This document shows, piece by piece, positions 1 through 64,000 of a stretch of DNA of 64,000 bases. Position numbers and translations under genes: made by a program. A model generated the notes under the pieces. It ran no database searches, was not told where the DNA came from, and saw only the letters and a program-made list of their open reading frames with translations. How positions within the stretch are numbered: the first letter of the stretch is position 1; each line of letters opens with the position of its first letter. Source of the stretch: Nitrosospira sp. Nsp11 (lineage in GTDB: Bacteria; Pseudomonadota; Gammaproteobacteria; Burkholderiales; Nitrosomonadaceae); assembly GCF_900142705.1 (NCBI RefSeq), contig NZ_FRBV01000015.1, positions 1 through 64,000 on the forward strand, written 5' to 3'.

Positions 1-260
1 TCGGCCACCAGCAGATTCAGAGCGGCCAGCCGCCTCCCGCCGGCGACAACCTCAAATTTTCCGGTTTTCTTGTTTTTCTTCTTTTGCTCGGTGACGACCA
101 GATTTTGTATCAGCCCTTGGGATGCTATCAAAGCGGCCAGTTCCGCTATGCCGCTGCCCTCTTTCTTGCGCACGTTCAGGGGCGATTTAACAAGATTCTT
201 GATGGCGATGCGCTGAATGTTGCTGGTTTCAATGTCTTGGATGGCGTCGGTGTTTTCCAT
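1..260 (-). CDS. ParB-type partition protein, N-terminal part (cut by window edge)
   Basis: The first 86 codons of a leftward gene whose 3' part lies outside the window. The translation carries the start of a ParB/RepB/Spo0J nuclease-like domain: SPLNVRKKEG, then IAELAALIASQGLIQNLVV, then FEVVAGGRRLAAL, which corresponds to the ParB GERR-type box. The ATG at 260 is preceded by an AGGAAA ribosome site. Such proteins bind centromere-like sites or act as ParB-domain accessory proteins on plasmids. No ParA gene lies directly beside it here; the nearest are at 7.3 and 16.6 kb. It could equally be one of the long ParB-domain plasmid proteins of unknown job, since the C-terminal half cannot be seen. 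Confidence 0.8.
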   Translation of the reverse strand, partial: MENTDAIQDIETSNIQRIAIKNLVKSPLNVRKKEGSGIAELAALIASQGLIQNLVVTEQKKKNKKTGKFEVVAGGRRLAALNLLVA

Positions 261-330
261 GATGATTTTTTCCTATGGTAATAGTGAATGGTAAAGGGAA
301 AGAGCCGGTGCGGGCGCACCGGCATGGGTT

Positions 331-633
331 CTAGTATTCGTTGGGCAAAAGGAAGGTGGTCACGTTGCGATCCCATTCCGTGATGATCCAGAAGGTGTTG
401 TCGCCAAAACCTTCACACGGCTTGGTTTCGTCAATCGGATAAGCGGACATAAGGCGGCCCCCTGTGCGTACACCTGCGTTATTGGTTTCGGCATCTTCCT
501 CGCATACCACGCCCCAATCGCCTCGCGTGTGACGCCCTAAGCACAGCATCAAGCGTGAAATGCCCACGGCAGCAAGCGCGCCCGGAGTGGCAACAACCCG
601 CCCAAATGGAAATAGTGACTGTAAAAAACACAT
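331..633 (-). CDS. Conserved small plasmid protein of unknown function (100 aa)
   Basis: The start is placed at the ATG at 633 because GGGAG sits just upstream of it; a longer reading to 789 would add a low-complexity Pro/Arg stretch that does not look like protein. The protein begins MCFLQSLFPFGRVVATPGAL, has a central RHTRGDWG-type block and ends WDRNVTTFLLPNEY. From memory, this pattern (GRVVATPGALAA...RGDWG...ITEADRS.TT.LLPEEY) marks a plasmid family often mislabelled as a type I restriction subunit. No catalytic motif is visible. It sits 70 bp downstream in sequence from the ParB fragment and reads the same way, so the two may share a transcript. Confidence 0.65.
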   Translation of the reverse strand: MCFLQSLFPFGRVVATPGALAAVGISRLMLCLGRHTRGDWGVVCEEDAETNNAGVRTGGRLMSAYPIDETKPCEGFGDNTFWIITEWDRNVTTFLLPNEY

Positions 634-1026
634 GGCAATCTCCCTAAAAATTGAGGTTAAGAAAGAGAAGCTAAAAACTGATCCTCTCGCTCGGACTCTC
701 CTCGGGCCGCCCTGGGGCGGCGGTGGTGGGGATAGCCCTGCCCTCACGGGCAAGGGTTGGGAATGGGTGGGGTTGGAAGGCAGACACATGCAAAGCCGAT
801 GATCTGGCCCCGCATGAAACGTTTATCCCCCCACAAGTCCCCCTCGCAGAGATTGGGGGGCGCTTTGTGGGGGGATTCTTGCGGGGTGAGTTTTCGGCTT
901 GTGCCGTCAGGGATTCGGGTTCAAGCGCGTTGCGGCCGCAAGAATTTGCGGATCACAGGGCATGACAGGCAAAGCGAACCCGCCAGCGGCTGGCGTGGCC
1001 TGTGACAGCGATAAGCGGAAGAAACA

Positions 1027-1050
1027 AGATATTCGCGGGCGCGAATATCT
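1027..1050. repeat. Perfect inverted repeat, 10-bp arms
   Basis: AGATATTCGC and GCGAATATCT are exact complements separated by GGGC. There is no T-run after it on either strand, so an intrinsic terminator is less likely than a protein-binding site or RNA hairpin. It lies about 250 bp from the end of kfrA and 390 bp upstream of the gene starting at 633. It may serve KfrA or the ParB-type protein. Confidence 0.6.
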
Positions 1051-1159
1051 ATCCTGCTCTCGGGGTGGATCTGTTCATTGATCTATTTTCGCATATGCAA
1101 AAACATGCTCTGAATCGGCCTGGTCTGAATTGACGAGGCCGCTACCCAGCTATTGCAAC

Positions 1160-1237
1160 GGGATCGTGACCGAATGGCTGGGACTACAGGCCCGGGGTGC
1201 GCAGCATGTAGAGCCCACCCCCGCTGACAGCGTGAGC
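1160..1237. repeat. Structured direct repeat, copy 1 (about 78 bp)
   Basis: Closely matches 3508-3586 in the same orientation, with about ten differences. Three small hairpins can be drawn: CTGGG/CCCGG around 1178-1195, GTGC/GCAT, and GCTGAC/GTGAGC near the right end. Several differences between the copies keep pairing possible (C-G against T-G wobble). The copies bracket kfrA and the methylase-like gene. Function unknown. Confidence 0.7.
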
Positions 1238-1299
1238 GGGTTGCTCTGAATCCCGGTAGTCAGTCGAGATGATTTTCTGGCCGTCGTTATTGATCGTTA

Positions 1300-2244
1300 T
1301 CATTTCTTTTTTTCTCCTGTGCTAGTTCCCTCGCCTCCGGGTTCGCGTCGTCCGGACAAGTCGCGGATAGTTGCCTGCTGTTCGGCAACCTGGGCGCGCA
1401 ACGCGTCTGCGGTACCGCTGGCCTTACCTAATTTTTCGCTCAACGTGCGAGCCTCTTTCCGTGTCTCGGATAACTCGGCCGCTATTGCCTGTTTATTAGT
1501 TGTCAATTTATTGACAATCTCGCCGCTGCGTTTTTTCAGTTCCGCCAGGGCTTCAATCAGCCCTGCGGTCTCGGCTCTCGCCTTGGCTGCTTCCTCGATC
1601 TTTGCGCGTTCGCGTGTGCTGATTTCCTCGATTTTGATCTGCGCTTGGCTGAGTTGACCGCGAACATGGTCAATTTCGACCGCGTACCGCTTGCGTTCAG
1701 CCTCGGCTTCGCGCCGGGCTGCCGACAAATCACCTTTCAACCCCTCGATCTGATTGCGCATCTGGTCCACGGTAGCCGCAAGCCCGGCCTGGCGAGCGGC
1801 GGCATCTGACATGGCTTGATGTGAAGTTTCACGCTCGCCCGCCAATATGGTTTCCAGCGCTTCCAGGCGGTCGGCGTCAGCCTGTTGCTCGTTTTCAAGT
1901 TGACCAATCGCAGCAACCGCTTCCTCCAGGCGGCGATTCGCCGCCTTAATTTCTGCCTCTGCCTTCTCACGGATCGCAGCGATTTCCTTACCGGCTTCGG
2001 TAGCTGCAGCTTGCCAAGACTGATCGAAAGCAAGCTTGACAGCATCCGGCATCGGAATGCTGACCGGCGCGGGCAGCGTCTTGCGCGTCTCTTCCCAAAC
2101 TTCAAGATGTCGGTAAATCGTGGTCAAGCTACCGCCGCCCAGCGCTTCGCGCAAGGCTGTCGGCGTGACTTCTTTTCTGGATGCGGCCAGCTGGTCGGCT
2201 GCCTCGAAAATCTGCTCTTGCGTGTGAAGCGCTTTGCGTCCCAT
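1300..2244 (-). CDS. kfrA: KfrA-like plasmid DNA-binding protein with long coiled coil
   Basis: 314 residues. The N-terminus (about 5-60) is a helix-turn-helix domain of the plasmid KfrA family, with LTTIYRHLEVWEE at its end. Residues about 75-290 are almost entirely Ala/Glu/Arg/Lys-rich heptad sequence predicted to form a long coiled coil. The tail is basic (TGEKKK). In IncP-1 plasmids KfrA binds an operator upstream of its own gene and helps organise the plasmid for stable inheritance. A perfect 13-bp inverted repeat lies 11-55 bp upstream of this start, which fits autoregulation. The neighbouring KfrB-domain gene is far away (14.8 kb), so the usual kfrA-B-C order is broken. Confidence 0.9.
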   Translation of the reverse strand: MGRKALHTQEQIFEAADQLAASRKEVTPTALREALGGGSLTTIYRHLEVWEETRKTLPAPVSIPMPDAVKLAFDQSWQAAATEAGKEIAAIREKAEAEIKAANRRLEEAVAAIGQLENEQQADADRLEALETILAGERETSHQAMSDAAARQAGLAATVDQMRNQIEGLKGDLSAARREAEAERKRYAVEIDHVRGQLSQAQIKIEEISTRERAKIEEAAKARAETAGLIEALAELKKRSGEIVNKLTTNKQAIAAELSETRKEARTLSEKLGKASGTADALRAQVAEQQATIRDLSGRREPGGEGTSTGEKKK

Positions 2245-2254
2245 ATTCTCCCCT

Positions 2255-2299
2255 ATTTGATAAAATATTACTTTATTACGTTATCTTATTTTATCAAAT
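2255..2299. promoter_or_regulatory. Candidate KfrA operator: 13-bp perfect inverted repeat
   Basis: ATTTGATAAAATA (2255-2267) is the exact complement of TATTTTATCAAAT (2287-2299), with 19 bp between. It lies immediately upstream of kfrA (start 2244) and just beyond the end of the upstream gene (2308). The placement and symmetry fit an autoregulatory operator overlapping the kfrA promoter. Confidence 0.65.
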
Positions 2300-2307
2300 G
2301 GTTTGCC

Positions 2308-3114
2308 TCAAAACAAGGTTAATTGTTGGTTGTTTTGTTTCGCCGCCACCAGCTCGCGCACCTGTTGGGAAACAACATCAGGCATAGCCAGCACGGCATC
2401 CGTTTTTTCTTCCTGCTCCTGCCTGGCGCTTTCGTCCCGCTTGAGTTTGGTATTCCAGAAACCAAGCACATGCGCGGGAGTCAGCCAATATCCCCAATGT
2501 TCACTGCTCAAGGCATTGCCGTGGATGATGATCGCCGGAATGTGCAACAACGTTAATTGGATATAGGCCATGTGCACGGCGGTCGCATCGATGTCGATGC
2601 AAGTTGCGTGCATTGCCTGTTGATAGTTGATCTCTTCATCCGCAAGGGCGTGCGCGGTAGCAATCACCATGCCACCAGCACCGACAGTCGGTTCCATCAC
2701 GCGCACGAATCCCCGCTCTTTGCAGATCCGGCTAGCGTCGCTGCATCCTATTTTCGCCATCAGCAAAGATATGGGATAAGGCGTGAAAAACTGCCCTGCC
2801 CTGCTGTTTCCAAGTTCCATTGCCATGAACAATTCTCCCAGGCAATCGCTCATGCTTTCCAGCGATAACGTCAGGCAAGCCAGCATTTGGGGGAAGCGCG
2901 CAACCTCATCCGCCTTATAGCCTTTCACGATCTGCAAATAGCGTGCTTCCCGTACCTCGTACTGTGCCCGGTCAACGGCATTGCTGAATGACAGCGCCGC
3001 CAGTTCGCAGAAATCCTTGAAAACCGTATATGTGTGACGGCTGTGGCTATTTTCCTCAACCAGCCTCGCAAACTCCTTTTGGTGCTTGTTCAATCCAGCA
3101 TAATTCGTTGCCAT
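2308..3114 (-). CDS. N6-adenine DNA methylase-like protein lacking a visible catalytic NPPY motif
   Basis: 268 residues. It contains AGQFFTPYPISLLMAKI, the entry sequence of type I-like N6 methylases, followed by the SAM-binding motif EPTVGAGGM and then CIDIDATAVHMAYIQL. The stretch where the catalytic (N/D)PP(Y/F) motif should follow reads HGNALSSEHWGYWLTPAHVL, with no such motif. This family recurs on conjugative plasmids beside kfrA- and ardB-like genes and may act in anti-restriction or as a non-catalytic SAM binder; that role is inference. The gene reads toward kfrA with 63 bp between them, filled by the candidate operator. Confidence 0.75.
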   Translation of the reverse strand: MATNYAGLNKHQKEFARLVEENSHSRHTYTVFKDFCELAALSFSNAVDRAQYEVREARYLQIVKGYKADEVARFPQMLACLTLSLESMSDCLGELFMAMELGNSRAGQFFTPYPISLLMAKIGCSDASRICKERGFVRVMEPTVGAGGMVIATAHALADEEINYQQAMHATCIDIDATAVHMAYIQLTLLHIPAIIIHGNALSSEHWGYWLTPAHVLGFWNTKLKRDESARQEQEEKTDAVLAMPDVVSQQVRELVAAKQNNQQLTLF

Positions 3115-3507
3115 TGATTCTTTCCCCTTCCCATCATCGTTTTGTTAGGGGTGAGCCAGGTCTTGAACTGGTTTGCTCGAACAGACCCGGCCAACCTGCT
3201 TACTGCTGTAAAACATCGCTTCGCTGAGGGTTTCGCCGTTGAAGCACGATGGGAAGGCAAGACGAATGAGTGAGATGGCAAGGGCTGGAATGAACGAAGT
3301 GAAGGGAAGGCGAAGCACACCCTTGCCATGGAACGCGGCTTGGCTAGGGTTTTAGTGCTTGGTGAACCCCTGGGCGAAGCGATTGCAGGTGATGAGCGGA
3401 CGAATGAGTGAGAGCGAATGAAGCGGAGCGCGAAGCGCCTGCGTGGGGGGTTTTTATTACCGGCGTGGCCCGGAACGGGCGACGCTGCTAGATAGGAATT
3501 TGCAAAA
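3115..3507. other. Non-coding stretch with two related hairpin-like blocks
   Basis: No gene seen. GACGAATGAGTGAG occurs exactly at 3261-3274 and again at 3399-3412. Each copy sits inside a longer block that can fold: GGCAAGGG (about 3277) with CCCTTGCC (about 3320), and GCAGG (about 3384) with CCTGC (about 3438). The second block is followed by GGGGGGTTTTT near 3445, which could end transcription rightward. The blocks may be structured RNA or recombination remnants. Confidence 0.45.
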
Positions 3508-3586
3508 GGGATCGTTACCGAATGGCCGGGACCAAAGGCCCGGCGTGCGTAGCACGTAGAGCCCGACCCGCTGACAGTATGTGAGC
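3508..3586. repeat. Structured direct repeat, copy 2 (about 79 bp)
   Basis: Partner of 1160-1237. In this copy the hairpins are better paired: GCCGGG/CCCGGC, GTGC/GCAC and GCTgACA/TGTgAGC. Conservation of the folds despite base changes suggests the structure matters, as in an RNA element, a replication or transfer control site, or a recombination site. Confidence 0.7.
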
Positions 3587-4098
3587 AGGATTTGCCTACC
3601 CCAGGTTAAAAACAACAAAATGATTGTTAAAATCAGAATATGCGGTAGGTTTCTCCTCTTAAAACCTCACTCTTGCACAATAAATCGTGAACCCAAACCT
3701 TAAACCCATAATTGGACTAGGATAAGTTATTGAACGGAACTGCTATTATCCATATGTCATATATTACAGAATAGTGCTAATCAAGGTTAGAGTACATTTG
3801 GTAATATTTGTTATTATTAATTATGAATCAGATTGTTACAGAGATAATGAGCTCTAAAACCCCACTTCAGCATAAGAAAGCGTCAAACATTAAAACTCTA
3901 TTGTCATAAATAGACAGGAGAAAAACCTACATCATGCGGATTGGTAGTGAACGGGTTATCGTGAACCACAATATATAGTTTCGAACTGGTTTAGAATAGA
4001 AGAACGTCGAAGTTGACGGAATCATCTAAATAGCTGAATTGAATTAAACACAGGAGTAACCGAACGGACGGACGAGGAAGTTATCATGTCCGGAAGCA

Positions 4099-4130
4099 AA
4101 ATGCCCCACTACGCTAATAGCGGGGCATTT
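4099..4130 (+). terminator. Hairpin, possible terminator
   Basis: AAATGCCCC (4099-4107) pairs exactly with GGGGCATTT (4122-4130) around a 14-base loop. The A-rich side on the left and the T-run inside the right arm allow it to work weakly in either direction. Confidence 0.4.
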
Positions 4131-4211
4131 GGAGTAAGGGGTAGGGAAGGTGTAGAAGACCTTTTCCTACATTTGACTAACAAACAACACACTTGGGTAA
4201 GTGGAGGTTAT

Positions 4212-4239
4212 TTGCGGGGTAAGTCCAGACCCCTATAAT
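4212..4239 (+). promoter_or_regulatory. Possible promoter of the hydrophobic micro-ORF
   Basis: A perfect TATAAT lies at 4234-4239 and TTGCGG at 4212-4217, with 16 bp between. Transcription would start near 4246 and give a leader of about 85 bases. That leader contains a small hairpin, AATGGA (4262-4267) with TCCATT (4274-4279). Confidence 0.4.
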
Positions 4240-4329
4240 CCTGCATAGGGACAATAATGTCAATGGAGTGATATCCATTATCTAAGAATAACAACATTTG
4301 CCTGGTGTGTTCTCAATAAGGAGAACCGT

Positions 4330-4401
4330 ATGTTTGTTTACATACCGGAAATCTTATTAGTGCACCTAATCATATTGATATGGTTTCTAATTAAGATTTA
4401 A
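4330..4401 (+). CDS. 23-residue hydrophobic peptide, candidate type I toxin
   Basis: The ATG at 4330 follows AAGGAG (4318-4323) at six-base spacing, one of the best ribosome sites in this region. The product starts MFVYIPEILLVHLIILIWF and ends with one Lys and an Ile, so it is a single membrane-spanning helix. The stop overlaps the first bases of a perfect 40-bp palindrome that can terminate the transcript. A short hydrophobic ORF with a structured leader and strong terminator is the usual shape of type I toxins (Ibs, Ldr or TisB-like). The antisense RNA is not identified. It could also be a chance ORF, but the ribosome site, promoter and terminator are all correctly placed. Confidence 0.5.
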   Translation: MFVYIPEILLVHLIILIWFLIKI

Positions 4402-4931
4402 ACAAACGGGGAATGAGGGTACCCTCATTCCCCGTTTGTTCTCGATCGAAAAAGCCGCTGAATGCTGGTGGGTCCAGTTTGAAATGCAGGCCGTTACAGT
4501 TATAGATTTCTTCCTGACATATCACGCTCAGGAGGGCACCACGTACGGTCAACGCATCGGCTACATCCACGTCAGCAGCTTCGGAAAACCTTAACGTACG
4601 ATTTTTCGGAATTCTGTGTACTCACCAAAAGCAGCTTGACGGCCGCCACGAAATCTACGCCGAACAAGTGCATTACGAGGTCGATTCCACCACCTCCACC
4701 CTTACCTGCACGAACGTCATACCACTTGAGATCCGTGACCAGAACTTCCCAAGCGAAACCCGAGGGAGATGACAAAAACAGACGCATCGTCTTCCGATCC
4801 TTCTCTGGAACAAAATCTAGGTCACGACGATAAAACAGCTTGCCATCATCACGCAGCTTATCAAGTACCAGCAATAGGGGCATAGCTCGAACCCTAGCGA
4901 GCATTTCATTGTCGAAAGATTTTCGAATCAT
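4391..4931 (-). pseudogene. Frameshifted zinc-finger/TOPRIM primase-like gene remnant
   Basis: The first 100 or so codons from the ATG at 4931 read MLARVRAMPLLLVLDKL, then WYDVRAGKGGGGGIDLVMHL and FGVDFVAAVKLLL. This resembles the N-terminal CHC2-like domain of plasmid TOPRIM/primase proteins, though the zinc cysteines are absent. That frame stops at 4572. The next frame is open from about 4620 down to a stop at 4391 and looks like protein (RTLRFSEAADVDVADALTVR), so one base was probably lost or gained near 4615-4620. The last residues are encoded inside the palindrome and may not belong to the original protein. An intact 119-residue truncated gene (4572-4931) is the alternative. Confidence 0.5.
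4401..4440. terminator. Perfect 40-bp palindrome, likely bidirectional terminator
   Basis: Bases 4401-4420 are the exact complement of 4421-4440, centred on GGTACC. The strong GGGGAATGAGGG stem is flanked by AAACAAA on the left and GTTTGTT on the right, so each strand has a U-rich end. It separates the rightward micro-ORF from the leftward frameshifted gene, as expected for a shared terminator. Its perfect symmetry without a loop is unusual. Confidence 0.6.
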
Positions 4932-5006
4932 TGTTCATATCCTCCATACGTAACGCAACAAAACTGACACTTTTAAGCGCGATAGACACTAATTAGTCGC
5001 TGCGCT

Positions 5007-5042
5007 CCGGGCTACTCGCGTTTAAAAAACGCCGGGCTACTC
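5007..5042. repeat. Direct repeats and hairpin downstream of rep, candidate replication origin
   Basis: CCGGGCTACTC occurs at 5007-5017 and 5032-5042. Between the copies GCGTTT-AAA-AAACGC forms a hairpin (5018-5032). ColE2-type plasmids place their small origin, with two direct repeats, just downstream of rep, and this element lies 19 bp past the rep stop. The hairpin may also terminate the rep transcript. Confidence 0.45.
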
Positions 5043-5060
5043 AGACCCAAAACCGAGCGC

Positions 5061-6296
5061 TCACCCATCGAGCACAGGCAATATTCTCAGTCCGCCAGGG
5101 AATAAGTCCGAGCACAGCGAAGTCGCCTCCGCTTCACCCCTCTCCCGGGACGCCGCAGTTACCTGATTTACACCATATTTAACATTGCCGGCTTTGGCAG
5201 AAGACCCCCCCAGGACTACGACAGCGGCCGGCTTGATCACATCATTGAGTACATGTTTGTAGGCGGCCACTGTTTGTCTTGTGAGGCCCGCCACACGGCC
5301 GATAGCAGCTTGCGTGAGGGCTTCGCCCTTCTGCTGTAGGAGGTGATATGCGGCGCGTACCCTAGACTCGGTTGCCTTGTTGCGCACATCGTGCGTGCGT
5401 GCCGCGGCAAGGCGTTGTCGCTCCTGTAGCGGCAACGCCTTGTCAAGCGCCATCACGCCACGGTGGCACCGGCCACAGCCCGTATAGCGATTCCACGTCC
5501 ACCTGGCAACCGACTTCACGGTTGCGTTGATCGACGATTGAGCAAGGTTTTCCATGAAGCCTAGCTTGTGAAAGCTATTGCTGTTGTGGGCGTAGGCTTC
5601 CAGCAGGCGGGTGAAGGTCGAGAACGAGCCGCGCTCGCGCTCGCGGCTCACAATTGAATAGGCGTAGTACCGTAGATGCTCAAACAGGATGCAGTGTCGG
5701 GAATGGCTCACTTCCTCGAGCTGCGGTCCCCTGCCCCAAGGGCTGGCCACGGCCAGATCCACGTAGTCGGCCAGCTTTCCAAGCTCATAGACGTGGCTAT
5801 GCAGTTCATGTGTGAGCCACCATGGATGGCCAGGTGTCTTGGCTACTGGGCCGCTGTGGAAGTCGGTGTCGGCATCGAGCCGGGCAGCGAAAGCCTCATA
5901 GACGGCTTTCATGAATGCAATGGGCTTGCTACGGGCGTTTTCGGTGGTGCAGACCGGAGAGATGGCGTAATACAGGTGGCTGTGGCCTGAAGTGCGGTTG
6001 CGCACGATCAGGTTGGGAGCAGGAAGGCCAGCATCTTCCCAAATCATTGCCCTGTTGTGGTCAAGGTCGAAGATCAACCAGCTCACGAAACCGGGCCGAT
6101 TGACCTGCATGTAGGGATAACGAATGGCGTACTCGCGCGGCCGGACACGCGTGGCCGTCTTGTCGTCGGAGCAACGCGGCAGGTAAGGCGCTTCTGTCAG
6201 CACGCGATTGAGCGCGGTGCCGGACTGGAAGAAACGATCCTCTTGCTTTCCGTCTACTTGTGTCGTACCTGCCATAGTCCCCTTACCGCTCGCCAT
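5061..6296 (-). CDS. repA: ColE2-type plasmid replication initiator (Replicase family, primase C-terminal domain)
   Basis: Up to 411 residues. The N-terminal half is a Replicase-family (archaeo-eukaryotic primase-like) domain, with the motif WLIFDLDHNRA near 90 carrying the catalytic DLD acids and NRTSGHSHLYYA following. The middle has the PriCT-type region, and near residue 330 TQAAIGRVAGLTRQTVAAY is a helix-turn-helix for origin binding. In ColE2 plasmids Rep binds the origin and makes the primer itself. The ATG at 6296 has no ribosome site; the ATG at 6275 follows AAGGGG and may be the true start (404 residues). The structured leader upstream suggests antisense-RNA control, as in that family. 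No TrfA gene is seen, so this is probably the working initiator. Confidence 0.85.
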   Translation of the reverse strand: MASGKGTMAGTTQVDGKQEDRFFQSGTALNRVLTEAPYLPRCSDDKTATRVRPREYAIRYPYMQVNRPGFVSWLIFDLDHNRAMIWEDAGLPAPNLIVRNRTSGHSHLYYAISPVCTTENARSKPIAFMKAVYEAFAARLDADTDFHSGPVAKTPGHPWWLTHELHSHVYELGKLADYVDLAVASPWGRGPQLEEVSHSRHCILFEHLRYYAYSIVSRERERGSFSTFTRLLEAYAHNSNSFHKLGFMENLAQSSINATVKSVARWTWNRYTGCGRCHRGVMALDKALPLQERQRLAAARTHDVRNKATESRVRAAYHLLQQKGEALTQAAIGRVAGLTRQTVAAYKHVLNDVIKPAAVVVLGGSSAKAGNVKYGVNQVTAASRERGEAEATSLCSDLFPGGLRILPVLDG

Positions 6297-6372
6297 TTAA
6301 AAGACGTGCGCGCACTTGCGTGCAGGGTTTAAGACAAGTACAATAAAAGCACGAACGCTTTATATTGTGTTA

Positions 6373-6405
6373 CACAAAGTTTTGTCGGCTAAACAAACCT
6401 TTGTG
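6373..6405 (-). promoter_or_regulatory. Stem-loop in the rep leader, possible antisense-RNA target
   Basis: CACAAAG (6373-6379) pairs with CTTTGTG (6399-6405), and inside it TTTGT pairs with ACAAA. On the rep-sense strand the loop reads TTAGCCG, which contains a YUNR-type U-turn (UUAG), a usual feature of antisense recognition loops. It lies about 75-110 bases upstream of the rep start. Confidence 0.4.
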
Positions 6406-6435
6406 CTTGTCTGGACACCCTGCCCAGTTTTTCTT

Positions 6436-6463
6436 CAAAGCCCGCCCGCCAAGGCGGGCTTTG
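6436..6463. terminator. Strong hairpin upstream of rep
   Basis: CAAAGCCCGCC (6436-6446) pairs exactly with GGCGGGCTTTG (6453-6463) around six bases. It lies between the parC stop (6520) and the rep leader and probably ends the leftward par transcript before rep. Confidence 0.65.
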
Positions 6464-6519
6464 TCGTTATTGATCGTCCGTAATTTCTCGCTGTCTGTCA
6501 GCCCCCTCCTTTTTTATCT

Positions 6520-6834
6520 TCACACTTCCGATTCGGCTTCTGCAGCCGGTGAGCTTTTGTAGCCTCGTACTGCCGTCTTGGGTACCCAATGCGCGATATC
6601 TACCTCAAATCGCATGATTCCGTAGCTTTGCAGGGCACTTGCAGCGCCATCAAGGCTTTGGAAGTACCTAACACCGCCACGGGCAGCGCCCAGGATGCGC
6701 TCATTCATCCCGACACGTACGACGGTCACCAAGCCTTTGTCACCGGATTCCACACGGGCAGATGTAACCAGTCCTGCCGCGATAAGTTCTTTAAAAACTT
6801 TTGGCGTGACCACATGAGCAGTCGTTGTTAACAT
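6520..6834 (-). CDS. ParC-family partition-associated protein
   Basis: 104 residues, last gene of the leftward parA-RHH-parC group. The pattern VTPKVFKELIAAGLVTSARV, VVRVGMNERILGAARGGVRYFQSLDGAASAL and YGIMRFEVD matches, from memory, the small ParC family found beside ParA on broad-host plasmids; its biochemical role is poorly known. The C-terminus is a charged tail. The 153-bp gap to the upstream RHH gene holds one of the AT palindromes, so parC may have its own promoter or be controlled by the partition complex. Confidence 0.7.
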   Translation of the reverse strand: MLTTTAHVVTPKVFKELIAAGLVTSARVESGDKGLVTVVRVGMNERILGAARGGVRYFQSLDGAASALQSYGIMRFEVDIAHWVPKTAVRGYKSSPAAEAESEV

Positions 6835-6953
6835 CGCTTTTTATACCTTATTTTGTGGCCTATCGCAACAATATCATAATTAGTTGCGACCGTTTCTATA
6901 TCTCGCAGTCATTTAAATTAAAAAAACCCATCCATATTTGGATATCGGTATAT

Positions 6954-6993
6954 ATATAGATAGGTATATATGTATATATATACCTATCTATAT
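6954..6993. repeat. AT palindrome 1 (18-bp perfect arms), candidate parS/operator
   Basis: Bases 6954-6971 and 6976-6993 are exact complements with a 4-base spacer, built on the half-site AGGTATATAT. It overlaps the last codons of the RHH gene and precedes parC. It shares the GGTATATAT/ATATATACC core with the two palindromes near 8.0 kb, which bracket the same operon. Confidence 0.65.
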
Positions 6994-7302
6994 CTTGAGA
7001 TGAGCTTCCAAGGCCTCGACTACGATGTCCTTCTCAGTGACCCGAGTGCCGGTTTCCCTGCTGCGGCTCATAGCCGCATCACGCAGCCGATCCGCCAGAT
7101 CTTCCGAGAAATTAAAAATTTTTTGTACTCGCCCACGGCGGCGGCGAGGCTCTTCTTCGACTTCAAGTGGGATTGCGGTAGTCACGACTGCAGACGCAGA
7201 TAACGGTTTTTCAGTCCTGTCGGCCTCTGCTCCTTCTAGGAAAGCGTCGGGGTCTTTGAGTCCCTTGAATTGCGCCGTGTTCGGCTTACTTTTCATTTTC
7301 AT
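6988..7302 (-). CDS. Small ribbon-helix-helix partition protein (ParB/ParG-type partner)
   Basis: 104 residues. The first two thirds are charged and probably flexible, with a Glu/Arg cluster (EEEPRRRRGRVQK). The C-terminal part (KIFNFSEDLADRLRDAAMSR...VTEKDIVVEALEAHL) has the length and pattern of a ribbon-helix-helix DNA-binding fold. The start overlaps the parA stop by four bases, so the two are translationally coupled. The likely job is to bind the AT palindromes as centromere and operator and to stimulate ParA. An N-terminal Arg in the flexible arm would act as an arginine finger, as in ParG; that is inference. Confidence 0.7.
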   Translation of the reverse strand: MKMKSKPNTAQFKGLKDPDAFLEGAEADRTEKPLSASAVVTTAIPLEVEEEPRRRRGRVQKIFNFSEDLADRLRDAAMSRSRETGTRVTEKDIVVEALEAHLKI

Positions 7303-7925
7303 ACCATGACTTCCTTGAAGAAGGCTTCCATCTCGGCGATAGCCGCTTGATCGCGGTTCAGTTCTTGAACACTCGCGCCTTCACCGATCGCACGCCGGAA
7401 CGCCACTCGTTCGCAAACTTGTGTAGGTAATACGATTAGCTGTTGCTCGGCCAGAAACTCCAGCATTTCAGCAGCATCTTTGGTGCGAGGATCGACACGT
7501 GTCAACAGCACACGCACGTCCAATTCAGGGTTGTAGTCCCGGGCCAGCTCGACGACTTCAAGTAAGTCGGTCATGGCGGCTGCATCCAGGTTGGATGCAC
7601 CAATTGGAATCACGGCACGCTGAGCCAACAGCAGCGCGGAGCGTAGCCCAACCGAATCACGACCACCAGCATCGACAACAACGTGCTCGAAGCCCTTGGC
7701 CAACTGTTTGCCTTCCGTCAGGATCGCCTTGCCTGCAAGACAGGTCGTTGTCGGTGAGGGTTCGTATTGCGACTCACGACGCCACGCAGCCCAGCTTGCC
7801 GCCGATGCCTGTGGGTCGCCGTCGATCAAGAGAGTTCTGCCCTGGCGAGTAAGCATTACTGCCAGGTGCACGGCGGTCGTGGTTTTGCCAACGCCGCCCT
7901 TGGTGTTCACGCATGCGAAAATCAT
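7299..7925 (-). CDS. parA: ParA-type partition ATPase (par locus 1)
   Basis: 208 residues, a short (type Ib) ParA. The deviant Walker A KGGVGKTTTAVHLA is at residues 9-22; the Walker B region includes LLIDGDPQASAASW and HVVVDAGGRDSV. There is no N-terminal DNA-binding extension, so autoregulation must come from the partner RHH protein. It is the first gene of the leftward parA-RHH-parC operon. Two large AT palindromes lie 60-180 bp upstream, where the promoter and centromere are expected. Its role is to segregate plasmid copies through an ATP-dependent nucleoid gradient. Confidence 0.93.
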   Translation of the reverse strand: MIFACVNTKGGVGKTTTAVHLAVMLTRQGRTLLIDGDPQASAASWAAWRRESQYEPSPTTTCLAGKAILTEGKQLAKGFEHVVVDAGGRDSVGLRSALLLAQRAVIPIGASNLDAAAMTDLLEVVELARDYNPELDVRVLLTRVDPRTKDAAEMLEFLAEQQLIVLPTQVCERVAFRRAIGEGASVQELNRDQAAIAEMEAFFKEVMV

Positions 7926-7984
7926 GAGTATCCCTATATATTTCTATCAATGTTATGGTCATCGACTGACGCTCAGCAATCTTT

Positions 7985-8014
7985 GGTAGGTATATATATA
8001 CATATATACCTACC
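7985..8014. repeat. AT palindrome 2 (13-bp perfect arms), candidate parS/operator
   Basis: GGTAGGTATATAT (7985-7997) is the exact complement of ATATATACCTACC (8002-8014), with ATAC between. It lies 60 bp upstream of parA and shares its core with palindrome 1. Confidence 0.7.
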
Positions 8015-8071
8015 TTGAAATAGTAACATCAAGCCCTGTCGAGATATGGACTAAAGCGGTAGTTTGAGCAT

Positions 8072-8107
8072 AAGTATGTATATATATACCTATATATATA
8101 CATACTT
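8072..8107. repeat. AT palindrome 3 (15-bp perfect arms), candidate parS/operator
   Basis: AAGTATGTATATATA (8072-8086) is the exact complement of TATATATACATACTT (8093-8107), with TACCTA between. The ATATACC half-site is reused in a different arrangement. It is the outermost of the two palindromes upstream of parA and sits just past the end of traF. Confidence 0.65.
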
Positions 8108-8161
8108 TTACATTCCTTCCCTAATCTGAAACGTGTTAGTGAGTGTTCTCCACAGCTTGAT

Positions 8162-8695
8162 TCACCAGGTTAAAACTGGCCGAATCACGCCCCGAATCTG
8201 CGACACATCCACTGGACCGAAATAGCGTCCGTCAAAAGACGTGGCGCTCACATCCGACATAAGCAGCATTTCCCTATTCCTCAACGTATAACCGCTTGCT
8301 GAATAGTGCGGCATCACTCTGCCGGCGCTATCTGCCTTCATTGCCTTGCTTGCGTCCAGGAGCTGCCCGTTCACCCTGACGCCCTCCCCTGTCATGTCGA
8401 TGCAATCATTGCCTGCCGCCAGCACCCGTTTCATCATGAAGCCGTAGTCGCCAGGACAAAATCCCGCTGAGATATACCCTCGATCCCTGGCCTCGTCGAA
8501 CAGGGACGAGACAGGCGGACAGAAAATCACGTAAGCCTCTTTTGTCACTGGCTCATCGGTTATCCAGTAAAGCCCGATTGGAATGCTGCGAGTGCTGTTG
8601 AATCGCCCCCCTGCGGTAAAACAGAGCATTCCGAGTACCAGAAAAACCGCGCCGCCAACTGCGCACCAGCGGCTAATCAACGCCAGCGTTTTCAA
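8162..8695 (-). CDS. traF: TraF conjugal signal peptidase / pilin cyclase
   Basis: 177 residues, the length of IncP TraF. An N-terminal hydrophobic segment (about 10-27) anchors it in the inner membrane. Ser37 in NSTRSIPIGLYW and Lys89 in MMKRV sit at the positions of the catalytic Ser/Lys pair known for RP4 TraF. In RP4 this enzyme trims and circularises the TrbC pilin. The start is a TTG one base after the traG stop, since no ATG occurs until residue 23. It is last in the leftward traI-traG-traF operon. Confidence 0.9.
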   Translation of the reverse strand: MKTLALISRWCAVGGAVFLVLGMLCFTAGGRFNSTRSIPIGLYWITDEPVTKEAYVIFCPPVSSLFDEARDRGYISAGFCPGDYGFMMKRVLAAGNDCIDMTGEGVRVNGQLLDASKAMKADSAGRVMPHYSASGYTLRNREMLLMSDVSATSFDGRYFGPVDVSQIRGVIRPVLTW

Positions 8696-8696
8696 G

Positions 8697-10559
8697 CTAT
8701 ATCAACCGGTCACTTTGGGCGGGCGCGGGAATCTCCGCGCGTGCCTGGAATATGGGCTCCTGAAAGTAAAGCGGCTGCTTGCCATAGATGGCCGGGAACC
8801 CAGCCGCATAGACGATCATATCGCCCGGTTTTTCAATAACATCCTGGCCGTCCTTGAAACTTTTGATTGGCCCTGGCATTCGCAAGCACTCATCCACTGT
8901 AAGCAGAGAGCGTTGTATCTCATGCATAGTCGTGATGCGGGAAGAATGCTTGCTACCTTTTGAAACCTGCTCCTTGGTGACGGTTGTTTCCCCGGCAAGT
9001 TTTGACAAATGTTCGGCGGTTTCCACGCGGTTAGGGGGAAAAGCAGTCTGGATATGGCAATTCGAGGTAATGGACTCATCCGGGCCATAGCCTGTGGACT
9101 CAGCTTTCAACTGACTGATATCTTGGCAAACCAAGTAACATTTGATACCGTAACCGGCAAGATATGCCAGCGATTCATGCAGGATTTCGAGTTTCCCCAT
9201 GCTCGGAAACTCGTCCAGCATAGCTAGCAGTCGGTGCTTGTAGTGGGCCTTGGGCCGTCCACTTTCAAAATGCATCTTGCCGGCCAGCAAGCGCACAATC
9301 ATGTTCATCATAATTCGCACAAGCGGTCGTAAGCGGGATTTGTCATCGGGGCTGGTTACGATATAGAGGCTGACCGGATTATCATGGTGCATCAAGTCCC
9401 TGATACGAAAATGCGAATCGCTGATATTTTCTCGAACTACCGGATCTCGGTACAATGACAGATAGGACTTGACTGTGGATAGAACCGAACCTCGTTCGTC
9501 TACTGGCCGATCAATCATGTCCCGGCCCCCAGAAGCAATCAGGCGGTAGTTAATTCCACGATCTGGTTTGGTCTGGTTCATTTCCAGCCATAGTTCTTTA
9601 ACGCCTCGATCTGGATTGCTAAAAAGCATGTCGATATCGTATAAGGACGGCACAGCGGAAAGCTTGGCGCGCGCCTCATACAGAGCATGCAGGATTACGC
9701 CCACTAGCAAAGCCTGACCAGATTTTTGCCAATGAGTCTCCAAACCCTTTCCGTCTGGATCAACAATTAGAGTGGCCAAGTTCTGTACATCGCCGACTTC
9801 GTGCTCCGTCCCAAGCCGGATTTCCTCCAATGGATTCCAGTGCACGCCGCCGCTGGGTGCGGCCGGCTCGAACCGCAGCACCTTGTTATTGGCTTGCCGT
9901 TGACGCCAACCGGAGGTTAGCGCCCAAAGCTCTCCCTTCAGATCCGTAATCACCGCACTGTCCGGCCAGGAAAGCAGGGTAGGCACAATTAACCCGACCC
10001 CCTTGCCCGAACGAGTGGGCGCGTAGCACAGAACATGCTCCGGCCCATTGTGGCGCAAGTAGTACGTGCGGCCTTTTTTATCCTCCCAGGCGCCCACGTA
10101 AACGCCAGCGGATAAAGGAGCGGGCTTGCCTAGTATTCTCTGGAACAAAGAAATTCTCGTCGGCATCAACCCCGCTGCTTCAATATCTTTTCGATCGGCC
10201 CAACGCGCTGAACCGTGGGGAAAAAGATTGTTTTTCGCGGACTGCGCCATTGTGTTCTTGATGCCCAGCAGACAAAGCAATCCTGCTGCTGTCGTCATAA
10301 CGCCCACGTTGCCTGCGTTCAAAAATTGATCTGGATAGTAGGAGCCCCATTTACCAAGCCATTGAAGAATCGTCCAGGGAGGATAAACAAAACCGATATG
10401 CCAACCCAAGGAGGCGTGATATTCGAAGGTGTATGCAAAATATTGGGTGGCAGCGGATAAACCTGCCAGCATCACGCATACGCCCAGTATCGGAATCAAC
10501 GTGGAGCGATGTGCCCGTGGCGCGCCCCGAGTTTGGGGTCCGAAAGCATTGGGTTTCAT
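8697..10559 (-). CDS. traG: TraG/VirD4 type IV coupling protein
   Basis: 620 residues. Two N-terminal membrane segments (about 20-42 and 85-102) precede the cytoplasmic ATPase. Walker A is PTRSGKGVG (about 181-189) and Walker B is LLAMLDEFPSMGK, followed by CYLVCQDISQLKA. The protein links the TraI relaxosome to the Trb channel and pumps DNA. Its ATG overlaps the traI stop by four bases, which implies translational coupling. Length and motifs match IncP TraG closely; nothing is missing. Confidence 0.96.
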   Translation of the reverse strand: MKPNAFGPQTRGAPRAHRSTLIPILGVCVMLAGLSAATQYFAYTFEYHASLGWHIGFVYPPWTILQWLGKWGSYYPDQFLNAGNVGVMTTAAGLLCLLGIKNTMAQSAKNNLFPHGSARWADRKDIEAAGLMPTRISLFQRILGKPAPLSAGVYVGAWEDKKGRTYYLRHNGPEHVLCYAPTRSGKGVGLIVPTLLSWPDSAVITDLKGELWALTSGWRQRQANNKVLRFEPAAPSGGVHWNPLEEIRLGTEHEVGDVQNLATLIVDPDGKGLETHWQKSGQALLVGVILHALYEARAKLSAVPSLYDIDMLFSNPDRGVKELWLEMNQTKPDRGINYRLIASGGRDMIDRPVDERGSVLSTVKSYLSLYRDPVVRENISDSHFRIRDLMHHDNPVSLYIVTSPDDKSRLRPLVRIMMNMIVRLLAGKMHFESGRPKAHYKHRLLAMLDEFPSMGKLEILHESLAYLAGYGIKCYLVCQDISQLKAESTGYGPDESITSNCHIQTAFPPNRVETAEHLSKLAGETTVTKEQVSKGSKHSSRITTMHEIQRSLLTVDECLRMPGPIKSFKDGQDVIEKPGDMIVYAAGFPAIYGKQPLYFQEPIFQARAEIPAPAQSDRLI

Positions 10560-12706
10560 AAACTAAGCCCTGTTTTTTGAACGCTTCCATCGGAATCGAA
10601 ATTCACTTGATCTCCTATCTTCAAGTACTTTGCATGCTTTAAGGTTTCTGTGTTGACGGGGAGTACGATTATTTCCGATTCCTCCTGTTTCAGAAGCACC
10701 AGCGGCTTACCGTCTTTCTCGCGCCATCCGGCGTACTCTGCTTGCCCGCTCTCCCCGGTCCAAAGGGTGTGCCGGGGGATATCCTTAATAAGGGTCCTTT
10801 TTTTCTCTCGTTCTGCAATGTACTGGCGGGCGGCCGCCTCGCCAGGATTTGGCATCATTCTTCCTGATTCAGATATTTCCCGTCGCAAGCCATTAACTGC
10901 CTGGGCTGACTGCTGCTCCACGTTACCAAATACATTACCCGGCAGTAGCAGCTTACTTCCGAAGGCGTTACGAACCAGACCGAGTTCACGCAAGTCTCGC
11001 AGGCGGTTCTTTGCCTGGGGCGGCGGTCGGGTTCCAACTCTTGCAACGTTGGACTTTCGTGGTTCTCCATATACGCGTTGTTCAATTCGGCTTCTTCTAC
11101 CAAGTCTGTGAAATCCCCCTGCAAATCGATTCCGGTGGTCTGATTCATGTTTTTTCTCCTGGGTCTTCAATTCGGATACTAGAGATTTGCGCCGCTGTTC
11201 CAAAGCCGGATTCTCGAACGTCACCGGCAGTTTTTCGGATGCGGCAAGCTGTACGACCCGTTCCTTGAAATCGGCCGTGCCATTCACCTTGACCGTCGGC
11301 CCGAAACGGCGCATGGCAAGATTCAGGGAAAGCGCCAGCGCTTGCTGCGTAATGACTTTCGATACCTTGATTTGGTGACCCTCGTCCCTTACCGCTGATG
11401 CGCCCGCCCGATAGATGATTGTCCCGCGTTTGGTGATGCTGTCGGGCTTCAAGCCTACTACCGGTTTCCCGCCATCGCCGGTTCTGTCGGTAAAGCCGTT
11501 GTTGTTGGCAAGGCTGTGGTTGCCTGCGCGGGCGCGCAATGCGCTCAATGCCTGCACATCCCCCTCTACCGCCCTTTTTTGCAGCCAATCGAGCCAGCTC
11601 GACCGCTGGCTGCCAGCCCTTATCACCTTGGACTCGGCGCGGTACTGCTGATTGACGGTCTGTATTTTGTCCCTGAGGGATTTACTGGTGAGTTGGTAGA
11701 GCACCTTTCTGTTGAGTACGCCTTGCGTAAACTGTTTGATCGCGGTGCGTTTTTGCCGCGCCTCGCTTTTGGCTGCCTCTATGAGCGCGTTTTTTTTGTC
11801 TCTCGCCTCCCCTATTCTCTGGGATTTCAACCCGGCAACCCGGCTTTGAGCCAGCTTGTAATCCTCATAGAGCACCGTTGTGTCCTGCCTGGATGCCATT
11901 GGCTTCGGCTGGTAGGCTTTTTCAGGCTGGCGGTTGATCGTTGAGGATTGCACGAAGGCGCCAAACTTCTTTTCTAGCTGCGGCCTTGACAGGTCGCGAG
12001 CAACGGAACTTGGCTTGACTTCCCGTTCGCCGTCCGTGATAACGAATCCATTGCCTTTTTCGTTAATCCCAAGCCCGTTGTGCTGTAGCGCCTCGTGAAA
12101 TTCTTGCCAACTCCCGGCGGCCCGGATCTCGGCAAGGCACTCTCGCCTGATCCATCCCAGCAAGCTCTCGACACCGCCTGCCGACTCCATGCTCAGCGCC
12201 AGGCTTTGTTTCCCTCGGTTGACGGCTTGATGATTATCCCGGGCCAGTCCGTATTCGACTTCCAGGCTTTCGCAAATCGTTCCAAGAACTTTGTGGTCGC
12301 AATACGGGTTATGGATCGTTAAGCGGTGTGGATGAATCTTGTTGATGGCGATGTGCATGTGCAAATGGTCTGTATCGGTATGCACGGCGCTTATCCGTTG
12401 ATGTTCGGCAAAACCTATTGACGCGCACACTTTCGATTCGATTTCTCTCAGGGTGTCGTTTGTCGGCCTCTCGCCTGCCGGAAATGAAATTATCAGGTGG
12501 TAGGTTTTATCCGATCCGGCGCGCGTGTTCCGTTGCTGAACCGCCATTATTTCTTTGGCGGCCACGATATATTCCGGCTGATAACAATTGGTGACGGTAA
12601 TTTGCTCAACACGCTCGTGTTTGTTCTGTGAGTTTGCGATGTACTGGACCAGCTCGCCAAAATTGCTTCTTTTGGCGACTCGCATTGAAATTTGCTTGGC
12701 GATCAT
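10556..12706 (-). CDS. traI: TraI relaxase of the IncP (MOBP) family
   Basis: 716 residues. The N-terminus begins MIAKQISMRVAKRSNFGELV as in RP4 TraI. The known catalytic residues of RP4 TraI occur at the same numbers: Tyr22 (attacks the nic phosphate), Ser74 in LIISF, and His116/His118 in DHLHMHIAINKIHP. Around 165-260 the VESLLGWIRREC and INEKGNGFVI blocks continue the relaxase core. The C-terminal half (about 300-716) is more divergent and ends with a domain containing HTLWTGESGQAEYAGW. TraI nicks oriT on the transferred strand and stays bound to its 5' end. The gene lies directly left of traJ and oriT. Confidence 0.96.
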   Translation of the reverse strand: MIAKQISMRVAKRSNFGELVQYIANSQNKHERVEQITVTNCYQPEYIVAAKEIMAVQQRNTRAGSDKTYHLIISFPAGERPTNDTLREIESKVCASIGFAEHQRISAVHTDTDHLHMHIAINKIHPHRLTIHNPYCDHKVLGTICESLEVEYGLARDNHQAVNRGKQSLALSMESAGGVESLLGWIRRECLAEIRAAGSWQEFHEALQHNGLGINEKGNGFVITDGEREVKPSSVARDLSRPQLEKKFGAFVQSSTINRQPEKAYQPKPMASRQDTTVLYEDYKLAQSRVAGLKSQRIGEARDKKNALIEAAKSEARQKRTAIKQFTQGVLNRKVLYQLTSKSLRDKIQTVNQQYRAESKVIRAGSQRSSWLDWLQKRAVEGDVQALSALRARAGNHSLANNNGFTDRTGDGGKPVVGLKPDSITKRGTIIYRAGASAVRDEGHQIKVSKVITQQALALSLNLAMRRFGPTVKVNGTADFKERVVQLAASEKLPVTFENPALEQRRKSLVSELKTQEKKHESDHRNRFAGGFHRLGRRSRIEQRVYGEPRKSNVARVGTRPPPQAKNRLRDLRELGLVRNAFGSKLLLPGNVFGNVEQQSAQAVNGLRREISESGRMMPNPGEAAARQYIAEREKKRTLIKDIPRHTLWTGESGQAEYAGWREKDGKPLVLLKQEESEIIVLPVNTETLKHAKYLKIGDQVNFDSDGSVQKTGLSL

Positions 12707-12734
12707 AGGTTTTGAAAGTGACCGTTTGAAAGAT

Positions 12735-13103
12735 TCAAGGAACGATCATGCCGATGATCTTCCGCAGCTCGTCTTGATTGCGTCCGATCTTGGCCAGCAC
12801 GTGCAAAACGATTGCACGAACCCGCACTGGGCCAAATTTCATGATGCGCTCATCATTCGTCAGCCAAAGCTTCAGCAATCCACCCAAGCGGCCCAGGTCT
12901 GCATTTACTCTCGCCAAGTCGTCCACGCTTTGGTAATCCAGGATGCCCTGGATCTCGTAGCCGAGTCCCAGGGCGCGTAAATAAGCCGCCACCGACATGC
13001 CGGCTGCGTCGGCCTGGCGCTTGATCTGTTCTTTTTCTTCTGAAAGGCAATACACCTTCAAAGGCGTACAGCCTTTCCGCGTTTCCTTAACATGATTATT
13101 CAT
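12735..13103 (-). CDS. traJ: TraJ relaxosome oriT-recognition protein
   Basis: 122 residues, the same size as RP4 TraJ (123). TRKGCTPLKVYCLSEEK leads into a ribbon-helix-helix-like N-terminal domain, followed by AAGMSVAAYLRALGLGYEI and the highly conserved DLGRLGGLLKLWLTND. TraJ binds the inverted repeat beside nic and recruits TraI. It is the first gene of the leftward relaxase operon, with the oriT immediately upstream. Confidence 0.94.
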   Translation of the reverse strand: MNNHVKETRKGCTPLKVYCLSEEKEQIKRQADAAGMSVAAYLRALGLGYEIQGILDYQSVDDLARVNADLGRLGGLLKLWLTNDERIMKFGPVRVRAIVLHVLAKIGRNQDELRKIIGMIVP

Positions 13104-13170
13104 GTTTTCTCTAATTGATGGCGGTAGCCATCTGCCTCGCAGAGCAGGATTCCGTTGAGCACATAGTGCG

Positions 13171-13245
13171 AATAGGCAAGTTGTGAAGAGGAATACCCGC
13201 TCGCGGGTAGGCCTACTTCACATATCCTGCCCGGACTTTCTTCGA
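13171..13245 (+). other. oriT: IncP-type origin of transfer (oriT) with nic site
   Basis: The stretch contains the RP4-like series: GAATAGGCAAG, TGAAGAGGAATACCCGC, the inverted repeat TACCCGC/GCGGGTA, then GGCCTACTTCAC and the nic region CATATCCTGCCCGG. By analogy with RP4, cleavage is expected between G13229 and C13230 on the given strand. The outer arms GTGAAG and CTTCAC form the TraJ-binding inverted repeat. It lies between divergent traJ and traK, exactly as in IncP-1. Confidence 0.93.
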
Positions 13246-13337
13246 TAAAGTATGCAACTTAACAGATAATATGTTGTTGTGCAAACGATATAATATGTAT
13301 ATATTCTTCAATAACAATATTTTCCATAACAACGTTT

Positions 13338-13688
13338 ATGCCAAAAAACTTATCTGAAAGGATCATGGCGAGATCCAGGAAAAAGAAAGCTACGCGCCGT
13401 GCCAGGAGTTATGCGGCTTTTCTCTCGCAACGTGAGCAAATAAAACACTCACTGGCCGAGGGTTGGTCTGTAATGCATATATGGCAAACGTTATATACGG
13501 AAAGGAGAATCACAGTTTGTTACGTGACGTTTAATCGGCAGGTTCACCGTTGGATACGAAACCGAAGTAGCACAACGGAACAGGCTGCATTACTGAAATC
13601 CGCATCTACCCAAGTCACCAAACTAGCGCCCACCGTTACAGGCGGCTTTAATTTCGATTCAACCCCCAAACAGGAGGATTTACTTTAA
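13338..13688 (+). CDS. traK: TraK oriT-binding relaxosome accessory protein
   Basis: 116 residues, a little shorter than RP4 TraK (134). The basic N-terminus (ARSRKKKATRRARSYAAFL) and the closing FNFDSTPKQEDLL match the RP4 pattern (FxFNPTPxxxDLL). TraK wraps the oriT leading side and helps TraI reach nic. The ATG at 13338 aligns with the RP4 start; the ATG at 13365 has a better ribosome site (GAAAGG) and is an alternative. It is divergent from traJ and first in the traKLM operon. Confidence 0.88.
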   Translation: MPKNLSERIMARSRKKKATRRARSYAAFLSQREQIKHSLAEGWSVMHIWQTLYTERRITVCYVTFNRQVHRWIRNRSSTTEQAALLKSASTQVTKLAPTVTGGFNFDSTPKQEDLL

Positions 13689-14419
13689 TGTCCAGCATAC
13701 ATATGGTTTTGCAGGGAAAAGGCGGGGTGGGCAAGTCATTCGCTGCCGCACTGCTTACTCAGTACATGATGCTCAAGGGGCGCAACCCGCTTTGCATCGA
13801 TACCGATCCAATTAATGCGACGTTCCACGGTTACAAGGCGTTGAAGGCGCAGCGACTGCAGATCATGGATGGAGACGAAATCAATCCTCGCAATTTCGAT
13901 GCCTTGATAGAACTGATTGCGCCTTCACAAGAGGACGTCATCATCGACAACGGCGCAAGCTCCTTTGTGCCGCTAGCACACTACCTCTTGAGTAATCACG
14001 TGCCCGCGCTGCTACAGGAAATGGGGCATGAGTTGGTGGTGCACACACTTGTGACGGGCGGGCAGGCCCTGCTTGATACTTTGAGTGGCTTTGCCCAGCT
14101 CGTCACACAATTTCCGGACGGGAGTACCCGTTTTGTAGTCTGGTTGAATCCCTTTTGGGGCCAGATCGAGCATGAGGGAAAGGGTTTTACCGAGCTCAAG
14201 GCTTACAAGGACAACAAACATCGCGTATCGTCCATCGTTCAGATTCCGCCGCTGAAGGAGCAAACTTATGGCCGCGATTTAAGCGACATGCTTCAGAAAA
14301 AACTGACTTTTGATGAAGCGCTGGCCATGAGTTCTCTGTCGATTATGACCCGTCAGCGGTTGAAAATCGTGCGGGACAATCTGTTCAACCGTCTTGATCA
14401 GTCGGCGGTGCTTGCATGA
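13688..14419 (+). CDS. traL: TraL, ParA-like ATPase of the IncP Tra1 core
   Basis: 243 residues with an N-terminal P-loop QGKGGVGKSFAAALLTQY and a Walker B-type region VIIDNGASSFVPLAHYLL. Long blocks such as PALLQEMGHELVVHT and TGGQALLDTLSGFAQL are near-identical in pattern to RP4 TraL. Its ATG shares a base with the traK stop. TraL is accessory to transfer; its molecular role is not firmly known. Confidence 0.93.
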   Translation: MSSIHMVLQGKGGVGKSFAAALLTQYMMLKGRNPLCIDTDPINATFHGYKALKAQRLQIMDGDEINPRNFDALIELIAPSQEDVIIDNGASSFVPLAHYLLSNHVPALLQEMGHELVVHTLVTGGQALLDTLSGFAQLVTQFPDGSTRFVVWLNPFWGQIEHEGKGFTELKAYKDNKHRVSSIVQIPPLKEQTYGRDLSDMLQKKLTFDEALAMSSLSIMTRQRLKIVRDNLFNRLDQSAVLA

Positions 14420-14820
14420 ACCAAGGCGAAGATTCCGTGCTTCAAATAATTGAAGAGGTTGCAAGCAAGCATGGAATCGCCTTGGACCCGAACGATCCCA
14501 TTCTGATGGTGTATACGATCAATCAGCATCTGATGCGATCAGGCGCGCGTATTCAGCAAGCAATGTTGAAAGAGTGCCAAAAGGACATTGAAGAGCACAT
14601 GGGGCTTTGGAAGGCCCAAGGGGATCAGGCCATGCGGTCAACGCTTGATGCCACGCGCGAGATTATAACTGCCTCAGTGCGCGTGGAGACCGAAATGGCA
14701 CTGAAAGCATTAACGCTGGATCTAAACAAACATCAGCGCAGCGCCAATCTTAATCTCTTTGCATCCATGCTGACGCTTGCTGCTTCGGCCATCGTGCTAT
14801 GGACGGCACTTTCTCACTAG
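14416..14820 (+). CDS. traM: TraM conjugal transfer protein
   Basis: 134 residues, start overlapping the traL stop by four bases. It opens with a soluble helical region (DPNDPILMVYTINQHLM, a conserved TraM stretch), continues as a likely coiled coil, and ends in a hydrophobic C-terminal helix (about 112-131) that would anchor it in the inner membrane. It is last in the traKLM operon and convergent with the next gene. The order and pattern match IncP Tra1. Confidence 0.88.
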   Translation: MNQGEDSVLQIIEEVASKHGIALDPNDPILMVYTINQHLMRSGARIQQAMLKECQKDIEEHMGLWKAQGDQAMRSTLDATREIITASVRVETEMALKALTLDLNKHQRSANLNLFASMLTLAASAIVLWTALSH

Positions 14821-14828
14821 AGGTCGCG

Positions 14829-15176
14829 CTATCGCGTCATGCCACGACTCAGCGAAACCGTAGCCGTATTCACCTGGGCTCGGTTCTGGGCATCGTAGGA
14901 GATGCTTTTAAGCGCGCCAATTTCAGGTGCGGTGTCAAAATCTGAACGAGAATGCCGCACCACCTCTTCGCCCTGCTGTTGGTAAACATATTCTTTATCC
15001 GTGTGAATAATCATGCCCGCATATTTCTGCGCCTTATCCACTGGATCGGCCAGGTACAGGTCGTAAAGGCCAGGCTTCAGGTTACCAGCCCTTTCGACCT
15101 TGGTCACTTCCCACTGCCCTTTCTTTTCAGTTTCTAGAAGGCGTTGACCATTCATGACAAGTACCCGCTGTTTCAT
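14829..15176 (-). CDS. KfrB-domain protein
   Basis: 115 residues. The pattern RVLVMNGQRLLETEKKGQW, AGNLKPGLYDLYLA, YAGMIIHTDKEYVYQQ and the closing SISYDAQNRAQVNT matches the KfrB/TraO-type domain that is duplicated in IncP plasmids. In RP4 KfrB takes part in a KfrA-KfrB-KfrC assembly linked to plasmid stability. Here it is alone, leftward, 16 bp downstream of korB in the same direction and convergent with traM. Its activity is unknown. Confidence 0.75.
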   Translation of the reverse strand: MKQRVLVMNGQRLLETEKKGQWEVTKVERAGNLKPGLYDLYLADPVDKAQKYAGMIIHTDKEYVYQQQGEEVVRHSRSDFDTAPEIGALKSISYDAQNRAQVNTATVSLSRGMTR

Positions 15177-15192
15177 TAAGACTTTCCTTTCT

Positions 15193-16104
15193 TTAGTCGG
15201 CGACTAACGTAACTTCTTGAATCTCATCTAATCGGCTTTCAAATTCAACGCCATTATCTTCATATTTAAACCAGGCCAATCCCGCTTCAGTTAGTGAGCG
15301 ATTAAATATTGGCCTAGCAGCCCTTCCGCCATGCTTAACCAATACCTTGAGCTTACGCTTTACAGTTGACTCGGGTTCTTTTAATCCCGGCCTCTCTCCT
15401 TCGTTAACGGCGGGATCTGAACGAAAATTATTATTATCCGAGAAAGTTAACTCATCCTCAACAGTAAATTCCGGCGGCTTTCTATTAGACCTATGAGATT
15501 TAGCATCAAGAAATATGCGCAACTCCTTTACAGTCCCTCTCGTAATGTCGCGTGTTTCATCCGCCAACCACTCTTCGACAGCCTTGCTGTCGTTTGCCCA
15601 CAAACCTGACAATTCATAAAGCGCCGTGGCATTGGTGCAGCGGCCAGAATTAAAAACATCTTCAAGTGATCCGGGCAAAGCAAGCAGTTTTGTATGATGT
15701 GTGACAAAAACACGGGATTTCCCTAACTGGTCGGCAATCTCGTGATTTTTCTTGCCTCTTTGCTGCTCTTTTTGAATTATTGCTGCCCATTCGCGAGCCG
15801 AGAAAGTCTGATGGTGTGCGTTGACAATTATTTGGTCAATCTTTGTGAAATCGCTATCAACAAAGGCTCTAATTGTCTTTTTTCCGGCCAGGATTGAAGC
15901 GCGATATCGTCTGGCTCCGTCATTAATGACATATCGGCCAGGCTCTGTAGGATGCTTATGAACTGAAATAGGATTTTTTACCCCACGAGAGCGAATGGTT
16001 TTGGCCATCTCGTTTAGTAAATCCTGATCAAATTCAGTTCTAGGTTGAAATGGGTCCTCGTCTATCAAGGAGATGGGCAATTCTATTGGACGTTGAACGG
16101 CCAT
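15193..16104 (-). CDS. korB: KorB-like ParB-family global repressor and partition protein
   Basis: 303 residues from the ATG at 16104, which follows GGGA; an upstream TTG at 16188 would add 28 residues but overlap the kleE-like gene. The N-terminal ParB domain has LIDEDPFQPRTEF and YVINDGARRYRAS. The central helix-turn-helix region has KNHEIADQLGKSRVFVTHH, and the linker DITRGTVKELRIFLD is typical of KorB. The C-terminal SH3-like dimer domain ends YEDNGVEFESRLDEIQEV. In IncP plasmids KorB represses many promoters and partners IncC. Here its operator-like site lies 47 bp upstream of the start. Confidence 0.9.
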   Translation of the reverse strand: MAVQRPIELPISLIDEDPFQPRTEFDQDLLNEMAKTIRSRGVKNPISVHKHPTEPGRYVINDGARRYRASILAGKKTIRAFVDSDFTKIDQIIVNAHHQTFSAREWAAIIQKEQQRGKKNHEIADQLGKSRVFVTHHTKLLALPGSLEDVFNSGRCTNATALYELSGLWANDSKAVEEWLADETRDITRGTVKELRIFLDAKSHRSNRKPPEFTVEDELTFSDNNNFRSDPAVNEGERPGLKEPESTVKRKLKVLVKHGGRAARPIFNRSLTEAGLAWFKYEDNGVEFESRLDEIQEVTLVAD

Positions 16105-16150
16105 TTTGCGATTCCCAGTATTGAACAAATGAAGTGTGCGACAAGCCGAA

Positions 16151-16163
16151 TTAAGCCGCTTAA
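16151..16163. promoter_or_regulatory. KorB-operator-like palindrome upstream of korB
   Basis: TTAAGCCGCTTAA differs from the classic IncP KorB operator (TTTAGCSGCTAAA) only by a symmetrical change at positions 3 and 11. The same 13-mer occurs at 17838-17850 before trbA. Position just upstream of the ATG at 16104 suggests autoregulation. Confidence 0.65.
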
Positions 16164-16168
16164 TCTTA

Positions 16169-16450
16169 TCATGGCCGATAGCATCCAACGAAATACATCA
16201 AAGCAGTAAATACAAGAAAATGTGTTGCTAACGTCCAGTCGAAATAGGCGCCTTTATCGGCGAAAGCAATGAGCACCCGAAATAAATGAGCGGTTACATC
16301 AAGAGCCAAAACCCAACGTAAAATCGGCCAAAACATCACGGTAAGCGTCCATATGGCACTTACCATCATAGAGACCATGCGTACACCCAGCGCCTTTGCG
16401 GGCGGTTTGTCATTCCGATTTTGACGGGGAAATTCAAGAATCGTTGCCAT
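16169..16450 (-). CDS. KleE-like small membrane protein
   Basis: 93 residues. It opens MATILEFPRQ, the signature start of IncP KleE proteins, then has two or three hydrophobic segments (about 25-48, 52-64 and 72-90). AGGGAAC precedes the ATG. In IncP-1 the kle genes lie in the central control region with korA, incC and korB, so the position next to korB fits. The function of KleE is unknown; a stability role is usually assumed. Confidence 0.6.
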   Translation of the reverse strand: MATILEFPRQNRNDKPPAKALGVRMVSMMVSAIWTLTVMFWPILRWVLALDVTAHLFRVLIAFADKGAYFDWTLATHFLVFTALMYFVGCYRP

Positions 16451-16573
16451 AGCAGTTCCCTTTAGGTAATTCCCTAAGTCATCTATTTAAAATCGTTCAG
16501 AAACTGATATATCGTATCTAAATAATGCATTGAATTGCACGTTGCTTTATTTCTGTGTTTCTGTATTATAGCA

Positions 16574-16591
16574 TATGTAATATATTACATA
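16574..16591. promoter_or_regulatory. 18-bp perfect palindrome at the second parA promoter
   Basis: TATGTAATATATTACATA reads the same on both strands and ends 10 bp before the ATG of the second parA. The position covers the ribosome site and probable promoter, as expected for an operator of the small RHH partner protein. Confidence 0.6.
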
Positions 16592-16601
16592 AGGTAAACA
16601 A

Positions 16602-17234
16602 ATGATTATCGGGCTTTTGAATCAAAAAGGTGGGGTAGGAAAAACCACTTTGAGCGTTAACATCGCCGCCAGCCTGTCTCGTTCTGGCGAGCGTGTTTTG
16701 TTGATTGATGCTGACCCTCAAGGAAGTTCTCTAGATTGGGCGGCAGCCCGGAAAGAAAGCCAATTGTTTTCCGTCGTCGGATTACCCCGGCCAACGATAC
16801 ACAAGGAGATTAAGCAACTCAGTAGCGGATATGACCACGTTGTTATTGACGGCCCACCAAGAGTGACCGAACTAGCACGCTCGGCAATCATGGCTGCCGA
16901 CATGATTCTAATTCCAGTCCAACCTAGTCCTTATGATATTTGGGCTGCTGACGAGGTAGTTAAGCTGATTGAGGACGCGCGAGTATTTAAAGAAACACTA
17001 TTATCATATTTTGTAATAAATCGTAAAATTACAAATACAGCTATTGGCCGAGACTCTGTTGAAGCCTTGGCTGCTTATTCGATTCCTGTCTTGTCATCTG
17101 CCGTGGTGCAACGAATTATATTTGCGGAGTCAGCAGCACAAGGAAAGGCTGTGTACGAGATTGATGAGGAAGGCCCGGCTGCGGTTGAGATTGAATTGCT
17201 TAAAGATGAAATCTTGAAGGAGTTTTTACGATGA
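16602..17234 (+). CDS. ParA-type partition ATPase (par locus 2)
   Basis: 210 residues, short ParA/ParF type. Deviant Walker A QKGGVGKTTLSVNIAASL at 8-25, LLIDADPQGSSLDWAAARK following, and HVVIDGPPRVTELARSAIMAADM in the switch II region. It is clearly different in sequence from the ParA at 7.3 kb. AAGGTAAACA lies before the ATG. It is followed by a coupled RHH-like gene, giving a second complete type Ib locus. In an IncP plasmid the ParA here would be IncC, but this protein lacks the IncC N-terminal extension. Confidence 0.9.
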   Translation: MIIGLLNQKGGVGKTTLSVNIAASLSRSGERVLLIDADPQGSSLDWAAARKESQLFSVVGLPRPTIHKEIKQLSSGYDHVVIDGPPRVTELARSAIMAADMILIPVQPSPYDIWAADEVVKLIEDARVFKETLLSYFVINRKITNTAIGRDSVEALAAYSIPVLSSAVVQRIIFAESAAQGKAVYEIDEEGPAAVEIELLKDEILKEFLR

Positions 17235-17473
17235 CTGGAAAGAAAGTTACGCTTGGAACCAGACCAAGCAAAAAGCAGGAACCGATTTCTGCTGATGCCT
17301 GGGTGGAAAGTAGCGTCAATGAGATAGAAGAAACTACTGAACCTATCAAGCGCCTGACAATAGATATCCCTGTAAGCTTGCACCGGTCTATCAAAGCGCA
17401 ATGTGCAATGCGAGGCACTAATATGGTAAAAGAAGTGAGAGAATTACTTTTACAGAAATACGGAAAAGGATAA
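17231..17473 (+). CDS. ParG-like small ribbon-helix-helix protein
   Basis: 80 residues, start overlapping the ParA stop by four bases. The N-terminal 40 residues are charged and flexible. The C-terminus (KRLTIDIPVSLHRSIKAQC...NMVKEVRELLLQKYG) is a textbook ribbon-helix-helix. It probably binds the palindrome upstream of its operon, represses it and activates the adjacent ATPase. Confidence 0.8.
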   Translation: MTGKKVTLGTRPSKKQEPISADAWVESSVNEIEETTEPIKRLTIDIPVSLHRSIKAQCAMRGTNMVKEVRELLLQKYGKG

Positions 17474-17799
17474 ATATACTTATACCTATTTCTGTAATAT
17501 TACTTTTACGGCAATCTGTATAGGTGCTGTAGAAGCACCCCTCAATCGCCCGATAAGGCAATTATCCCACGCGGCCGTAATTGCCTTAAATCCTGAGCCG
17601 TTCCTAGCATGGGTTCGAGAATCTATTAAACCTCTTTCCATTGCATATCTCAAAGACCATTTCTCTTATAAATTCAAAAGTCAAACGCAAAAGCCAGTGA
17701 CGCACAACTCCCAGTAAATATTAATTCAAGAGATCAAACTGATAGAATCAATATTAAGTAAGGACAAGTTGACATAACAACAAACTAAATCATAAGCTT

Positions 17800-17824
17800 C
17801 AGCTAGGGTTAACAACCCTAGCTG
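17800..17824. promoter_or_regulatory. Perfect inverted repeat upstream of trbA
   Basis: CAGCTAGGGTT (17800-17810) is the exact complement of AACCCTAGCTG (17814-17824) around AAC. It is followed by AACAACAATAATATT. It could be an operator for TrbA or another regulator, or an intrinsic terminator protecting trbA from upstream transcription. Confidence 0.5.
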
Positions 17825-17837
17825 AACAACAATAATA

Positions 17838-17850
17838 TTAAGCCGCTTAA
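17838..17850. promoter_or_regulatory. KorB-operator-like palindrome upstream of trbA
   Basis: An exact second copy of TTAAGCCGCTTAA, 18 bp before the trbA ATG. In IncP-1 KorB also controls trbA and trbB promoters, so the placement fits. Confidence 0.65.
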
Positions 17851-17868
17851 TTTAAACAGTATCTATTT

Positions 17869-18273
17869 ATGTCACAGTCTCACTTATACAACGAGTTATT
17901 TTTCACCAACGTTCTCCGCATACTCGGCGAACGTGGAATGACAAGAGAGCAATTGTCTGAGCTTTCTGGCGTATCTGCATCTCTTATCTCGGATTTATCC
18001 AGAGGCAAGGGAAATCCTTCCTTACGAACAATGGGGGCTATAGCAGAAGCCTTGGACACAGCCTTGCCAGTTTTGCTCGAAGCAACGGATTTAGGAAGGG
18101 AAACATTAGATAGATTAGCAGGTGATAAGGCCCTAACGAGCCTTCCTGATAATTATGAACGTGTAACTTTGATACTTACTGCCTTTGAAGCATTTGTTGC
18201 AAAAAAACAGGATGAGGTAAATCGTAAAAAATTGCTTGAAATCAGTGCTAAGAAAAAATCCAGTAAACCATGA
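17869..18273 (+). CDS. trbA: TrbA-like transcriptional regulator of transfer
   Basis: 134 residues. An XRE/Cro helix-turn-helix occupies about 12-65 (MTREQLSELSGVSASLISDL, then GKGNPSLRTMGAIAEAL). The rest, LPDNYERVTLILTAFEAFV and a Lys-rich tail, matches the IncP TrbA layout. It stands directly before trbB as in RP4, where TrbA represses tra and trb promoters to balance transfer. A KorB-like site lies immediately upstream. Confidence 0.82.
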   Translation: MSQSHLYNELFFTNVLRILGERGMTREQLSELSGVSASLISDLSRGKGNPSLRTMGAIAEALDTALPVLLEATDLGRETLDRLAGDKALTSLPDNYERVTLILTAFEAFVAKKQDEVNRKKLLEISAKKKSSKP

Positions 18274-18344
18274 TTTCACTTAATTCATGGGTAGTTCCAC
18301 GATTATTTACGGTAGGGTATAAATAACATAACAATTAAATAGTA

Positions 18345-18371
18345 TTGCATTAAAAAGATATTCGGTATAAT
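18345..18371 (+). promoter_or_regulatory. Possible trbB promoter
   Basis: TTGCAT (18345-18350) and TATAAT (18366-18371) with 15 bp between, 46 bp before the trbB ATG. The perfect -10 box is the main support; the spacing is short. Confidence 0.4.
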
Positions 18372-18417
18372 GTTCCTTCGGACCTGAAGGCGGCATAACT
18401 ATTGAACTGGAAATTTA

Positions 18418-19383
18418 ATGCAAGAAACCGAAGAGCAGTCCTCCCTTCGGGACCGCGCCCGAAAAAAGTTGGAACGTGAGCTTGGAGCCGATTTAACCGG
18501 CGTACTGCATGATCCGAGAACCATAGAGATCATGCTTAATGCAGACGGCAAGTTGTGGCAGGAACGCTTGGGTGAGTCCATGCGCTGCATCGGTACGATG
18601 CATGCTGCCAAGGCTAGGGGAATCGTCAAGACCGTAGCCGGCTATCACGGGCGCGAACTTACCCGAAGCAATCCCACCATAGAATGTGAGTTTCCCCTGG
18701 ACGGCTCGCGCTTTGCCGGCCAGATCCCGCCCGTTGTTTCCGAAGTCGTTTTTGCCATCCGCAAAAAAGCCGTATCCGTGTTTACCCTGCAAGACTACGT
18801 GGTAAAGGGAATCATGACGGCCGCGCAAAGCGCCTGTATCCAGGATGCGGTTGCACGCCGCCGAGACATTCTCGTGATCGGCGGTACCGGTTCGGGCAAG
18901 ACCACATTGGTCAACGCCGTGATCGAACATATCGTGACGATCGATCCTGATGTTCGGCTCGTCATCATCGAGGACACTGGCGAGATCCAGTGTTCCGCCA
19001 AAAACTACATCCAGTACCACACCTCAGCGGAAGTCAGCATGACGCAACTCCTGCGCACCACACTGCGTATGCGTCCCGACCGCATCATTGTCGGCGAAGT
19101 GCGCGGCCCGGAAGCCCTCGATCTACTGATGGCCTGGAATACCGGCCATGAAGGCGGAGTCGCCACCTTGCACGCCAACGATGCCAGGGCGGGCCTGTCC
19201 CGGCTGGCCATGCTCATCAGCATGCACCCCGATTCTCCCAAGCCCATCGAGCCGTTGATCGGAGATGCCGTGCATCTCATCGTGCATATCGCCAGGACAC
19301 CAGAAGGCCGCCGGGTGGAAGAAATCATCGAAGTAAAAGGTTACGAGAACGGCCGTTATTTAACACAAACATTCAGGGAGTGA
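18418..19383 (+). CDS. trbB: TrbB (VirB11-type) secretion ATPase
   Basis: 321 residues. Walker [18 protein letters not shown], the Asp box [11 protein letters not shown] and Walker B-type region [30 protein letters not shown] are all present. It forms a hexameric ATPase at the inner membrane base of the mating channel. It is the first structural gene of the rightward Tra2 operon. Confidence 0.96.
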
Positions 19384-19386
19384 TTC

Positions 19387-19779
19387 ATGTTTAGAGAAGC
19401 ATTGCAGTTACGCCGTGGGCCCGGGCCTGATGTGTGGTTCGTTTTCTGGCTGGTGCTCATGGCGTTATGGATGCTCCTGCCTGAATACGCCGCGGCATCC
19501 GAGGGGGTAGGGGGCACGCTGCCGTATGAGAGCTGGTTGGTCAATCTACGAAATTCCGTTACCGGGCCGGTCGCCTTTACATTTTCGATAGTGGGGATTG
19601 TGGTGGCAGGCAGCATACTGGTGATGGGAAACGACTTGAGCGGATTCTTTAGGACATTGGTTTTTCTCGTGCTGGTCATGTCACTGCTGGTCGGTGCGCA
19701 AAACATGATGAGCAACTTCTTCGGGCGAGGCGCGGAAATCGCACTCAATGGGTTCAGCCAGGAAAGAGGGGAGGGGTAG
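19387..19779 (+). CDS. trbC: TrbC conjugative pilin precursor (VirB2)
   Basis: 130 residues. A long leader with a hydrophobic stretch (about 16-33) ends AAASEGVGG before LPYESWL, close to the processing region of RP4 TrbC. Two further hydrophobic segments follow. GGGAGTG precedes the ATG. In RP4 the pilin is cut by leader peptidase and TraF and then circularised; traF is present here at 8.2 kb. Confidence 0.93.
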
Positions 19780-19781
19780 TC

Positions 19782-20096
19782 ATGGCGCTTAGCAGAATAC
19801 CCATACGCCGTATCGGCAACCGCCATAACCTTTTCATGGGGGGCGACCGCAAGGCTTTGATGATATCGGGCGTTGCAGCTGCCGCGCTGATATTTTCCGC
19901 CCAAACCCTGTACTCCACTGCCTACGGCCTGCTGCTGTGGTTCACCGCCCTGTTCGTGCTGCGCATGGCGGCAAAACACGACCCCATGCTGCTCCCGGTC
20001 TGGTTTCGACTCATATTGCGCTACAAAAAATACTACCCGGCCAGAGCCACGCCTTTCCGACAGAACACGCACAACCAGAGGCTCCGGTACCGATGA
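19782..20096 (+). CDS. trbD: TrbD (VirB3-like) membrane protein
   Basis: 104 residues with two hydrophobic segments (about 27-45 and 48-62) and the PMLLPVWFRLIL stretch. It starts two bases after trbC and its stop overlaps the trbE ATG (ATGA). Position and length match IncP TrbD. Confidence 0.9.
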   Translation: MALSRIPIRRIGNRHNLFMGGDRKALMISGVAAAALIFSAQTLYSTAYGLLLWFTALFVLRMAAKHDPMLLPVWFRLILRYKKYYPARATPFRQNTHNQRLRYR

Positions 20097-22555
20097 GAGC
20101 CGCACGTGCTCTTAAAAAACACCGCAGCCAGGAGCCGGGGTTTGCCGATCTCCTGATTTATGCGGCCATGGTGGAGGATGGCGTCATCGTCGGCAAGGAC
20201 GGTTCCTTTATGGCGGCATGGGCGTATCAGGGCGATGACAACGCCAGTGCGTCCGACGAGCAACGCAATTTGGTGTCGTATCGCATCAACCAGGCGCTAT
20301 CCGCGCTCGGCAATGGCTGGATGATTCATGTGGATGCGGTGAGGCGCCCCGCGCCGCACTACCCCGACCGGGGACTATCGTATTTCCCCGATACAGTGAC
20401 CGCGGCGATGGACGAAGAACGGCGCCGGTTGTTCGAGCGCATTGGCACCATGTACAAGGGTTATTTCGTGCTGACCCTGACCTGGTTGCCGCCGCTGCTG
20501 GTGCAGCGCAAGTTTGTCGAGCTGATGTTCGACGACGACCAGGCCGCCGTGCCGGACGAGCATGCGCACACGCGCGCGCTCATCGATCAGTTCAGGAGGG
20601 AGTGCGCGGCGCTGGAATCGCACCTGTCGGCCGCGCTCAAACTGGAGCGGCTGCGCGGCCGGCGCGTCATGGCCGAAGACGGCAGGGAAACAACGCATGA
20701 CGATTTCCTGAGCTGGCTGCAATTTTGCGCAACCGGCCTTCATCATCCGGTACAGCTCCCGGCCAACCCCATGTATCTGGACATGCTGATAGGGGGGCAG
20801 GAATTGTGGAGCGGCACGCTGCCTCAAATAGGGCGCAAGTATATTCAAGTGGTTGCCATTGAGGGGTTTCCAATGGAATCCTGCCCGGGAATCCTGAGTG
20901 CCCTGGCCGAGCTGCCGGGCGAGTACCGGTGGTCCTCCCGCTTCATCTTCATTGACCAGCATGAGGCAGTGGCCCATTTGCACACTTACCGCAAGAAGTG
21001 GCGTCAAAAAATACGCGGCTTCTTCGACCAGGTATTCAACACCCAGGTCGGCGGCGTGGATCAGGATGCCATGTCGATGGTAAGCGATGCGGAGGCCGCC
21101 ATCGCAGAGGTCAGCAGCGGCCTGGTGGCGCAAGGTTATTACACCAGTGTCGTGGTGCTGATGGACGAGAACCGCTCCAGCCTGGAAGCGTCGGCCCGCT
21201 CGCTGGAAAAAACCATCAACGCCCTTGGTTTCACCGCCCGCATCGAGACCTTGAACACGATGGAAGCGTACCTGGGCAGCCTGCCGGGGCACGGCGTGGA
21301 GAATGTGCGCCGGCCTCTGATGAACACCATGAATCTTGCCGGCCTGCTGCCGACCTCCACCATCTGGACCGGACAAGACAGGGCACCTTGCCCGATGTAT
21401 CCGGCCAACGCCCCCGCGCTCATGCACTGCATCACGCAAGGGGCAACCGCTTTTCTATTGAATCTGCATGTACGCGACGTTGGCCATGCCTTTATCCTCG
21501 GCCCGACCGGATCGGGCAAATCCACCCTGCTTGCTGTCCTGGCAGCGCAACTTCGCCGATATAGGGGCATGTCGCTATTCGCCTTCGATAAAGGGATGTC
21601 GATGTACCCGCTCGCAAAAGCCTCGGGAGCCCGGCATTTCACTGTCGCCGCCGACGAGGAGAAGCTGTCATTCTGCCCCTTGCAGTTTCTGGAATCGAAA
21701 GCCGACCGCGCCTGGGCAATGGAATGGATCGATGCGCTCCTGGCGTTGAACGGACTCAAAACCACGCCGAACCAGCGTAACGAAATATCCCTGGCGATAC
21801 TCAACATGCACGAGAACCACGCCAGAACGCTGTCGGATTTCTACACCACCATCCAGGATGCGGCAGTGCGCGAAGCCTTGAAGATTTATACGGTCGAGGG
21901 CGGCATGGGCTATCTGCTCGACGCCGACGTGGATGGCCTCTCCCTTGCCGATTTCACGGTATTCGAGATCGAGGAATTGATGAATTTGGGGGACAAGTAT
22001 GCGCTCCCCGTTCTGCTTTATCTCTTCCGGCGCATCGAGCGTTCACTGAAGGGCCAGCCCGCCGCGATCATCCTGGATGAAGCCTGGGTGATGCTGGGCC
22101 ACCCGGTATTCCGCGAGCAGATCCGCGAATGGCTCAAGGTGCTGCGCAAGGCCAACTGCATGGTGATCATGGCAACGCAAAGCCTGACGGACGCGGCCAA
22201 TTCGGGAATCTTGGATGTGATCGTCGAATCGACCGCCACCAAGATCTTCCTCCCCAATGTGTATGCGCGGGACGAGGACACGGCGGCACTGTACCGGCGC
22301 ATGGGGCTCAACACTCGGCAGATCGAGATCCTCGCGACCGCCGTGCAGAAGCAGCAGTATTACTACGTATCGGAGCAGGGGCGGCGCCTGTTCGAATTGG
22401 CGCTGGGTCCGCTGGCGCTGGCCTTTGCCGGCAGCACCGACAAGGAATCCATTGCACAAATCAAAGCCTTGGAAGCCCGGCATGGGGATGCCTGGGTGCA
22501 CGAATGGCTGGCTATGCGCGGACTGGACCTTAACGACTATGGAGTGGCGGCATGA
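20093..22555 (+). CDS. trbE: TrbE (VirB4) transfer ATPase
   Basis: 820 residues from the ATG that overlaps the trbD stop. The CagE/VirB4 N-terminal domain is followed by Walker A GPTGSGKSTLLAVLA (about 470) and Walker B AAIILDEAWVMLGHP. The conserved MVIMATQSLTDAANSG motif follows. It is the largest ATPase of the channel, needed for pilus building and DNA transfer. The stop overlaps the trbF start by four bases. Confidence 0.96.
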   Translation: MRAARALKKHRSQEPGFADLLIYAAMVEDGVIVGKDGSFMAAWAYQGDDNASASDEQRNLVSYRINQALSALGNGWMIHVDAVRRPAPHYPDRGLSYFPDTVTAAMDEERRRLFERIGTMYKGYFVLTLTWLPPLLVQRKFVELMFDDDQAAVPDEHAHTRALIDQFRRECAALESHLSAALKLERLRGRRVMAEDGRETTHDDFLSWLQFCATGLHHPVQLPANPMYLDMLIGGQELWSGTLPQIGRKYIQVVAIEGFPMESCPGILSALAELPGEYRWSSRFIFIDQHEAVAHLHTYRKKWRQKIRGFFDQVFNTQVGGVDQDAMSMVSDAEAAIAEVSSGLVAQGYYTSVVVLMDENRSSLEASARSLEKTINALGFTARIETLNTMEAYLGSLPGHGVENVRRPLMNTMNLAGLLPTSTIWTGQDRAPCPMYPANAPALMHCITQGATAFLLNLHVRDVGHAFILGPTGSGKSTLLAVLAAQLRRYRGMSLFAFDKGMSMYPLAKASGARHFTVAADEEKLSFCPLQFLESKADRAWAMEWIDALLALNGLKTTPNQRNEISLAILNMHENHARTLSDFYTTIQDAAVREALKIYTVEGGMGYLLDADVDGLSLADFTVFEIEELMNLGDKYALPVLLYLFRRIERSLKGQPAAIILDEAWVMLGHPVFREQIREWLKVLRKANCMVIMATQSLTDAANSGILDVIVESTATKIFLPNVYARDEDTAALYRRMGLNTRQIEILATAVQKQQYYYVSEQGRRLFELALGPLALAFAGSTDKESIAQIKALEARHGDAWVHEWLAMRGLDLNDYGVAA

Positions 22556-23334
22556 GTACAAGCATGGAGCACGTAACTACAATCTTAAGATCGCTTTTCA
22601 AGCGCCGGACTCAAGGGGACGAGCGGGAAGTGTCCTGCGCGATGCCGGATGGAAGGCGGGCAGGGGAGGGCGCCAATCCGTATCTTTCCGCAAGGCGCAC
22701 CTGGAACGACCACGTGGGCGATCAGGCCGCTTCGCGCAAAGCCTGGCAGACGCTGGGCATCCTTTGCCTGCTGATTGCGCTCGCAGCCGTGGGCGGTATG
22801 ATCTATATCGGCAGCCAGTCGAAGTTCATTCCTTACGTCGTGGAGGTGGACAAGCTGGGGCAGACCATTGCCGTGTCGCCGGTGGATCGGGCCAAAGGCG
22901 TCGATCCGCGCGTGATCCATGCGGCCATGGCGAACTTCATTCAGTCCGCCAGAATGGTGACGCCCGATGTCGCATTGCAGCGCAAGGCGATCCTTACGGC
23001 CTATTCCATGCTTTTCGCAAACGATCCCGCCACGGCCAAGATGAACGAGTTCCTGAATGGCAGGCCGGAAGTAAACCCATTCAAGCGAGCTGAAAAGGAA
23101 ACGGTCAGCACCGAGATCGTATCCGTGATCGAGCAGACGCCACAAACCTGGCAGGTGGACTGGATGGAAACCGTGCGCGACCGTCAGGGATTCGTGAAAG
23201 TGCCGCCTTACCGCATGCGCGCACTGGTGTCGATGTACGTGACCGAGCCTGCGCCGGACATCAGCGAAGAGCAGATCCGCAACAACCCGCTGGGCATTTA
23301 CGTCAGTGACTTCGCTTGGTCCAAACAAATCTGA
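22552..23334 (+). CDS. trbF: TrbF (VirB8) channel scaffold protein
   Basis: 260 residues. A cytoplasmic N-terminus with NPYLSARRTWNDHVGD, one membrane segment (about 66-86) and a periplasmic VirB8-fold domain with YIGSQSKFIPYVVEVDKLG. The end reads RNNPLGIYVSDFAWSKQI, a typical TrbF C-terminus. It nucleates assembly of the mating-pair complex. Confidence 0.95.
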   Translation: MSTSMEHVTTILRSLFKRRTQGDEREVSCAMPDGRRAGEGANPYLSARRTWNDHVGDQAASRKAWQTLGILCLLIALAAVGGMIYIGSQSKFIPYVVEVDKLGQTIAVSPVDRAKGVDPRVIHAAMANFIQSARMVTPDVALQRKAILTAYSMLFANDPATAKMNEFLNGRPEVNPFKRAEKETVSTEIVSVIEQTPQTWQVDWMETVRDRQGFVKVPPYRMRALVSMYVTEPAPDISEEQIRNNPLGIYVSDFAWSKQI

Positions 23335-23341
23335 GGTTCTT

Positions 23342-24391
23342 ATGAAAAATCTTCGCTTTATCGCGGCAACGACCCTGCCGCCGCTGACCATCATCGCTGC
23401 CGCCATCCTGCCCTATATGGCCGTTGCCGCATCCAGCACCTTGCCATCTGAAAATATTGACAGCATGGGCGGGGGCCAGCGACAAGTGATCGCCGCTGCC
23501 CCTCCGCCTGACTTCCCGCCGGTTCCAGTCGCGCCGGTTCCCGTGATAGCGCCGGAGGAATCCAGACAGCCCGATGCGTTGTACTTCACCAACCCGGAAC
23601 TGAAACTCACGCCGCACGAGCGCGAAGCGCTGGCGCTGGTGAAGAAGTGGAAGGCGGGCAATTCCACCCAGGGGGTAAAGCCCGTGGCGGGTGCGGACGG
23701 CACCATACGCTTCCTGTTCGGCGCCACGCAGCCGAGCATTGTTTGTGCCGTGCTGCAGGTCTGTGATGTGGAATTACAACCGGGCGAGACAGTGAACGGG
23801 ATCCACCTGGGCGATGAGCGCTGGACGGTTGAGCCAGCCATCACCGGCTCGGGTCCAAACGAAGTGCAGCACCTGATTATCAAACCCACGGATACCGGGC
23901 TGGAAACGTCCCTTGTTGTTACAACCAACCGGCGCACCTACCACCTGCGGCTGCGCTCGCACCGCACCGAATTTATGCCGCGTGTGGCGTTCATCTATCC
24001 GCAAGACGCGATGGCAAAGTGGGACGAAATCAAGAAAAATGACGCCAAAAACCACAGCCGGCAGATCCTGCCCGGTACCGGCGAATACCTGGGCGACCTC
24101 AATTTCGACTACACCATTGACGGCGCCAATGCCGCCTGGAAGCCATTGCGCGTTTATAACGATGGGGTCAAGACCATTATCCAGATGCCCGCCACCATGA
24201 GCCAGTCGGAAGCGCCGATTCTGCTGGTAGTGCGAAAAGACGGGGGCCTCTTCACCGACGAGGAGTCGGTGCAGGTCAACTACCGTCTGCAGGGCAACCG
24301 CTACATCGTTGACAGTATTTTCGACAAGGCCATTCTGGTCGCAGGCGTGGGTTCCAGCCAGGATCGCGTCACCATCCAGCGAGGGAAATAA
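23342..24391 (+). CDS. trbG: TrbG (VirB9) outer-membrane core protein
   Basis: 349 residues from the ATG at 23342, which follows TGAGG; it opens with a signal peptide ending near AVAASS. A Pro-rich linker (PPPDFPPVPVAPVPVI) precedes the conserved domain with IRFLFGATQPSIVCAVLQVCDVELQ and HLIIKPTD. It forms the outer layer of the channel with TrbH and TrbI. Confidence 0.95.
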   Translation: MKNLRFIAATTLPPLTIIAAAILPYMAVAASSTLPSENIDSMGGGQRQVIAAAPPPDFPPVPVAPVPVIAPEESRQPDALYFTNPELKLTPHEREALALVKKWKAGNSTQGVKPVAGADGTIRFLFGATQPSIVCAVLQVCDVELQPGETVNGIHLGDERWTVEPAITGSGPNEVQHLIIKPTDTGLETSLVVTTNRRTYHLRLRSHRTEFMPRVAFIYPQDAMAKWDEIKKNDAKNHSRQILPGTGEYLGDLNFDYTIDGANAAWKPLRVYNDGVKTIIQMPATMSQSEAPILLVVRKDGGLFTDEESVQVNYRLQGNRYIVDSIFDKAILVAGVGSSQDRVTIQRGK

Positions 24392-24393
24392 AA

Positions 24394-24882
24394 ATGCGCT
24401 TCCTCTTTGCCGCCTTTCTGTGCGCATGCCTTGGCGCCTGTGCATTCCAGCCCTTGACGAAGGGCAGTCCCTTTGTCGCCCTTGATGAAAAGATTGCTTC
24501 CGATACCGTCAACCAGCTGGCGCGGCTCTATCCGCCGGCCAGGACGCAATTCAGCCTTGTCGTCTCCGAGCCTAAGAGTTTTGGGGCGCTGCTGGCGGAC
24601 CGGCTGCGCGCCAAAGGCTATGCGCTGTCCGAAAAGGAAGAGAAAACCCGGATCATGCCGCCGGATACCTTTGGCGCGGTATTTTCGCCAAAGCCGGCGG
24701 ACGAGGGCAATAAGCCGATAAAAACACCTGCGCCCGAAGGGATCGAGCTGCGCTATGTGCTCAACCATTCGGCAGACCTTTCCCGCATCACGATGGTAGT
24801 CGGGCACGCCGTGCTGGCCCGTGCCTATCTGGTCGAAAATGGCGCCATTGCCCCTGCCGGGGCCTGGACGTTCAAGGAATAG
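24394..24882 (+). CDS. trbH: TrbH (VirB7-like) lipoprotein
   Basis: 162 residues. The signal ends in the lipobox LGAC (Cys16), so the mature protein is lipid-anchored. The body LARLYPPARTQFSLV fits TrbH of IncP plasmids. It starts two bases after the trbG stop. Confidence 0.92.
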   Translation: MRFLFAAFLCACLGACAFQPLTKGSPFVALDEKIASDTVNQLARLYPPARTQFSLVVSEPKSFGALLADRLRAKGYALSEKEEKTRIMPPDTFGAVFSPKPADEGNKPIKTPAPEGIELRYVLNHSADLSRITMVVGHAVLARAYLVENGAIAPAGAWTFKE

Positions 24883-24886
24883 CGCC

Positions 24887-26170
24887 ATGAGCCAGACAAT
24901 GCCGCCGTCAGTCTCGCCTGGCCAAGCACGAACCGGAGGCGGGCGCCGGGTCAATAATCTGCCGCTGTACCTGATAGGGATAGTGGTGGCCATGTTCCTT
25001 CTCATCGTAGGATTGGTGGCAATGGACCGCGCCAACCCGAAGCAGACAGAAGAAGAAACACCCAGGCGCCAGGGCAACACGTCGCTCTTTGCCAAGGAAC
25101 TTGCCGGGGACCGCCCGGATGGGATCATTCCGGCATCCAGTCCTGTTCTTCCGGAAGATGCCGATTTCCGTCCCGCGAATCCCGACATGCCGCCGGTGCC
25201 GCCGTCCCTGCCGGCCTCTCAGCATCAAACGGACATGGAGCGCATCCGGCAAATGAAGCAGCAACAGTTCGAGGAAGCGCTGAAAGCCAAAACGAGCGTG
25301 CAAATAGCGCAGCCGCGCGAGCGTTCTGCGCCGGATGCGGCGAGTGGGCGGCCGGCTGACCTTCCCGCCAATACAGACCCGGCTGCGGTCTACCGTGCGC
25401 GGCTGGCGCAACTGCGAAAGGCGGGCATGCGTGGTAATGAGGATATGGAAGATAGCGAAGAAACACGGCCAAGCGAATCCGGCCAGCCAGGAAAACCCAG
25501 GAATAATTACGAGGATTTCGCGGGCGGGGGAGAGGATAAGTGGAAGCTCGATTCGCGCCTGCTCCCGCCGCGCTCGCCCTATACCGTGCAAACCACTTTT
25601 GTGATTCCGGTCACGCTGATCACCGGTATCAATTCCACGCTGCCGGGTAAAATCTTCGGTCAGGTCAGCCAGGATGTGTACGACACCGCCACGGGCAAGC
25701 ACTTGCTGGTGCCGCAAGGCACCAAGCTCGAAGGGGTTTACTCCAGCGATGTGGCGTATGGGCAGGCAAACCTGTTGGTTGCCGGACAGCGTTTCGTGTT
25801 TCCCGATGGCAAGACGATGGATATCGGCGCCATGCCCGGCTCCAGCGGAGCGGGCTACGCTGGATTGTCGGATCAGGTCAACAATCACTACGTGCGGCTG
25901 TTCGGTTCGGCCCTGATTATGTCGGCGATCACGGCGGGCGTGTCATTAAGCCAAAGCCGCAACCAGATTGCAGGCACGTTCGGCGCGCCCACGACCAACA
26001 GCGTATTGAGTGCCGCCCTGGGGCAGCAGCTGGGGCGCGTGACTTCGCAACTGATTTCAAAGAATCTCAACATTTCACCGACGCTTGAGATTCGCCCCGG
26101 ATACCGTTTCAACGTCACTGTCACCAAGGATATGGTTTTCAGCAAGCCCTATCAGGCATTCGACTATTAA
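24887..26170 (+). CDS. trbI: TrbI (VirB10) channel protein
   Basis: 427 residues from the ATG at 24887, four bases past trbH. One membrane segment (about 27-45), a long Pro/Gln-rich periplasmic arm, and the VirB10 domain from about 230 (FVIPVTLITGINSTLPGK, VPQGTKLEGVYSSDVAYGQ). It spans both membranes and senses ATP use at the inner side. Confidence 0.95.
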   Translation: MSQTMPPSVSPGQARTGGGRRVNNLPLYLIGIVVAMFLLIVGLVAMDRANPKQTEEETPRRQGNTSLFAKELAGDRPDGIIPASSPVLPEDADFRPANPDMPPVPPSLPASQHQTDMERIRQMKQQQFEEALKAKTSVQIAQPRERSAPDAASGRPADLPANTDPAAVYRARLAQLRKAGMRGNEDMEDSEETRPSESGQPGKPRNNYEDFAGGGEDKWKLDSRLLPPRSPYTVQTTFVIPVTLITGINSTLPGKIFGQVSQDVYDTATGKHLLVPQGTKLEGVYSSDVAYGQANLLVAGQRFVFPDGKTMDIGAMPGSSGAGYAGLSDQVNNHYVRLFGSALIMSAITAGVSLSQSRNQIAGTFGAPTTNSVLSAALGQQLGRVTSQLISKNLNISPTLEIRPGYRFNVTVTKDMVFSKPYQAFDY

Positions 26171-26182
26171 GGGGAGCGTTCC

Positions 26183-26944
26183 ATGAAAACAACGACACCT
26201 GGAATTCTTGCGGCAATGGTTGCAATGAGCCTGGGTGCAGCCACGCCGGCGGCGGCGGGCGGCCTGCCGGTTATCGATATCGCCAGCGTGCAGCAAGAGA
26301 CGATATCAGCCATCGAGGGCGTGAACCAGACACTCAAAATGGTGCAGCAGTACCAGCTCCAGTTGCAGCAGTACGAAAACATGATCCAGAATACGCTGGC
26401 GCCGGCAGCGTATGTGTGGAACCAGGTGGAACGGGTGAACATGGCAATCCTGGGGGCGACGAATACGCTCAATTACTACAGGAACCAGGCAGGCAATCTC
26501 GACGGCTACCTGTACAAATACCAGAACTCGTCCTACTACATGAGTTCGCCTTGCTTTAGCATCAGCGGTTGCCCGGAATCGGAACGCAACCGGCTTTTTG
26601 AAAACCGCAGGATGGCGTCCGACGCGCAGAAGCGGGCGAACGACGCCATGATCCGCGGGCTGGACCTTCAGCAGCAGGAGCTTGAAGCCGATGGGCGCAG
26701 GCTGGCGGCATTGCAGATGCAGGCGCAAGGCGCGCAAGGACAGATGCAGGCCATACAGGCCGCCAATCAACTTGCGAGCAACCAGGCGAGCCAGTTGATG
26801 ACTATACGCGCGCTATTGATGGCGCAGCAGAATGCGGAAGCGGCACGGCAGGCTGCCTTGGCGGATATCGAAGCACAGCGGATAGCAGCCGATGCACAAG
26901 CGACTGCGGGAACCTTCAAAAAAAGTACGCCACGCGAGTGGTAA
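26183..26944 (+). CDS. trbJ: TrbJ (VirB5-like) pilus-associated protein
   Basis: 253 residues. A signal peptide ends near PAAAGG. The mature protein is helical and Gln-rich (QQYQLQLQQYENMIQNTLAP), with a conserved Cys pair in SPCFSISGCPES. It corresponds to the minor pilus/adhesion subunit position of VirB5. Confidence 0.93.
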   Translation: MKTTTPGILAAMVAMSLGAATPAAAGGLPVIDIASVQQETISAIEGVNQTLKMVQQYQLQLQQYENMIQNTLAPAAYVWNQVERVNMAILGATNTLNYYRNQAGNLDGYLYKYQNSSYYMSSPCFSISGCPESERNRLFENRRMASDAQKRANDAMIRGLDLQQQELEADGRRLAALQMQAQGAQGQMQAIQAANQLASNQASQLMTIRALLMAQQNAEAARQAALADIEAQRIAADAQATAGTFKKSTPREW

Positions 26945-26954
26945 GGAGAAAAGA

Positions 26955-27164
26955 ATGAAAGCTGTGCAAATGACAGTTCTAACCGTTCTCGCCATATTGG
27001 CCGGTTGCGATAATTTCGTGCCGGCTGAACGAGAAAAGATAGCCAACCCGACCTGTGAAGATCTGGGAAAAATAACAGATGAGGTGGAACACAAGGCTCT
27101 TCTCGCTAAATGTCCTGACTACCTCCCTGGAGGTAGAAAGAGAAGCAAAGATAAGGAGTGGTAG
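26955..27164 (+). CDS. trbK: TrbK entry-exclusion lipoprotein
   Basis: 69 residues from the ATG at 26955, preceded by AAGGAGAAAAGA. The signal ends in LAGC (Cys18), a lipobox. TCEDL and a second Cys give a small periplasmic domain. In RP4, TrbK sits in the inner membrane or envelope and blocks entry of the same plasmid. The position between trbJ and trbL is diagnostic. Confidence 0.88.
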   Translation: MKAVQMTVLTVLAILAGCDNFVPAEREKIANPTCEDLGKITDEVEHKALLAKCPDYLPGGRKRSKDKEW

Positions 27165-27168
27165 TGAA

Positions 27169-28497
27169 ATGAGAGCGTCGAGTGCATCTATTTTTAATCT
27201 CTTGTTATTGTCGTGGTTGGTATTATTCCCGACGCAAGCTCACGCTCTTATTGAGAATGCAGATGTACTTGATGACATTCTGACGCGATACAAGGATGCA
27301 GCTTCTGCCTGGGCGGGAGTTATCACCGATAGGGCATCCTGGCTCTTCTGGCTGCTGGTGGTCATCAGTATGGTATGGACTTTCGGGTTGATGGCGGTAC
27401 GGCGGGCCGACCTGGGAGAATTCTTTGCCGAATTCATTCGTTTCACGGTGTTCACGGGCTTCTTCTGGTGGCTGCTGATTAACGGGCCGAATTTCTCGAC
27501 TTCAATCATTGCGTCATTAAAGCAAATCGGTGCCGAAGCGAGTGGCTTGCGGGGCATGGGTTCCCCATCTAGCATCGTAGATATCGGATTCGACCTTTTT
27601 TATCGGTCGATAGATGAGGTGTCTTACCGCAGTCCAATCGTCAGCATGACAGGTATCATCGTGTCAGCAGCCATTCTCATCATCCTGGCGTTGATCAGTG
27701 TCAACATGGCGCTGCTGCTCGTGTCGGGCTGGATACTGGCTTATGCCGGCGTTTTCTTCCTGGGGTTTGGCGGCTCGCGCTGGACTTCCGATATAGCGAT
27801 CAATTACTACCGGACAGTATTAGGTGTCGCGGTATCGCTGCTTGCGATGATCCTGCTGGTGGGCATCGGCAAAACCTTCCTGGATGACTACTACTTGAGA
27901 ATGAGTGGAGGGCTGAACCTGAAGGAACTCAGTGTCATGATGGTCGCCTCCATCGTGTTATTTGCTTTGGTCAACAAGATCCCGCCGATGCTGGCCGGGA
28001 TCGTCGGCGGTGGCGGTGGGGGCATCGGCAATATCGGGGCTGGCGCCGCGATCGGCACGGCCGCGGCGGCGACTGGCATGGCAGCGGGCATGATGATGGC
28101 ATCTGCTACTCATGCGGCAGGTGGCGCCTCGGCCATCAAGGCGGCATTCGACGCTGCACACGATACCATGAGTAGCGGCGGGGGCATGTCTACCGGCTTA
28201 GGCGGCTCACCATCCGGTGGCGGTAGCGGCAGGAGTGGCGGCGGCTTGGGCCAGGCGATGGGAACGGGTGCGCGTTTTGCTGCAAACATGGGATCGAATC
28301 TTGCCAAGGGGAGCATGGCGGTCGCAAAGGCGGGCGCAGGTGACCGTGTTAGCCAAACTCCTGGCGGAAAAATCGCCTCGGCCATTCGCGCCAGCATGGA
28401 ACAGCCGGAATTCACCGGAAACCGGTTTGCCAATTCCACCGATACAACGGTAGACCGCGAAGCCGAAACCGAAGCTTTCGTGAACAGCAAGCGCTAG
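27169..28497 (+). CDS. trbL: TrbL (VirB6) polytopic channel protein
   Basis: 442 residues from the ATG at 27169; AAGGAG lies 11 bases upstream. A signal-like N-terminus is followed by about six membrane segments between 50 and 290. The C-terminal 150 residues are Gly/Ala/Ser-rich (GGGGIGNIGAGAAIG and similar), as in other TrbL proteins. It lines the inner-membrane part of the DNA path. Confidence 0.94.
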   Translation: MRASSASIFNLLLLSWLVLFPTQAHALIENADVLDDILTRYKDAASAWAGVITDRASWLFWLLVVISMVWTFGLMAVRRADLGEFFAEFIRFTVFTGFFWWLLINGPNFSTSIIASLKQIGAEASGLRGMGSPSSIVDIGFDLFYRSIDEVSYRSPIVSMTGIIVSAAILIILALISVNMALLLVSGWILAYAGVFFLGFGGSRWTSDIAINYYRTVLGVAVSLLAMILLVGIGKTFLDDYYLRMSGGLNLKELSVMMVASIVLFALVNKIPPMLAGIVGGGGGGIGNIGAGAAIGTAAAATGMAAGMMMASATHAAGGASAIKAAFDAAHDTMSSGGGMSTGLGGSPSGGGSGRSGGGLGQAMGTGARFAANMGSNLAKGSMAVAKAGAGDRVSQTPGGKIASAIRASMEQPEFTGNRFANSTDTTVDREAETEAFVNSKR

Positions 28498-28499
28498 CG

Positions 28500-28955
28500 A
28501 TGGCCGATCTGCCGCCACACATTCAGGAGCGCATCGTCTGCTCCATCACGGCGGCAGTGAAATACGAAGTGCCGGCAAACATCGTCCTGGCCGTAGCGGA
28601 AAAGGAAAGCGGCAGGGCAGGGCAGTGGGTACGCAACTCGAACGGCACCTACGATGTAGGCCCGATGCAGTTTAATACCGCGTATCTTTCCGATCTAGCC
28701 AAGTATGGCATTACCGCAAGCTATGTCGCGCAAGCCGGGTGCTACGCATATGATCTGGCCGCGTGGCGGCTCAGGATGCATATCAGGAACGACAAGGGCG
28801 ATCTGTGGACGAAAGCGGCCAACTACCACTCAACCACGCCGCATCTCAATGCAGCGTACCGGGCGGATCTGATGCGCAAGGCCGCTCAATGGACAAAATG
28901 GCTGGATGCCCGTTTTGTCACCTATGAGGTTACGGCGTCACCTGTGAAGCGGTAA
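28500..28955 (+). CDS. trbN: TrbN lytic transglycosylase
   Basis: 151 residues. The transglycosylase SLT core has IVLAVAEKESG with the catalytic Glu (about 37), then NGTYDVGPMQFNTAYL and AANYHSTTP. No obvious signal peptide is seen. It opens peptidoglycan for the mating channel. It follows trbL by two bases, so trbM, which separates them in RP4, is missing. Confidence 0.9.
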   Translation: MADLPPHIQERIVCSITAAVKYEVPANIVLAVAEKESGRAGQWVRNSNGTYDVGPMQFNTAYLSDLAKYGITASYVAQAGCYAYDLAAWRLRMHIRNDKGDLWTKAANYHSTTPHLNAAYRADLMRKAAQWTKWLDARFVTYEVTASPVKR

Positions 28956-29374
28956 GGCAATCTCGCTATCGCTCGTCCCATGGACAACCCTATGGATAAC
29001 CTGATGGACGGATAGATCCCCGCCCACAAGGTTCCCCACAGGGATTGCCCACAGGCACACCGGACTGCACCACAAAAGCCTTCTGACGCGGCCTTTGGCC
29101 TTGCCCTAGCCATTTTTAAATTTTTCCTTACCACCCCTGAGAGCAAAGCACAAAACCTTAGATGGAGCGGGGGCTGGGGAGGAAGCCCAGAATCAGAACC
29201 AAAAATGAAGCTCAAGAGAGGCCAGGACAAGGATCAAGAGTGGGAACTTTGCCCTGTACTGGATTCGAATTTCAAGATTATTCCAATATGCCCGTTATTA
29301 TTTATATGGTTATCATTGGATGTTGTATCTGACAGCAGGCTAATGAGTGACAACTTGGAAATGGGTATTACGTG
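28956..29374. other. Non-coding junction between Tra2 and cargo
   Basis: No confident gene. The left part has short repeated phrases (ATGGACAACC, ATGGATAACC, and CCCACAGG twice near 29034-29056) that could be an old replication site. An ORF of 56 codons at 29205-29375 ends in TGATG against the next gene start but lacks a ribosome site. This is the boundary where plasmid backbone gives way to accessory genes. Confidence 0.4.
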
Positions 29375-30556
29375 ATGGGTGTGCGGTTTAGGAAATCAGT
29401 GAAGTTAGCACCGGGCCTACGCATGAACTTTAGCGGTAGCGGTGTAAGCTGGACGGTTGGCCCTCGCGGAGCCTCATTAGGGCTCGGGAAAAATGGAATC
29501 CACCTTAATACGGGAATTCCAGGGTCAGGATTTTATTCTCGCCAACGTATCCATAATGCTGGCTCGATCAGCAGATCATCCGGAAAAGCTATTACCAGCG
29601 TTCCAATCACCGTACATATTGATGAAAGCGGCATAATTTCTTTCCTAGATACTAATGGGAATCCAGCACCTGAATCCTGGGTGACTGCTGCCCAAAAACA
29701 GCAGGGCGACGCAATCAGAGGCTTGATTCAAACAGAATGCGACAAGATTAACGCTCAGATTGAGGCACTTGGTCAGCTGCATCATGATACCCCTAACCCT
29801 CTCTTGCGTCCGAGATACCAGCGCATGAGTTTCGATAATCCAGAACCGGTGCAACCAGTTTTCATCAAACCTGGATTTTTCGCTGCTTTATTCAAGAGGG
29901 ATCGGGAACGAATCGAACGTGAAAACGCTGATAAACAGTGCAGCTACGAGAAGGTTCTTCAAGAATGGGAATGTGCCAAGCATGAATTTGAGATCAGGGA
30001 AGCAAATCGGAAGCAGCTCATCGAGCATGGCATCTACTCCGACACAATTGCCATGGCCACCTTCCTGGAAGATACTCTGCAAGATATTGTCTGGCCTAAA
30101 GAAACAGATGTGTCTTTCGACATCTTTGATGAAGGTAAGCATGTCTTTCTAGACGTAGATCTTCCTGAAATCGAGGATATGCCTACAAAGACGGCAACTG
30201 CCCCTTTAAGAGGGTACAGGCTCAACATCAAGGACATTTCTCCGGCAAAAATACGTGCGCTTTATATGCAGCACGTACACGGAGTGGGTTTCCGTATTAT
30301 TGGCGCAACTTTTGCGGCACTACCTATAGCAGAGGAAGTGACCCTGTCTGGTTACTCACAGCGGGTGGATGCGGCTACAGCGCAGATACATGACGAGTAC
30401 CTGTATTCTGTTAGAGTACGTCGGGCTGATTGGAAAATGATCCAGTTCAATAACCTACCAGCCCTGGATGTAGTGGAAGCATTAGCCCGATTTGAATTAC
30501 GTCGGGACATGTCAAAGGCTGCAGTATTTAAACCGATCGAGCCGATAATCCCTTAA
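29375..30556 (+). CDS. DUF4236 domain protein
   Basis: 393 residues. The first 50 residues (VRFRKSVKLAPGLRMNFS, SGVSWTVGPRGASLGLGK, GIHLNTGIPGSG) are a clear DUF4236 domain, found at the N-terminus of many proteins of unknown function. The remaining 340 residues are soluble, with a coiled-coil-like region around 170-215 and no recognised catalytic motif. The ATG at 29375 is used because the preceding GTG adds one residue only. It probably forms an operon with the small lipoprotein 34 bp downstream. Confidence 0.8.
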   Translation: MGVRFRKSVKLAPGLRMNFSGSGVSWTVGPRGASLGLGKNGIHLNTGIPGSGFYSRQRIHNAGSISRSSGKAITSVPITVHIDESGIISFLDTNGNPAPESWVTAAQKQQGDAIRGLIQTECDKINAQIEALGQLHHDTPNPLLRPRYQRMSFDNPEPVQPVFIKPGFFAALFKRDRERIERENADKQCSYEKVLQEWECAKHEFEIREANRKQLIEHGIYSDTIAMATFLEDTLQDIVWPKETDVSFDIFDEGKHVFLDVDLPEIEDMPTKTATAPLRGYRLNIKDISPAKIRALYMQHVHGVGFRIIGATFAALPIAEEVTLSGYSQRVDAATAQIHDEYLYSVRVRRADWKMIQFNNLPALDVVEALARFELRRDMSKAAVFKPIEPIIP

Positions 30557-30590
30557 TGCAATTTATAGGATTATGTAGAAGGGAAATATA

Positions 30591-30812
30591 ATGCGTCCGA
30601 CTTATATTCTTATCACAGGAATTGTGGCGCTTGGGTTTCTCGGATGCGGTAAAAGCCCTTCCGACTCCGAGATTGATGCCTGTGTTGAGAGGGGTGTGGC
30701 TTATTTTAAGGAGATAGGTTCATATCCGACCTTGTCGAGTGCCCCAAATACAGGGCGTCAAGCTGAAGATGTCGCTTTTGAGCGATGCAATCGCACAATT
30801 ACGGCATTCTGA
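30591..30812 (+). CDS. Small putative lipoprotein
   Basis: 73 residues. The N-terminus is a signal with lipobox FLGC (Cys19). The mature part is short and polar with two Cys (DACVERG and FERCNRT). AGAAGGGAAA precedes the ATG. It has no recognised family and may be an envelope partner of the upstream DUF4236 protein. Confidence 0.6.
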   Translation: MRPTYILITGIVALGFLGCGKSPSDSEIDACVERGVAYFKEIGSYPTLSSAPNTGRQAEDVAFERCNRTITAF

Positions 30813-31315
30813 GAGAGGATTACTTGCGCTGCCTCTCGATGTGAATCGCTGCGGTTTTAGTAGACATTCTGCAGCCGGTTGAAATACTGGTTTTCGAACT
30901 CTATCGGGGAAACGCTGTTCGCATAAGTGATCCATAAATCCCACTGAAGGTGTTAAGGTTTTTGTTTGGGCCGCAGGCATTTCATCGGATTACACTGCGG
31001 CCACACCTGAGGATGTTGGCTGGGCGGCACGCCTCATGCGTAGCGTTTTATACTGTGCGTGATGCTCAGATTCAACGGATAATCGTAGCCCGACTGTCTT
31101 GAGAACCGCCAGCAGCGTTTTGAGAGTGGTTGCCTTTGGGCGATAACGTGCGATACAGAGGATGATCGATGGGGAATGAAGATAGACGCTTCACAGGGAT
31201 TGATATTGCTCTCCCCAATCTGCTTGGCGCATCGTATAGGAAGAGCATTCAGCTCGCATTGATATCGATAATTTTGGCAGTTATTGGATTGCATGAGCAA
31301 GCGTTAGAAACTTAG
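30813..31315. other. Stretch with gene remnants only
   Basis: No intact gene is visible apart from the leftward antitoxin-like fragment at 30990-31158. The rest has scattered stops in all frames. It looks like decayed accessory DNA between the DUF4236 pair and the HEPN-motif gene. Confidence 0.45.
30990..31158 (-). pseudogene. Remnant of a HigA/XRE-type antitoxin C-terminus
   Basis: Read leftward, one frame gives ARYRPKATTLKTLLAVLKTV and then GLRLSVES, which resembles the end of chromosomal-type addiction-module antitoxins (pattern PTLRTLxALLKALGLRLSV). It then runs to a stop at 30990. The same frame is closed just upstream (about 31185), so the N-terminal part is gone. No toxin partner is seen beside it. 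Confidence 0.35.
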
Positions 31316-32080
31316 CTAGTTCATATTCTCGATCCTAACCACACACGATACACATGCGTAGTCGGTTGGGCTTACATCATCATTCCACATTATTGCCTCT
31401 GAACGTTTGCCTTCTGCTCCACAAATGCAACATATGATTAACTTGTCTTCATCTTCGCAGTAATGGCAGATGTAATTCCCTAGCACACAAACGGCCGTAT
31501 TCCTTTCACCGCAAAGCCCGCAGTCGTACACTTCGCCATCTCCGGCCCGTTCTCTAGCTTCATCTTGTGCGTGGGTCACGTCCGCTTTATATTCGTCGGC
31601 CAACAGTTGAAAGATTTCGAGATTCGGTTCCGTAATCCAATCTTCCATCTTAAAGTCAGCAAATTCGGCACTGAACTCATTCATCGCCTGCACAAGACGT
31701 CCTAGCGTTCTTCGCGCACTCGCGATTTCCATCTCAAACTTGTGATGCTCAATGCCGTTGCGTAATGTCTTCAGCCACTCCAAATCGACAATAAATTTAC
31801 CATCAAGTGGTTTTCCTTCATTCTTGAGAAACTGTACTGCCTCCCATAACCCAATAGTCTGCTCTTTAGCTATATTTTTGGAGAACGGGTTCTTGTAGAT
31901 CAATAGGGGATGAGCCTGTGAGACATATAGCTTGAATAGTAACTCAAGGAAATGTGAAAAATGCAGGATCGCAAACTTGTACGCTTTGATATTCCCCGCC
32001 TGACCTTCGCGATATTTGACAAGCGCTTCATTGAAGCTGTCGAGCGCATTTTCTTTTAAGTCAAGCTTATGAAGTGGCAT
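31316..32080 (-). CDS. HEPN-motif protein with C-terminal zinc-ribbon-like cysteines
   Basis: 254 residues. The first 150 are helical; FAILHFSHFLELLFKLYV resembles the start of HEPN/MAE_28990-like folds, and LKTLRNGIEHHKFE contains the R-x4-H motif that forms the RNase centre in HEPN toxins and defence nucleases. The C-terminal third has four CxxC knuckles (CGLCGE, CHYCED, CCICGA, CVSC) that probably bind two zinc ions. It stands alone, divergent from the TerY-P triad 420 bp away. RNA binding or cleavage is inferred from the motif only. Confidence 0.6.
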   Translation of the reverse strand: MPLHKLDLKENALDSFNEALVKYREGQAGNIKAYKFAILHFSHFLELLFKLYVSQAHPLLIYKNPFSKNIAKEQTIGLWEAVQFLKNEGKPLDGKFIVDLEWLKTLRNGIEHHKFEMEIASARRTLGRLVQAMNEFSAEFADFKMEDWITEPNLEIFQLLADEYKADVTHAQDEARERAGDGEVYDCGLCGERNTAVCVLGNYICHYCEDEDKLIICCICGAEGKRSEAIMWNDDVSPTDYACVSCVVRIENMN

Positions 32081-32500
32081 GTTGTTGGTGTTGTTTTGAC
32101 AGGTAAAGAATTGACGTGTCTTCTAGGGAGAACAAGGATAGCAGCGGATCAATTAATTTACTCTCATACTTACCTTAAACGTTGGGCTATCCTCCCGGCC
32201 GACTCTTACGGTGATCGTATGGAAGGGCGATGGTGTCTCAAACAAACTCTACTTAATAAGATCCGGCACAAGTTTTGAAAAACTCCTACTCATTGACCGG
32301 TGTACCTAAGTCCAATTGCTAGCTCAACAATGTGTACTTAAAATAAGCACCGCTGCGGGTAACAAAATTCTGTTTCAATATATAGAACGAATCGGATCGC
32401 GCTATCTGGTTTTAAGAATACACAGATACAGATCTTATTAATTTTCTGATAAAGAAGATCTGTAAGTGGTCCAACCAATAACAATTTAGGGGGTATTTTG
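32081..32500. other. Divergent promoter region of HEPN gene and TerY-P triad
   Basis: No gene seen. The right end carries a 10-bp perfect inverted repeat, 32427-32436 with 32455-32464, 37 bp before the VWA gene. Promoters for both directions are expected here. Confidence 0.45.
32427..32464. promoter_or_regulatory. Inverted repeat upstream of the VWA gene
   Basis: TACAGATCTT and AAGATCTGTA are exact complements 18 bp apart. The position just before a well-placed ribosome site (TTTAGGGGG) suggests an operator or leader hairpin controlling the triad. Confidence 0.45.
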
Positions 32501-33178
32501 ATGGATGATTTCGAACAGCAACCCTTTGCTAATGCTGAGTTTGCTGAAAATCCCGAGCAACGTTGTCCGTGCCTTCTTCTGCTCGATACTTCTTATTCAA
32601 TGAATGGAAGCCCGATTCGAGAGCTCAACGACGGCTTGACCGCATTTAAGCAGGATTTGATGGAGGATTCACTTGCAGGCAAGCGCGTCGAAATTGCAAC
32701 CGTCACTTTCGGGCCAGTCCATGTTCGCTCGAATTTCGTTACGGCGGATGCATTTTACCCAGAAACGCTCGAAGCGAACGGGGCTACGCCTATGGGAGAA
32801 GCAATCGAGCTTGGGCTTGACATGCTCCGTGAGCGCAAGAACCAGTATCAAGCAAACGGCATCAGATACTACCGGCCCTGGGTGTTTCTTATCACTGACG
32901 GGGCGCCTACTGATAACTGGCAGGAAGCCAAGCGGCGTGTCTATGAGGGGGAGGAACGAAAAGAATTCATGTTTTATGTTGTTGCCGTTGAAGATGCGGA
33001 CATGACCATTCTCTCGGAGCTGGCGACTCGTAAGGTGATGAAGTTAAAGGGCTTGGCATTTCGCGAGCTTTTTGCCTGGCTATCTCGTTCGCTTGGTGCA
33101 GTATCCCAATCTAACCCGGGCGATCAGGTTCCTTTAGCAAATCCAACCGCTCCCGATGGGTGGGCCGTTGCAGGCTAA
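32501..33178 (+). CDS. TerY-type VWA domain protein (first gene of TerY-P triad)
   Basis: 225 residues. The VWA metal-ion (MIDAS) site is complete: [12 protein letters not shown] (DxSxS), a Thr in [11 protein letters not shown], and [10 protein letters not shown]. It is cytoplasmic with no signal or membrane segment. The ATG follows TTTAGGGGG. TerY-like VWA proteins are proposed scaffolds in tellurite-resistance-linked stress systems. It overlaps the next gene by 23 bases, so the three genes form one operon. Confidence 0.85.
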
Positions 33179-33929
33179 CTCCAACCGTTGGCGATGGGCC
33201 GCAGCATCCAGAACAGGAACGTCACATATTCGGGCAGGTACTAGGCGGCAGGATGCCTATGCTGTGTCGAAGCTGAGGCCCGATGGCCTGTGCGCGATCG
33301 TGTCGGACGGCGCAGGAAGTGCATCTCATGGGGGCTATGGGGCGTGGCTCGTTTGCCGGCACTTGACCCAGCGCTTTCGTATATGGTTTGACCATTCGAA
33401 CAATCTTCCTTCCGAGGAAGATGTCATGGTCTGGATTGACGATCTACGAGACCTGCTAGCAAACGCTGCCAGCAAACGGGGTATTACACGACGTCAGTTT
33501 GCGGCAACACTTGCAGCTATTATAATCACCCCGGAGCAGATGCTCACACTGCAGGTTGGCGACAGCGCTATTGTTGGTCGGCGCAATGGACTATGGGAAT
33601 CTATCTGCTGGCCAGAAAACGGCGAGTATGCATCGACCACATATTTTATAACCGACGATCCCGAAGTTCGGCTAAGAACGGCCCGCCTCCCCCTCGATTA
33701 TGACGCCTTTGCACTGTTCTCCGACGGTATTGAGGATATCGCGCTCGAGCGGCTTGAGTTACGGCCGCATACTCGCTTTTTCGATCCAATGATCAAGCCG
33801 ATCGACTTAGCAAGTAAGTATGGGCGTCTAGGCCCCCTTTCTGATGCCCTCGGCCGTTATCTTGATGAGCCCTCCATCTGCGACCGTACTGATGACGATA
33901 AGACGCTCATTTTGATCTCGGGGGTCTGA
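33156..33929 (+). CDS. PP2C-family protein phosphatase of the TerY-P triad
   Basis: 257 residues. The PP2C metal-binding Asp motifs are visible: [19 protein letters not shown] and [11 protein letters not shown], with DDKTLILIS at the end. RRQDAYAV corresponds to the first motif. It probably removes phosphates placed by the kinase of the next gene. The ATG at 33156 lies inside the VWA gene in another frame, which suggests translational coupling. Confidence 0.85.
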
Positions 33930-33937
33930 GCAAGCGC

Positions 33938-36091
33938 ATGATAAAGATCGGCACCGAACGAGCCGTTCTCGGTAAGCGCATTGGGGGAGGTGGCGAAGGC
34001 GAAGTCTACATAATAGAGGGGAGGCCAGACCAAGCTGTCAAATTATACAAACCTGAGCTGAAAGGCAAGCGCGAGGACAAGGTCAAGGCTATGGTAATGA
34101 GTGGTCTTGCACGCACGACCGATCTTGTCGCTTTTCCTGCGGATATCGTAACAGACCCAAGTGGCCAGTTTGCCGGCTTTATAATGCGGCTAGTCTCTTC
34201 TTATCGCCCGATCCATGAGCTCTACAGTCCCAAATCCCGAAAGCAGCATTTTCCTAATATGGATTATCGATTTCTGGTTCGGGCAGCGCTTAACGTCGCT
34301 CGGGCCGTAGGGAAGGTACATCAGAGCCACTGTGTCATTGGGGATTTAAACCACTCGGGGTTGTTGGTGTCGAGAGATGCGACCATTGCCTTGATTGATG
34401 CAGATAGTTTCCAGTTCAGCCTCAACGACCGAGTATATCACTGCGAAGTCGGCGTTCCCGAGTTCACGCCACCAGAACTACATGGGAAATCTTTCGCGAA
34501 TGCCAAGCGCACCCCAGTGCATGATCATTTCGGTCTGGCGGTTGCAATATTTCATCTCCTTGTCATGGGCCGTCACCCTTATGCTGGCCGATCTCCTGAT
34601 GGGGACCTCAGCCTAGGTGAAGCCATTTTTCAGAACCGTTTTGCTTTCTCGCAGATTCGGAAAGCAGCCACGCGAATGTCGCCACCCCCGGGCTCGATAA
34701 CGCTAGCAGATTTTCCAGAACCAATCGCGCGAGCGTTTGAAGCTGCATTTGGCCTCAACCCTGTTGGGCGACCCGATGCCTCAACCTGGGTCGCGCTCCT
34801 AAAGGAAATGGGAGGCGGTCTCCGACGTTGTTCGACTGTTCGCTCACACTATTATCCACCGGTAGCTAGCAAGTGCCCGTGGTGCCGACTCGCTTTGCAG
34901 TCGGGTGTCGATATGTTTCCCGAGCCGATCGTTGAGGGAGCTCCACCACCAGCGGGCCCACCATTTGATCTCGATAAAATCTGGGCTGCAATCGCCGCGA
35001 TTAATCTTCCGTCGCCCGAAGCAATTTTGCCAAAATGGACAGGCAATATCAGCACGCCGGGTACAGCCGTCGCAGTAGCGAAGAAGGCGCAATTAAGAAG
35101 GAAAGTTGTAGGGATTCTCGCTTTAGCAGGCGCGGGTTATGGTTTATTAAATGCACCCGCCGCCGCGATCATTTGGATTGGCCTAGGAATCCTTGGGTTA
35201 GGTCGTTTCCTCGGCAGTAGTCTCGATGGCGAGCCATTTCAAAGCGCTTACTTGTCTGCAGACCAACATGTTACCCAAGTGGCACAAGCATTTCTGCAGC
35301 GCATCGGTGCGACAGAGCTGTATGCCCTCCAAAATGCTCTTTATGATCAAGTCGCGGAGTATCGAGAGTTTGATGAAAATATAGATCGTGAATTATCCAC
35401 CTTAAAATCAACCCGGGAAATATGCCAGAAGAACGCCTTTCTCGATCGCTTCACGATTCGTCAAGCACAAATCCCGGGCATCGGACCGGCTAAAACCGCG
35501 ATGCTCGCTTCGTTTGGCATTGAAACTGCTGCAGATGTCACCCAACAGGCTGTGCTTGCCGTTCCTGGTTTCGGGGAGGTGATGACGACAAAGATGCTGG
35601 CATGGCGCGGAGGCCATGAAAACAAATTCCGATACAATGCGACTCGTAGCGCATCCGATGTGCAAGCCGAGAATGCCCTAAAATCTCGCTACGCCGCTAA
35701 AAAGAGAGAACTCCAGTTAAAAATTCGATCCGGTCTCGCAGGATTGAAAGTCGAGTCGTCCCGTCTTAGTGCCCGTGCAGCAGTTGCCGATCAAACATTA
35801 ATGCATGCGCTTCAGGCTAAGGCACAGGCCGCACACAACCTGACCAGCTTAGGGTTGACGCTTCCCCCGACGACATCAACGTTTTCGACTAATCTCACGC
35901 AGCCACAGAGCAAATCTCAACAGCTTGGGGCTAGTCGAAATCCAGGGTCCGGATCTCGGAGTGCTAGCTTGCCCTCTTGTCCCCAATGCGGATCGCCGAT
36001 GCAGCGACGGACTGCGCGTCGCGGATTCCGCACGGGTACTCAATTTTGGGGATGTTCGCGTTATCCAACCTGTCGTGGCACACGCAACTGA
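33938..36091 (+). CDS. Serine/threonine kinase with helix-hairpin-helix and topoisomerase-type zinc ribbon
   Basis: 717 residues, multi-domain. The kinase N-lobe has the Gly-rich loop GGGGEGEVY and AVKLYKPE. The catalytic loop is GDLNHSGLLV, and the metal Asp lies in LIDADSF in place of DFG. Cys pairs follow (CPWCRLA), then two hydrophobic segments (about 390-430), then a helix-hairpin-helix at PGIGPAKTAMLASFGI and VPGFGEVMTTKML. A coiled region follows, and the C-terminal zinc ribbon (CPQCGSPM...WGCSRYPTC) is of DNA topoisomerase type. This layout matches the TerY-P kinases linked to DNA processing. Confidence 0.87.
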   Translation: MIKIGTERAVLGKRIGGGGEGEVYIIEGRPDQAVKLYKPELKGKREDKVKAMVMSGLARTTDLVAFPADIVTDPSGQFAGFIMRLVSSYRPIHELYSPKSRKQHFPNMDYRFLVRAALNVARAVGKVHQSHCVIGDLNHSGLLVSRDATIALIDADSFQFSLNDRVYHCEVGVPEFTPPELHGKSFANAKRTPVHDHFGLAVAIFHLLVMGRHPYAGRSPDGDLSLGEAIFQNRFAFSQIRKAATRMSPPPGSITLADFPEPIARAFEAAFGLNPVGRPDASTWVALLKEMGGGLRRCSTVRSHYYPPVASKCPWCRLALQSGVDMFPEPIVEGAPPPAGPPFDLDKIWAAIAAINLPSPEAILPKWTGNISTPGTAVAVAKKAQLRRKVVGILALAGAGYGLLNAPAAAIIWIGLGILGLGRFLGSSLDGEPFQSAYLSADQHVTQVAQAFLQRIGATELYALQNALYDQVAEYREFDENIDRELSTLKSTREICQKNAFLDRFTIRQAQIPGIGPAKTAMLASFGIETAADVTQQAVLAVPGFGEVMTTKMLAWRGGHENKFRYNATRSASDVQAENALKSRYAAKKRELQLKIRSGLAGLKVESSRLSARAAVADQTLMHALQAKAQAAHNLTSLGLTLPPTTSTFSTNLTQPQSKSQQLGASRNPGSGSRSASLPSCPQCGSPMQRRTARRGFRTGTQFWGCSRYPTCRGTRN

Positions 36092-36113
36092 TTTCCAAAA
36101 GGGGAAATTCCGC

Positions 36114-36236
36114 ATGTCGCATGCTTGTGGATCCAGACTCTTTCCACTTGCTTGCATATTAGGCATTGGCAGCTATGCCATTACAGCGTTTGCAACAGCT
36201 GCAAACCGTTCTCCAGAAAAGTGTACTTCGGTCTAA
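36114..36236 (+). CDS. Possible 40-residue exported peptide after the kinase gene
   Basis: The ATG at 36114 follows AAAGGGGAAA at good spacing, 22 bp after the kinase stop. The product (ACGSRLFPLACILGIGSYAI, then TAFATAANRSPEKCTSV) looks like a signal peptide followed by a short tail. It is too short to judge by composition and may be a chance ORF. Confidence 0.3.
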   Translation: MSHACGSRLFPLACILGIGSYAITAFATAANRSPEKCTSV

Positions 36237-36464
36237 TGAATTGAAGACACCCCTTACTCTCTCATGCTCAATCTCAAAGTGTGTTAATTATCACCTTTGC
36301 AAGTGACTCATTTTTGCTTCGCCTTATGAATGATAAAGGACGTTATCATTCACTAATGAATAATTTTATGTCGGTCAAAAATATTATTTCATCTTCATGT
36401 TAGAGCTGGACAACTTCAATCGGATTGATTAGTATTGATTGTTCCTGTTTCAAATGGATTGAAT
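36237..36464. other. AT-rich spacer before the toxin-antitoxin module
   Basis: No gene seen. ATGAATGATAAAGG and ATTCACTAATGAATAA motifs give small palindromes near 36325-36365, which may be antitoxin operators. This is a likely junction between two cargo blocks. Confidence 0.35.
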
Positions 36465-36707
36465 ATGAATACACGCGTCGTCACCGCTCACATTCCTAAT
36501 GAACTTGCTGAACAGATTGATCAACTCGCTGCTCGACTTGATCGTCCCAAGGGCTGGATCGTAAAACAAGCGTTGACCTCTTGGGTTGCCCTTGAAGCAA
36601 AACGCCACCAGCTTACCTTGGAAGGTATCGCCGATGTCGATGCCGGACGCTTGGTCGATCACGCTTCAATTGATGCCTGGGCTGCAAGCCTCGACAAGCC
36701 GGCTTAA
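36465..36707 (+). CDS. Ribbon-helix-helix antitoxin of a ParE module
   Basis: 80 residues from the ATG at 36465. TRVVTAHIPNELAEQIDQLA and LDRPKGWIVKQALTSWVA give the RHH fold. The C-terminal tail (DVDAGRLVDHASIDAWAASL) is the toxin-wrapping arm. It sits three bases before the toxin gene. It should bind its own promoter and neutralise ParE. Confidence 0.87.
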   Translation: MNTRVVTAHIPNELAEQIDQLAARLDRPKGWIVKQALTSWVALEAKRHQLTLEGIADVDAGRLVDHASIDAWAASLDKPA

Positions 36708-36710
36708 TTA

Positions 36711-36986
36711 ATGGCGCTTAAATGGACGGTTAGTGCTGAGCGCGATCTTGTTCGCCTTCACGCCTTTCTCGCTCCAGTAAATTCTACAGTTGCGGCAAAA
36801 GCGGTGAAGCAGTTGGTGGCAGGCACGGAGCAACTTCTTGCTTATCCGCAGCTCGGAGTGCCGCTCGAAGAATTTGCACCCCGAGATGTACGCCGGGTAA
36901 TTGTGGGGGATTACGAAGTGCGTTATGAAGTTGTCGACAATATGATTTATATCCTTCGCCTCTGGCACGCCCGGGAAGATCGATGA
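36711..36986 (+). CDS. RelE/ParE-family toxin
   Basis: 91 residues. WTVSAERDLVRLHAFL, YPQLGVPLEEF and DVRRVIVGDYEVRYEVVDNMIYILRLWHARED follow the ParE pattern closely. It probably poisons gyrase, or cleaves RNA if it is closer to RelE. Its stop overlaps the ATG of the following recombinase by four bases, an unusual coupling. Confidence 0.88.
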   Translation: MALKWTVSAERDLVRLHAFLAPVNSTVAAKAVKQLVAGTEQLLAYPQLGVPLEEFAPRDVRRVIVGDYEVRYEVVDNMIYILRLWHAREDR

Positions 36987-37943
36987 TGACACAGGCACTA
37001 GCCTATCCGCTTCACGGATCAGTGGCACTGCCGGCGTTGTTTTCTCCCACCCCGGATGCTGGCAAGCGCTTCATCGAGTTCTTTACTGCCAATATCCGTA
37101 ATCCGAATACCCGTAAGGCCTACGCCTGGGCTGTAGGGGAATTCGCCACGTGGTGCGAAAATAACGGACTGACTGCGCTGTGCGACATTGAGCCGGTTCA
37201 TGTTGCAGCCTATATAGAAATATTGTGGCAACGGTTGTCAGCACCTTCCGTGAAACAACATTTGGCTGCAATCCGCATGCTGTTCGATTGGCTGGTGGTT
37301 GGCCAGGTCCTTGCCACGAATCCGACGAGCTCGGTACGAGGTCCAAAGCATTCAGTCAGAAAAGGCAAGACGCCTGTCCTGGCCGCGGATGAAGCACGCA
37401 CCCTACTGGATTCAATCGATACCAGTACCCATGTGGGCTTGCGCGATCGCGCCCTAATTGGCTTGATGATCTATACGTTTGCCCGCGTTGGTGCGGCACT
37501 TGGGGTAAAGGTCGAAGATGTCTATGTGCAAAGCCGCCGCACCTGGGTATGGCCACATGAAAAAGGCGGGAAGCAGCATGAAATGCCCTGTCATCACAAC
37601 CTGGATGAATACCTGCACGCTTATATAAATACCGCCCAGTTGACGGAAGCCAAAAGCATTCTATTCCGCACAGCGCTGGGCCGCACCGGACAGCTATCCG
37701 ATCGGCCGATGAGTCAGGCCGATGCATACCGCATGATCCGCCGGCGTGCCCTGGATGCAGATATCCTCACCCTATCGGCAATCACTCCTTCGCGCTACAG
37801 GTATCACGGAATACTTGCGTAATGGCGGCAAGCTTGAAGTGGCGCAACAAATGGCCGCCCACGAGAGCGCACGCACGACCGGACTCTATGACCGGCGTAA
37901 CGACCAAGTCTTCCTGGATGAGGTTGAGCGGATCGTGATCTGA
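36983..37943 (+). pseudogene. Frameshifted tyrosine recombinase coupled to the ParE toxin
   Basis: The first 279 codons give a phage-integrase-like N-terminal domain (NPNTRKAYAWAVGEFATWC) and the start of the catalytic domain (RDRALIGLMIYTFARVGAAL with the first Arg, then KGGKQHEMPCH). Around 37785-37800 the frame is lost. The end continues in a second frame as RATGITEYLRNGGKLEVAQ, then QMAAHESARTTGLYDRR with the catalytic Tyr. Two single-base losses near 37785 and 37797 would restore a single protein of about 320 residues. The broken part is the conserved HxFRATG box, so the enzyme should be inactive unless these are sequencing errors. Confidence 0.8.
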
Positions 37944-38236
37944 CTGCGGGGAATGGGGGAGTAATGTCCCCCTGCCCCCTGTGAGTTCAGTGCGCGACCT
38001 ATGGATTAGAATTAGGTACTCCCCACAACGGGAGTGTGATTGTGATTTTATCTCATCAGGGACGCGACAATTTGCCGCATTTCTACACCAACTGAAATGG
38101 GTTATTCTCGCGCTTGATTTGTTGAGGAATATTGGCAGAACGATTAGCAGACAAGATAAAAGTTGGACGGGCTGGGAAAGACCCGGTCTAAAACGTCTTT
38201 TCTTTCATAACCAAAGTCACAATGACGAGAAATTAA

Positions 38237-38731
38237 ATGAATATACGGCGAGTCACCACCCTTCTCATCAGCGCTGCATTGGCTAGCATGTCGCTCTGTG
38301 CTGGCGCTCATAACGAAGAATATTTCGATTCCAAACAATCGCCCCACGGCGGTCAAATGCGCATGGCGGGGCCTTATCACTTGGAGTTGATTGCTAAGGA
38401 TAAAGAGATCGTGGTGTATGTGATGGATCATGCCGATACCGAACTCAGCGTCAACGGTGGCTCAGGCAAGGCAACCATTCAAACCGACAGGACCAAGACT
38501 AAAACATCGGTTAAACTGGAACAGGCTGGTGATAATGTACTTAAGGGAAGCGGAGATTTTTCTATCACGTCCGAGACGGTCATTACCGTATTCGTTGAGC
38601 TACCAGAACAGGGAGCGCACGCTGCTAGCTTCACCCCACTCAAGCCCAAAGCCAAGCCCTCCAAGAAAGCCAATAGTGCCAAGCCTCAGGCAGATAGTAG
38701 CAAAGGGCATTCTCATCACATGCAGCACTGA
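38237..38731 (+). CDS. Periplasmic protein, possibly metal-binding
   Basis: 164 residues. A signal peptide ends at LCAGA-HNEE. The mature domain has SPHGGQMRMAGPYHLELI and EIVVYVMDHADTELSV, a small beta-rich module that occurs near heavy-metal efflux genes. The C-terminus is Lys/Pro-rich and ends GHSHHMQH, a His cluster that may bind metal. It is followed by a HupE-like gene and a DUF6488 gene. A role in copper or nickel handling is inferred. Confidence 0.6.
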   Translation: MNIRRVTTLLISAALASMSLCAGAHNEEYFDSKQSPHGGQMRMAGPYHLELIAKDKEIVVYVMDHADTELSVNGGSGKATIQTDRTKTKTSVKLEQAGDNVLKGSGDFSITSETVITVFVELPEQGAHAASFTPLKPKAKPSKKANSAKPQADSSKGHSHHMQH

Positions 38732-38758
38732 GTGCGACGAGTTAGTTCGATAAAATAA

Positions 38759-38774
38759 CCCTGATTTAGCAGGG
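38759..38774 (+). terminator. Short hairpin after the periplasmic protein gene
   Basis: CCCTG and CAGGG pair around ATTTAG, followed by GCTTTG. The stem is weak, so it may only attenuate transcription into the HupE-like gene. Confidence 0.3.
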
Positions 38775-38800
38775 GCTTTGACAGAAGATGAATTAAAGCA

Positions 38801-39604
38801 TTGTTCAGTTCCCATCTGATACGCCGTATTTCCTTACCGCAACTTTTCGTTTTGCTGATTTTGTTGGCGCCGATAGTGGCCATAGCCCATGGTATTTCCG
38901 AGGAGGATAAACTGCGGATGCTAAATGGAGGCTACCTGCAATATATGTGGCTTGGTGCAACGCATATGTTGACTGGATACGATCATTTACTGTTCCTATT
39001 TGGAGTAGTGTTTTTTCTGACCAGCTTCAAGGATATTGCCAAGTTTGTCACAGCCTTCACAGTCGGACACTGTATTACCTTAATTTTTGCAACCTTCTAT
39101 CAGATTACCTGGAACTACTTTCTGATCGATGCGATTATTGCACTTAGCGTGATCTACAAGGGCTTCGACAATAACGGCGGTTTTCAGAAGTACCTGGATA
39201 TGAAATCTCCCAACCTGTTGGGCGCTGTGTTTCTGTTTGGCTTACTACACGGCTTTGGCCTCTCAACCCGCCTCCAGCAGCTGCCACTTGGTGACGACAA
39301 TACAAGTATTCTTTTACGAATATTGAGTTTTAACCTTGGCGTGGAAATTGGGCAGATCGTCGCTTTGATGGTTATGGTGGCTGTACTCTCACTATGGAGA
39401 CATAGACCCTCTTTTCAACGATTCAGCTTTGCGTCCAACCAAGCTCTCGTTTATGCCGGCGTACTCTTGCTGTTTATGCAATTGCACGGGTATCAGCATG
39501 ATTCCGACCCTGATGGTTTCCGCTTCCCAGACCAGGAACACAGGCATGCGCACGAGGATCTGGAAGTGGAGGAAAGTACCGATACGGGACGCGAAAGCCT
39601 TTAA
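38801..39604 (+). CDS. HupE/UreJ-family membrane protein
   Basis: 267 residues, using a TTG start because no in-frame ATG precedes the signal-like segment. HG-containing motifs typical of the family are present: AHGISEED, GATHMLTGYDHLLFLFGVVFF, TVGHCITL and GLLHGFGLS, spread over about six membrane segments. A His-rich tail (EHRHAHEDLEVEE) follows. HupE/UreJ proteins are linked to nickel or copper import. It lies between the His-tailed periplasmic protein and the DUF6488 gene. Confidence 0.75.
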   Translation: MFSSHLIRRISLPQLFVLLILLAPIVAIAHGISEEDKLRMLNGGYLQYMWLGATHMLTGYDHLLFLFGVVFFLTSFKDIAKFVTAFTVGHCITLIFATFYQITWNYFLIDAIIALSVIYKGFDNNGGFQKYLDMKSPNLLGAVFLFGLLHGFGLSTRLQQLPLGDDNTSILLRILSFNLGVEIGQIVALMVMVAVLSLWRHRPSFQRFSFASNQALVYAGVLLLFMQLHGYQHDSDPDGFRFPDQEHRHAHEDLEVEESTDTGRESL

Positions 39605-39630
39605 TTTACTATCCCCAGAGGAATAATGTA

Positions 39631-39981
39631 ATGAAGAAACTATTGATAGCAACGATCTTGAGCGCCGGGATAATCGGGTCTGGCGCGGCGGTGGCGGGAG
39701 AGAGCAGCAGCTGTCACTTTCATGGCAAAAAAGTGGCTCCGGAGGAAACTGTTTCTAGCTGCGCATTTGAGCGTAAGGAACTTTTAATTATGGGCGGCAA
39801 GATCGATCCGTCCTGGGAGAGGGTTGAGCAGGACAAGATTGAGTTGGTAGATGGGAAAAAAGGTAAAGAATGGCTAGTCACGTTCACCAACCCGGCTGTT
39901 GCCGACAAGTCGAAAGCAAAGCTTTATATGTTTTTTACAGCGCCTGGTAATTTTATAGCGGCAAATTTTTCCGGCAAATAA
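39631..39981 (+). CDS. DUF6488 small periplasmic protein
   Basis: 116 residues. A signal ends near AVAGESS. The mature protein has CHFHGKKVAPEETVSSCAF and GKEWLVTFTNPAVADK...LYMFFTAPGNFIAANFSGK, the DUF6488 pattern as I remember it. The Cys/His cluster near the mature N-terminus could bind metal. AGAGGAATAATGTA precedes the ATG. It seems to close a three-gene metal-related operon. Confidence 0.7.
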   Translation: MKKLLIATILSAGIIGSGAAVAGESSSCHFHGKKVAPEETVSSCAFERKELLIMGGKIDPSWERVEQDKIELVDGKKGKEWLVTFTNPAVADKSKAKLYMFFTAPGNFIAANFSGK

Positions 39982-40030
39982 ATAAAAGGCGCGTACGTGG
40001 GCACCGCGTTCTTGACCGCAGGTAAGAGGG

Positions 40031-40396
40031 TTATAGTCCCGCCTCAATCCGTCGGAGAATAAAAAAGAAAGCAAAATAACAGCCCATGGTAGCGGCAGCA
40101 GACAGACCGAGGCTAAGCCAGAAACCCACGCCCTGCTTAAGCAATATGGGCAACAGCAAGAACAATAGGAGTGAAGGTAACACCAACCAAAAAATTTGCT
40201 TTGACAGGTCTGCAATCTGCAATGGCGCGGTCCCCTCAAGGTGCAGCCAAATAAACGCCAGCAGCGATGTGAGCGGCAGCGATGTGAGCGGCAGCGATGC
40301 GACGAGTGCAGCAAATCCTGTGCTTCGCTTTGCAATTTCCGAGATAGCTACGATTACGATAGCGGAGATAAAAACTTTGAGCACGTAATAAAGCAT
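40031..40396 (-). CDS. DUF3147 family membrane protein with internal pentapeptide repeat
   Basis: 121 residues when started at MLYYVLKVFISAIVIVA; an ATG at 40432 would add 12 residues. About four membrane helices cover nearly the whole protein. SEIAKRS and ASLPLTSLLAFIWL are DUF3147 hallmarks. The LPLTS unit is duplicated here because of a 15-bp tandem repeat at about 40262-40295. These small proteins often sit near metal or chromate genes; function unknown. Confidence 0.7.
   Translation of the reverse strand: MLYYVLKVFISAIVIVAISEIAKRSTGFAALVASLPLTSLPLTSLLAFIWLHLEGTAPLQIADLSKQIFWLVLPSLLLFLLLPILLKQGVGFWLSLGLSAAATMGCYFAFFFILRRIEAGL
40262..40295. repeat. 15-bp tandem duplication inside the DUF3147 gene
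   Basis: The unit GTGAGCGGCAGCGAT is repeated with a partial third unit. It adds exactly five residues per unit, so the frame is kept. A recent slippage event is likely. Confidence 0.65.
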
Positions 40397-40655
40397 AAGC
40401 CTACTTTTAGCCCCTAACCTAGGTAACAGCATAAGGGTTGAGAAAGGAGATGTGTATTCGTATACACCTTGTTCTTCGTTTTATCATCGAAACTCTCGTT
40501 ATTGCTGTTTCGTTTTTTAGTTTGCGCTTGTTTTTTGTCACGATAAAAATTAACATTAGGTCACAAAATTTGGGGATTTAGCAGCCTCCCTATTCTAGAC
40601 GCTTGCGTCCAAGGCCTGCTCCAATCTTAGGGGATTACCCTGCAGAGGAGAGCCT
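40397..40655. other. Promoter region between DUF3147 and chrA remnant
   Basis: No gene seen. GTGTAT-TCGT-ATACAC (40452-40467) is a small palindrome that could be an operator. AGAGGAG lies just before the ATG of the chrA fragment. Confidence 0.35.
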
Positions 40656-40884
40656 ATGGACTTCCCAAGTAACAATAACAAAACCCCACAGCTCCCCGCA
40701 TCACCCACATCCACTTCACTAGCACAAGCGGCCCTTTATTCGCTGAAGTTTGGGTTCGCTTTCGGCTGGCCAGCCGGACAGATTGCAGTCATGAATCACG
40801 ATCTGGTGGAAAAGAAGCGCTGGATTTCAGCCTTTCTTGCATGCATTGAATTACAGCGCGATCCTTCCCGGCCCCGGAAAACAG
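40656..40884 (+). pseudogene. N-terminal remnant of a second chromate transporter
   Basis: The first 60 codons ([21 protein letters not shown] and VEKKRWIS) match the start of a ChrA domain. After a frameshift near 40835 the next frame reads [14 protein letters not shown], the following ChrA segment, and then the sequence breaks directly into the start of the intact chrA. The remnant is what is left of one chrA copy after deletion against its neighbour. Confidence 0.65.
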
Positions 40885-42111
40885 ATGACTGAACCGAATG
40901 AGAGCACAGTGCGCGTACCACACCAGCCGCTTGGCCGTCTCTTTTTGCGCTTTTTAAAGTTCGGCTCACTGGCGTGGGGCGGGCCCGTTGCGCAGATCGC
41001 GATGATCCAGCACGAGCTGGTCGCGGAAGAGAAATGGGTGAGTCCACAGCACTTCAATCGGGTGCTAGCGATGTATCAGGTGCTGCCAGGTCCCGAGGCG
41101 CACGAGTTGTGCGTGTACTTCGGCATGCTGGCGCGCGGGCGCATCGGTGGCATTCTGGCAGGACTAGGCTTCATGCTGCCTGGCTTCATGCTCATGATGA
41201 GCCTTTCATGGCTGTACGTTCGCTATGGACTACAGACAACGGGCACTTTTGCAACCATGTTTGCAGTCGTGCAGGCGGCTGTCGCAGCGCTCATCGTGCG
41301 CGCGGTCCATCGCATCGGCGGTCACGTGTTGGTCGATCGATGGCTATGGATCATCGCCATCATTGCGACGGCTGCTCAGCTCACAGGCGTTCACTTCGCG
41401 ATCACGTTATTTGCAGGAGGCGCCGCTTACGTGCTGGCGAAGCAGGATAGGACGTCGCTTGCCACCTCTTTGACGGTCCTGTGCGCCGTTGGAGTGATCA
41501 GCTGGTTTGCTTTCAACGGCTTCCATCTTGCTGGCATGGGTGGGGCGGCAGTTCAGCAGGGCCAAGGCGAGGCCCAGCGGTCGCTATGGGAGTTGTTCAT
41601 CTCGGGACTAAAAGCAGGGATGCTCACGTTTGGCGGTGCCTACACCGTTATACCGTTCCTGCAGGAGGATGCTGTTGCCGACGGCGCCTGGATGACGAAC
41701 ACCCAGTTCCTCGATGGCCTTGCGCTATCCGGTTTGCTGCCCGCACCGCTGATTATCTTTGCGACGTTTGTTGGCTACCTGGGCGGCGAAGCTGAGGGGG
41801 CGGTCATGCTGACGGCAGGGATCTTCCTGCCCGCCTTTGCCTTCACGCTCCTCGCGCACGATCCTCTGGAGAAGCTGGTCAGCGAACCGCGCGTACGTGA
41901 GTTCCTCGAAGGCGTCACGGCGGGCGTCGTCGGTCTGATCGCGGGGACGACCATCGCCCTGATGGTAGTCAGTCTTGTGAACATCACAACCGTGATCGTC
42001 TTTGCTGTAGCGCTTGCCACACTTTTTTATTTCAAGTCTAAGCTGATTATCCCACTCGTCGTCGCTGGCGCTGCGTTTGCAGGTTTTGCGGTGAGCTTTG
42101 TGTCGATGTAG
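40885..42111 (+). CDS. chrA: ChrA chromate transporter
   Basis: 408 residues from the ATG at 40885. Two homologous CHR halves are seen: [20 protein letters not shown] with [15 protein letters not shown] in the first, and [20 protein letters not shown] with [18 protein letters not shown] in the second. About ten membrane helices. It exports chromate by proton-coupled antiport. No chrB regulator is nearby. It may be translated from the remnant's transcript. Confidence 0.92.
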
Positions 42112-42242
42112 CGGGTCCGACGAAGAAGACGCGTTTACTCCACAGGAGGACTAGCGATGTAAGAGATGAACCCCTTGGCGCGACCCCGCGCGCGATTGTC
42201 CGGTTTGTCGGAAAAGCCAGGAATTCCGGGAAATCCGCGAAT

Positions 42243-43166
42243 CTATTGGCGGGCACTCGCCTGAAAATCCAGCGCGTTTTTGACGGTTTTCGCTAAATCC
42301 CCCGCCCCGCCCTTCCCCCAATAATGCAGGAACAGGTAACGGGGCTGCTCATGTGCCATATGCTGATGGATTGCAACAATATTGATATCGCCTGCCCGGA
42401 GAATCCTTAGAACAGACTGCAGCTCGTCTTCGAGCACTGCAAAATCGCCGTCAACGACTGCCAGCGTATCAGTACCGGCAAATGCTGCCCACGTATTCAC
42501 TCCCATTTGCTTGCCGATCTTTACGCCATGTACGGTAGCGTCGCGGCCTATCGTGACCTTGAACATGCCGTTATTTGCTTCTCCTTTCATGCCAAAAATT
42601 GTTTCCAGTGGCCCTGCGGTAATCTTGTTTTCCCCGGCAATAGTTTTGGAAAACCCTGCAGTAGGGGTCGGATTTGCTGCCCTGATTTCGCTCACTTTGT
42701 CATAAATCTTTTTTACGCCGGCAGCGAGTTGTGCCGCGGTGCCCGTGCCGCCTATGTGCATAAAATATACTTTCGGCTGCTCAAAGAAAAAATGGTTGTG
42801 CAATGCCGTAACTTCAAGATCTGCATCGAACGCGGCGCTTATGACCGGGTTTACTTCATCCTCGAACAGCACCGTGTCGCCCATCATCATGACTAGCCCA
42901 TTCTGAGCGGGCGTAAAAGCTGCCCAGGAAGTCAATCCCATGAAGGGGGGCATTACCCATCTATCAACTTGAATTTTGACTTCGGTACGCGGCTTGGAAA
43001 TCTTGAAGACATTTTCTTCTTGAGAAAATTTACCTTTTAAGCCAGTTAATTGTTCAATCCTGGCGGTATCCAGAGCGGAGGACGTTTCAGCTGCATGCGC
43101 ACTTGCCAAACCAAAGACCAGCGCAGCAGCCAGTATGGAATGTTGCAGGAAAAGAGAATGCGGCAT
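42243..43166 (-). CDS. Tandem DUF1259 (LppY/LpqO-type) exported protein
   Basis: 307 residues. A signal peptide ends at SAHAAET. Two repeats of the DUF1259 unit follow: FMGLTSWAAFTPAQNGLVMMMGD with EVTALHNHFFFEQPKVYFMHIGG, then GVNTWAAFAGTDTLAVVDGD with IVAIHQHMAHEQPRYLFLHYWG. The paired His and Glu could hold a metal. GGAGG precedes the ATG. It is convergent with chrA. Such genes occur widely beside chromate or stress loci; the reaction is unknown. Confidence 0.82.
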   Translation of the reverse strand: MPHSLFLQHSILAAALVFGLASAHAAETSSALDTARIEQLTGLKGKFSQEENVFKISKPRTEVKIQVDRWVMPPFMGLTSWAAFTPAQNGLVMMMGDTVLFEDEVNPVISAAFDADLEVTALHNHFFFEQPKVYFMHIGGTGTAAQLAAGVKKIYDKVSEIRAANPTPTAGFSKTIAGENKITAGPLETIFGMKGEANNGMFKVTIGRDATVHGVKIGKQMGVNTWAAFAGTDTLAVVDGDFAVLEDELQSVLRILRAGDINIVAIHQHMAHEQPRYLFLHYWGKGGAGDLAKTVKNALDFQASARQ

Positions 43167-44111
43167 TTTGTACCTCCTAAAACAATACGTGGAAAATAAA
43201 TTTATTGCAGGGGGTCAATTATGCGCTTCTGAGTAAAAGTGTTGGCGCCATGCAAATGGCGATCCCCGAGCGCAACGAGTTCTTCAGTTATCTATCTGGT
43301 GCCAACAAGCAAATCCACCTGAGCAGTATTAAACGTGATCCAGTATTGTTTCTTTTCCCTCACTTCATCTTGGCCGTCCCGATCTTGGATCATCGACATG
43401 CTGTACAACGCAGTACTTCTACTATCACAGACCCAACCAGCTGCGCCATGCATCATTAGGAGCGGGGTAAAGGGTTTTAGGAACCTATATCAATTGCGGG
43501 AAACGCAGCGCGACAGGTCAAAGGCAAATGCCGGGAGGGCTCCTTGTGGGCAAATAGCGATGGAGTCCAGAACAACAAGCCGGCTATCATCTACTGCTGT
43601 GGATTCGAGGATCAACGTGGGAAAAATCGGGACAAGCTGAAATCCTGAAATCAGATCGAATCCGCGGCTGGCAAATTCCCCTGAAATACAAGACATAAAA
43701 TTCTTACCTTTCCCTTTTTCTCAACTATAAATAAATATTCCCGCTTCACAGGCCGGTTGCTGCTTGTGGTCTGCGGACGATCGATCCCAGCGGACACGCC
43801 ACAGAGCGTGGGAAGGAGTCCCTCCTGCTGCACGGTAGTTCAGGTGCCTGTTGTTCGCGATGTAGCCTTTCCAGGGGAAGCTGATGCTGGACATATTTGG
43901 TTGCGCTCATCTGAATCCATCGATGAGGCAAAGCTGAACACAGCTCCGTGAACCAGCGGATAGTGGACTTAAGAGCGGGCCGTGCTGAGAATCCGTGACA
44001 CGACGTTCTTAGCCGGTATTTTCCGTTTTTAAATAATGAACACTTTAGCTTGTTTTCCCATTTCATCGACTGCGGTGAAATACCCCTGATCTGAAACGAG
44101 GAGATTTCGAT
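43167..44111. other. Long stretch without a recognisable gene
   Basis: About 945 bases. Only short ORFs in competing frames occur, none with family resemblance or a good ribosome site. It may be decayed DNA. The right end contains GAAACGAGGAGA, the ribosome site of the following gene, so its promoter lies within the last 150 bases. Confidence 0.4.
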
Positions 44112-46670
44112 ATGACTACCAGCAAACCCCAAACCACCGACTTTACCAAAGATGTACTGGGCCGCTACATCAGCAATGGAATGGATGAAGCGTTGAACAG
44201 CACCGATAAAAATGGGCAGCGGCCGGATGGCTCCCCGACTAGTGACGCCAAGCCCTTTGATGTGATTGTGATTGGGGGCGGCAGTTTCGGCCCGACGTTC
44301 GCGCAGCATTTATTTTCAAGTGACCAGACTCACAGTCATCGCATCCTGGTACTGGACGCCGGCTCGCTGCTGCTCACTGAGCATGTGCAAAATTATCCCC
44401 CTATTGGCATTGGGGTGCCGCCTCCTACTGAAAACGATCCCTTCGAGCTTCGTGCCGAGGTCTGGGGACTGCCTTGGCGCGCAGATCCTGCAAAAGTGCC
44501 GCAGGGCTTTCCCGGATTGGCCTACTGTCTGGGAGGGCGCTCGCTCTATTTTGGCGGCTGGTCTCCACGATTACTGGATACCGATACCGATACGGAAATG
44601 CCACGCGATCGGTGGCCGGACAGCGTTGTGACGGACTTGAATGACAAGTATTTTGCGGAGGCTGCGCAACAAATCGGCACTGATCAGACCAATGATTTTA
44701 TAAGTGGCCCGATGCATGATGCGTTACGCAAGCAGCTGTTTGACGGCATCAAGGCTAACAAGGTCCCCGACGCTATCAAGCCAGCGAAACTGCCTTTGCA
44801 CCTGGATCTACCCCCGGGCATACCTGCCGCAATGAAAGAGCAATTCAAGCTGGAGGCCCCCTTAGCGGTCAAAAGCCGTGAGGGTTCGGGATTATTTCCT
44901 TTCAACAAATTCAGTTCCATGCCACTGGTAATCAAGGCGTCGCGCGCGGCCGCCACCGAATCGATGCACGCTGTAGGCTATCCGGATAACGTCAAGAAGC
45001 GATTCATGGTGGTGCCTCACTGTCGCGTAATCCGTCTTGTCACGAATGTCCAGAATGGGCTTGGCCGCGTGACCGGTGTGGAATGTGAAACCTATCTGCC
45101 CATCTGTGGCGACGGCTCCAGTGTTCAAAAGCAGCGTGTGACAATTCCCGTGCCGGATACCGCCAACGTTGTTATCGCACTGGGTACGATAGAAAGCGCT
45201 CGCCTTGCACTGCTCTCCTTCCAGGGGATCAAGAATTACGACAGGATCGGCACAAATCTGATGGCGCACCTGCGCTCCAACATCACCATCAGCATTCCCC
45301 GCACCTCGTTGTCCAGCCTCGACCCAGCCGTGAAGGCACTGCAGGCGTCCGCACTGTTCGTGAAGGGCAGACATACCTTTTCTGATGGGTCGGGCAAGGG
45401 CTATTTCCACTTGCAGATCACTGCGGCGGGCCTCGATAAACTTACCTCAGACTCCGAGGCTGAACTCTTCAAGAAAATTCCCGACCTGGACAGCATGCTG
45501 CCCCTGCAGCAGGTAAACGATCATACGATAGTCATCACCATACGTGGAATCGGCGAAACCCAGGAACAGAATCCGGGCAGCAACATCACGTTGAAAAATG
45601 ACGAAACCGATGAAGTGGGCATGCAGCGTGCATTGGTGACCTACAATCTCAGTGACAACGACTTCGAACTGTGGGATGCCATGGATAAGGCTTCCGACGA
45701 TGTGGCCAAGGTGTTCGCTGGCGGAAACAACTTCACCGTCTTCACTGCACCTGATCGTCCTCAGACGGTTGCGCCAACGGCGGACTTGAGCCAGATTGTT
45801 CCCTATAAGCCTGTCTGGGAAGGGGGACGCCGCGATGGCATGGGTACCACACATCATGAGGCAGGACCGCTCTGCATGGGCGACGATCCGAATACTTCCG
45901 TCACCAATGCCGACGCACGGTTCCACTCTGTTGAAAATGCCTATGCCGCAGGACCCGCTCTGTTCCCCACTGTCGGCTCGCCCAATCCCATGCTCACAGG
46001 GGTCGCTTTAGCACGGCGCCTGGCAGACCACTTTATCGTTAAGCCATTTCCTCCAGACGCCGGGTACACCATGCTGTTCGACGGCGTAAACCTGGGCAAA
46101 TGGCGCTTGTCCACAATCAATAACCAAGCCAATAATTTTCCCGGCGGACGCCTTCTTGTGGATAGCGCCTTGGAAACGGTGCCCGGCAATGACTTGGGCA
46201 TGTTCTGGCATACCGACCCGACCCCTCAAGATTTCGTGCTTAAACTGGAATGGCTACGTTGGCGCGAGGATGACAATTCCGGCGTATTCATTCGCTTTCC
46301 ACACCCTGACAGTAAAAATTACAACAACACCGCATACGTCGCTATTAATTTTGGTTTCGAGATCCAGATCGACCAACTCGCAGGCCCCGATGGTTCACCT
46401 CTGAGCAAGACCGGCGCGATCTATGGCTTTGCCCCACCTAACGATCCGAATAACCTCCCGGTAAAACCAGTGGGCGAATGGAATAAATTCGAGATTCATG
46501 CCCAAGGGCAGCATTACATCGTGTTCCTCAATGGGGTAAAAATCACCGAGTACGACAACCCCGATCCAGCCCGGGGCCAGCCGAGCACGGGGAGCAACCC
46601 AAGTTTTATCGGTCTGCAAAACCATACTGGACGAGTAGCATTCCGCAAAATTCAGATCAAAGCGCTTTAA
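44112..46670 (+). CDS. GMC oxidoreductase fused to a DUF1080 (3-keto-disaccharide hydrolase-like) domain
   Basis: 852 residues. The N-terminal half has the FAD Rossmann motif DVIVIGGGSFGPTFAQH (about 50) and the C-terminal GMC signature region with a His (GMGTTHHEAGPLCMGDD) and NAYAAGPALFPTVGSPNPM near 620-640. From about 650, YTMLFDGVNLGKWRLS begins a DUF1080 beta-sandwich ending LQNHTGRVAFRKIQIKAL. The fusion suggests oxidation of a sugar to a 3-keto product and its processing in one chain; the substrate is unknown. No signal peptide is seen. Confidence 0.85.
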   Translation: MTTSKPQTTDFTKDVLGRYISNGMDEALNSTDKNGQRPDGSPTSDAKPFDVIVIGGGSFGPTFAQHLFSSDQTHSHRILVLDAGSLLLTEHVQNYPPIGIGVPPPTENDPFELRAEVWGLPWRADPAKVPQGFPGLAYCLGGRSLYFGGWSPRLLDTDTDTEMPRDRWPDSVVTDLNDKYFAEAAQQIGTDQTNDFISGPMHDALRKQLFDGIKANKVPDAIKPAKLPLHLDLPPGIPAAMKEQFKLEAPLAVKSREGSGLFPFNKFSSMPLVIKASRAAATESMHAVGYPDNVKKRFMVVPHCRVIRLVTNVQNGLGRVTGVECETYLPICGDGSSVQKQRVTIPVPDTANVVIALGTIESARLALLSFQGIKNYDRIGTNLMAHLRSNITISIPRTSLSSLDPAVKALQASALFVKGRHTFSDGSGKGYFHLQITAAGLDKLTSDSEAELFKKIPDLDSMLPLQQVNDHTIVITIRGIGETQEQNPGSNITLKNDETDEVGMQRALVTYNLSDNDFELWDAMDKASDDVAKVFAGGNNFTVFTAPDRPQTVAPTADLSQIVPYKPVWEGGRRDGMGTTHHEAGPLCMGDDPNTSVTNADARFHSVENAYAAGPALFPTVGSPNPMLTGVALARRLADHFIVKPFPPDAGYTMLFDGVNLGKWRLSTINNQANNFPGGRLLVDSALETVPGNDLGMFWHTDPTPQDFVLKLEWLRWREDDNSGVFIRFPHPDSKNYNNTAYVAINFGFEIQIDQLAGPDGSPLSKTGAIYGFAPPNDPNNLPVKPVGEWNKFEIHAQGQHYIVFLNGVKITEYDNPDPARGQPSTGSNPSFIGLQNHTGRVAFRKIQIKAL

Positions 46671-46730
46671 CGCCTGGGTCAGGTATTTTTCAGAAGAAGA
46701 GTTACATCAACCTGACAGTTTAGAGGAGGT

Positions 46731-47894
46731 ATGCGCGTTCTTCATCTTACTTCGGAATATCCTCCCGTAGTATGGGGTGGGCTAGGCACGGTCGTCGGTG
46801 GTCTGACCGTCGCCTCGGCGCAAGCTGGTATTGAAGTAGATGTGTTACTCATACGGCACGACGGGCAATTGTCCTACGGCCACTTGGTTCCGTCCTGGAC
46901 GGTAGCGGTATCTGTAGAGGAAGCATTGGCAGGCCGTACGATGTCCATTAACATCTTTCAGGTTTCCCACACTGGCGCCGCCATCGCTGCGATCAAACTT
47001 GCCCAGGACCGTAAACCGGATGTTATTCATATTCACCCGGTTGAGCTATGGCCAGTTGCAAAGGCAATTAAGCAAGCCACAGGTATTTCCGTCGTCTATA
47101 CCGTTCACTCGCTAAATCTGGCCGAATATGAATTCGGCAATGAGCCCCCTGAAATTCTTAACCTTTGGCATACCCAACAGGCATTGATTGCGGGGGCAGA
47201 TCGCGTTCTAGCATTGACGCAAGACGAAAAGTCTCTGTTACTGGAATGCTACTCATCGGCGCTCGACCATGTACGAGTGGTGGGTAACGGCATTAGCGAC
47301 TCTGCAGCAGCGAGACATTCCGCTGGGAAAAAAAGGCGAAACGAGTCACCTCTGGTGCTCTACAGTGGACGATTCGTCGACCGCAAAGGAATTCATGAAT
47401 TATTCCGGGCAATTCCCATGGTGCTGCAAACCGCACCGAACACAAAATTCGTATTCGTAGGTGGTTATGGTAGCGGTCCAGACATTGAACGCGCTTGGTT
47501 ACCCGCCGAGCTATTCCCCTACCGAACGCAGATTCAATTTACCGGTTGGCTTAACACTATAGAAGTTGGGAAATGGTATGAGCAAGTTGATATCCTTGTA
47601 GTGCCGAGTTGGTATGAGCCCTTTGGTATGGTTGTGCTGGAAGGAATGTTATATGGACTTCCGATTGCGGCATCGAACGTAGGTGGGCCAGCTGAAATAT
47701 TGGAACATGGAAACACGGGCCTGCTTTTTTTACCAAAGAATGTTGAAACCCTTGCAGACGCTCTGCTTACGCTTGTGGCGAATCCCGAATTTCGTGAACA
47801 TTTGGGTGCCAATGCCGCAGTTACAGTACGCGAGAAATGGTTATGGCCGCGGATTGTAGACCAGATGAAAGACATCTATCAGCAGGTAATCTGA
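46731..47894 (+). CDS. GT4/GT5-like glycosyltransferase
   Basis: 387 residues. It starts VLHLTSEYPPVVWGGLGTVV, the glycogen-synthase-type donor loop, and has DVIHIHPVELWPVAKAI. The GT-B C-lobe has LVLYSGRFVDRKGIHELFRA, then VPSWYEPFGMVVLEGM and GGPAEILEHGNTGLLF with the E-x7-E pair. AGGAGG directly precedes the ATG. It follows the GMC fusion by 60 bp, so the two may form a sugar-modifying operon. Confidence 0.88.
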   Translation: MRVLHLTSEYPPVVWGGLGTVVGGLTVASAQAGIEVDVLLIRHDGQLSYGHLVPSWTVAVSVEEALAGRTMSINIFQVSHTGAAIAAIKLAQDRKPDVIHIHPVELWPVAKAIKQATGISVVYTVHSLNLAEYEFGNEPPEILNLWHTQQALIAGADRVLALTQDEKSLLLECYSSALDHVRVVGNGISDSAAARHSAGKKRRNESPLVLYSGRFVDRKGIHELFRAIPMVLQTAPNTKFVFVGGYGSGPDIERAWLPAELFPYRTQIQFTGWLNTIEVGKWYEQVDILVVPSWYEPFGMVVLEGMLYGLPIAASNVGGPAEILEHGNTGLLFLPKNVETLADALLTLVANPEFREHLGANAAVTVREKWLWPRIVDQMKDIYQQVI

Positions 47895-47898
47895 GAGA

Positions 47899-48150
47899 TT
47901 GCGATTTGGCGGCGGCTCACTAACGCAGAACGGTAATTCCATAACCGGGTTAGAAGGGAATGGATTGTTACAGTTGAAGGGCCTATACCGATATTTCCTT
48001 CACCACGCCAGATTACGAATATTATTATGGGATTACAGTTGGAGGCCTTATCTCGGCCGTCCTGAGCCCCAAACTTACGCCATGTTTCTGGCTGGCCTTG
48101 GCTTAATGTGTTTTATGGGGCGACGTAGAAAGCACTACCACGCTCACTAG
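47899..48150 (+). pseudogene. Broken PEP-CTERM protein gene (C-terminal remnant)
   Basis: The end of the stretch reads PEPQTYAMFLAGLGLMCF followed by MGRRRK, the PEP-CTERM sorting signal: PEP motif, membrane helix, Arg cluster. Just upstream, another frame reads YTDISFTTPDYEYYYGITVG followed by GLISAV, a typical end of such proteins, so one C was lost in the CCTGAG run near 48060. Further upstream the frame is also closed. Exosortase would cut and anchor the intact protein. PEP-CTERM genes are plentiful in nitrosomonads and other exopolysaccharide-making betaproteobacteria. Confidence 0.7.
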
Positions 48151-48157
48151 TTTCACT

Positions 48158-49159
48158 TTAATAACTCACCTTAAACGTGGGACTATCCTCCGGCCGGGTC
48201 TTGCGGTGGTCATAGATCCGGGTGGTGGCAATGTTCGCATGCCCCAGCCACTCCTGCACCTTGGCGATATCCGCCCCGTTATCCAGCGCGTTGGTCGCGG
48301 CCGTGGCCCGCATCACGTGCGGCCCCATGTTCTCGCCAAAGATGCCCAGCTTGTTCAGATACTTCAGCACCACCTCGAAATAGATGGAGTCCGGCGTGAG
48401 CGCGGTCAGGGTGTGCCCATGCACATTGTTCTTCACCGGCCGGAACAGCGGCGCATCCTGGTTTTGCCCATGCCCCGCGGCCTCTAGGTATTCTTCGATC
48501 AGGGTCAAGGTGCCGGGATGGGTAGGCACAAAGCGCATCTTGCCGCCTTTGCCATGCAACCGCAGATGCGCCACCCCACGGCGCGTCTGGCTGTAGTCCT
48601 TCACCTTCAGTTTTGCCAGTTCCGCGCGCCTAATCCCATGGTAGAGCAGCGTGGAGAGAATCGCCCGGTCGCGCTTGCCCTTGAGCGTGGCGGCATCCGG
48701 CGCGCACAACAAGGCACGTGCCTGGGCATCGCCCAGCGCCGGGGTTTTGCCCTGCTGCGATTCCACCACTGGACGTTTCACCCCCTTGACTGGATTGTGC
48801 GTGACCGCATTGGACTCGCACAAATGCTCGAACAGGGACGACAGGGCCGCCAGTTTGCGGCGGATAGTGCTGCCGCCGAGCTGCTGCGCTTCCAGACTCT
48901 TGCGCCAGGCGAGCACATGACTGCGGCTCACGATCCGGAAATCCTCCGGCCCGGCAATGCCGGCAAATTGCATGAAGCCGCGCAAGTCGTTTTCGTAGGC
49001 GCGCCGCGTTTGCGGATTATCGATATTGGCGAACCACTCGATCGCCGGCGGCACATCGCTCAGTTGGCGAAATTGCAGGGCGGTGAGGATCGAGGGGTCG
49101 GCTACAACGGGCAGATCGGAAGTGGCCGGATTTTCCGGTTGGGGAACGAGGGAATTCAT
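48158..49159 (-). CDS. XerC/D-type tyrosine recombinase
   Basis: 333 residues. The SAM-like N-terminal domain (NPQTRRAYENDLRGFMQFA) is followed by the catalytic residues: Arg in YHGIRRAELAKLKV, Lys in LHGKGGKMRF, HVMRATAAT (HxxR), WLGHANIATTRIYDHRK with His and the nucleophile Tyr. All are intact. The start at 49159 sits beside a near-perfect inverted repeat that may be its operator. It bounds the right side of the chromate/sugar cargo and may be its mobiliser. Confidence 0.93.
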   Translation of the reverse strand: MNSLVPQPENPATSDLPVVADPSILTALQFRQLSDVPPAIEWFANIDNPQTRRAYENDLRGFMQFAGIAGPEDFRIVSRSHVLAWRKSLEAQQLGGSTIRRKLAALSSLFEHLCESNAVTHNPVKGVKRPVVESQQGKTPALGDAQARALLCAPDAATLKGKRDRAILSTLLYHGIRRAELAKLKVKDYSQTRRGVAHLRLHGKGGKMRFVPTHPGTLTLIEEYLEAAGHGQNQDAPLFRPVKNNVHGHTLTALTPDSIYFEVVLKYLNKLGIFGENMGPHVMRATAATNALDNGADIAKVQEWLGHANIATTRIYDHRKTRPEDSPTFKVSY

Positions 49160-49168
49160 GAGGTGATT

Positions 49169-49200
49169 TTACCCATGATAAAATATGTTATCAAGGGTAA
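49169..49200. promoter_or_regulatory. Inverted repeat at the recombinase promoter
   Basis: TTACCCATGATAA (49169-49181) pairs with TTATCAAGGGTAA (49188-49200) with one mismatch around AATATG. It begins 9 bp upstream of the recombinase ATG. It could be an autoregulatory operator or a recombinase-binding core site. Confidence 0.5.
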
Positions 49201-49542
49201 GGAATACGAATTCGGCTAACGGATTTTTCGGCAAAAGGAGCTTTTGGGATGGAAAATATCCTCTGATAATTTAGCTAACCGTCCATCAATGTATAATTGA
49301 CGGTTGCGAAGGTTTGACCACGGCACATCGTCCCAAGCGGCTTGAATAATGGCGACTCGGCATGACGTAATAATCTGGCCAAAGAAAGCGGGAGAAAATT
49401 CCCCGAAACAGCGGCGAATCGCCAGAGGATTTAATAGTTAGAAGGTTCTACAACCCAAAACAGGCATTCAATTATCCGGCAATATCAGTTGGGTAAAATT
49501 TGAAAACAGACGGCTTGAATACCCTGAATAGGATCTCTTAGA
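49201..49542. other. Spacer right of the recombinase
   Basis: About 340 bases with no gene seen. If the recombinase integrates its element, an attachment site could lie here or near 49.17 kb. No second copy of a core sequence was identified by eye. Confidence 0.35.
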
Positions 49543-50727
49543 CTAAGATATCGCAGGCGGATTTGGCGAACCAGGAACTAGCTGTACTGGAAGTGCCGGG
49601 AGCTCCTCCCCCTTGATACGCTGTGCTAGATTATCCACTGATCGACGGAAGGCATGATCATCAATGAAGCGACGTAAGGAGGCAGAGCGGTAGGTTGTAT
49701 CCTCACCTTTGTGCAATGCGATAATATGCTTTAACACCGCGTCTTCGCAATCACGAATCGCCCTAGGTCGCCTCCCCGCTTTTTCCTCCTCCTCCGCGAC
49801 TCGTGCAAAGGAAAGTAGAGCCTCGGTCTGCATTGTGCCAACGAAAAGGTTGCGATGATAGCAACTGAGAGACACACTACCATTGGTACTAAACCGGTAC
49901 GGATCCCAAACAACACGCGACCGGGCATGTCCAAAAAGCAGGGGTGCGGCTGACGTAGACAGTCGACTGGAGATTCGGCCCCCATCGAGCGCTCCCATCC
50001 TCCAGCGATCCCATTGAGTGACAGCCTCTAGGGTGCGGTGTATAAGTTCTCCTTCGACAATGGCCTGATCCACTCCGCCATCGCCATTTAGAACTGTTAC
50101 TAGGCTAAATGGAGTGACGGGAGTTGGCGGGCCTGTATTTTCACCCACCCCCTCGAGAAGAAGCGCTTCAAGATGCTTCGCAGCCACTTCGTCGAGCTTA
50201 TATAAAGCACCATCGCCAAGCTCTGTTAGCACACGTCCCTGACGTAGCTCGAGGCATAAGTCCGACATCTTCTCAAGAGTGAACTCACCACTGACGGTAA
50301 AGTGTACGGCAAAGGTCACCATATGTGGATGAAACCAGGCCTCACTTAGCACATGCTCAGGTGTTACTCCGTCAGAAAGCGCTACCCCTAACCCAGATGC
50401 TGGCGAACCATGGCGACGGAAGGGTAGCAACCGAACAAAGGCGTAGCTACCAGAAATTTTCCGGATGGGATTGGCCCTCAGGTAGCGGGACCAAAACCAG
50501 TGTGTTCCCTTCCGCGGCCAAGGCAACTCCAACAAGGGCGCTCCGCTCACCGATGGTTCCACTGCTTTCTCAGGCTCGACAATCAGTGAATTAAAGATAG
50601 AAGCGTAGGACTGGAGATGACCAAGTGCGGCAAGGGGCGCCCCAACAGGCATAGTATCTTCAAGCAGGGTGGGAAAAGATATATTCCAAAATAGGGACAT
50701 TCGAAATCGCTTGATTGGAGGCGCCAC
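49543..50727 (-). CDS. Unrecognised 394-residue protein
   Basis: The start is the GTG at 50727, preceded by AAGGGA; an ATG at 50700 is the alternative. No signal peptide or membrane segment is clear. Visible blocks include GTHWFWSRYLRANPIRKISGSY and SSRLSTSAAPLLFGHARSRV, and a Lys/Arg-rich patch near the C-terminus (EEKAGRRPRAIRDCEDAVLK). I do not recognise a family. It reads leftward, 117 bp downstream of the membrane protein gene at 50845-52521, and may share its transcript. Confidence 0.65.
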   Translation of the reverse strand: MAPPIKRFRMSLFWNISFPTLLEDTMPVGAPLAALGHLQSYASIFNSLIVEPEKAVEPSVSGAPLLELPWPRKGTHWFWSRYLRANPIRKISGSYAFVRLLPFRRHGSPASGLGVALSDGVTPEHVLSEAWFHPHMVTFAVHFTVSGEFTLEKMSDLCLELRQGRVLTELGDGALYKLDEVAAKHLEALLLEGVGENTGPPTPVTPFSLVTVLNGDGGVDQAIVEGELIHRTLEAVTQWDRWRMGALDGGRISSRLSTSAAPLLFGHARSRVVWDPYRFSTNGSVSLSCYHRNLFVGTMQTEALLSFARVAEEEEKAGRRPRAIRDCEDAVLKHIIALHKGEDTTYRSASLRRFIDDHAFRRSVDNLAQRIKGEELPALPVQLVPGSPNPPAIS

Positions 50728-50844
50728 TTGTCAATTCCCTTAAACGAGTGTTACGATAATAGCGATTTCGTCCAAAAATGGACCGGAGTTCCGGGGAATA
50801 TGTCGGGGCTCAGGGGTCTGGCCTCAGGGGCCGACCCCAATCTT

Positions 50845-52521
50845 CTATGCAAGTCGCACCACAACCATCTCTCCGTTGGAAGCCTCCAGATCCGTTAGAT
50901 TCATTAGACGGGGCCCGTTGAGACCAAATTTCTTTCCCCATTGCACCAATGCGAGCTTCTTCGTCGTTATCTCTCTGAGCTCCCGCAACAACTCGGTTAC
51001 GATAAGATCGTTCTTGCTGGGGTCAAAGTCACCCAGCGCGCCGGGGGAAGCGACGCACTCAATTTGTGGAATTACCCAAATAGTCTCCTCTGGCTTTTCT
51101 TCCCACAACGTAAATCCCTCAATCACCGGTGCACTCCCCCCCTTCGTCCTTACAGGACGACAGTTCTCTCTCGGCCATGATCTTGCCTGCATTTTCGCTA
51201 CAACTGTTAACACATCGTCATTGGGAGTAAGCGTTAGCCTTGCAGTCTTCTCTGCTGCTCGCCGTACACGCCACCGATCGACGCCGAGAAGCGTGACATA
51301 GAGGAAAAGGCTAATGACAAGCGATGCACCCCATACCTTAGCAATATCCTCAAGATTATAGGGTTTTGTGTAGCCTATCGCCATTGTGTCTGAGGCGAAG
51401 AATAGTATTAGAGAGAAGGTGATTGCTAATAACCAAAATTCGGTGTCGGCCCCACTAATGATGAACTCATCCGTGCTAGTAGGTTTTGCTAAGAAACTTA
51501 CCCGCCATCCAAACACCTTAAACCGCCAAAGCAGCATCCACAACGTCAATATTAGAAAGCCGGGGAGAAACAAAAGTGTGGGTACCTTAAGGAATCTGAG
51601 CAGATCAGATTCTCCAAAGACACCAAGGGTAACCTCATAAGAGACAACCCGGTGAATCGAAGGACCACAGTCTGTTTGCGCGTCAACTTGGATCAAACCA
51701 AAAAACTTGCCAGGGCTAACTTTTTTATCTGCCGTGACTTTATAGGGGATTACTACCCCCCCGTGAGGGGGAACAGTTGTCGAGGCCATTGTCGAAATTA
51801 TTTGAGATGAATCTGTCGTTGACATTGTTTTTGAAACTGTTGTCGAGGAACCCTCGATCGGGATGACTGTAGTGGAAAGTGGATTGCCCTGTACCTCTGT
51901 AGAGGCGTTTAATTTAATCGTGTTATTAGTCCCATTAGTGATCATCAACAATACATTCCCGTCTTGTCCTTCATACAAAGAAGCAAAGTTCGCCTTTGCC
52001 TCGACTTTGAATAACTCGGGATTTAGTTTTGAGGTGGTTACAGAGAAAGAGCCTGTTGCTATCTCATTTTCATCTTTCGATAGGTCGCCTCCTTCGTAGT
52101 CAGCCCATAGGATAGCTGTGGACGTTGGAACGTAGCTAGTAACATTAAAAGACATCAGCCTCGACAATATCGAGTTAGGCTTCAACTCGGGCAGCACCAC
52201 TCCACCAATACATTTCCCCTGCTCTGATGCACCGGTATTTGGCGGCGCTTCATCGTGAGAATGGGACACTGGCACGACCACGAAATCTAGTTTAGCTGAA
52301 CTGCTGGTGAATGCCCTTAAGCATATGTTGCGTATGGGCTTAGCATCTTTATTTTGCACAGTAACCAGAACTTGCGCAGCTTGCTTTCCAGGACACAGTT
52401 CCACCGTATTTGGAGTTGTGGTAATGCTTACCAATGGCTCGCTCGCGTAGGTAAAACCTCCGATAGTAGATAACATCCCTAATGCAGTTATTAGCCTAAT
52501 CCTATTTCTACATCGGATCAT
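50845..52521 (-). CDS. Unrecognised membrane protein with exported beta-rich domain
   Basis: 558 residues. A signal peptide ends near TYASEP. Residues about 30-310 look like an exported Ig-like/CARDB-type region (VELCPGKQAAQVLVTVQNKD, then SLYEGQDGNVLLMITNGTNN) rich in Ser/Thr. Three membrane helices follow (about 318-340, 362-380, 402-420). The last 135 residues are cytoplasmic, with DDVLTVVAKMQARSW and LIVTELLRELREITTKKL. No family recognised. It is divergent from the three small genes starting at 52899. Confidence 0.65.
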   Translation of the reverse strand: MIRCRNRIRLITALGMLSTIGGFTYASEPLVSITTTPNTVELCPGKQAAQVLVTVQNKDAKPIRNICLRAFTSSSAKLDFVVVPVSHSHDEAPPNTGASEQGKCIGGVVLPELKPNSILSRLMSFNVTSYVPTSTAILWADYEGGDLSKDENEIATGSFSVTTSKLNPELFKVEAKANFASLYEGQDGNVLLMITNGTNNTIKLNASTEVQGNPLSTTVIPIEGSSTTVSKTMSTTDSSQIISTMASTTVPPHGGVVIPYKVTADKKVSPGKFFGLIQVDAQTDCGPSIHRVVSYEVTLGVFGESDLLRFLKVPTLLFLPGFLILTLWMLLWRFKVFGWRVSFLAKPTSTDEFIISGADTEFWLLAITFSLILFFASDTMAIGYTKPYNLEDIAKVWGASLVISLFLYVTLLGVDRWRVRRAAEKTARLTLTPNDDVLTVVAKMQARSWPRENCRPVRTKGGSAPVIEGFTLWEEKPEETIWVIPQIECVASPGALGDFDPSKNDLIVTELLRELREITTKKLALVQWGKKFGLNGPRLMNLTDLEASNGEMVVVRLA

Positions 52522-52898
52522 TTTTTATTGCCTTCGCGAATGGGCTTACATAGTGTTTTCATTTTGGAAGCAGGATACTCGACATGCAGCCACCCTCTCC
52601 TTCCTAGTCTGAAGCGAATGCAGCGAACTAACCACCTTGGTAGCTTCACTACAATAATGGAGATATATATACATGAGCATAGGATATCCATAGTGCTTTT
52701 TCCTGTTAAGCATCCCTCGCAAATCTAACGGGTTTTAGTTCTCTGCGCAGAGGGTGTGAGAATTTCTTGATAAATATAATTGCCTCATCTATAAAAAGAT
52801 TGATGGATTGACTGAATTGAAGAGGATTTACAGCAACTTTGGACTTGATCAAAAAATAACAATGTCTTTTACATAAGCGTTATTAGGAGATTAACAAA
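52522..52898. other. Divergent promoter region of the unknown cluster
   Basis: About 375 bases without a gene. It separates the leftward pair from the rightward trio. TTATTAGGAG lies just before the ATG at 52899. Promoters for both directions are expected here. Confidence 0.4.
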
Positions 52899-53201
52899 AT
52901 GGGTGATTCTGTTGGAGTAATTTGCAATTCTGGCGCTTGTACTGATGTCGACCCCGTCACAGCCCTCGTATTAATTGCCTTAGATCAACTGATTAAGGAA
53001 CTTAACTCGAAAGAGCCATTTGGGCCAAACGGAGAGATTGTTAAAGCACTTCGCACGGCATGGAATGACATCGCAAACGGCCCTGGCGATAACAACGATA
53101 TTGTGAAAGCACTTAAAAATGCATGGGACGACATCAACCACGGGCTCGGGCCAAACAACGATATACGTAAAGCGTTAGAGGCATTGGGTCTCAAATTCTA
53201 A
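52899..53201 (+). CDS. Small repeat protein of unknown function (100 aa)
   Basis: A strong TTAGGAG site precedes the ATG. The N-terminus (SVGVICNSGACTDVDPVTAL) has two Cys, then a hydrophobic helix. From about residue 40 a 20-22-residue unit recurs three times: GEIVKALRTAWNDIANGPG, NDIVKALKNAWDDINHGLG, and a shortened NDIRKALEALG. The repeats predict amphipathic helices. No family recognised. Two co-oriented genes follow closely. Confidence 0.65.
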   Translation: MGDSVGVICNSGACTDVDPVTALVLIALDQLIKELNSKEPFGPNGEIVKALRTAWNDIANGPGDNNDIVKALKNAWDDINHGLGPNNDIRKALEALGLKF

Positions 53202-53210
53202 GGAGCGGCT

Positions 53211-53828
53211 ATGGCAACTATCTATAAACAGCAGTGCGTGGAGTGGGGAAATGCTATTCGTCAAAAGGCAGACGCATTTTACGATCATCAAATTCAAGCG
53301 ACGAAGAATTTAATTCAGGACGCGATTAATAAAGGTTTGAACCCGAAAGCGGTCGATATTGAAGGGGGGATTGCGACTATTGACTATGAGGAACTGCTCC
53401 GACGAACTATAGCTGCAAAGGATCTCGCGTACAAGGAAGCCGACAGTAGGGTTGAGACCTGTGATTCCACCGCAGTTCCTGACTGGCTGTCGGATGCTCA
53501 GAAAACTGCCGACTACGCAATGACGGTCGCGCTATTGCCTTTTGTTATCATGACAAAACAATATGCTGCAGCCAAGATAGACTTGGGGGAAGTTTACAAA
53601 GGACGTACGTTTGGTGGTGATAATGCACTAATTCCCAAGGCACGTGAAGATGCACTTAATGCGTTAGGCATAAGTGGTGATGTTGCAGTTGTTATCCGTG
53701 ACCCCGTTAATGTTGTACAAAACATCGTCGCTGATGCTGTCGAAGCCGCAAAGAAGATAATTCCAGTCATTAAAATTGATCTTCCCACTTTTCCTCCCCC
53801 TTCTATCCCGGGTGTGAGGCTCTGGTAG
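53211..53828 (+). CDS. Unknown protein A of a paralogous pair (205 aa)
   Basis: AAGGAG precedes the ATG, nine bases past the previous stop. Blocks shared with the next gene: GNAIRQKADAFYDHQIQATK, IEGGIATIDYEELL, CDSTAVPDWLSDAQKTADYA, LGEVYKGRTFGGDNALIPKA. One hydrophobic helix lies at about 103-118 (MTVALLPFVIMT). The C-terminus is Pro-rich. No signal peptide or family is recognised. The strict pairing suggests a heteromeric complex or a diversified effector. Confidence 0.7.
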   Translation: MATIYKQQCVEWGNAIRQKADAFYDHQIQATKNLIQDAINKGLNPKAVDIEGGIATIDYEELLRRTIAAKDLAYKEADSRVETCDSTAVPDWLSDAQKTADYAMTVALLPFVIMTKQYAAAKIDLGEVYKGRTFGGDNALIPKAREDALNALGISGDVAVVIRDPVNVVQNIVADAVEAAKKIIPVIKIDLPTFPPPSIPGVRLW

Positions 53829-53849
53829 CATCTAAATTAAGAGGAAATC

Positions 53850-54416
53850 ATGACCATCACTAGTAAGCAGTGTACGGCCTATGGCGACACAATCCGTCAA
53901 AAAGTAGATGAATTTTTTGATCCTCGCATTGAGGAAACTCAAAAACTGATAGATTCGGAAATTGCAGCTGGTCGCGATCCTGAGAAGTATCCTATACAGG
54001 ATGGAATTGCAACCATCAACTTAGTAAGGTTGCTGGCAAAAATTAAGGAAATGAAAGAGCTCGGCAAGCACAACGCGGCGGCTCATGAAGACGCTTGCGA
54101 TAAAGAAGCCGTGCCAGATTGGATTGGAGATGCCCAAAAAGTTAGCGACATAGCACTGGGTATTGCCATGCTTCCGTTCATTTTACTTACTGGAAATATG
54201 GCTATGGCCCATGTTGATCTGGGTGAGGTTTATAAAGGTACTCCCTTTGGGGGGCCGAACGCGTTGATTCCGAAGATGAGAGAAGATGTTCTTGACTTTC
54301 TACAAATTGGCGGAGACGTCAGAAAGTTCATCAAAGATCCATTCAACGTTACACAAGATTTTTTCTCACAGGGAATCGAGGATTTAAAGAAGTGGCTGGA
54401 AAAACCTTTTGGTTGA
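53850..54416 (+). CDS. Unknown protein B of a paralogous pair (188 aa)
   Basis: AGAGGAAATC precedes the ATG. It mirrors the preceding protein: GDTIRQKVDEFFDPRIEETQ, IQDGIATINLVRLL, CDKEAVPDWIGDAQKVSDIA, a hydrophobic GIAMLPFILLTG segment, and LGEVYKGTPFGGPNALIPKM. The C-terminus differs and ends KKWLEKPFG. The pair arose by duplication and then diverged. Function unknown. Confidence 0.7.
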   Translation: MTITSKQCTAYGDTIRQKVDEFFDPRIEETQKLIDSEIAAGRDPEKYPIQDGIATINLVRLLAKIKEMKELGKHNAAAHEDACDKEAVPDWIGDAQKVSDIALGIAMLPFILLTGNMAMAHVDLGEVYKGTPFGGPNALIPKMREDVLDFLQIGGDVRKFIKDPFNVTQDFFSQGIEDLKKWLEKPFG

Positions 54417-55100
54417 CGTGAGACTGAAGTTAAATATAGAAACTTCTAATCTTGCAGGGGGAAATTAAAACTCGAAACAGCCGCAAAACCAAGTCGACTT
54501 TGGTCAAATGATTAAAGAATCCCGTTTTCTTCCACAGGCTGGAAGCATGTGTCTATTTGCAAATGATTAGTTTTACTACATCTTTTTTTAAGTAGAAAAG
54601 ATGTAAGCTGCACTAGGGGTCCAGAAACATCCGTGAACGAAAATTACCTTTTTCCGGGATGAGAAAACGAGATCTGGTTTTCCTGGAAGATCCCGCCGGT
54701 GCAACCGGTAGCGGTAGCCCATACCATACAAGCTGGCGCACGATCATTTCGGGTTTCATGTGCTGACTGCGGATCGCACGCATAACGATACGTTTTAAAG
54801 GGGTGCCCAGAGTCGCGCCTTAATATCATTGGCAGGATCTGAAAAGCGCGGGGGTTCAACAAACCTGAGCATCACTAGAGCTAGCCCTAGTGATAGATAG
54901 TCTACCCCCCCCAAAATCCTCTCAATAGACACGGATCTGATTTTTGATTGGTCATCTATCACAGCATCTTTAACCTGTGTGAGAGGGCCCCAAATGATCA
55001 TTGGCTGCGCGAGAAATGCGAGAAAATATTCTAAACAGGTTTTCTCGCACTTGACCCCTTCAAGTTCCGTGAGCTGTGCCTCGAGACCGTGTAAAAACGC
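54417..55100. other. Stretch without a recognisable gene
   Basis: About 680 bases. Short ORFs only. The left part directly after protein B is AT-rich and probably holds its terminator. The right part is more mixed and may be decayed DNA from an earlier insertion. Confidence 0.4.
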
Positions 55101-56000
55101 TCATCTTGTCCAATTCAACCCTTGGGCTCTATTTTCTAAAAATGTAAATGCGTCCCGATCTTTTTCTTCGGCTTGTTCAACCATTCCAGCACATGGGAAC
55201 TGCACCAGAAAAATGGCCATGTCGAAATGATCAGAAATTATTACGAATTCTTCAGCTTCTAATGCTGGATGCCAGACACCAGGGTGAACACGAGAACCTT
55301 GGTTTCGCCGGTTGATATCAACGGCACTGTTCAGGCGATCAAGTGATGATTGAGGCACTGGTGTGCCCGAGGGCAGATAAGCACGAAGTAAACGAGCGCG
55401 GCGGCTCGGATAAGACCAGCAAATGAACCCATCACGGGCTACCGCCAGCAAGGCAGCTTGATCGGTAAGCTCAACCCATTTTAATGCGGTAGCCGTAAAT
55501 GAAGTTCCATAACGGTCAGCACAGTGACCTAGCAAATCTAAAGTGACAATTTGTCCTTCAACTTGATCTCTAAAATCTGTTGCGGGCATCAGCAAATAAG
55601 AAGCAAATTTATTTGCTTCTGATTCAAATTTCCTTGACTCCGCACTTTCATAATCGAGCATTTCCGCCTGGCAGCACTGAAAACCTTCCTCTCTGGTCTT
55701 ACGGTGCAACAGATAATGCCCAAACTCATGCCCAAGGGTGAAATTGATTCTCCCAGGAACCGTGACAGCTTCATCATATGAAATGCACCAGTCACCCTTC
55801 GACTTCCGCTTAGATAGCATTCCATCGATACCTGCAACGCCATGCCCTTTGATAATCCCGACAGGGTCATCAGGAAATCTGGTCTTGGTTACTTCGAGCG
55901 CAATCTCTCTTACACTAATAGGCAATCCCTGGCCGCACTCCAACCATAATTGTGACAATTGAATGCCCCAAGCGGCAGGCGTTGGAGGATTACTCATCAT
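55101..56000 (-). CDS. ImmA/IrrE-family metallopeptidase
   Basis: 299 residues. The zinc site is NFTLGHEFGHYLLH (HExxH) with a downstream acidic residue in ESEANKFASYLLMP. This family cleaves or controls a cognate XRE repressor, as in ICEBs1 ImmA. Its start overlaps the preceding XRE gene by 11 bases, so both are co-expressed. The C-terminal half (about 170-299) is family-variable. Confidence 0.9.
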   Translation of the reverse strand: MMSNPPTPAAWGIQLSQLWLECGQGLPISVREIALEVTKTRFPDDPVGIIKGHGVAGIDGMLSKRKSKGDWCISYDEAVTVPGRINFTLGHEFGHYLLHRKTREEGFQCCQAEMLDYESAESRKFESEANKFASYLLMPATDFRDQVEGQIVTLDLLGHCADRYGTSFTATALKWVELTDQAALLAVARDGFICWSYPSRRARLLRAYLPSGTPVPQSSLDRLNSAVDINRRNQGSRVHPGVWHPALEAEEFVIISDHFDMAIFLVQFPCAGMVEQAEEKDRDAFTFLENRAQGLNWTR

Positions 56001-56310
56001 CTATCGCTTTTAAGAATTTTTCTAGTTGGGCTCGTTTGGTCGGGTCGAGTTGAGTGATTCTACGGAAAAACACTTTATCAGCATCCGATTCTGTCAATGT
56101 CTGCTTCCCGTCATCCAAAAGAAATTCAACTGTGACTCCGAACACCTCCGCAATTTTGCCGATTTTTTCCGCTGAAGGCCTGACAACAGGCCGGTTCTCT
56201 AACTCCCATATGTAGCTCTTACTTGAGCCTGATTTTTCTGCAAGCTCCTCAAGCGTTAGTTTTAAACGCTTTCTCTCAGTACGAATTTTCTCTCCCAGCA
56301 ACGACGCCAT
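55990..56310 (-). CDS. XRE-family repressor paired with ImmA-type peptidase
   Basis: 106 residues. The helix-turn-helix is at about 8-65 (EKIRTERKRLKLTLEELAEK, SGSSKSYIWELENRP). The C-terminal part is acidic and likely the target or dimer surface. In phages and ICEs, such repressors are inactivated by the coupled peptidase after damage. The target promoter may be its own or that of the genes to the right. Confidence 0.88.
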   Translation of the reverse strand: MASLLGEKIRTERKRLKLTLEELAEKSGSSKSYIWELENRPVVRPSAEKIGKIAEVFGVTVEFLLDDGKQTLTESDADKVFFRRITQLDPTKRAQLEKFLKAIDDE

Positions 56311-56459
56311 TCTATCGCCCCCAATAAATAAATAAGTTCAGAGTAGACGCATTTATTTTATTTGGCAACCGAATTTCTATATGGTAGTATTCTTTTTGCG
56401 TCTATACCGAACTTTTCGGAAGGGGCGATTCCTTCAACCTCCAATAAGGAGAAAAAACT

Positions 56460-56639
56460 ATGGGTATGAAACCTGGAAGTAGTACTGGCAATGACGGCGG
56501 GATTTTTCAACAAGTAGGTCCTAGGGGAGGCAAGCAGCCTAACTTTGCGACTGTCCCAGATAATAAGCCCCTCCCTCCTACCACCCAACCTGGTCACACC
56601 TGGGTACCAGTGCAGACCACCCCAGACAGCAAGCGGTAA
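56460..56639 (+). CDS. YjzC-like small protein (59 aa)
   Basis: The ATG at 56460 follows AATAAGGAGAAAAAACT. The product (MKPGSSTGNDGGIFQQVGPR, then LPPTTQPGHTWVPVQ) has the layout of the YjzC family: a Gly-rich first half and a LPPT..GHTW motif. Function unknown. It is divergent from the XRE gene and 38 bp ahead of the DUF3892 gene. Confidence 0.65.
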   Translation: MGMKPGSSTGNDGGIFQQVGPRGGKQPNFATVPDNKPLPPTTQPGHTWVPVQTTPDSKR

Positions 56640-56677
56640 AGCTTCATCACAGACCTTCCACTTCAAAAGGAAACTAC

Positions 56678-56959
56678 ATGGCCGACGTTCAAGTTACCTG
56701 CATTACCAAATCAAACCTGCAAAGTGCACACGAACACATTACCCACCTCGGAAATGGTCGTACGTGGAAATGGCCTCGTGAACAGGTCATTGAAAGCATC
56801 GATGCGAAAACCAACACGTTTTTTGTTCTTGATCCACATAATTCCAAAAGGTCCGACATAGGGGTTGTCCGTGAAGCTAGTAAGGCTCCCTATTTGCGGA
56901 CATACGCAGATGGCTGCTGGAACAATAACTTGCTGTCACTAAACCAGTGTCCAATTTAG
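56678..56959 (+). CDS. DUF3892 protein
   Basis: 93 residues. VTCITKSNLQSAHEHITHLG, WPREQVIESIDAKTNTFFVL and YLRTYADGCWNNNLLSLNQC follow the DUF3892 pattern (start ITCI, end RTxxDxxxxxNLLxLxxC). AAAAGGAAA precedes the ATG. No enzymatic role is known. It probably shares the transcript of the YjzC-like gene. Confidence 0.8.
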   Translation: MADVQVTCITKSNLQSAHEHITHLGNGRTWKWPREQVIESIDAKTNTFFVLDPHNSKRSDIGVVREASKAPYLRTYADGCWNNNLLSLNQCPI

Positions 56960-56980
56960 GTAATTCCTGACCCAAATCAG

Positions 56981-57006
56981 CCGCCGTGTGTGCATCACGA
57001 CGGCTG
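56981..57006. terminator. Hairpin between convergent DUF3892 and methylase genes
   Basis: AGCCGCCGT and ACGACGGCT pair with one mismatch around a short loop, in the 58-bp gap between two converging genes. A shared bidirectional terminator is likely. Confidence 0.5.
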
Positions 57007-57017
57007 CCTGCTCTTTA

Positions 57018-58595
57018 CTAGGTAGCGGTTTTTCCGATTAATTCGAGTTGCCATGCTTTCGGCTTCAAACCGACCAAAGCAGCCAGTGAATCAGCGGGCA
57101 CATTGCCAAGTTCTCTGGGTTCAAGCTTGTGCAGACCTCCTCCATAGACACGGCCGTTTCCAAGCAGCGTGTCGCGCTCGATTGAATTAAGCGCCTGCCA
57201 CAGCGAGCGCATACCACCCGGGCAAAGCATAAGTTGCTTCGCCAGAAGAGGTTGCGGATAAAGCATCAGATAGACATTCGTTGCTGTGGCCTGCGAATTG
57301 TTGAGCAGGAACCGAAATGGCCGCCGTTCATGGTCACTACGGCCCAGATAGGTACAAACGATAGGAGCCGCTGGCCGGCGCTCCTGCCCATACCAGATAC
57401 GGCGCGACCGGCACAGATAACGTGGCGCAACACGTTCAACCCCTGTTTGTAAGTATGCCCATAAGACCGGTTGCTCTCGGGCAATCTCTTCCTCTGGCCG
57501 GTCGCAGTCGATCAAAAAAAGGCGTTTGTCGAGCAGCGGAACGCCGGCTGAATCAGCGTTGATCTCGTCGGCCTTTATATAGCGGGTGCTAGGCAAGACT
57601 GGCCGCAAGAAGCGCCACGGCAAGTTGAGGCTGTTAGCTTTTGCTTCATCGACAATAAAAAAATCATTGCTGCCCGTAGCCAGACCGCGCTTGATGGCAA
57701 ATAAATCAGCGAGACGGTAGCCCTCATGCTCTATGGATGGGCCATATTTCGGGAATTTCGTCCATTTATCTGAGCAGCGCAGATCGTGAATGCTGACTCT
57801 GCTGGTGAGTGTCGGCGCCCGCATTGTTCCCCCGTAGGAAAACATGACGTGATGATCTACTGGTGGCTTTTCCTTCCGAAACCATACGACGGCAGAAGAA
57901 ACCAGGGCGTCATCAAACTGCACGTTATTGGGATCGAAACGGTGGATGTGCAGCAATGTCACGTCGCGTAGCAAGTATTGCTTGAGCATTCGGCCATAAT
58001 TCACGTCCATGAATTCGCTCGGTATCAACCACCCTGCCACACCGCCCTCGCTCATCCACGAATGCGCCAGGGCCATGAAATAGCAATAAAGACCGGAAAG
58101 CCCCGAGAGGCGAATATGTGCAGTTTCAAGAGCAGCGCTCTGAAGGCGGATTTTTTCAGCCCCATTGAGGTGATGATGTCGTACATAGGGCGGGTTACAG
58201 ATTAGCAACGTGGCTTTTTTGCTGTCAGCGGCGGCTGCTGTCTGTCGGGTAAAATCAGTAATCTTTATATCAAGCGGAGTACCTTGCCAGAGAGCGCGCG
58301 CCGGCTCACCATAATGAGGATCAATTTCGAAGCCCTGTGCTGATTTGACAGGTCGACCTGTCGACGTCGACCTCAGTGCGGAATAAAACGACCCTGTACC
58401 GATTGCTGGATCGAAAAAGCGAATGGGCATAGTCTCCGGCAACAAGGAAAGACCGTAGGTCAGGACATCGCGGGCAAGTTGTGTCGGCGTTGCAAACTGA
58501 CCAAGGCGATTCCGCTCGGCTGACGTCTTTTGACTATCAAGCCTAGCCTGTAGGGCGCTTCGGTGCATTTCAAGGTCTTCGATTAATTGGCGCAT
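57018..58595 (-). CDS. N6-adenine DNA methyltransferase of a XamI-type RM system
   Basis: 525 residues. LGQFATPTQLARDVL begins the domain, SAM motif FFDPAIGTGSF is at about 60-70, FEIDP at 89 and the catalytic NPPY at 134-137. A target-recognition part with several conserved blocks follows. It lies two bases after the endonuclease gene and is co-oriented. Three GTCGAC sites lie within 20 bases inside its own coding sequence (58352-58371), the sequence cut by XamI if specificity is kept. Confidence 0.93.
   Translation of the reverse strand: MRQLIEDLEMHRSALQARLDSQKTSAERNRLGQFATPTQLARDVLTYGLSLLPETMPIRFFDPAIGTGSFYSALRSTSTGRPVKSAQGFEIDPHYGEPARALWQGTPLDIKITDFTRQTAAAADSKKATLLICNPPYVRHHHLNGAEKIRLQSAALETAHIRLSGLSGLYCYFMALAHSWMSEGGVAGWLIPSEFMDVNYGRMLKQYLLRDVTLLHIHRFDPNNVQFDDALVSSAVVWFRKEKPPVDHHVMFSYGGTMRAPTLTSRVSIHDLRCSDKWTKFPKYGPSIEHEGYRLADLFAIKRGLATGSNDFFIVDEAKANSLNLPWRFLRPVLPSTRYIKADEINADSAGVPLLDKRLFLIDCDRPEEEIAREQPVLWAYLQTGVERVAPRYLCRSRRIWYGQERRPAAPIVCTYLGRSDHERRPFRFLLNNSQATATNVYLMLYPQPLLAKQLMLCPGGMRSLWQALNSIERDTLLGNGRVYGGGLHKLEPRELGNVPADSLAALVGLKPKAWQLELIGKTAT
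58352..58371. promoter_or_regulatory. Cluster of three GTCGAC sites inside the methylase gene
   Basis: GTCGAC occurs at 58352-58357, 58360-58365 and 58366-58371. XamI and SalI recognise this hexamer. The cluster encodes part of a Ser/Thr/Arg-rich segment (STSTGR) and could be coincidence of codon choice or a methylation-sensitive control point. Confidence 0.45.
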
Positions 58596-58597
58596 TT

Positions 58598-59560
58598 TCA
58601 GATTCCAAATAGTGCGAGGTCATCAATGCGATGTTCCCATACCCAGTCAATTCCCTCGGCAGCCTCATAACCAAGATAGCCACTATCGAAATAGCCACAC
58701 AAAAAGAGATTGAAGCGTACTCCTGGGCCATAAGTGCTGCGTAACTGCGACATTTTCACAGCCTCTTCCTTACGCCGCTTGTTGGTATTCGTAAAATCAC
58801 CTGCTGACTTTGCTTCCAAGAAAATTGGTAGTTCCCCCACCAGCCCTGTGATCGGCATGATGACAGCATCGACCGGAATATTGACCGATTGGATTCCACC
58901 TTCAAGCTTCACAGGCACATTCATACGAAAGCTGAAGGTGCCGGGCTGCATGGCATTGAATTTGATCCCCTCCCCGCCTAGCAGTTGACGATAACCTTTT
59001 GCCTCAAGCCACGCCTTAATTCCTGCAAGTTGGCGTTTTTCCTGGGCGTTGCGAATGATGGGATTTGCCACCGCTCCACACAGCCTGTCAGCAACAATAG
59101 TTGCAGCCCGGTGAATTTCCACTTCAGTTGCTGGCGTACCCCTGCCGATCCATACAAAAATATCAGGATCAGCCATCCGTTCGATAATGTCAGCTACTTT
59201 GGCAAGCTGAGCATCTGCATCAGCAACAGACATACGCATAGGAAGCCGTTTGTAGAGTTCCATGCTTTTCACAAATGTGGGAGATACCCTGGCCAAACCA
59301 ATGAGCCGATCTACCGCAATTGGCGGACATGTTGACATACGCAGCGTAGGAAGAATCTCTGGATACTTACGCAAAAGGGCTGGTTTAATATCGGTCAGGT
59401 TTCCGGTTGCCACGAGTGCCGCTTCAACGTCCTGAGTCGTCTGGATACGGGTTGAGCGGAAAGCGGTCGGCGCAAATTGCATAAACCAGTCGTTATACAT
59501 ATCAACAGACCGGGCGATGTCAGCTTTCCATTGCAGCGGTTTATCGAAATTAACAGCCAT
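58598..59560 (-). CDS. XamI-type restriction endonuclease
   Basis: 320 residues. WKADIARSVDMYNDWFMQFA at the N-terminus and the core VDAVIMPITG...LPIFLEAKSAGDFTNTNKRRKEEA carry a PD-(D/E)xK-like centre (E-A-K). The overall pattern is that of the XamI family, which cuts GTCGAC. The endonuclease gene comes first, with its methylase immediately downstream, so timing on plasmid entry must rely on translation order or a control site. No separate controller protein is seen. Confidence 0.88.
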   Translation of the reverse strand: MAVNFDKPLQWKADIARSVDMYNDWFMQFAPTAFRSTRIQTTQDVEAALVATGNLTDIKPALLRKYPEILPTLRMSTCPPIAVDRLIGLARVSPTFVKSMELYKRLPMRMSVADADAQLAKVADIIERMADPDIFVWIGRGTPATEVEIHRAATIVADRLCGAVANPIIRNAQEKRQLAGIKAWLEAKGYRQLLGGEGIKFNAMQPGTFSFRMNVPVKLEGGIQSVNIPVDAVIMPITGLVGELPIFLEAKSAGDFTNTNKRRKEEAVKMSQLRSTYGPGVRFNLFLCGYFDSGYLGYEAAEGIDWVWEHRIDDLALFGI

Positions 59561-59901
59561 TACTGGTGCTGCTCATGTAGATTTTTTAATAGTTTAATAG
59601 GCTTCTTCATTATGGTTGAGTAGTCGAAGAAACGGCGACCATACCATTCTCGATATCGTCCTTATAGTCTTTCCAGTAGTAGAAAACATCCATAATTATC
59701 CTTAAGTTTAAAATATCCTTTATTCTGACCGATTATGGACTCCGGATTACTGCCTCATCAATAGACAACTGGATAAAGTTCGAGATACTCGTAGCTTAGG
59801 GGAGTTACCCACAGACTTCTCCAAAGGAATTGTGGAATCTCCCAGTGAAGCCTCAAACTGGATTTACTCAAACTCTTACCGGACCAGATGCTTTTTTCGT
59901 A
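59561..59901. other. Spacer between RM genes and ligD remnant
   Basis: About 340 bases. AT-rich, with no gene seen. The promoter of the leftward restriction-modification operon should lie in the first 150 bases. Confidence 0.4.
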
Positions 59902-60184
59902 ACATCAGAGCGAGCGTGGGAAAATCTTTATTGATTACCTTCGCAATGGTCTTGGCGCCACGACCATATCCGCCTGGTCGGCTCGTGCCCGTCCGGGCCT
60001 AGGGGTGTCTGTCCCACTGACATGGGAAGAACTGGACGTGCTCACTAGCGCAGCTCGCTGGAATACAGCTAACATTAAAGACCGGCTGGACAAAGGGAAT
60101 GATCCTTGGTCAGACTATGAAGCATCAAGGCAGTCGATAGTACAGGCCATGAAAACGTTGGGGTTCAAAGGCCGTAAGTACTGA
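59902..60184 (+). pseudogene. Remnant of a LigD primase-polymerase domain
   Basis: From 59921 one frame reads KIFIDYLRNGLGATTISAWS, ARARPGLGVSVPLTWEELDV and DPWSDYEASRQSIVQAMKTL up to the TGA at 60182. This is the end of the LigD polymerase domain used in bacterial non-homologous end joining. The frame is closed upstream near 59900, and no ligase or Ku gene is beside it, so only the last 85 or so codons survive. Confidence 0.75.
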
Positions 60185-60825
60185 TCTGTAAGGTCTGTCC
60201 CTCAAGATGAGGCTGCGGCTGGCCTCATGCGCTTACCCATGAGGAGACTCACTATTCGGCGCATCGAGCAGGCCACGCTCTATCCCCTACCCACCTCAAG
60301 CTGCTGCATAAACTTCTCTACTTTAATTGGGAGGCGGAGCTGGTGTTTCTCACGAACTCTCAACAGTACCACTGATGAGGATTTCCGGCTTCAGCTGGCC
60401 CGGAACATTTGGAAATTACTAAAAGCGTTAAAAATGATGAAAAAATGATGAAAAAATGATTGACCAATGCTTTAACAACAGCTACTCTAGACCTATGTTG
60501 GACGAAGGCTAACCGCCCAGCTGAAATTAAAGTTAGCCATTCTTTTGAGGGAGAGTTTTCCATATGATGAATATGAAACAGTTTTCGAAGTACTTACACC
60601 GTTCCTCTTTATTTTAGAGGGATTCATAAAACAATTTTTATGCCCCGGGAGGGATAAGGGAATCGAGAAAATCTCTTCTCTTATACGAGAAAAAGTTAAA
60701 AAACCGTTTTCTTTGCAGGTTTGTCCTGCTTCACTATTGATCTGCTGTTGAAGCGCATATCAAAGAGAACGTTGTAACAGCAGGACAAACCAAAACACGC
60801 TTTAACGGCGCCTGGAGCTGTTTCC
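60185..60825. other. Decayed stretch with short repeats
   Basis: No confident gene. Three copies of an AAAAAATGATG-like unit lie at 60431-60460. An ORF at 60545-60751 from a TTG has protein-like composition but no ribosome site or partner. A 13-bp inverted repeat (60718-60730 with 60779-60791) closes the stretch. Confidence 0.4.
60718..60791. promoter_or_regulatory. Long-spaced inverted repeat upstream of the membrane/RHH pair
   Basis: GGTTTGTCCTGCT (60718-60730) is the exact complement of AGCAGGACAAACC (60779-60791), 48 bp apart and 34 bp before the first gene. It could be a double operator for the RHH protein encoded downstream, or form a looped RNA. Confidence 0.45.
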
Positions 60826-61056
60826 ATGCGTTGCAAAATAAAATGTGGTTCCGCATTTGAAATGGAAGTTGTTGTTGGTGAACAAAAGAAAGATGCTATC
60901 AATTCGACCAAAGTTGCTGCGCTTGTATTTATCGCGCTAATGACGATGGTTATAGGATTGGCAGCTCATGGTGCAGTGAAGGGCGACTTCACCGCGTACG
61001 AGAAATCATTGGATACCATTGTAAAAGTGGTGGAACTTCTGACCCATGGTCGATAA
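60826..61056 (+). CDS. Small membrane protein upstream of an RHH gene (76 aa)
   Basis: GGAG precedes the ATG at eight bases. The first 28 residues are charged with two Cys (CKIKCG). One membrane helix (about 31-50, VAALVFIALMTMVIGLAAHG) is followed by a short amphipathic tail. No family recognised. Its last codons overlap the next gene by 11 bases, so they are coupled. Confidence 0.55.
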   Translation: MRCKIKCGSAFEMEVVVGEQKKDAINSTKVAALVFIALMTMVIGLAAHGAVKGDFTAYEKSLDTIVKVVELLTHGR

Positions 61057-61270
61057 AAAGACAACGAGAAGAGTTCAACTTGAGTTAGCGGAAAAGTCAA
61101 TGGAACGCCTGGAGGACTTGAAGGATAAGACCGAAGCGACTTCATATGCTGAAGTCGTAAAGAATGCTTTACGCTTGTACGAAAGCATGATCCTCAAGCA
61201 TGAAGAAGGAAATCGATTCCTTTTGAAGAATCCGCAAGGTGAGTTGACAGAGTACGAAGTGTTCTACTAG
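61046..61270 (+). CDS. Ribbon-helix-helix DNA-binding protein (74 aa)
   Basis: TTRRVQLELAEKSMERLEDL and TSYAEVVKNALRLYESMI give a clear RHH fold. The tail LLKNPQGELTEYEVFY is typical of CopG-like regulators. It overlaps the upstream membrane-protein gene. It probably regulates this small operon through the inverted repeat upstream; a membrane-toxin/antitoxin role is only a possibility. Confidence 0.75.
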   Translation: MVDKKTTRRVQLELAEKSMERLEDLKDKTEATSYAEVVKNALRLYESMILKHEEGNRFLLKNPQGELTEYEVFY

Positions 61271-61355
61271 GGGCGTTAGCAAAGCTCATAACACGCCCCA
61301 GAGTAGGTGACGCTGCTTGCGAGTGCTCTCATCTATTGGATGAAGTCATCTAAAC

Positions 61356-62057
61356 TTAGACATGCTCGTCCAAAGGGGCCAGCAATTCTTTGCTGTTGTT
61401 AAAAGGATCTGCCCGGTTCACGGCTCTATCCACTTTCCACCAGGTGAAGGCGTCGCTAGGCAAAGAACGTGATTGCGCTATATGTGCCGCTTCCTCAACT
61501 GGTGTATTTACATCCAGCCAGCGCCACGCATCCTCCGGTTCCAGCACAACGGGCCTTCGATCGTGAATATCGACCATGCCGCCGCTGCTGTCCTCGGTGA
61601 CGATCACAAATCCAACTTCAACGTTTTGCTGAGTATACAGCCTGAAGTTCGTTATCCCTGCCATGAAAATCGGCTCGTCATCCTTCCGCTTTATATACCA
61701 AGGCTGTTTTTTGCCGTTTTCAAGCGTCCACTCGAACCAGCCACCTCCGGGAATAATTACTCGCCCTTCGCGAAACATGTGCCGGAAATAGCGCCCGGTT
61801 AAAGCCTTCTCCACCCGGGCGTTTATCCATGGTTTTTTCTTTGCCGCAGCTTCTTCGGGAGTCCGATAGCCCCAGGTATGGCTGATGAATTCCAGCCTAT
61901 GATTATGCAGCATTATCATCGAGGGGCATCGGCCAGGGGCGATGTTATACAAGGCCATATGGTCGCCACCGGTCCACTCCTGATCATTGCTTACGTCTGC
62001 GCCAAGCGCACGGGCGTAATACTTGTGAGTCCCGGATTGCTCAAATCGTCCGCACAT
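61356..62057 (-). CDS. yedK: SOS response-associated peptidase (YedK/HMCES family)
   Basis: 233 residues. It begins MCGRFEQSG, with Cys2 as the residue that crosslinks to abasic sites. The conserved NIAPGRCPSMIM, PWINARVEKA (with the key Asn), GRVIIPGGGWFEW (Glu) and SSGGMVDIHDRRPVVL (His) blocks follow. It shields abasic sites in single-stranded DNA. On a conjugative plasmid it would protect incoming single strands; that link is inference. It lies near umuDC, another DNA-damage pair. Confidence 0.93.
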   Translation of the reverse strand: MCGRFEQSGTHKYYARALGADVSNDQEWTGGDHMALYNIAPGRCPSMIMLHNHRLEFISHTWGYRTPEEAAAKKKPWINARVEKALTGRYFRHMFREGRVIIPGGGWFEWTLENGKKQPWYIKRKDDEPIFMAGITNFRLYTQQNVEVGFVIVTEDSSGGMVDIHDRRPVVLEPEDAWRWLDVNTPVEEAAHIAQSRSLPSDAFTWWKVDRAVNRADPFNNSKELLAPLDEHV

Positions 62058-62119
62058 TAGGTAATACTCTACTGTTGGATTACTGTTGTGTTGGATAACT
62101 CATTCAATTTCTCCAGCTC

Positions 62120-62725
62120 TTAATTATGTTCTGCTTTTCTAAACATATCAGCCAGGCACATTGGCCCCGGCTGAAGGCCAACATTTTCGGCTAATGCTGC
62201 TGCTTCCTTCTGGCCATGCATCTTTACAGGAAACGCCGCGACGTTGTTGGCCAAGAGCCAGAAAGTACGCGTCACCCCATTCATAAAACTCAACCCCTTT
62301 TGAAAGTAGACATCGGCAAGCGGCACCGGGTTTTCCTCTCCCCGGGCGAACCCCTCGACTGCCCGGTGATACTTGTAGTCGGTAGTCAGCTCCGAGCGTA
62401 GAAGGCAGCAGCCGTTAGATTGACCGGACCAGCAAAAATCCTGGGACAACCATAACCTATGAAAAGCGGCTGCGTGGACTGGCACTACAAAAATATCGTC
62501 ATCGGCTTCCCCGGACTTAATCGACATAAAAATATCTGCTTTTCCTGGTACGGGCAACCGCCAAACTAGAAGGCGGGGTGTCCAGGGAGAGGAAGGCATC
62601 ACTAGTCGAGATCCTGCCAGCGCCGGAAGCGGTTCGCTCTCGATCTGCGCATGGAGTGCCCTTAGTTCGGCGCACCTAGCAAGGTAACGCAATGTCACAA
62701 ACAACGGATTTCCTGCCATGATCAT
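62120..62725 (-). CDS. Unrecognised protein (201 aa)
   Basis: Starts at 62725 (MIMAG) or two codons later. PLFVTLRYLARCAELRALHA opens the protein; later blocks are SIKSGEADDDIFVVPVHAAAFHRLW and GVTRTFWLLANNVAAFPVKM. No membrane segment or catalytic motif is clear. It reads leftward, divergent from umuD, 62 bp upstream of yedK in the same direction, so it may be co-transcribed with yedK. Family not recognised. Confidence 0.6.
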   Translation of the reverse strand: MIMAGNPLFVTLRYLARCAELRALHAQIESEPLPALAGSRLVMPSSPWTPRLLVWRLPVPGKADIFMSIKSGEADDDIFVVPVHAAAFHRLWLSQDFCWSGQSNGCCLLRSELTTDYKYHRAVEGFARGEENPVPLADVYFQKGLSFMNGVTRTFWLLANNVAAFPVKMHGQKEAAALAENVGLQPGPMCLADMFRKAEHN

Positions 62726-62835
62726 AGGCCGTAACCCTCTCCTCGTGTTCCGGATTGTTCAAGAAGTCCGCACATACCAACCCTTGAATCAAGTTTTTAT
62801 ACTTCTGCTACTATAAGGGTTTGAATCTTCCTGCC

Positions 62836-63309
62836 ATGCCGACCATAATTCCGTTCATTCCTCGCAGCGCCTCCGCTGCCCTGCTTGGCCTACAGCCGGC
62901 TGCGACCGCTCCCGCAGTTCTTCGGCTGCCTTTATTGCAACATCGCATCTCCGCCGGATTCCCTTCGCCAGCAGACGAATACGTCGAGAAAAGTCTCGAT
63001 CTCAATACCTACCTGGTGCGCAACAAGACAGCGACATTTTTCTTCCGCGTAATCGGCGATTCCATGACCGGCGCCAACATCAACGATGGCGATATGCTTG
63101 TGGTTGACCGCTCCATTGAACCCAAGCACCGGCACATCGTGCTTGCGGTCATCAACAATGAATACACCGTCAAAAGACTCCATCACCTGGACGGCGTGAT
63201 CGAGCTCCACGCGGAAAATCCCGCCTACCCGCCCATCCGTTTCCGTGAGCACGAGGAATTGCAGGTATGGGGCGTGGTGGTCGGGGCAGTATCCCGCTTC
63301 GCGGTGTAG
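62836..63309 (+). CDS. umuD: UmuD-like SOS mutagenesis protein
   Basis: 157 residues. The RecA-stimulated self-cleavage site is Ala40-Gly41 (RISAGFPSPADEYVEK). Ser76 in GDSMTGANI and Lys113 in EYTVKRL form the catalytic pair. The N-terminal 35 residues are longer than in E. coli UmuD and Pro/Ala-rich. No clear LexA box of the CTGT-N8-ACAG type is seen upstream. It lies two bases before umuC. Confidence 0.93.
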   Translation: MPTIIPFIPRSASAALLGLQPAATAPAVLRLPLLQHRISAGFPSPADEYVEKSLDLNTYLVRNKTATFFFRVIGDSMTGANINDGDMLVVDRSIEPKHRHIVLAVINNEYTVKRLHHLDGVIELHAENPAYPPIRFREHEELQVWGVVVGAVSRFAV

Positions 63310-63311
63310 CC

Positions 63312-64000
63312 ATGGGGGCAAGGAGTACAGTTGCCAGCAACCAGATCTTTGCACTGGTGGACGTAAACAACTTTTACGTCAGCTGCGAACGGGTATTTAA
63401 TCCGCGCCTTCAGCATCAGCCGGTGGTCGTTCTCTCTAATAACGACGGCTGCGCGGTTGCCCGTTCCGAACAGGTCAAGACGCTCGGCATCAAGATGGGC
63501 ACGCCCTGGTTTCAGCTGAAGGATCTGGCGGAAAAACACAATATCATTGCGCTCTCGTCCAATTACACCCTCTACGGCGACATGTCGGATCGCGTCATGA
63601 CGATCCTGCGCGGCTACAGCCCGAATGTCGAAACCTACTCCATCGATGAAAGTTTTCTGAGTCTGAATGGCTTGGGCAATCTCTGGCCCACCGCTACCGA
63701 TATGGGGCAATGTATTCGCTATCGAGTACGGAAGTGGACCGGCTTGCCGGTCTGCGTGGGTATCGGGCCGTCCAAGACCCTGGCAAAGCTGGCGAACCAC
63801 ATTGCCAAGACACACCCGGAAATGGAGGGGGTTTGCGATCTGGTATCCATGCCATCAGCACGACTTAATGCGCATCTGTCCGCCATCGAGGTGCGCGAAG
63901 TGTGGGGGGTAGGACGCCGAATTGGCGCACATCTGCATGCAGCCGGGATCAAGACAGCGCAAGCGCTGCGTGATGTCTCCCCGGTTTGGCTACGTGCAAA
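63312..64000 (+). CDS. umuC: UmuC-like Y-family DNA polymerase (cut by window edge)
   Basis: First 229 codons. IFALVDVNNFYVSCERVFNP has the first catalytic Asp, VVLSNNDGCAVARSEQVKTL follows, and YSIDESFL near residue 109 holds the other catalytic acids. CVGIGPSKTLAKLANHIAK and the start of the helix-hairpin-helix (VREVWGVGRRIGAHLHAAGI) are also present. It performs translesion synthesis with processed UmuD. The gene continues beyond the window. Confidence 0.95.
   Translation, partial: MGARSTVASNQIFALVDVNNFYVSCERVFNPRLQHQPVVVLSNNDGCAVARSEQVKTLGIKMGTPWFQLKDLAEKHNIIALSSNYTLYGDMSDRVMTILRGYSPNVETYSIDESFLSLNGLGNLWPTATDMGQCIRYRVRKWTGLPVCVGIGPSKTLAKLANHIAKTHPEMEGVCDLVSMPSARLNAHLSAIEVREVWGVGRRIGAHLHAAGIKTAQALRDVSPVWLRA

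Follow-up and report, generated by a model that had tools for sequence, protein, structure and literature searches.

Described relatives of the triad

Systems of the TerY-P type, composed of a VWA protein, a PP2C phosphatase and a Ser/Thr kinase, are described as anti-phage by Gao et al. (2020), as outlined in a commentary (PMC7699616), and in P. aeruginosa according to PMC10889362. PMC11090510 describes an OB-fold at the end of the kinase of the Gao et al. system, and a pairing of TerY-P modules with HEPN proteins in CoCoNuT systems. For the E. coli triad yegL-pphC(yegK)-yegI, PMC13232886 reports that the kinase YegI autophosphorylates, that PphC dephosphorylates YegI, and that no condition is known to promote the expression of YegI/PphC. 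These reports make out of date the view of an initial annotation, drawn up from the DNA alone, that the mechanism of such triads is essentially untested. Our literature search found neither a report of a yegL-pphC-yegI-type subtype assayed against phages nor a defence role for the E. coli genes.

Organization and co-inheritance of the triad

The window analyzed comprises positions 1 to 64,000 (64,000 nucleotides) of contig NZ_FRBV01000015.1 of Nitrosospira sp. Nsp11. It contains a triad of TerY-P type, belonging to the subtype represented in E. coli by yegL-pphC-yegI and formed by three ORFs on the same strand, located where the initial annotation had placed them and arranged as one operon:

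32501..33178, + strand: TerY/YegL-type VWA protein of 225 amino acids (Pfam VWA, MIDAS, N-terminal CPC motif)
33156..33929, + strand: PP2C-type Ser/Thr phosphatase of 257 amino acids (PP2C_2 profile, metal-site Asp)
33938..36091, + strand: Hanks-type kinase of the YegI type, of 717 amino acids (profiles, conserved residues, structure model)

The VWA and PP2C genes overlap by 23 bp and the PP2C stop codon is separated by 8 bp from the kinase ATG, in agreement with the initial description of overlapping or abutting genes. The VWA gene starts at ATG 32501, with an AGGGGG run upstream (the mechanical ORF start is TTG 32498), and the PP2C gene has an alternative TTG start at 33168. A promoter and terminator scan returned no more sites than shuffled sequence.

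The initial call of a VWA, PP2C and kinase triad is borne out by profiles, fold and catalytic residues, as well as by a survey of homologous loci. Among 87 loci selected solely by their kinase, 85 hold the complete set with gene order and strand preserved, so the linkage is more than chance; the remaining two end at a contig edge. Four of four more distant plasmid loci that were read also show the three genes in order. Furthermore, the distance matrices of the VWA protein, the PP2C and the kinase domain are concordant (rho 0.79-0.85), and none of 300 permutations reached values as high. Mean pairwise identity was 67% for the VWA protein, which is the best conserved part, 54% for the kinase domain, 49% for the PP2C and 37% for the HhH region; these figures come from 82 of the 86 triads (loci plus window) having all three proteins, after removal of near-duplicates and of broken or truncated members. 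No conserved fourth partner was found, since all-against-all clustering of the neighbours gave no family in more than six of 88 loci. Small local partners are seen in some rhizobia (HxsABC) and in some sphingomonads (AbiE, SbcCD-like and HerA genes).

The E. coli triad shows the same gene order, and its rows in our alignments share 58% (YegL, TerY-type VWA), 32% (PphC) and 33% (YegI) identity with the window proteins; it differs in being chromosomal, beside alkA and yegD.

VWA protein and PP2C phosphatase

The VWA protein matches Pfam VWA PF00092 over the cut-off (E 4.1e-6) and shows an intact MIDAS (D29, S31, S33, T96 and D133), whose residues are kept in 86 of 86 sequences. Its N-terminal CPC motif is less uniform: the first Cys is found in 84 and the second in 54 of the 86. 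The nearest two plasmid relatives are 71-72% identical, and TerY-annotated plasmid proteins, taken from spread rows of the match list, are about 28-32% identical over 82-92% of the VWA length. The protein is therefore TerY-like by both Pfam profile and annotated relatives. The adjoining gene encodes a PP2C-like phosphatase (PP2C_2, E 2.5e-44) with the metal-site residues D51, D136, D190, D247 and D248 conserved in 86-87 of 87 sequences. Profile searches thus placed both proteins in their families. The PADLOC models for TerY (PDLC02224) and PP2C (PDLC02222), which match other triads weakly, did not match the window VWA and PP2C even at E 0.1; therefore, the triad is not of the subtype that those models describe.

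The kinase and its accessory domains

Along the chain, the kinase shows a kinase domain, a CHCC knuckle, a transmembrane hairpin, a helical region with a helix-hairpin-helix (HhH) segment and a C-terminal zinc ribbon:

34829..34885, + strand: Cys-His-Cys-Cys cluster C298-H304-C313-C316, a predicted zinc knuckle that closes the kinase domain (conservation)
35105..35212, + strand: predicted two-helix transmembrane hairpin, about residues 390-425 (hydropathy, model)
35465..35617, + strand: HhH segment, about residues 510-560 (weak profile, conserved Gly, model)
35975..36085, + strand: topoisomerase-type C4 zinc ribbon, residues 680-716 (Zn_ribbon_Top1)

The Pfam Pkinase match (E 9.8e-6, 25.6 bits) lies below the 31.7 cut-off, yet the assignment was accepted because the modelled domain aligns with PknB (5u94; Foldseek TM 0.74 by target) and the catalytic residues are conserved: K35 in 87 of 88 sequences, with one gap, and D136, N138, D154 and D156 in all 88. 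The nearest plasmid relatives are 56-57% identical. Searches of solved structures by sequence gave weak matches, with E 0.0024 or worse for the kinase and 0.001 or worse for the VWA protein, and phage records contain a single weak kinase-domain match. A weak similarity was also found to the kinase domain of the defence kinase PD-T4-6 (PADLOC E 3.7e-5), a single-gene system not known to have a phosphatase or VWA partner.

Each of C298, H304, C313 and C316 is present in 87 of 88 sequences, with one gap, and the cluster would bind zinc. The hairpin has a hydropathy peak of 1.95 and is modelled as helices 376-405 and 407-425; the peak exceeds 1.6 in 83 of 87 sequences and two segments exceed 1.3 in 66 of 87. 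The kinase is thus probably membrane-bound. The HhH segment, already proposed in the initial annotation, falls below the Pfam cut-off (HHH_5, E 0.059), but is accepted because G544 and G546 are conserved (86 of 88 sequences, two gaps) and the model places helices at 517-525, 536-540 and 546-562; DNA polymerase IV models also match residues 499-617 (E 0.006). The topoisomerase-type zinc ribbon of the same annotation is confirmed over the cut-off (Zn_ribbon_Top1, E 3.6e-9), so that this Ser/Thr kinase ends in a zinc ribbon, as PMC11090510 describes for the TerY-P triad; the four-Cys pattern is found in 61 of 87 relatives. DNA binding by the C-terminus is a guess from its domains.

YegI shares the GD-x-N and D-x-D motifs, the CHCC cluster, the hydrophobic hairpin and the HhH with the window kinase, but lacks the C-terminal zinc ribbon and groups in a different clade when the kinases are placed in a tree (84 of 88 kinases; long-branch warnings apply). 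A kinase with hydrophobic hairpin and HhH, in VWA-PP2C-kinase order, therefore places the locus in the YegL-PphC-YegI subtype; this relationship and two features of the kinase, its transmembrane hairpin and its CHCC knuckle, are additions to the initial annotation. In contrast, the kinase of Gao et al. differs by the OB-fold end that is described for it. No OB-fold Pfam family was found in the window kinase, whose model consists of helices between residue 376 and the zinc ribbon.

Plasmid setting and neighbouring genes

The contig (73,995 bp) carries relaxase, coupling protein, replicase, KfrA and trb genes, as expected of the conjugative element announced by the initial annotation. No end overlap of 30-127 bases was found, so the contig sequence gives no proof of a circle. 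The triad lies in a cargo stretch behind the conjugation genes, together with two other genes:

19937..28955, + strand: conjugation backbone trbE to trbL plus SLT lytic transglycosylase, ending where the cargo stretch begins
29372..30556, + strand: DUF4236 protein (PF14020, E 2e-19), in the same cargo stretch as the triad
31316..32080, - strand: HEPN-motif protein with C-terminal zinc-finger cysteines, divergent from the triad (PDC-S64, motif)

The backbone is 62-85% identical to that of sister plasmids and has a G+C of 0.587, versus 0.498 for 29372-36091. DUF4236-like genes are near three of the 87 other triads. No TerD-family gene was found in the genome, and a single TerB-domain protein lies on another contig with none on the triad contig; the locus is thus not a ter tellurite-resistance cluster with linked TerD-family genes, and the triad stands alone, as first noted.

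The HEPN-motif neighbour of the initial annotation also holds: R107-x4-H112 (RxxxxH) and seven Cys are invariant in five of five homologues. The protein matches the PADLOC candidate PDC-S64 (E 3.3e-24) and, below the cut-off, DUF3644 (E 0.0057); its structure could be modelled only poorly (pLDDT 51.4). No relatives were found in the viral contigs scanned. It is possibly a separate defence gene.

Defence context and alternative readings

The four nearest plasmids, from the same genus, all have the trb genes, and the triad is absent from their genomes. Three of them carry Gabija, restriction-modification or candidate defence genes directly downstream of trb: at the matching site, seven of ten scanned ORFs match PADLOC models at 1e-5, including GajA (3.6e-253), GajB (1.4e-263), a type II methyltransferase, a type IIG enzyme and candidate systems. 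In the fourth, the site resembles SOS-type genes by eye. The position of the triad at a site where sister plasmids carry defence genes suggests an anti-virus role for this branch. Furthermore, the nearest relative has a CD-NTase gene at a distance of 0.8 kb, and one triad is beside a terminase gene on viral contig L109 and another beside an integrase on L110.

Across the loci, 211 defence models were matched by 134 nearest neighbours, 273 by 134 genes more than 4.5 kb away and 30 by 124 random chromosomal genes, counted at 1e-8 as models and not genes, since one protein can match dozens. For the near set, the two longest of 136 listed ORFs were dropped for their size, which gave 134 (L003, L010, L018 and L074 were skipped as near copies); the far set included 134 of 171 ORFs, and the control 124 of 149 ORFs from three other genomes. 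The near set is no richer than the far set, so the signal belongs to the island and not to the triad itself; enrichment at the genes closest to the triad is unsupported and only the contrast with random chromosome stands. The defence role that the initial annotation had offered as plausible gains contextual support from the defence-rich neighbourhoods and the sister-plasmid site.

Other roles were weighed against the same data. As suggested for ter-linked VWA proteins, the VWA metal site could sense metal or oxyanion stress, with kinase and phosphatase adjusting physiology. The relationship of the VWA protein to TerY, its invariant MIDAS, metal-related plasmid cargo such as a ChrA-like transporter (by eye), and the description of TerY-P triads in tellurite resistance with a hypothesised metal-sensing function (PMC11090510) point in this direction; however, the absence of TerD from the genome and of TerB from this contig, and neighbours that over 87 loci are diverse and defence-rich, not metal-related, make it unlikely. 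A switch acting on conjugation, entry exclusion or plasmid maintenance would suit a probably membrane-bound kinase encoded directly after the trb operon, and of the 78 plasmid records that matched the kinase, 45 are classed as conjugative. This appears very unlikely, as the nearest sister plasmids have the same trb operon without the triad, many relatives are on large, chromosomal-size or on viral contigs, and the E. coli copy is chromosomal.

By analogy with CoCoNuT, the HEPN protein might be an RNase effector switched on by the triad. The CoCoNuT type II and III-A TerY-P modules, as given in PMC11090510, share the VWA protein, the PP2C, the zinc-ribbon-ended kinase and a nearby HEPN protein; here the two are divergent neighbours in one cargo stretch, with the HEPN motif and cysteines conserved in a rare family (one of 274 class genomes, its own, and three plasmid records), and another triad (L069) has a homologue 1.3 kb upstream. 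Nevertheless, that is the only one of 87 other triads with a homologue, no triad was seen in the flanks read around three plasmid homologues, the HEPN gene lies on the opposite strand and does not recur with the triad, and defence genes cluster anyway. The CoCoNuT partners McrB/McrC, CnuB, CnuC and CnuH-CnuE were not found by Pfam among the 19 window proteins scanned. The functional link is weak, a four-gene system seems highly improbable, and HEPN was rejected as an obligate core gene.

Proposed working and meaning

We consider it somewhat probable that the three genes form a self-contained phosphorylation switch that defends the host, and thereby the plasmid, against phages. Three conserved enzymes in an operon are inherited jointly in a defence-rich mobile setting; among relatives, YegI has been reported to autophosphorylate, PphC to act on YegI, and TerY-P systems to be active against phages. 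In such a switch, the hairpin would anchor the kinase in the inner membrane, with the catalytic domain and the HhH and zinc-ribbon end both cytoplasmic. At rest, the VWA protein may act as an adaptor that, through its metal site, holds the PP2C to the kinase and lets it keep the kinase dephosphorylated. The C-terminal domains, of nucleic-acid-binding type, would meet abnormal nucleic acid, for instance phage DNA during entry or replication, and the triggered kinase would phosphorylate itself and then host or phage targets, so that phage growth stops; the PP2C would reset the switch. DNA sensing, the VWA protein as joint, the target and the defence role of the subtype are the parts that we infer.

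A wider reading is put forward tentatively, as possible rather than probable: the branch of YegL-PphC-YegI triads, to which the chromosomal genes of E. coli K-12 belong, could be a distinct and widespread membrane-tethered anti-phage phospho-switch missed by the current PADLOC TerY and PP2C models. The end of the kinase, an HhH that may or may not be accompanied by a zinc ribbon, would then be the nucleic-acid sensor, and the present triad would occupy a hotspot for defence genes that follows the trb operon. Through its mobile relatives, which are found at defence hotspots and in viral contigs, a route opens to the purpose of E. coli YegI/PphC. If the reading is true, phage defence would gain an immune switch built from a kinase and a phosphatase, anchored in the membrane and equipped with a sensor of nucleic-acid type, and defence catalogues would need to include a branch unseen by these models.

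Domain organization of the triad

ORF reading shows three same-strand, tightly packed genes at 32501-36091, preceded by two further genes:

29372-30556 (+), DUF4236 gene
31316-32080 (-), divergent gene with a HEPN motif
32501-33178 (+), VWA protein, 225 aa (Pfam VWA)
33156-33929 (+), PP2C phosphatase, 257 aa (Pfam PP2C_2)
33938-36091 (+), kinase, 717 aa, with a C-terminal topoisomerase-type zinc ribbon placed by Pfam

The initial annotation had read these three genes as VWA, PP2C and kinase-HhH-zinc ribbon. Pfam searches agreed for VWA, PP2C_2 and the zinc ribbon, but the kinase scored 25.6 bits, under the curated cut-off of 31.7, and the HhH match (E 0.059) was likewise below its cut-off. The predicted kinase structure is a confident model (pLDDT 89.3, pTM 0.70) that Foldseek aligned to PknB, and this together with the conserved catalytic residues confirms the kinase fold. 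The kinase motifs are divergent, with (V/I)GD in place of HRD and DxD in place of DFG, as in E. coli YegI.

Two kinase features were missed by the initial annotation. A Cys-His-Cys-Cys cluster (C298, H304, C313 and C316) directly follows the kinase domain in 87 of 88 sequences, the other having a gap, and C-terminal to it lies a hydrophobic two-helix segment (residues ~390-425), with peak hydropathy >1.6 in 83/87 sequences and two segments in 66/87. Such a hairpin would place the kinase domain and the HhH and zinc-ribbon end on one side of the membrane. The four-Cys zinc-ribbon pattern was found in 61/87 kinases and is missing from YegI, so the ribbon is an optional part. In a Photobacterium triad (L126:4209-11054) the kinase is 328 aa long and without the C-terminal domains, and the next genes encode radical SAM and HD-domain proteins.

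Conservation and distribution of the triad

Loci were chosen by the kinase alone, keeping 80 of 516 genome-contig relatives plus seven plasmid loci. The order VWA, PP2C, kinase was found in 85 of these 87 loci, the exceptions being L045 and L051, whose upstream part is missing at a contig edge; the identical order recurs in four additional plasmid loci, which are more distant. The three genes form a unit. Two triads seem damaged: L061:9956-12199, from a metagenome bin, with all three genes present but the kinase frame split, and L129:4139-5792, on a Rhizobium plasmid, with short PP2C and kinase genes adjoining IS66. Distance matrices of VWA, PP2C and the kinase domain agree (rho 0.79-0.85; 0/300 permutations as high), an agreement to which shared host descent can contribute. 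Mean pairwise identity across 82 triads was 67% for VWA, 54% for the kinase domain, 49% for PP2C, 37% for the HhH region and 25% for linker plus hairpin; as its best conserved part, VWA may be the joint between the partners. Clustering of triad neighbors found no further gene family in more than six of 88 loci.

The nearest kinases, from Altererythrobacter and Sphingobium, are ~60% identical. A quick tree of 84 kinases, which carries a long-branch warning, placed the window kinase within a 45-row set (SH-aLRT 100) of alpha-, beta- and gammaproteobacteria, Desulfovibrio, Chlorobi and Verrucomicrobia, and E. coli YegI in a different set. Its taxon labels require 14 changes against a minimum of seven, which suggests, without proving it, transfer. 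The triad is rare in its own lineage: a full-length kinase was found in one of 101 relatives, Nitrosospira sp. Nsp11 itself, seven other matches being partial, and VWA at 1e-40 in 9/369 class genomes, its own included.

Plasmid setting and HEPN neighbor

The contig (73,995 bp) encodes a relaxase, a coupling protein, a replicase, KfrA and a trb operon, whose last gene, SLT, ends at 28955. The trb genes have a G+C of 0.587, and the cargo stretch (29372-36091) is lower at 0.498. The nearest trbE genes (78-81% identical) belong to four same-genus genomes, all without the triad; in the stretches compared, trbF to trbL of their plasmids match the window at 62-82%. Those stretches contain no DUF4236, HEPN, VWA, PP2C, kinase, RHH or ParE gene. 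At the matching cargo site of three of them (G020, G019 and G011), ten of the ORFs were scanned against defense models, and seven matched at 1e-5.

Genes at the cargo site of the sister plasmids
G020: Gabija (GajA 3.6e-253, GajB 1.4e-263) and PDC-S11, by defense-model scan
G019: type II methyltransferase, DUF262-type protein (HEC-06/Orf5 models) and PDC-S06, by defense-model scan
G011: type IIG restriction enzyme, by defense-model scan
G016: UmuC- and SOS-peptidase-like genes, judged by eye

Because defense genes at this site differ between same-genus plasmids, the stretch behind trbL-SLT (L146, L147 and L149) looks like a plasmid defense hotspot. Directly 3' of the triad, 36435-37822 contains genes for an RHH antitoxin-like protein, a ParE-like toxin and a tyrosine integrase. 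Elsewhere on the contig, at 57018-58595, lies an Eco57I-type methylase gene that matches a type II methyltransferase model strongly. DUF4236 proteins also occur near the triad in three of 87 other loci (L076, L065 and L029).

The HEPN neighbor had been recognized by its motif, and RxxxxH is indeed invariant, with seven cysteines, in 5/5 homologues. It matches the PADLOC candidate PDC-S64, and its family is rare (this genome only among 274, and three plasmid records). A second triad (L069) has a homologue at a distance of 1.3 kb, which is suggestive of a link, but 86 of 87 other triads are without it; the compared flanks of the three plasmid homologues contain no triad.

Wider neighborhoods

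Triad neighbors were surveyed at 1e-8. Defense models matched numbered 211 for 134 nearest-neighbor genes, 273 for 134 genes >4.5 kb away and 30 for 124 control genes (12 stretches of three chromosomes), figures which count models rather than genes, with control genes drawn from other genomes. Triads thus sit in defense-rich islands, with a signal no sharper right beside them. A CD-NTase gene lies 0.8 kb from the nearest relative (L031). On a viral contig (L109:2927-10142) the triad is ~2 kb from a large terminase gene, and in a viral-collection locus (L110:5006-13748) it has an integrase on one side and a helicase-PLD protein on its other flank. Some rhizobial triads directly follow the His-Xaa-Ser radical-SAM genes hxsB-hxsC-hxsA (L005:3314-6416, L129:313-3434, L082, L083 and the more distant L075), and two sphingomonad plasmids (L002:1585-10401 and L003:1582-10402) show AbiEi-AbiEii, metallophosphoesterase, SMC-like ATPase, unknown protein and HerA-type ATPase genes upstream.

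Comparison with known systems

Defense against T7-like phages has been reported for TerY-P (PMC7699616). In P. aeruginosa, a TerY-P is reported to be protective whether the phage dose is low or high, and most of the cells survive (PMC10889362), which suits a reversible switch more than suicide. The kinase C-terminal end is described as an OB-fold in Gao-type and as a zinc ribbon in CoCoNuT-linked systems (PMC11090510), and YegI as a membrane-bound, autophosphorylating kinase dephosphorylated by PphC (PMC13232886). The window triad resembles TerY-P in composition; however, it did not match the PADLOC TerY and PP2C models, both present in the library, at E 0.1, and is therefore TerY-P-type but of another subtype than PADLOC's. 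Its kinase shares the divergent (V/I)GD and DxD motifs with YegI, which differs in having no zinc ribbon.

The triad itself stands as first described, and its interpretation is supported in part. Its most likely role, held with moderate confidence, is anti-phage defense: as a member of the YegLKI branch it would act as a reversible phospho-switch, the sensing and target of which we infer.
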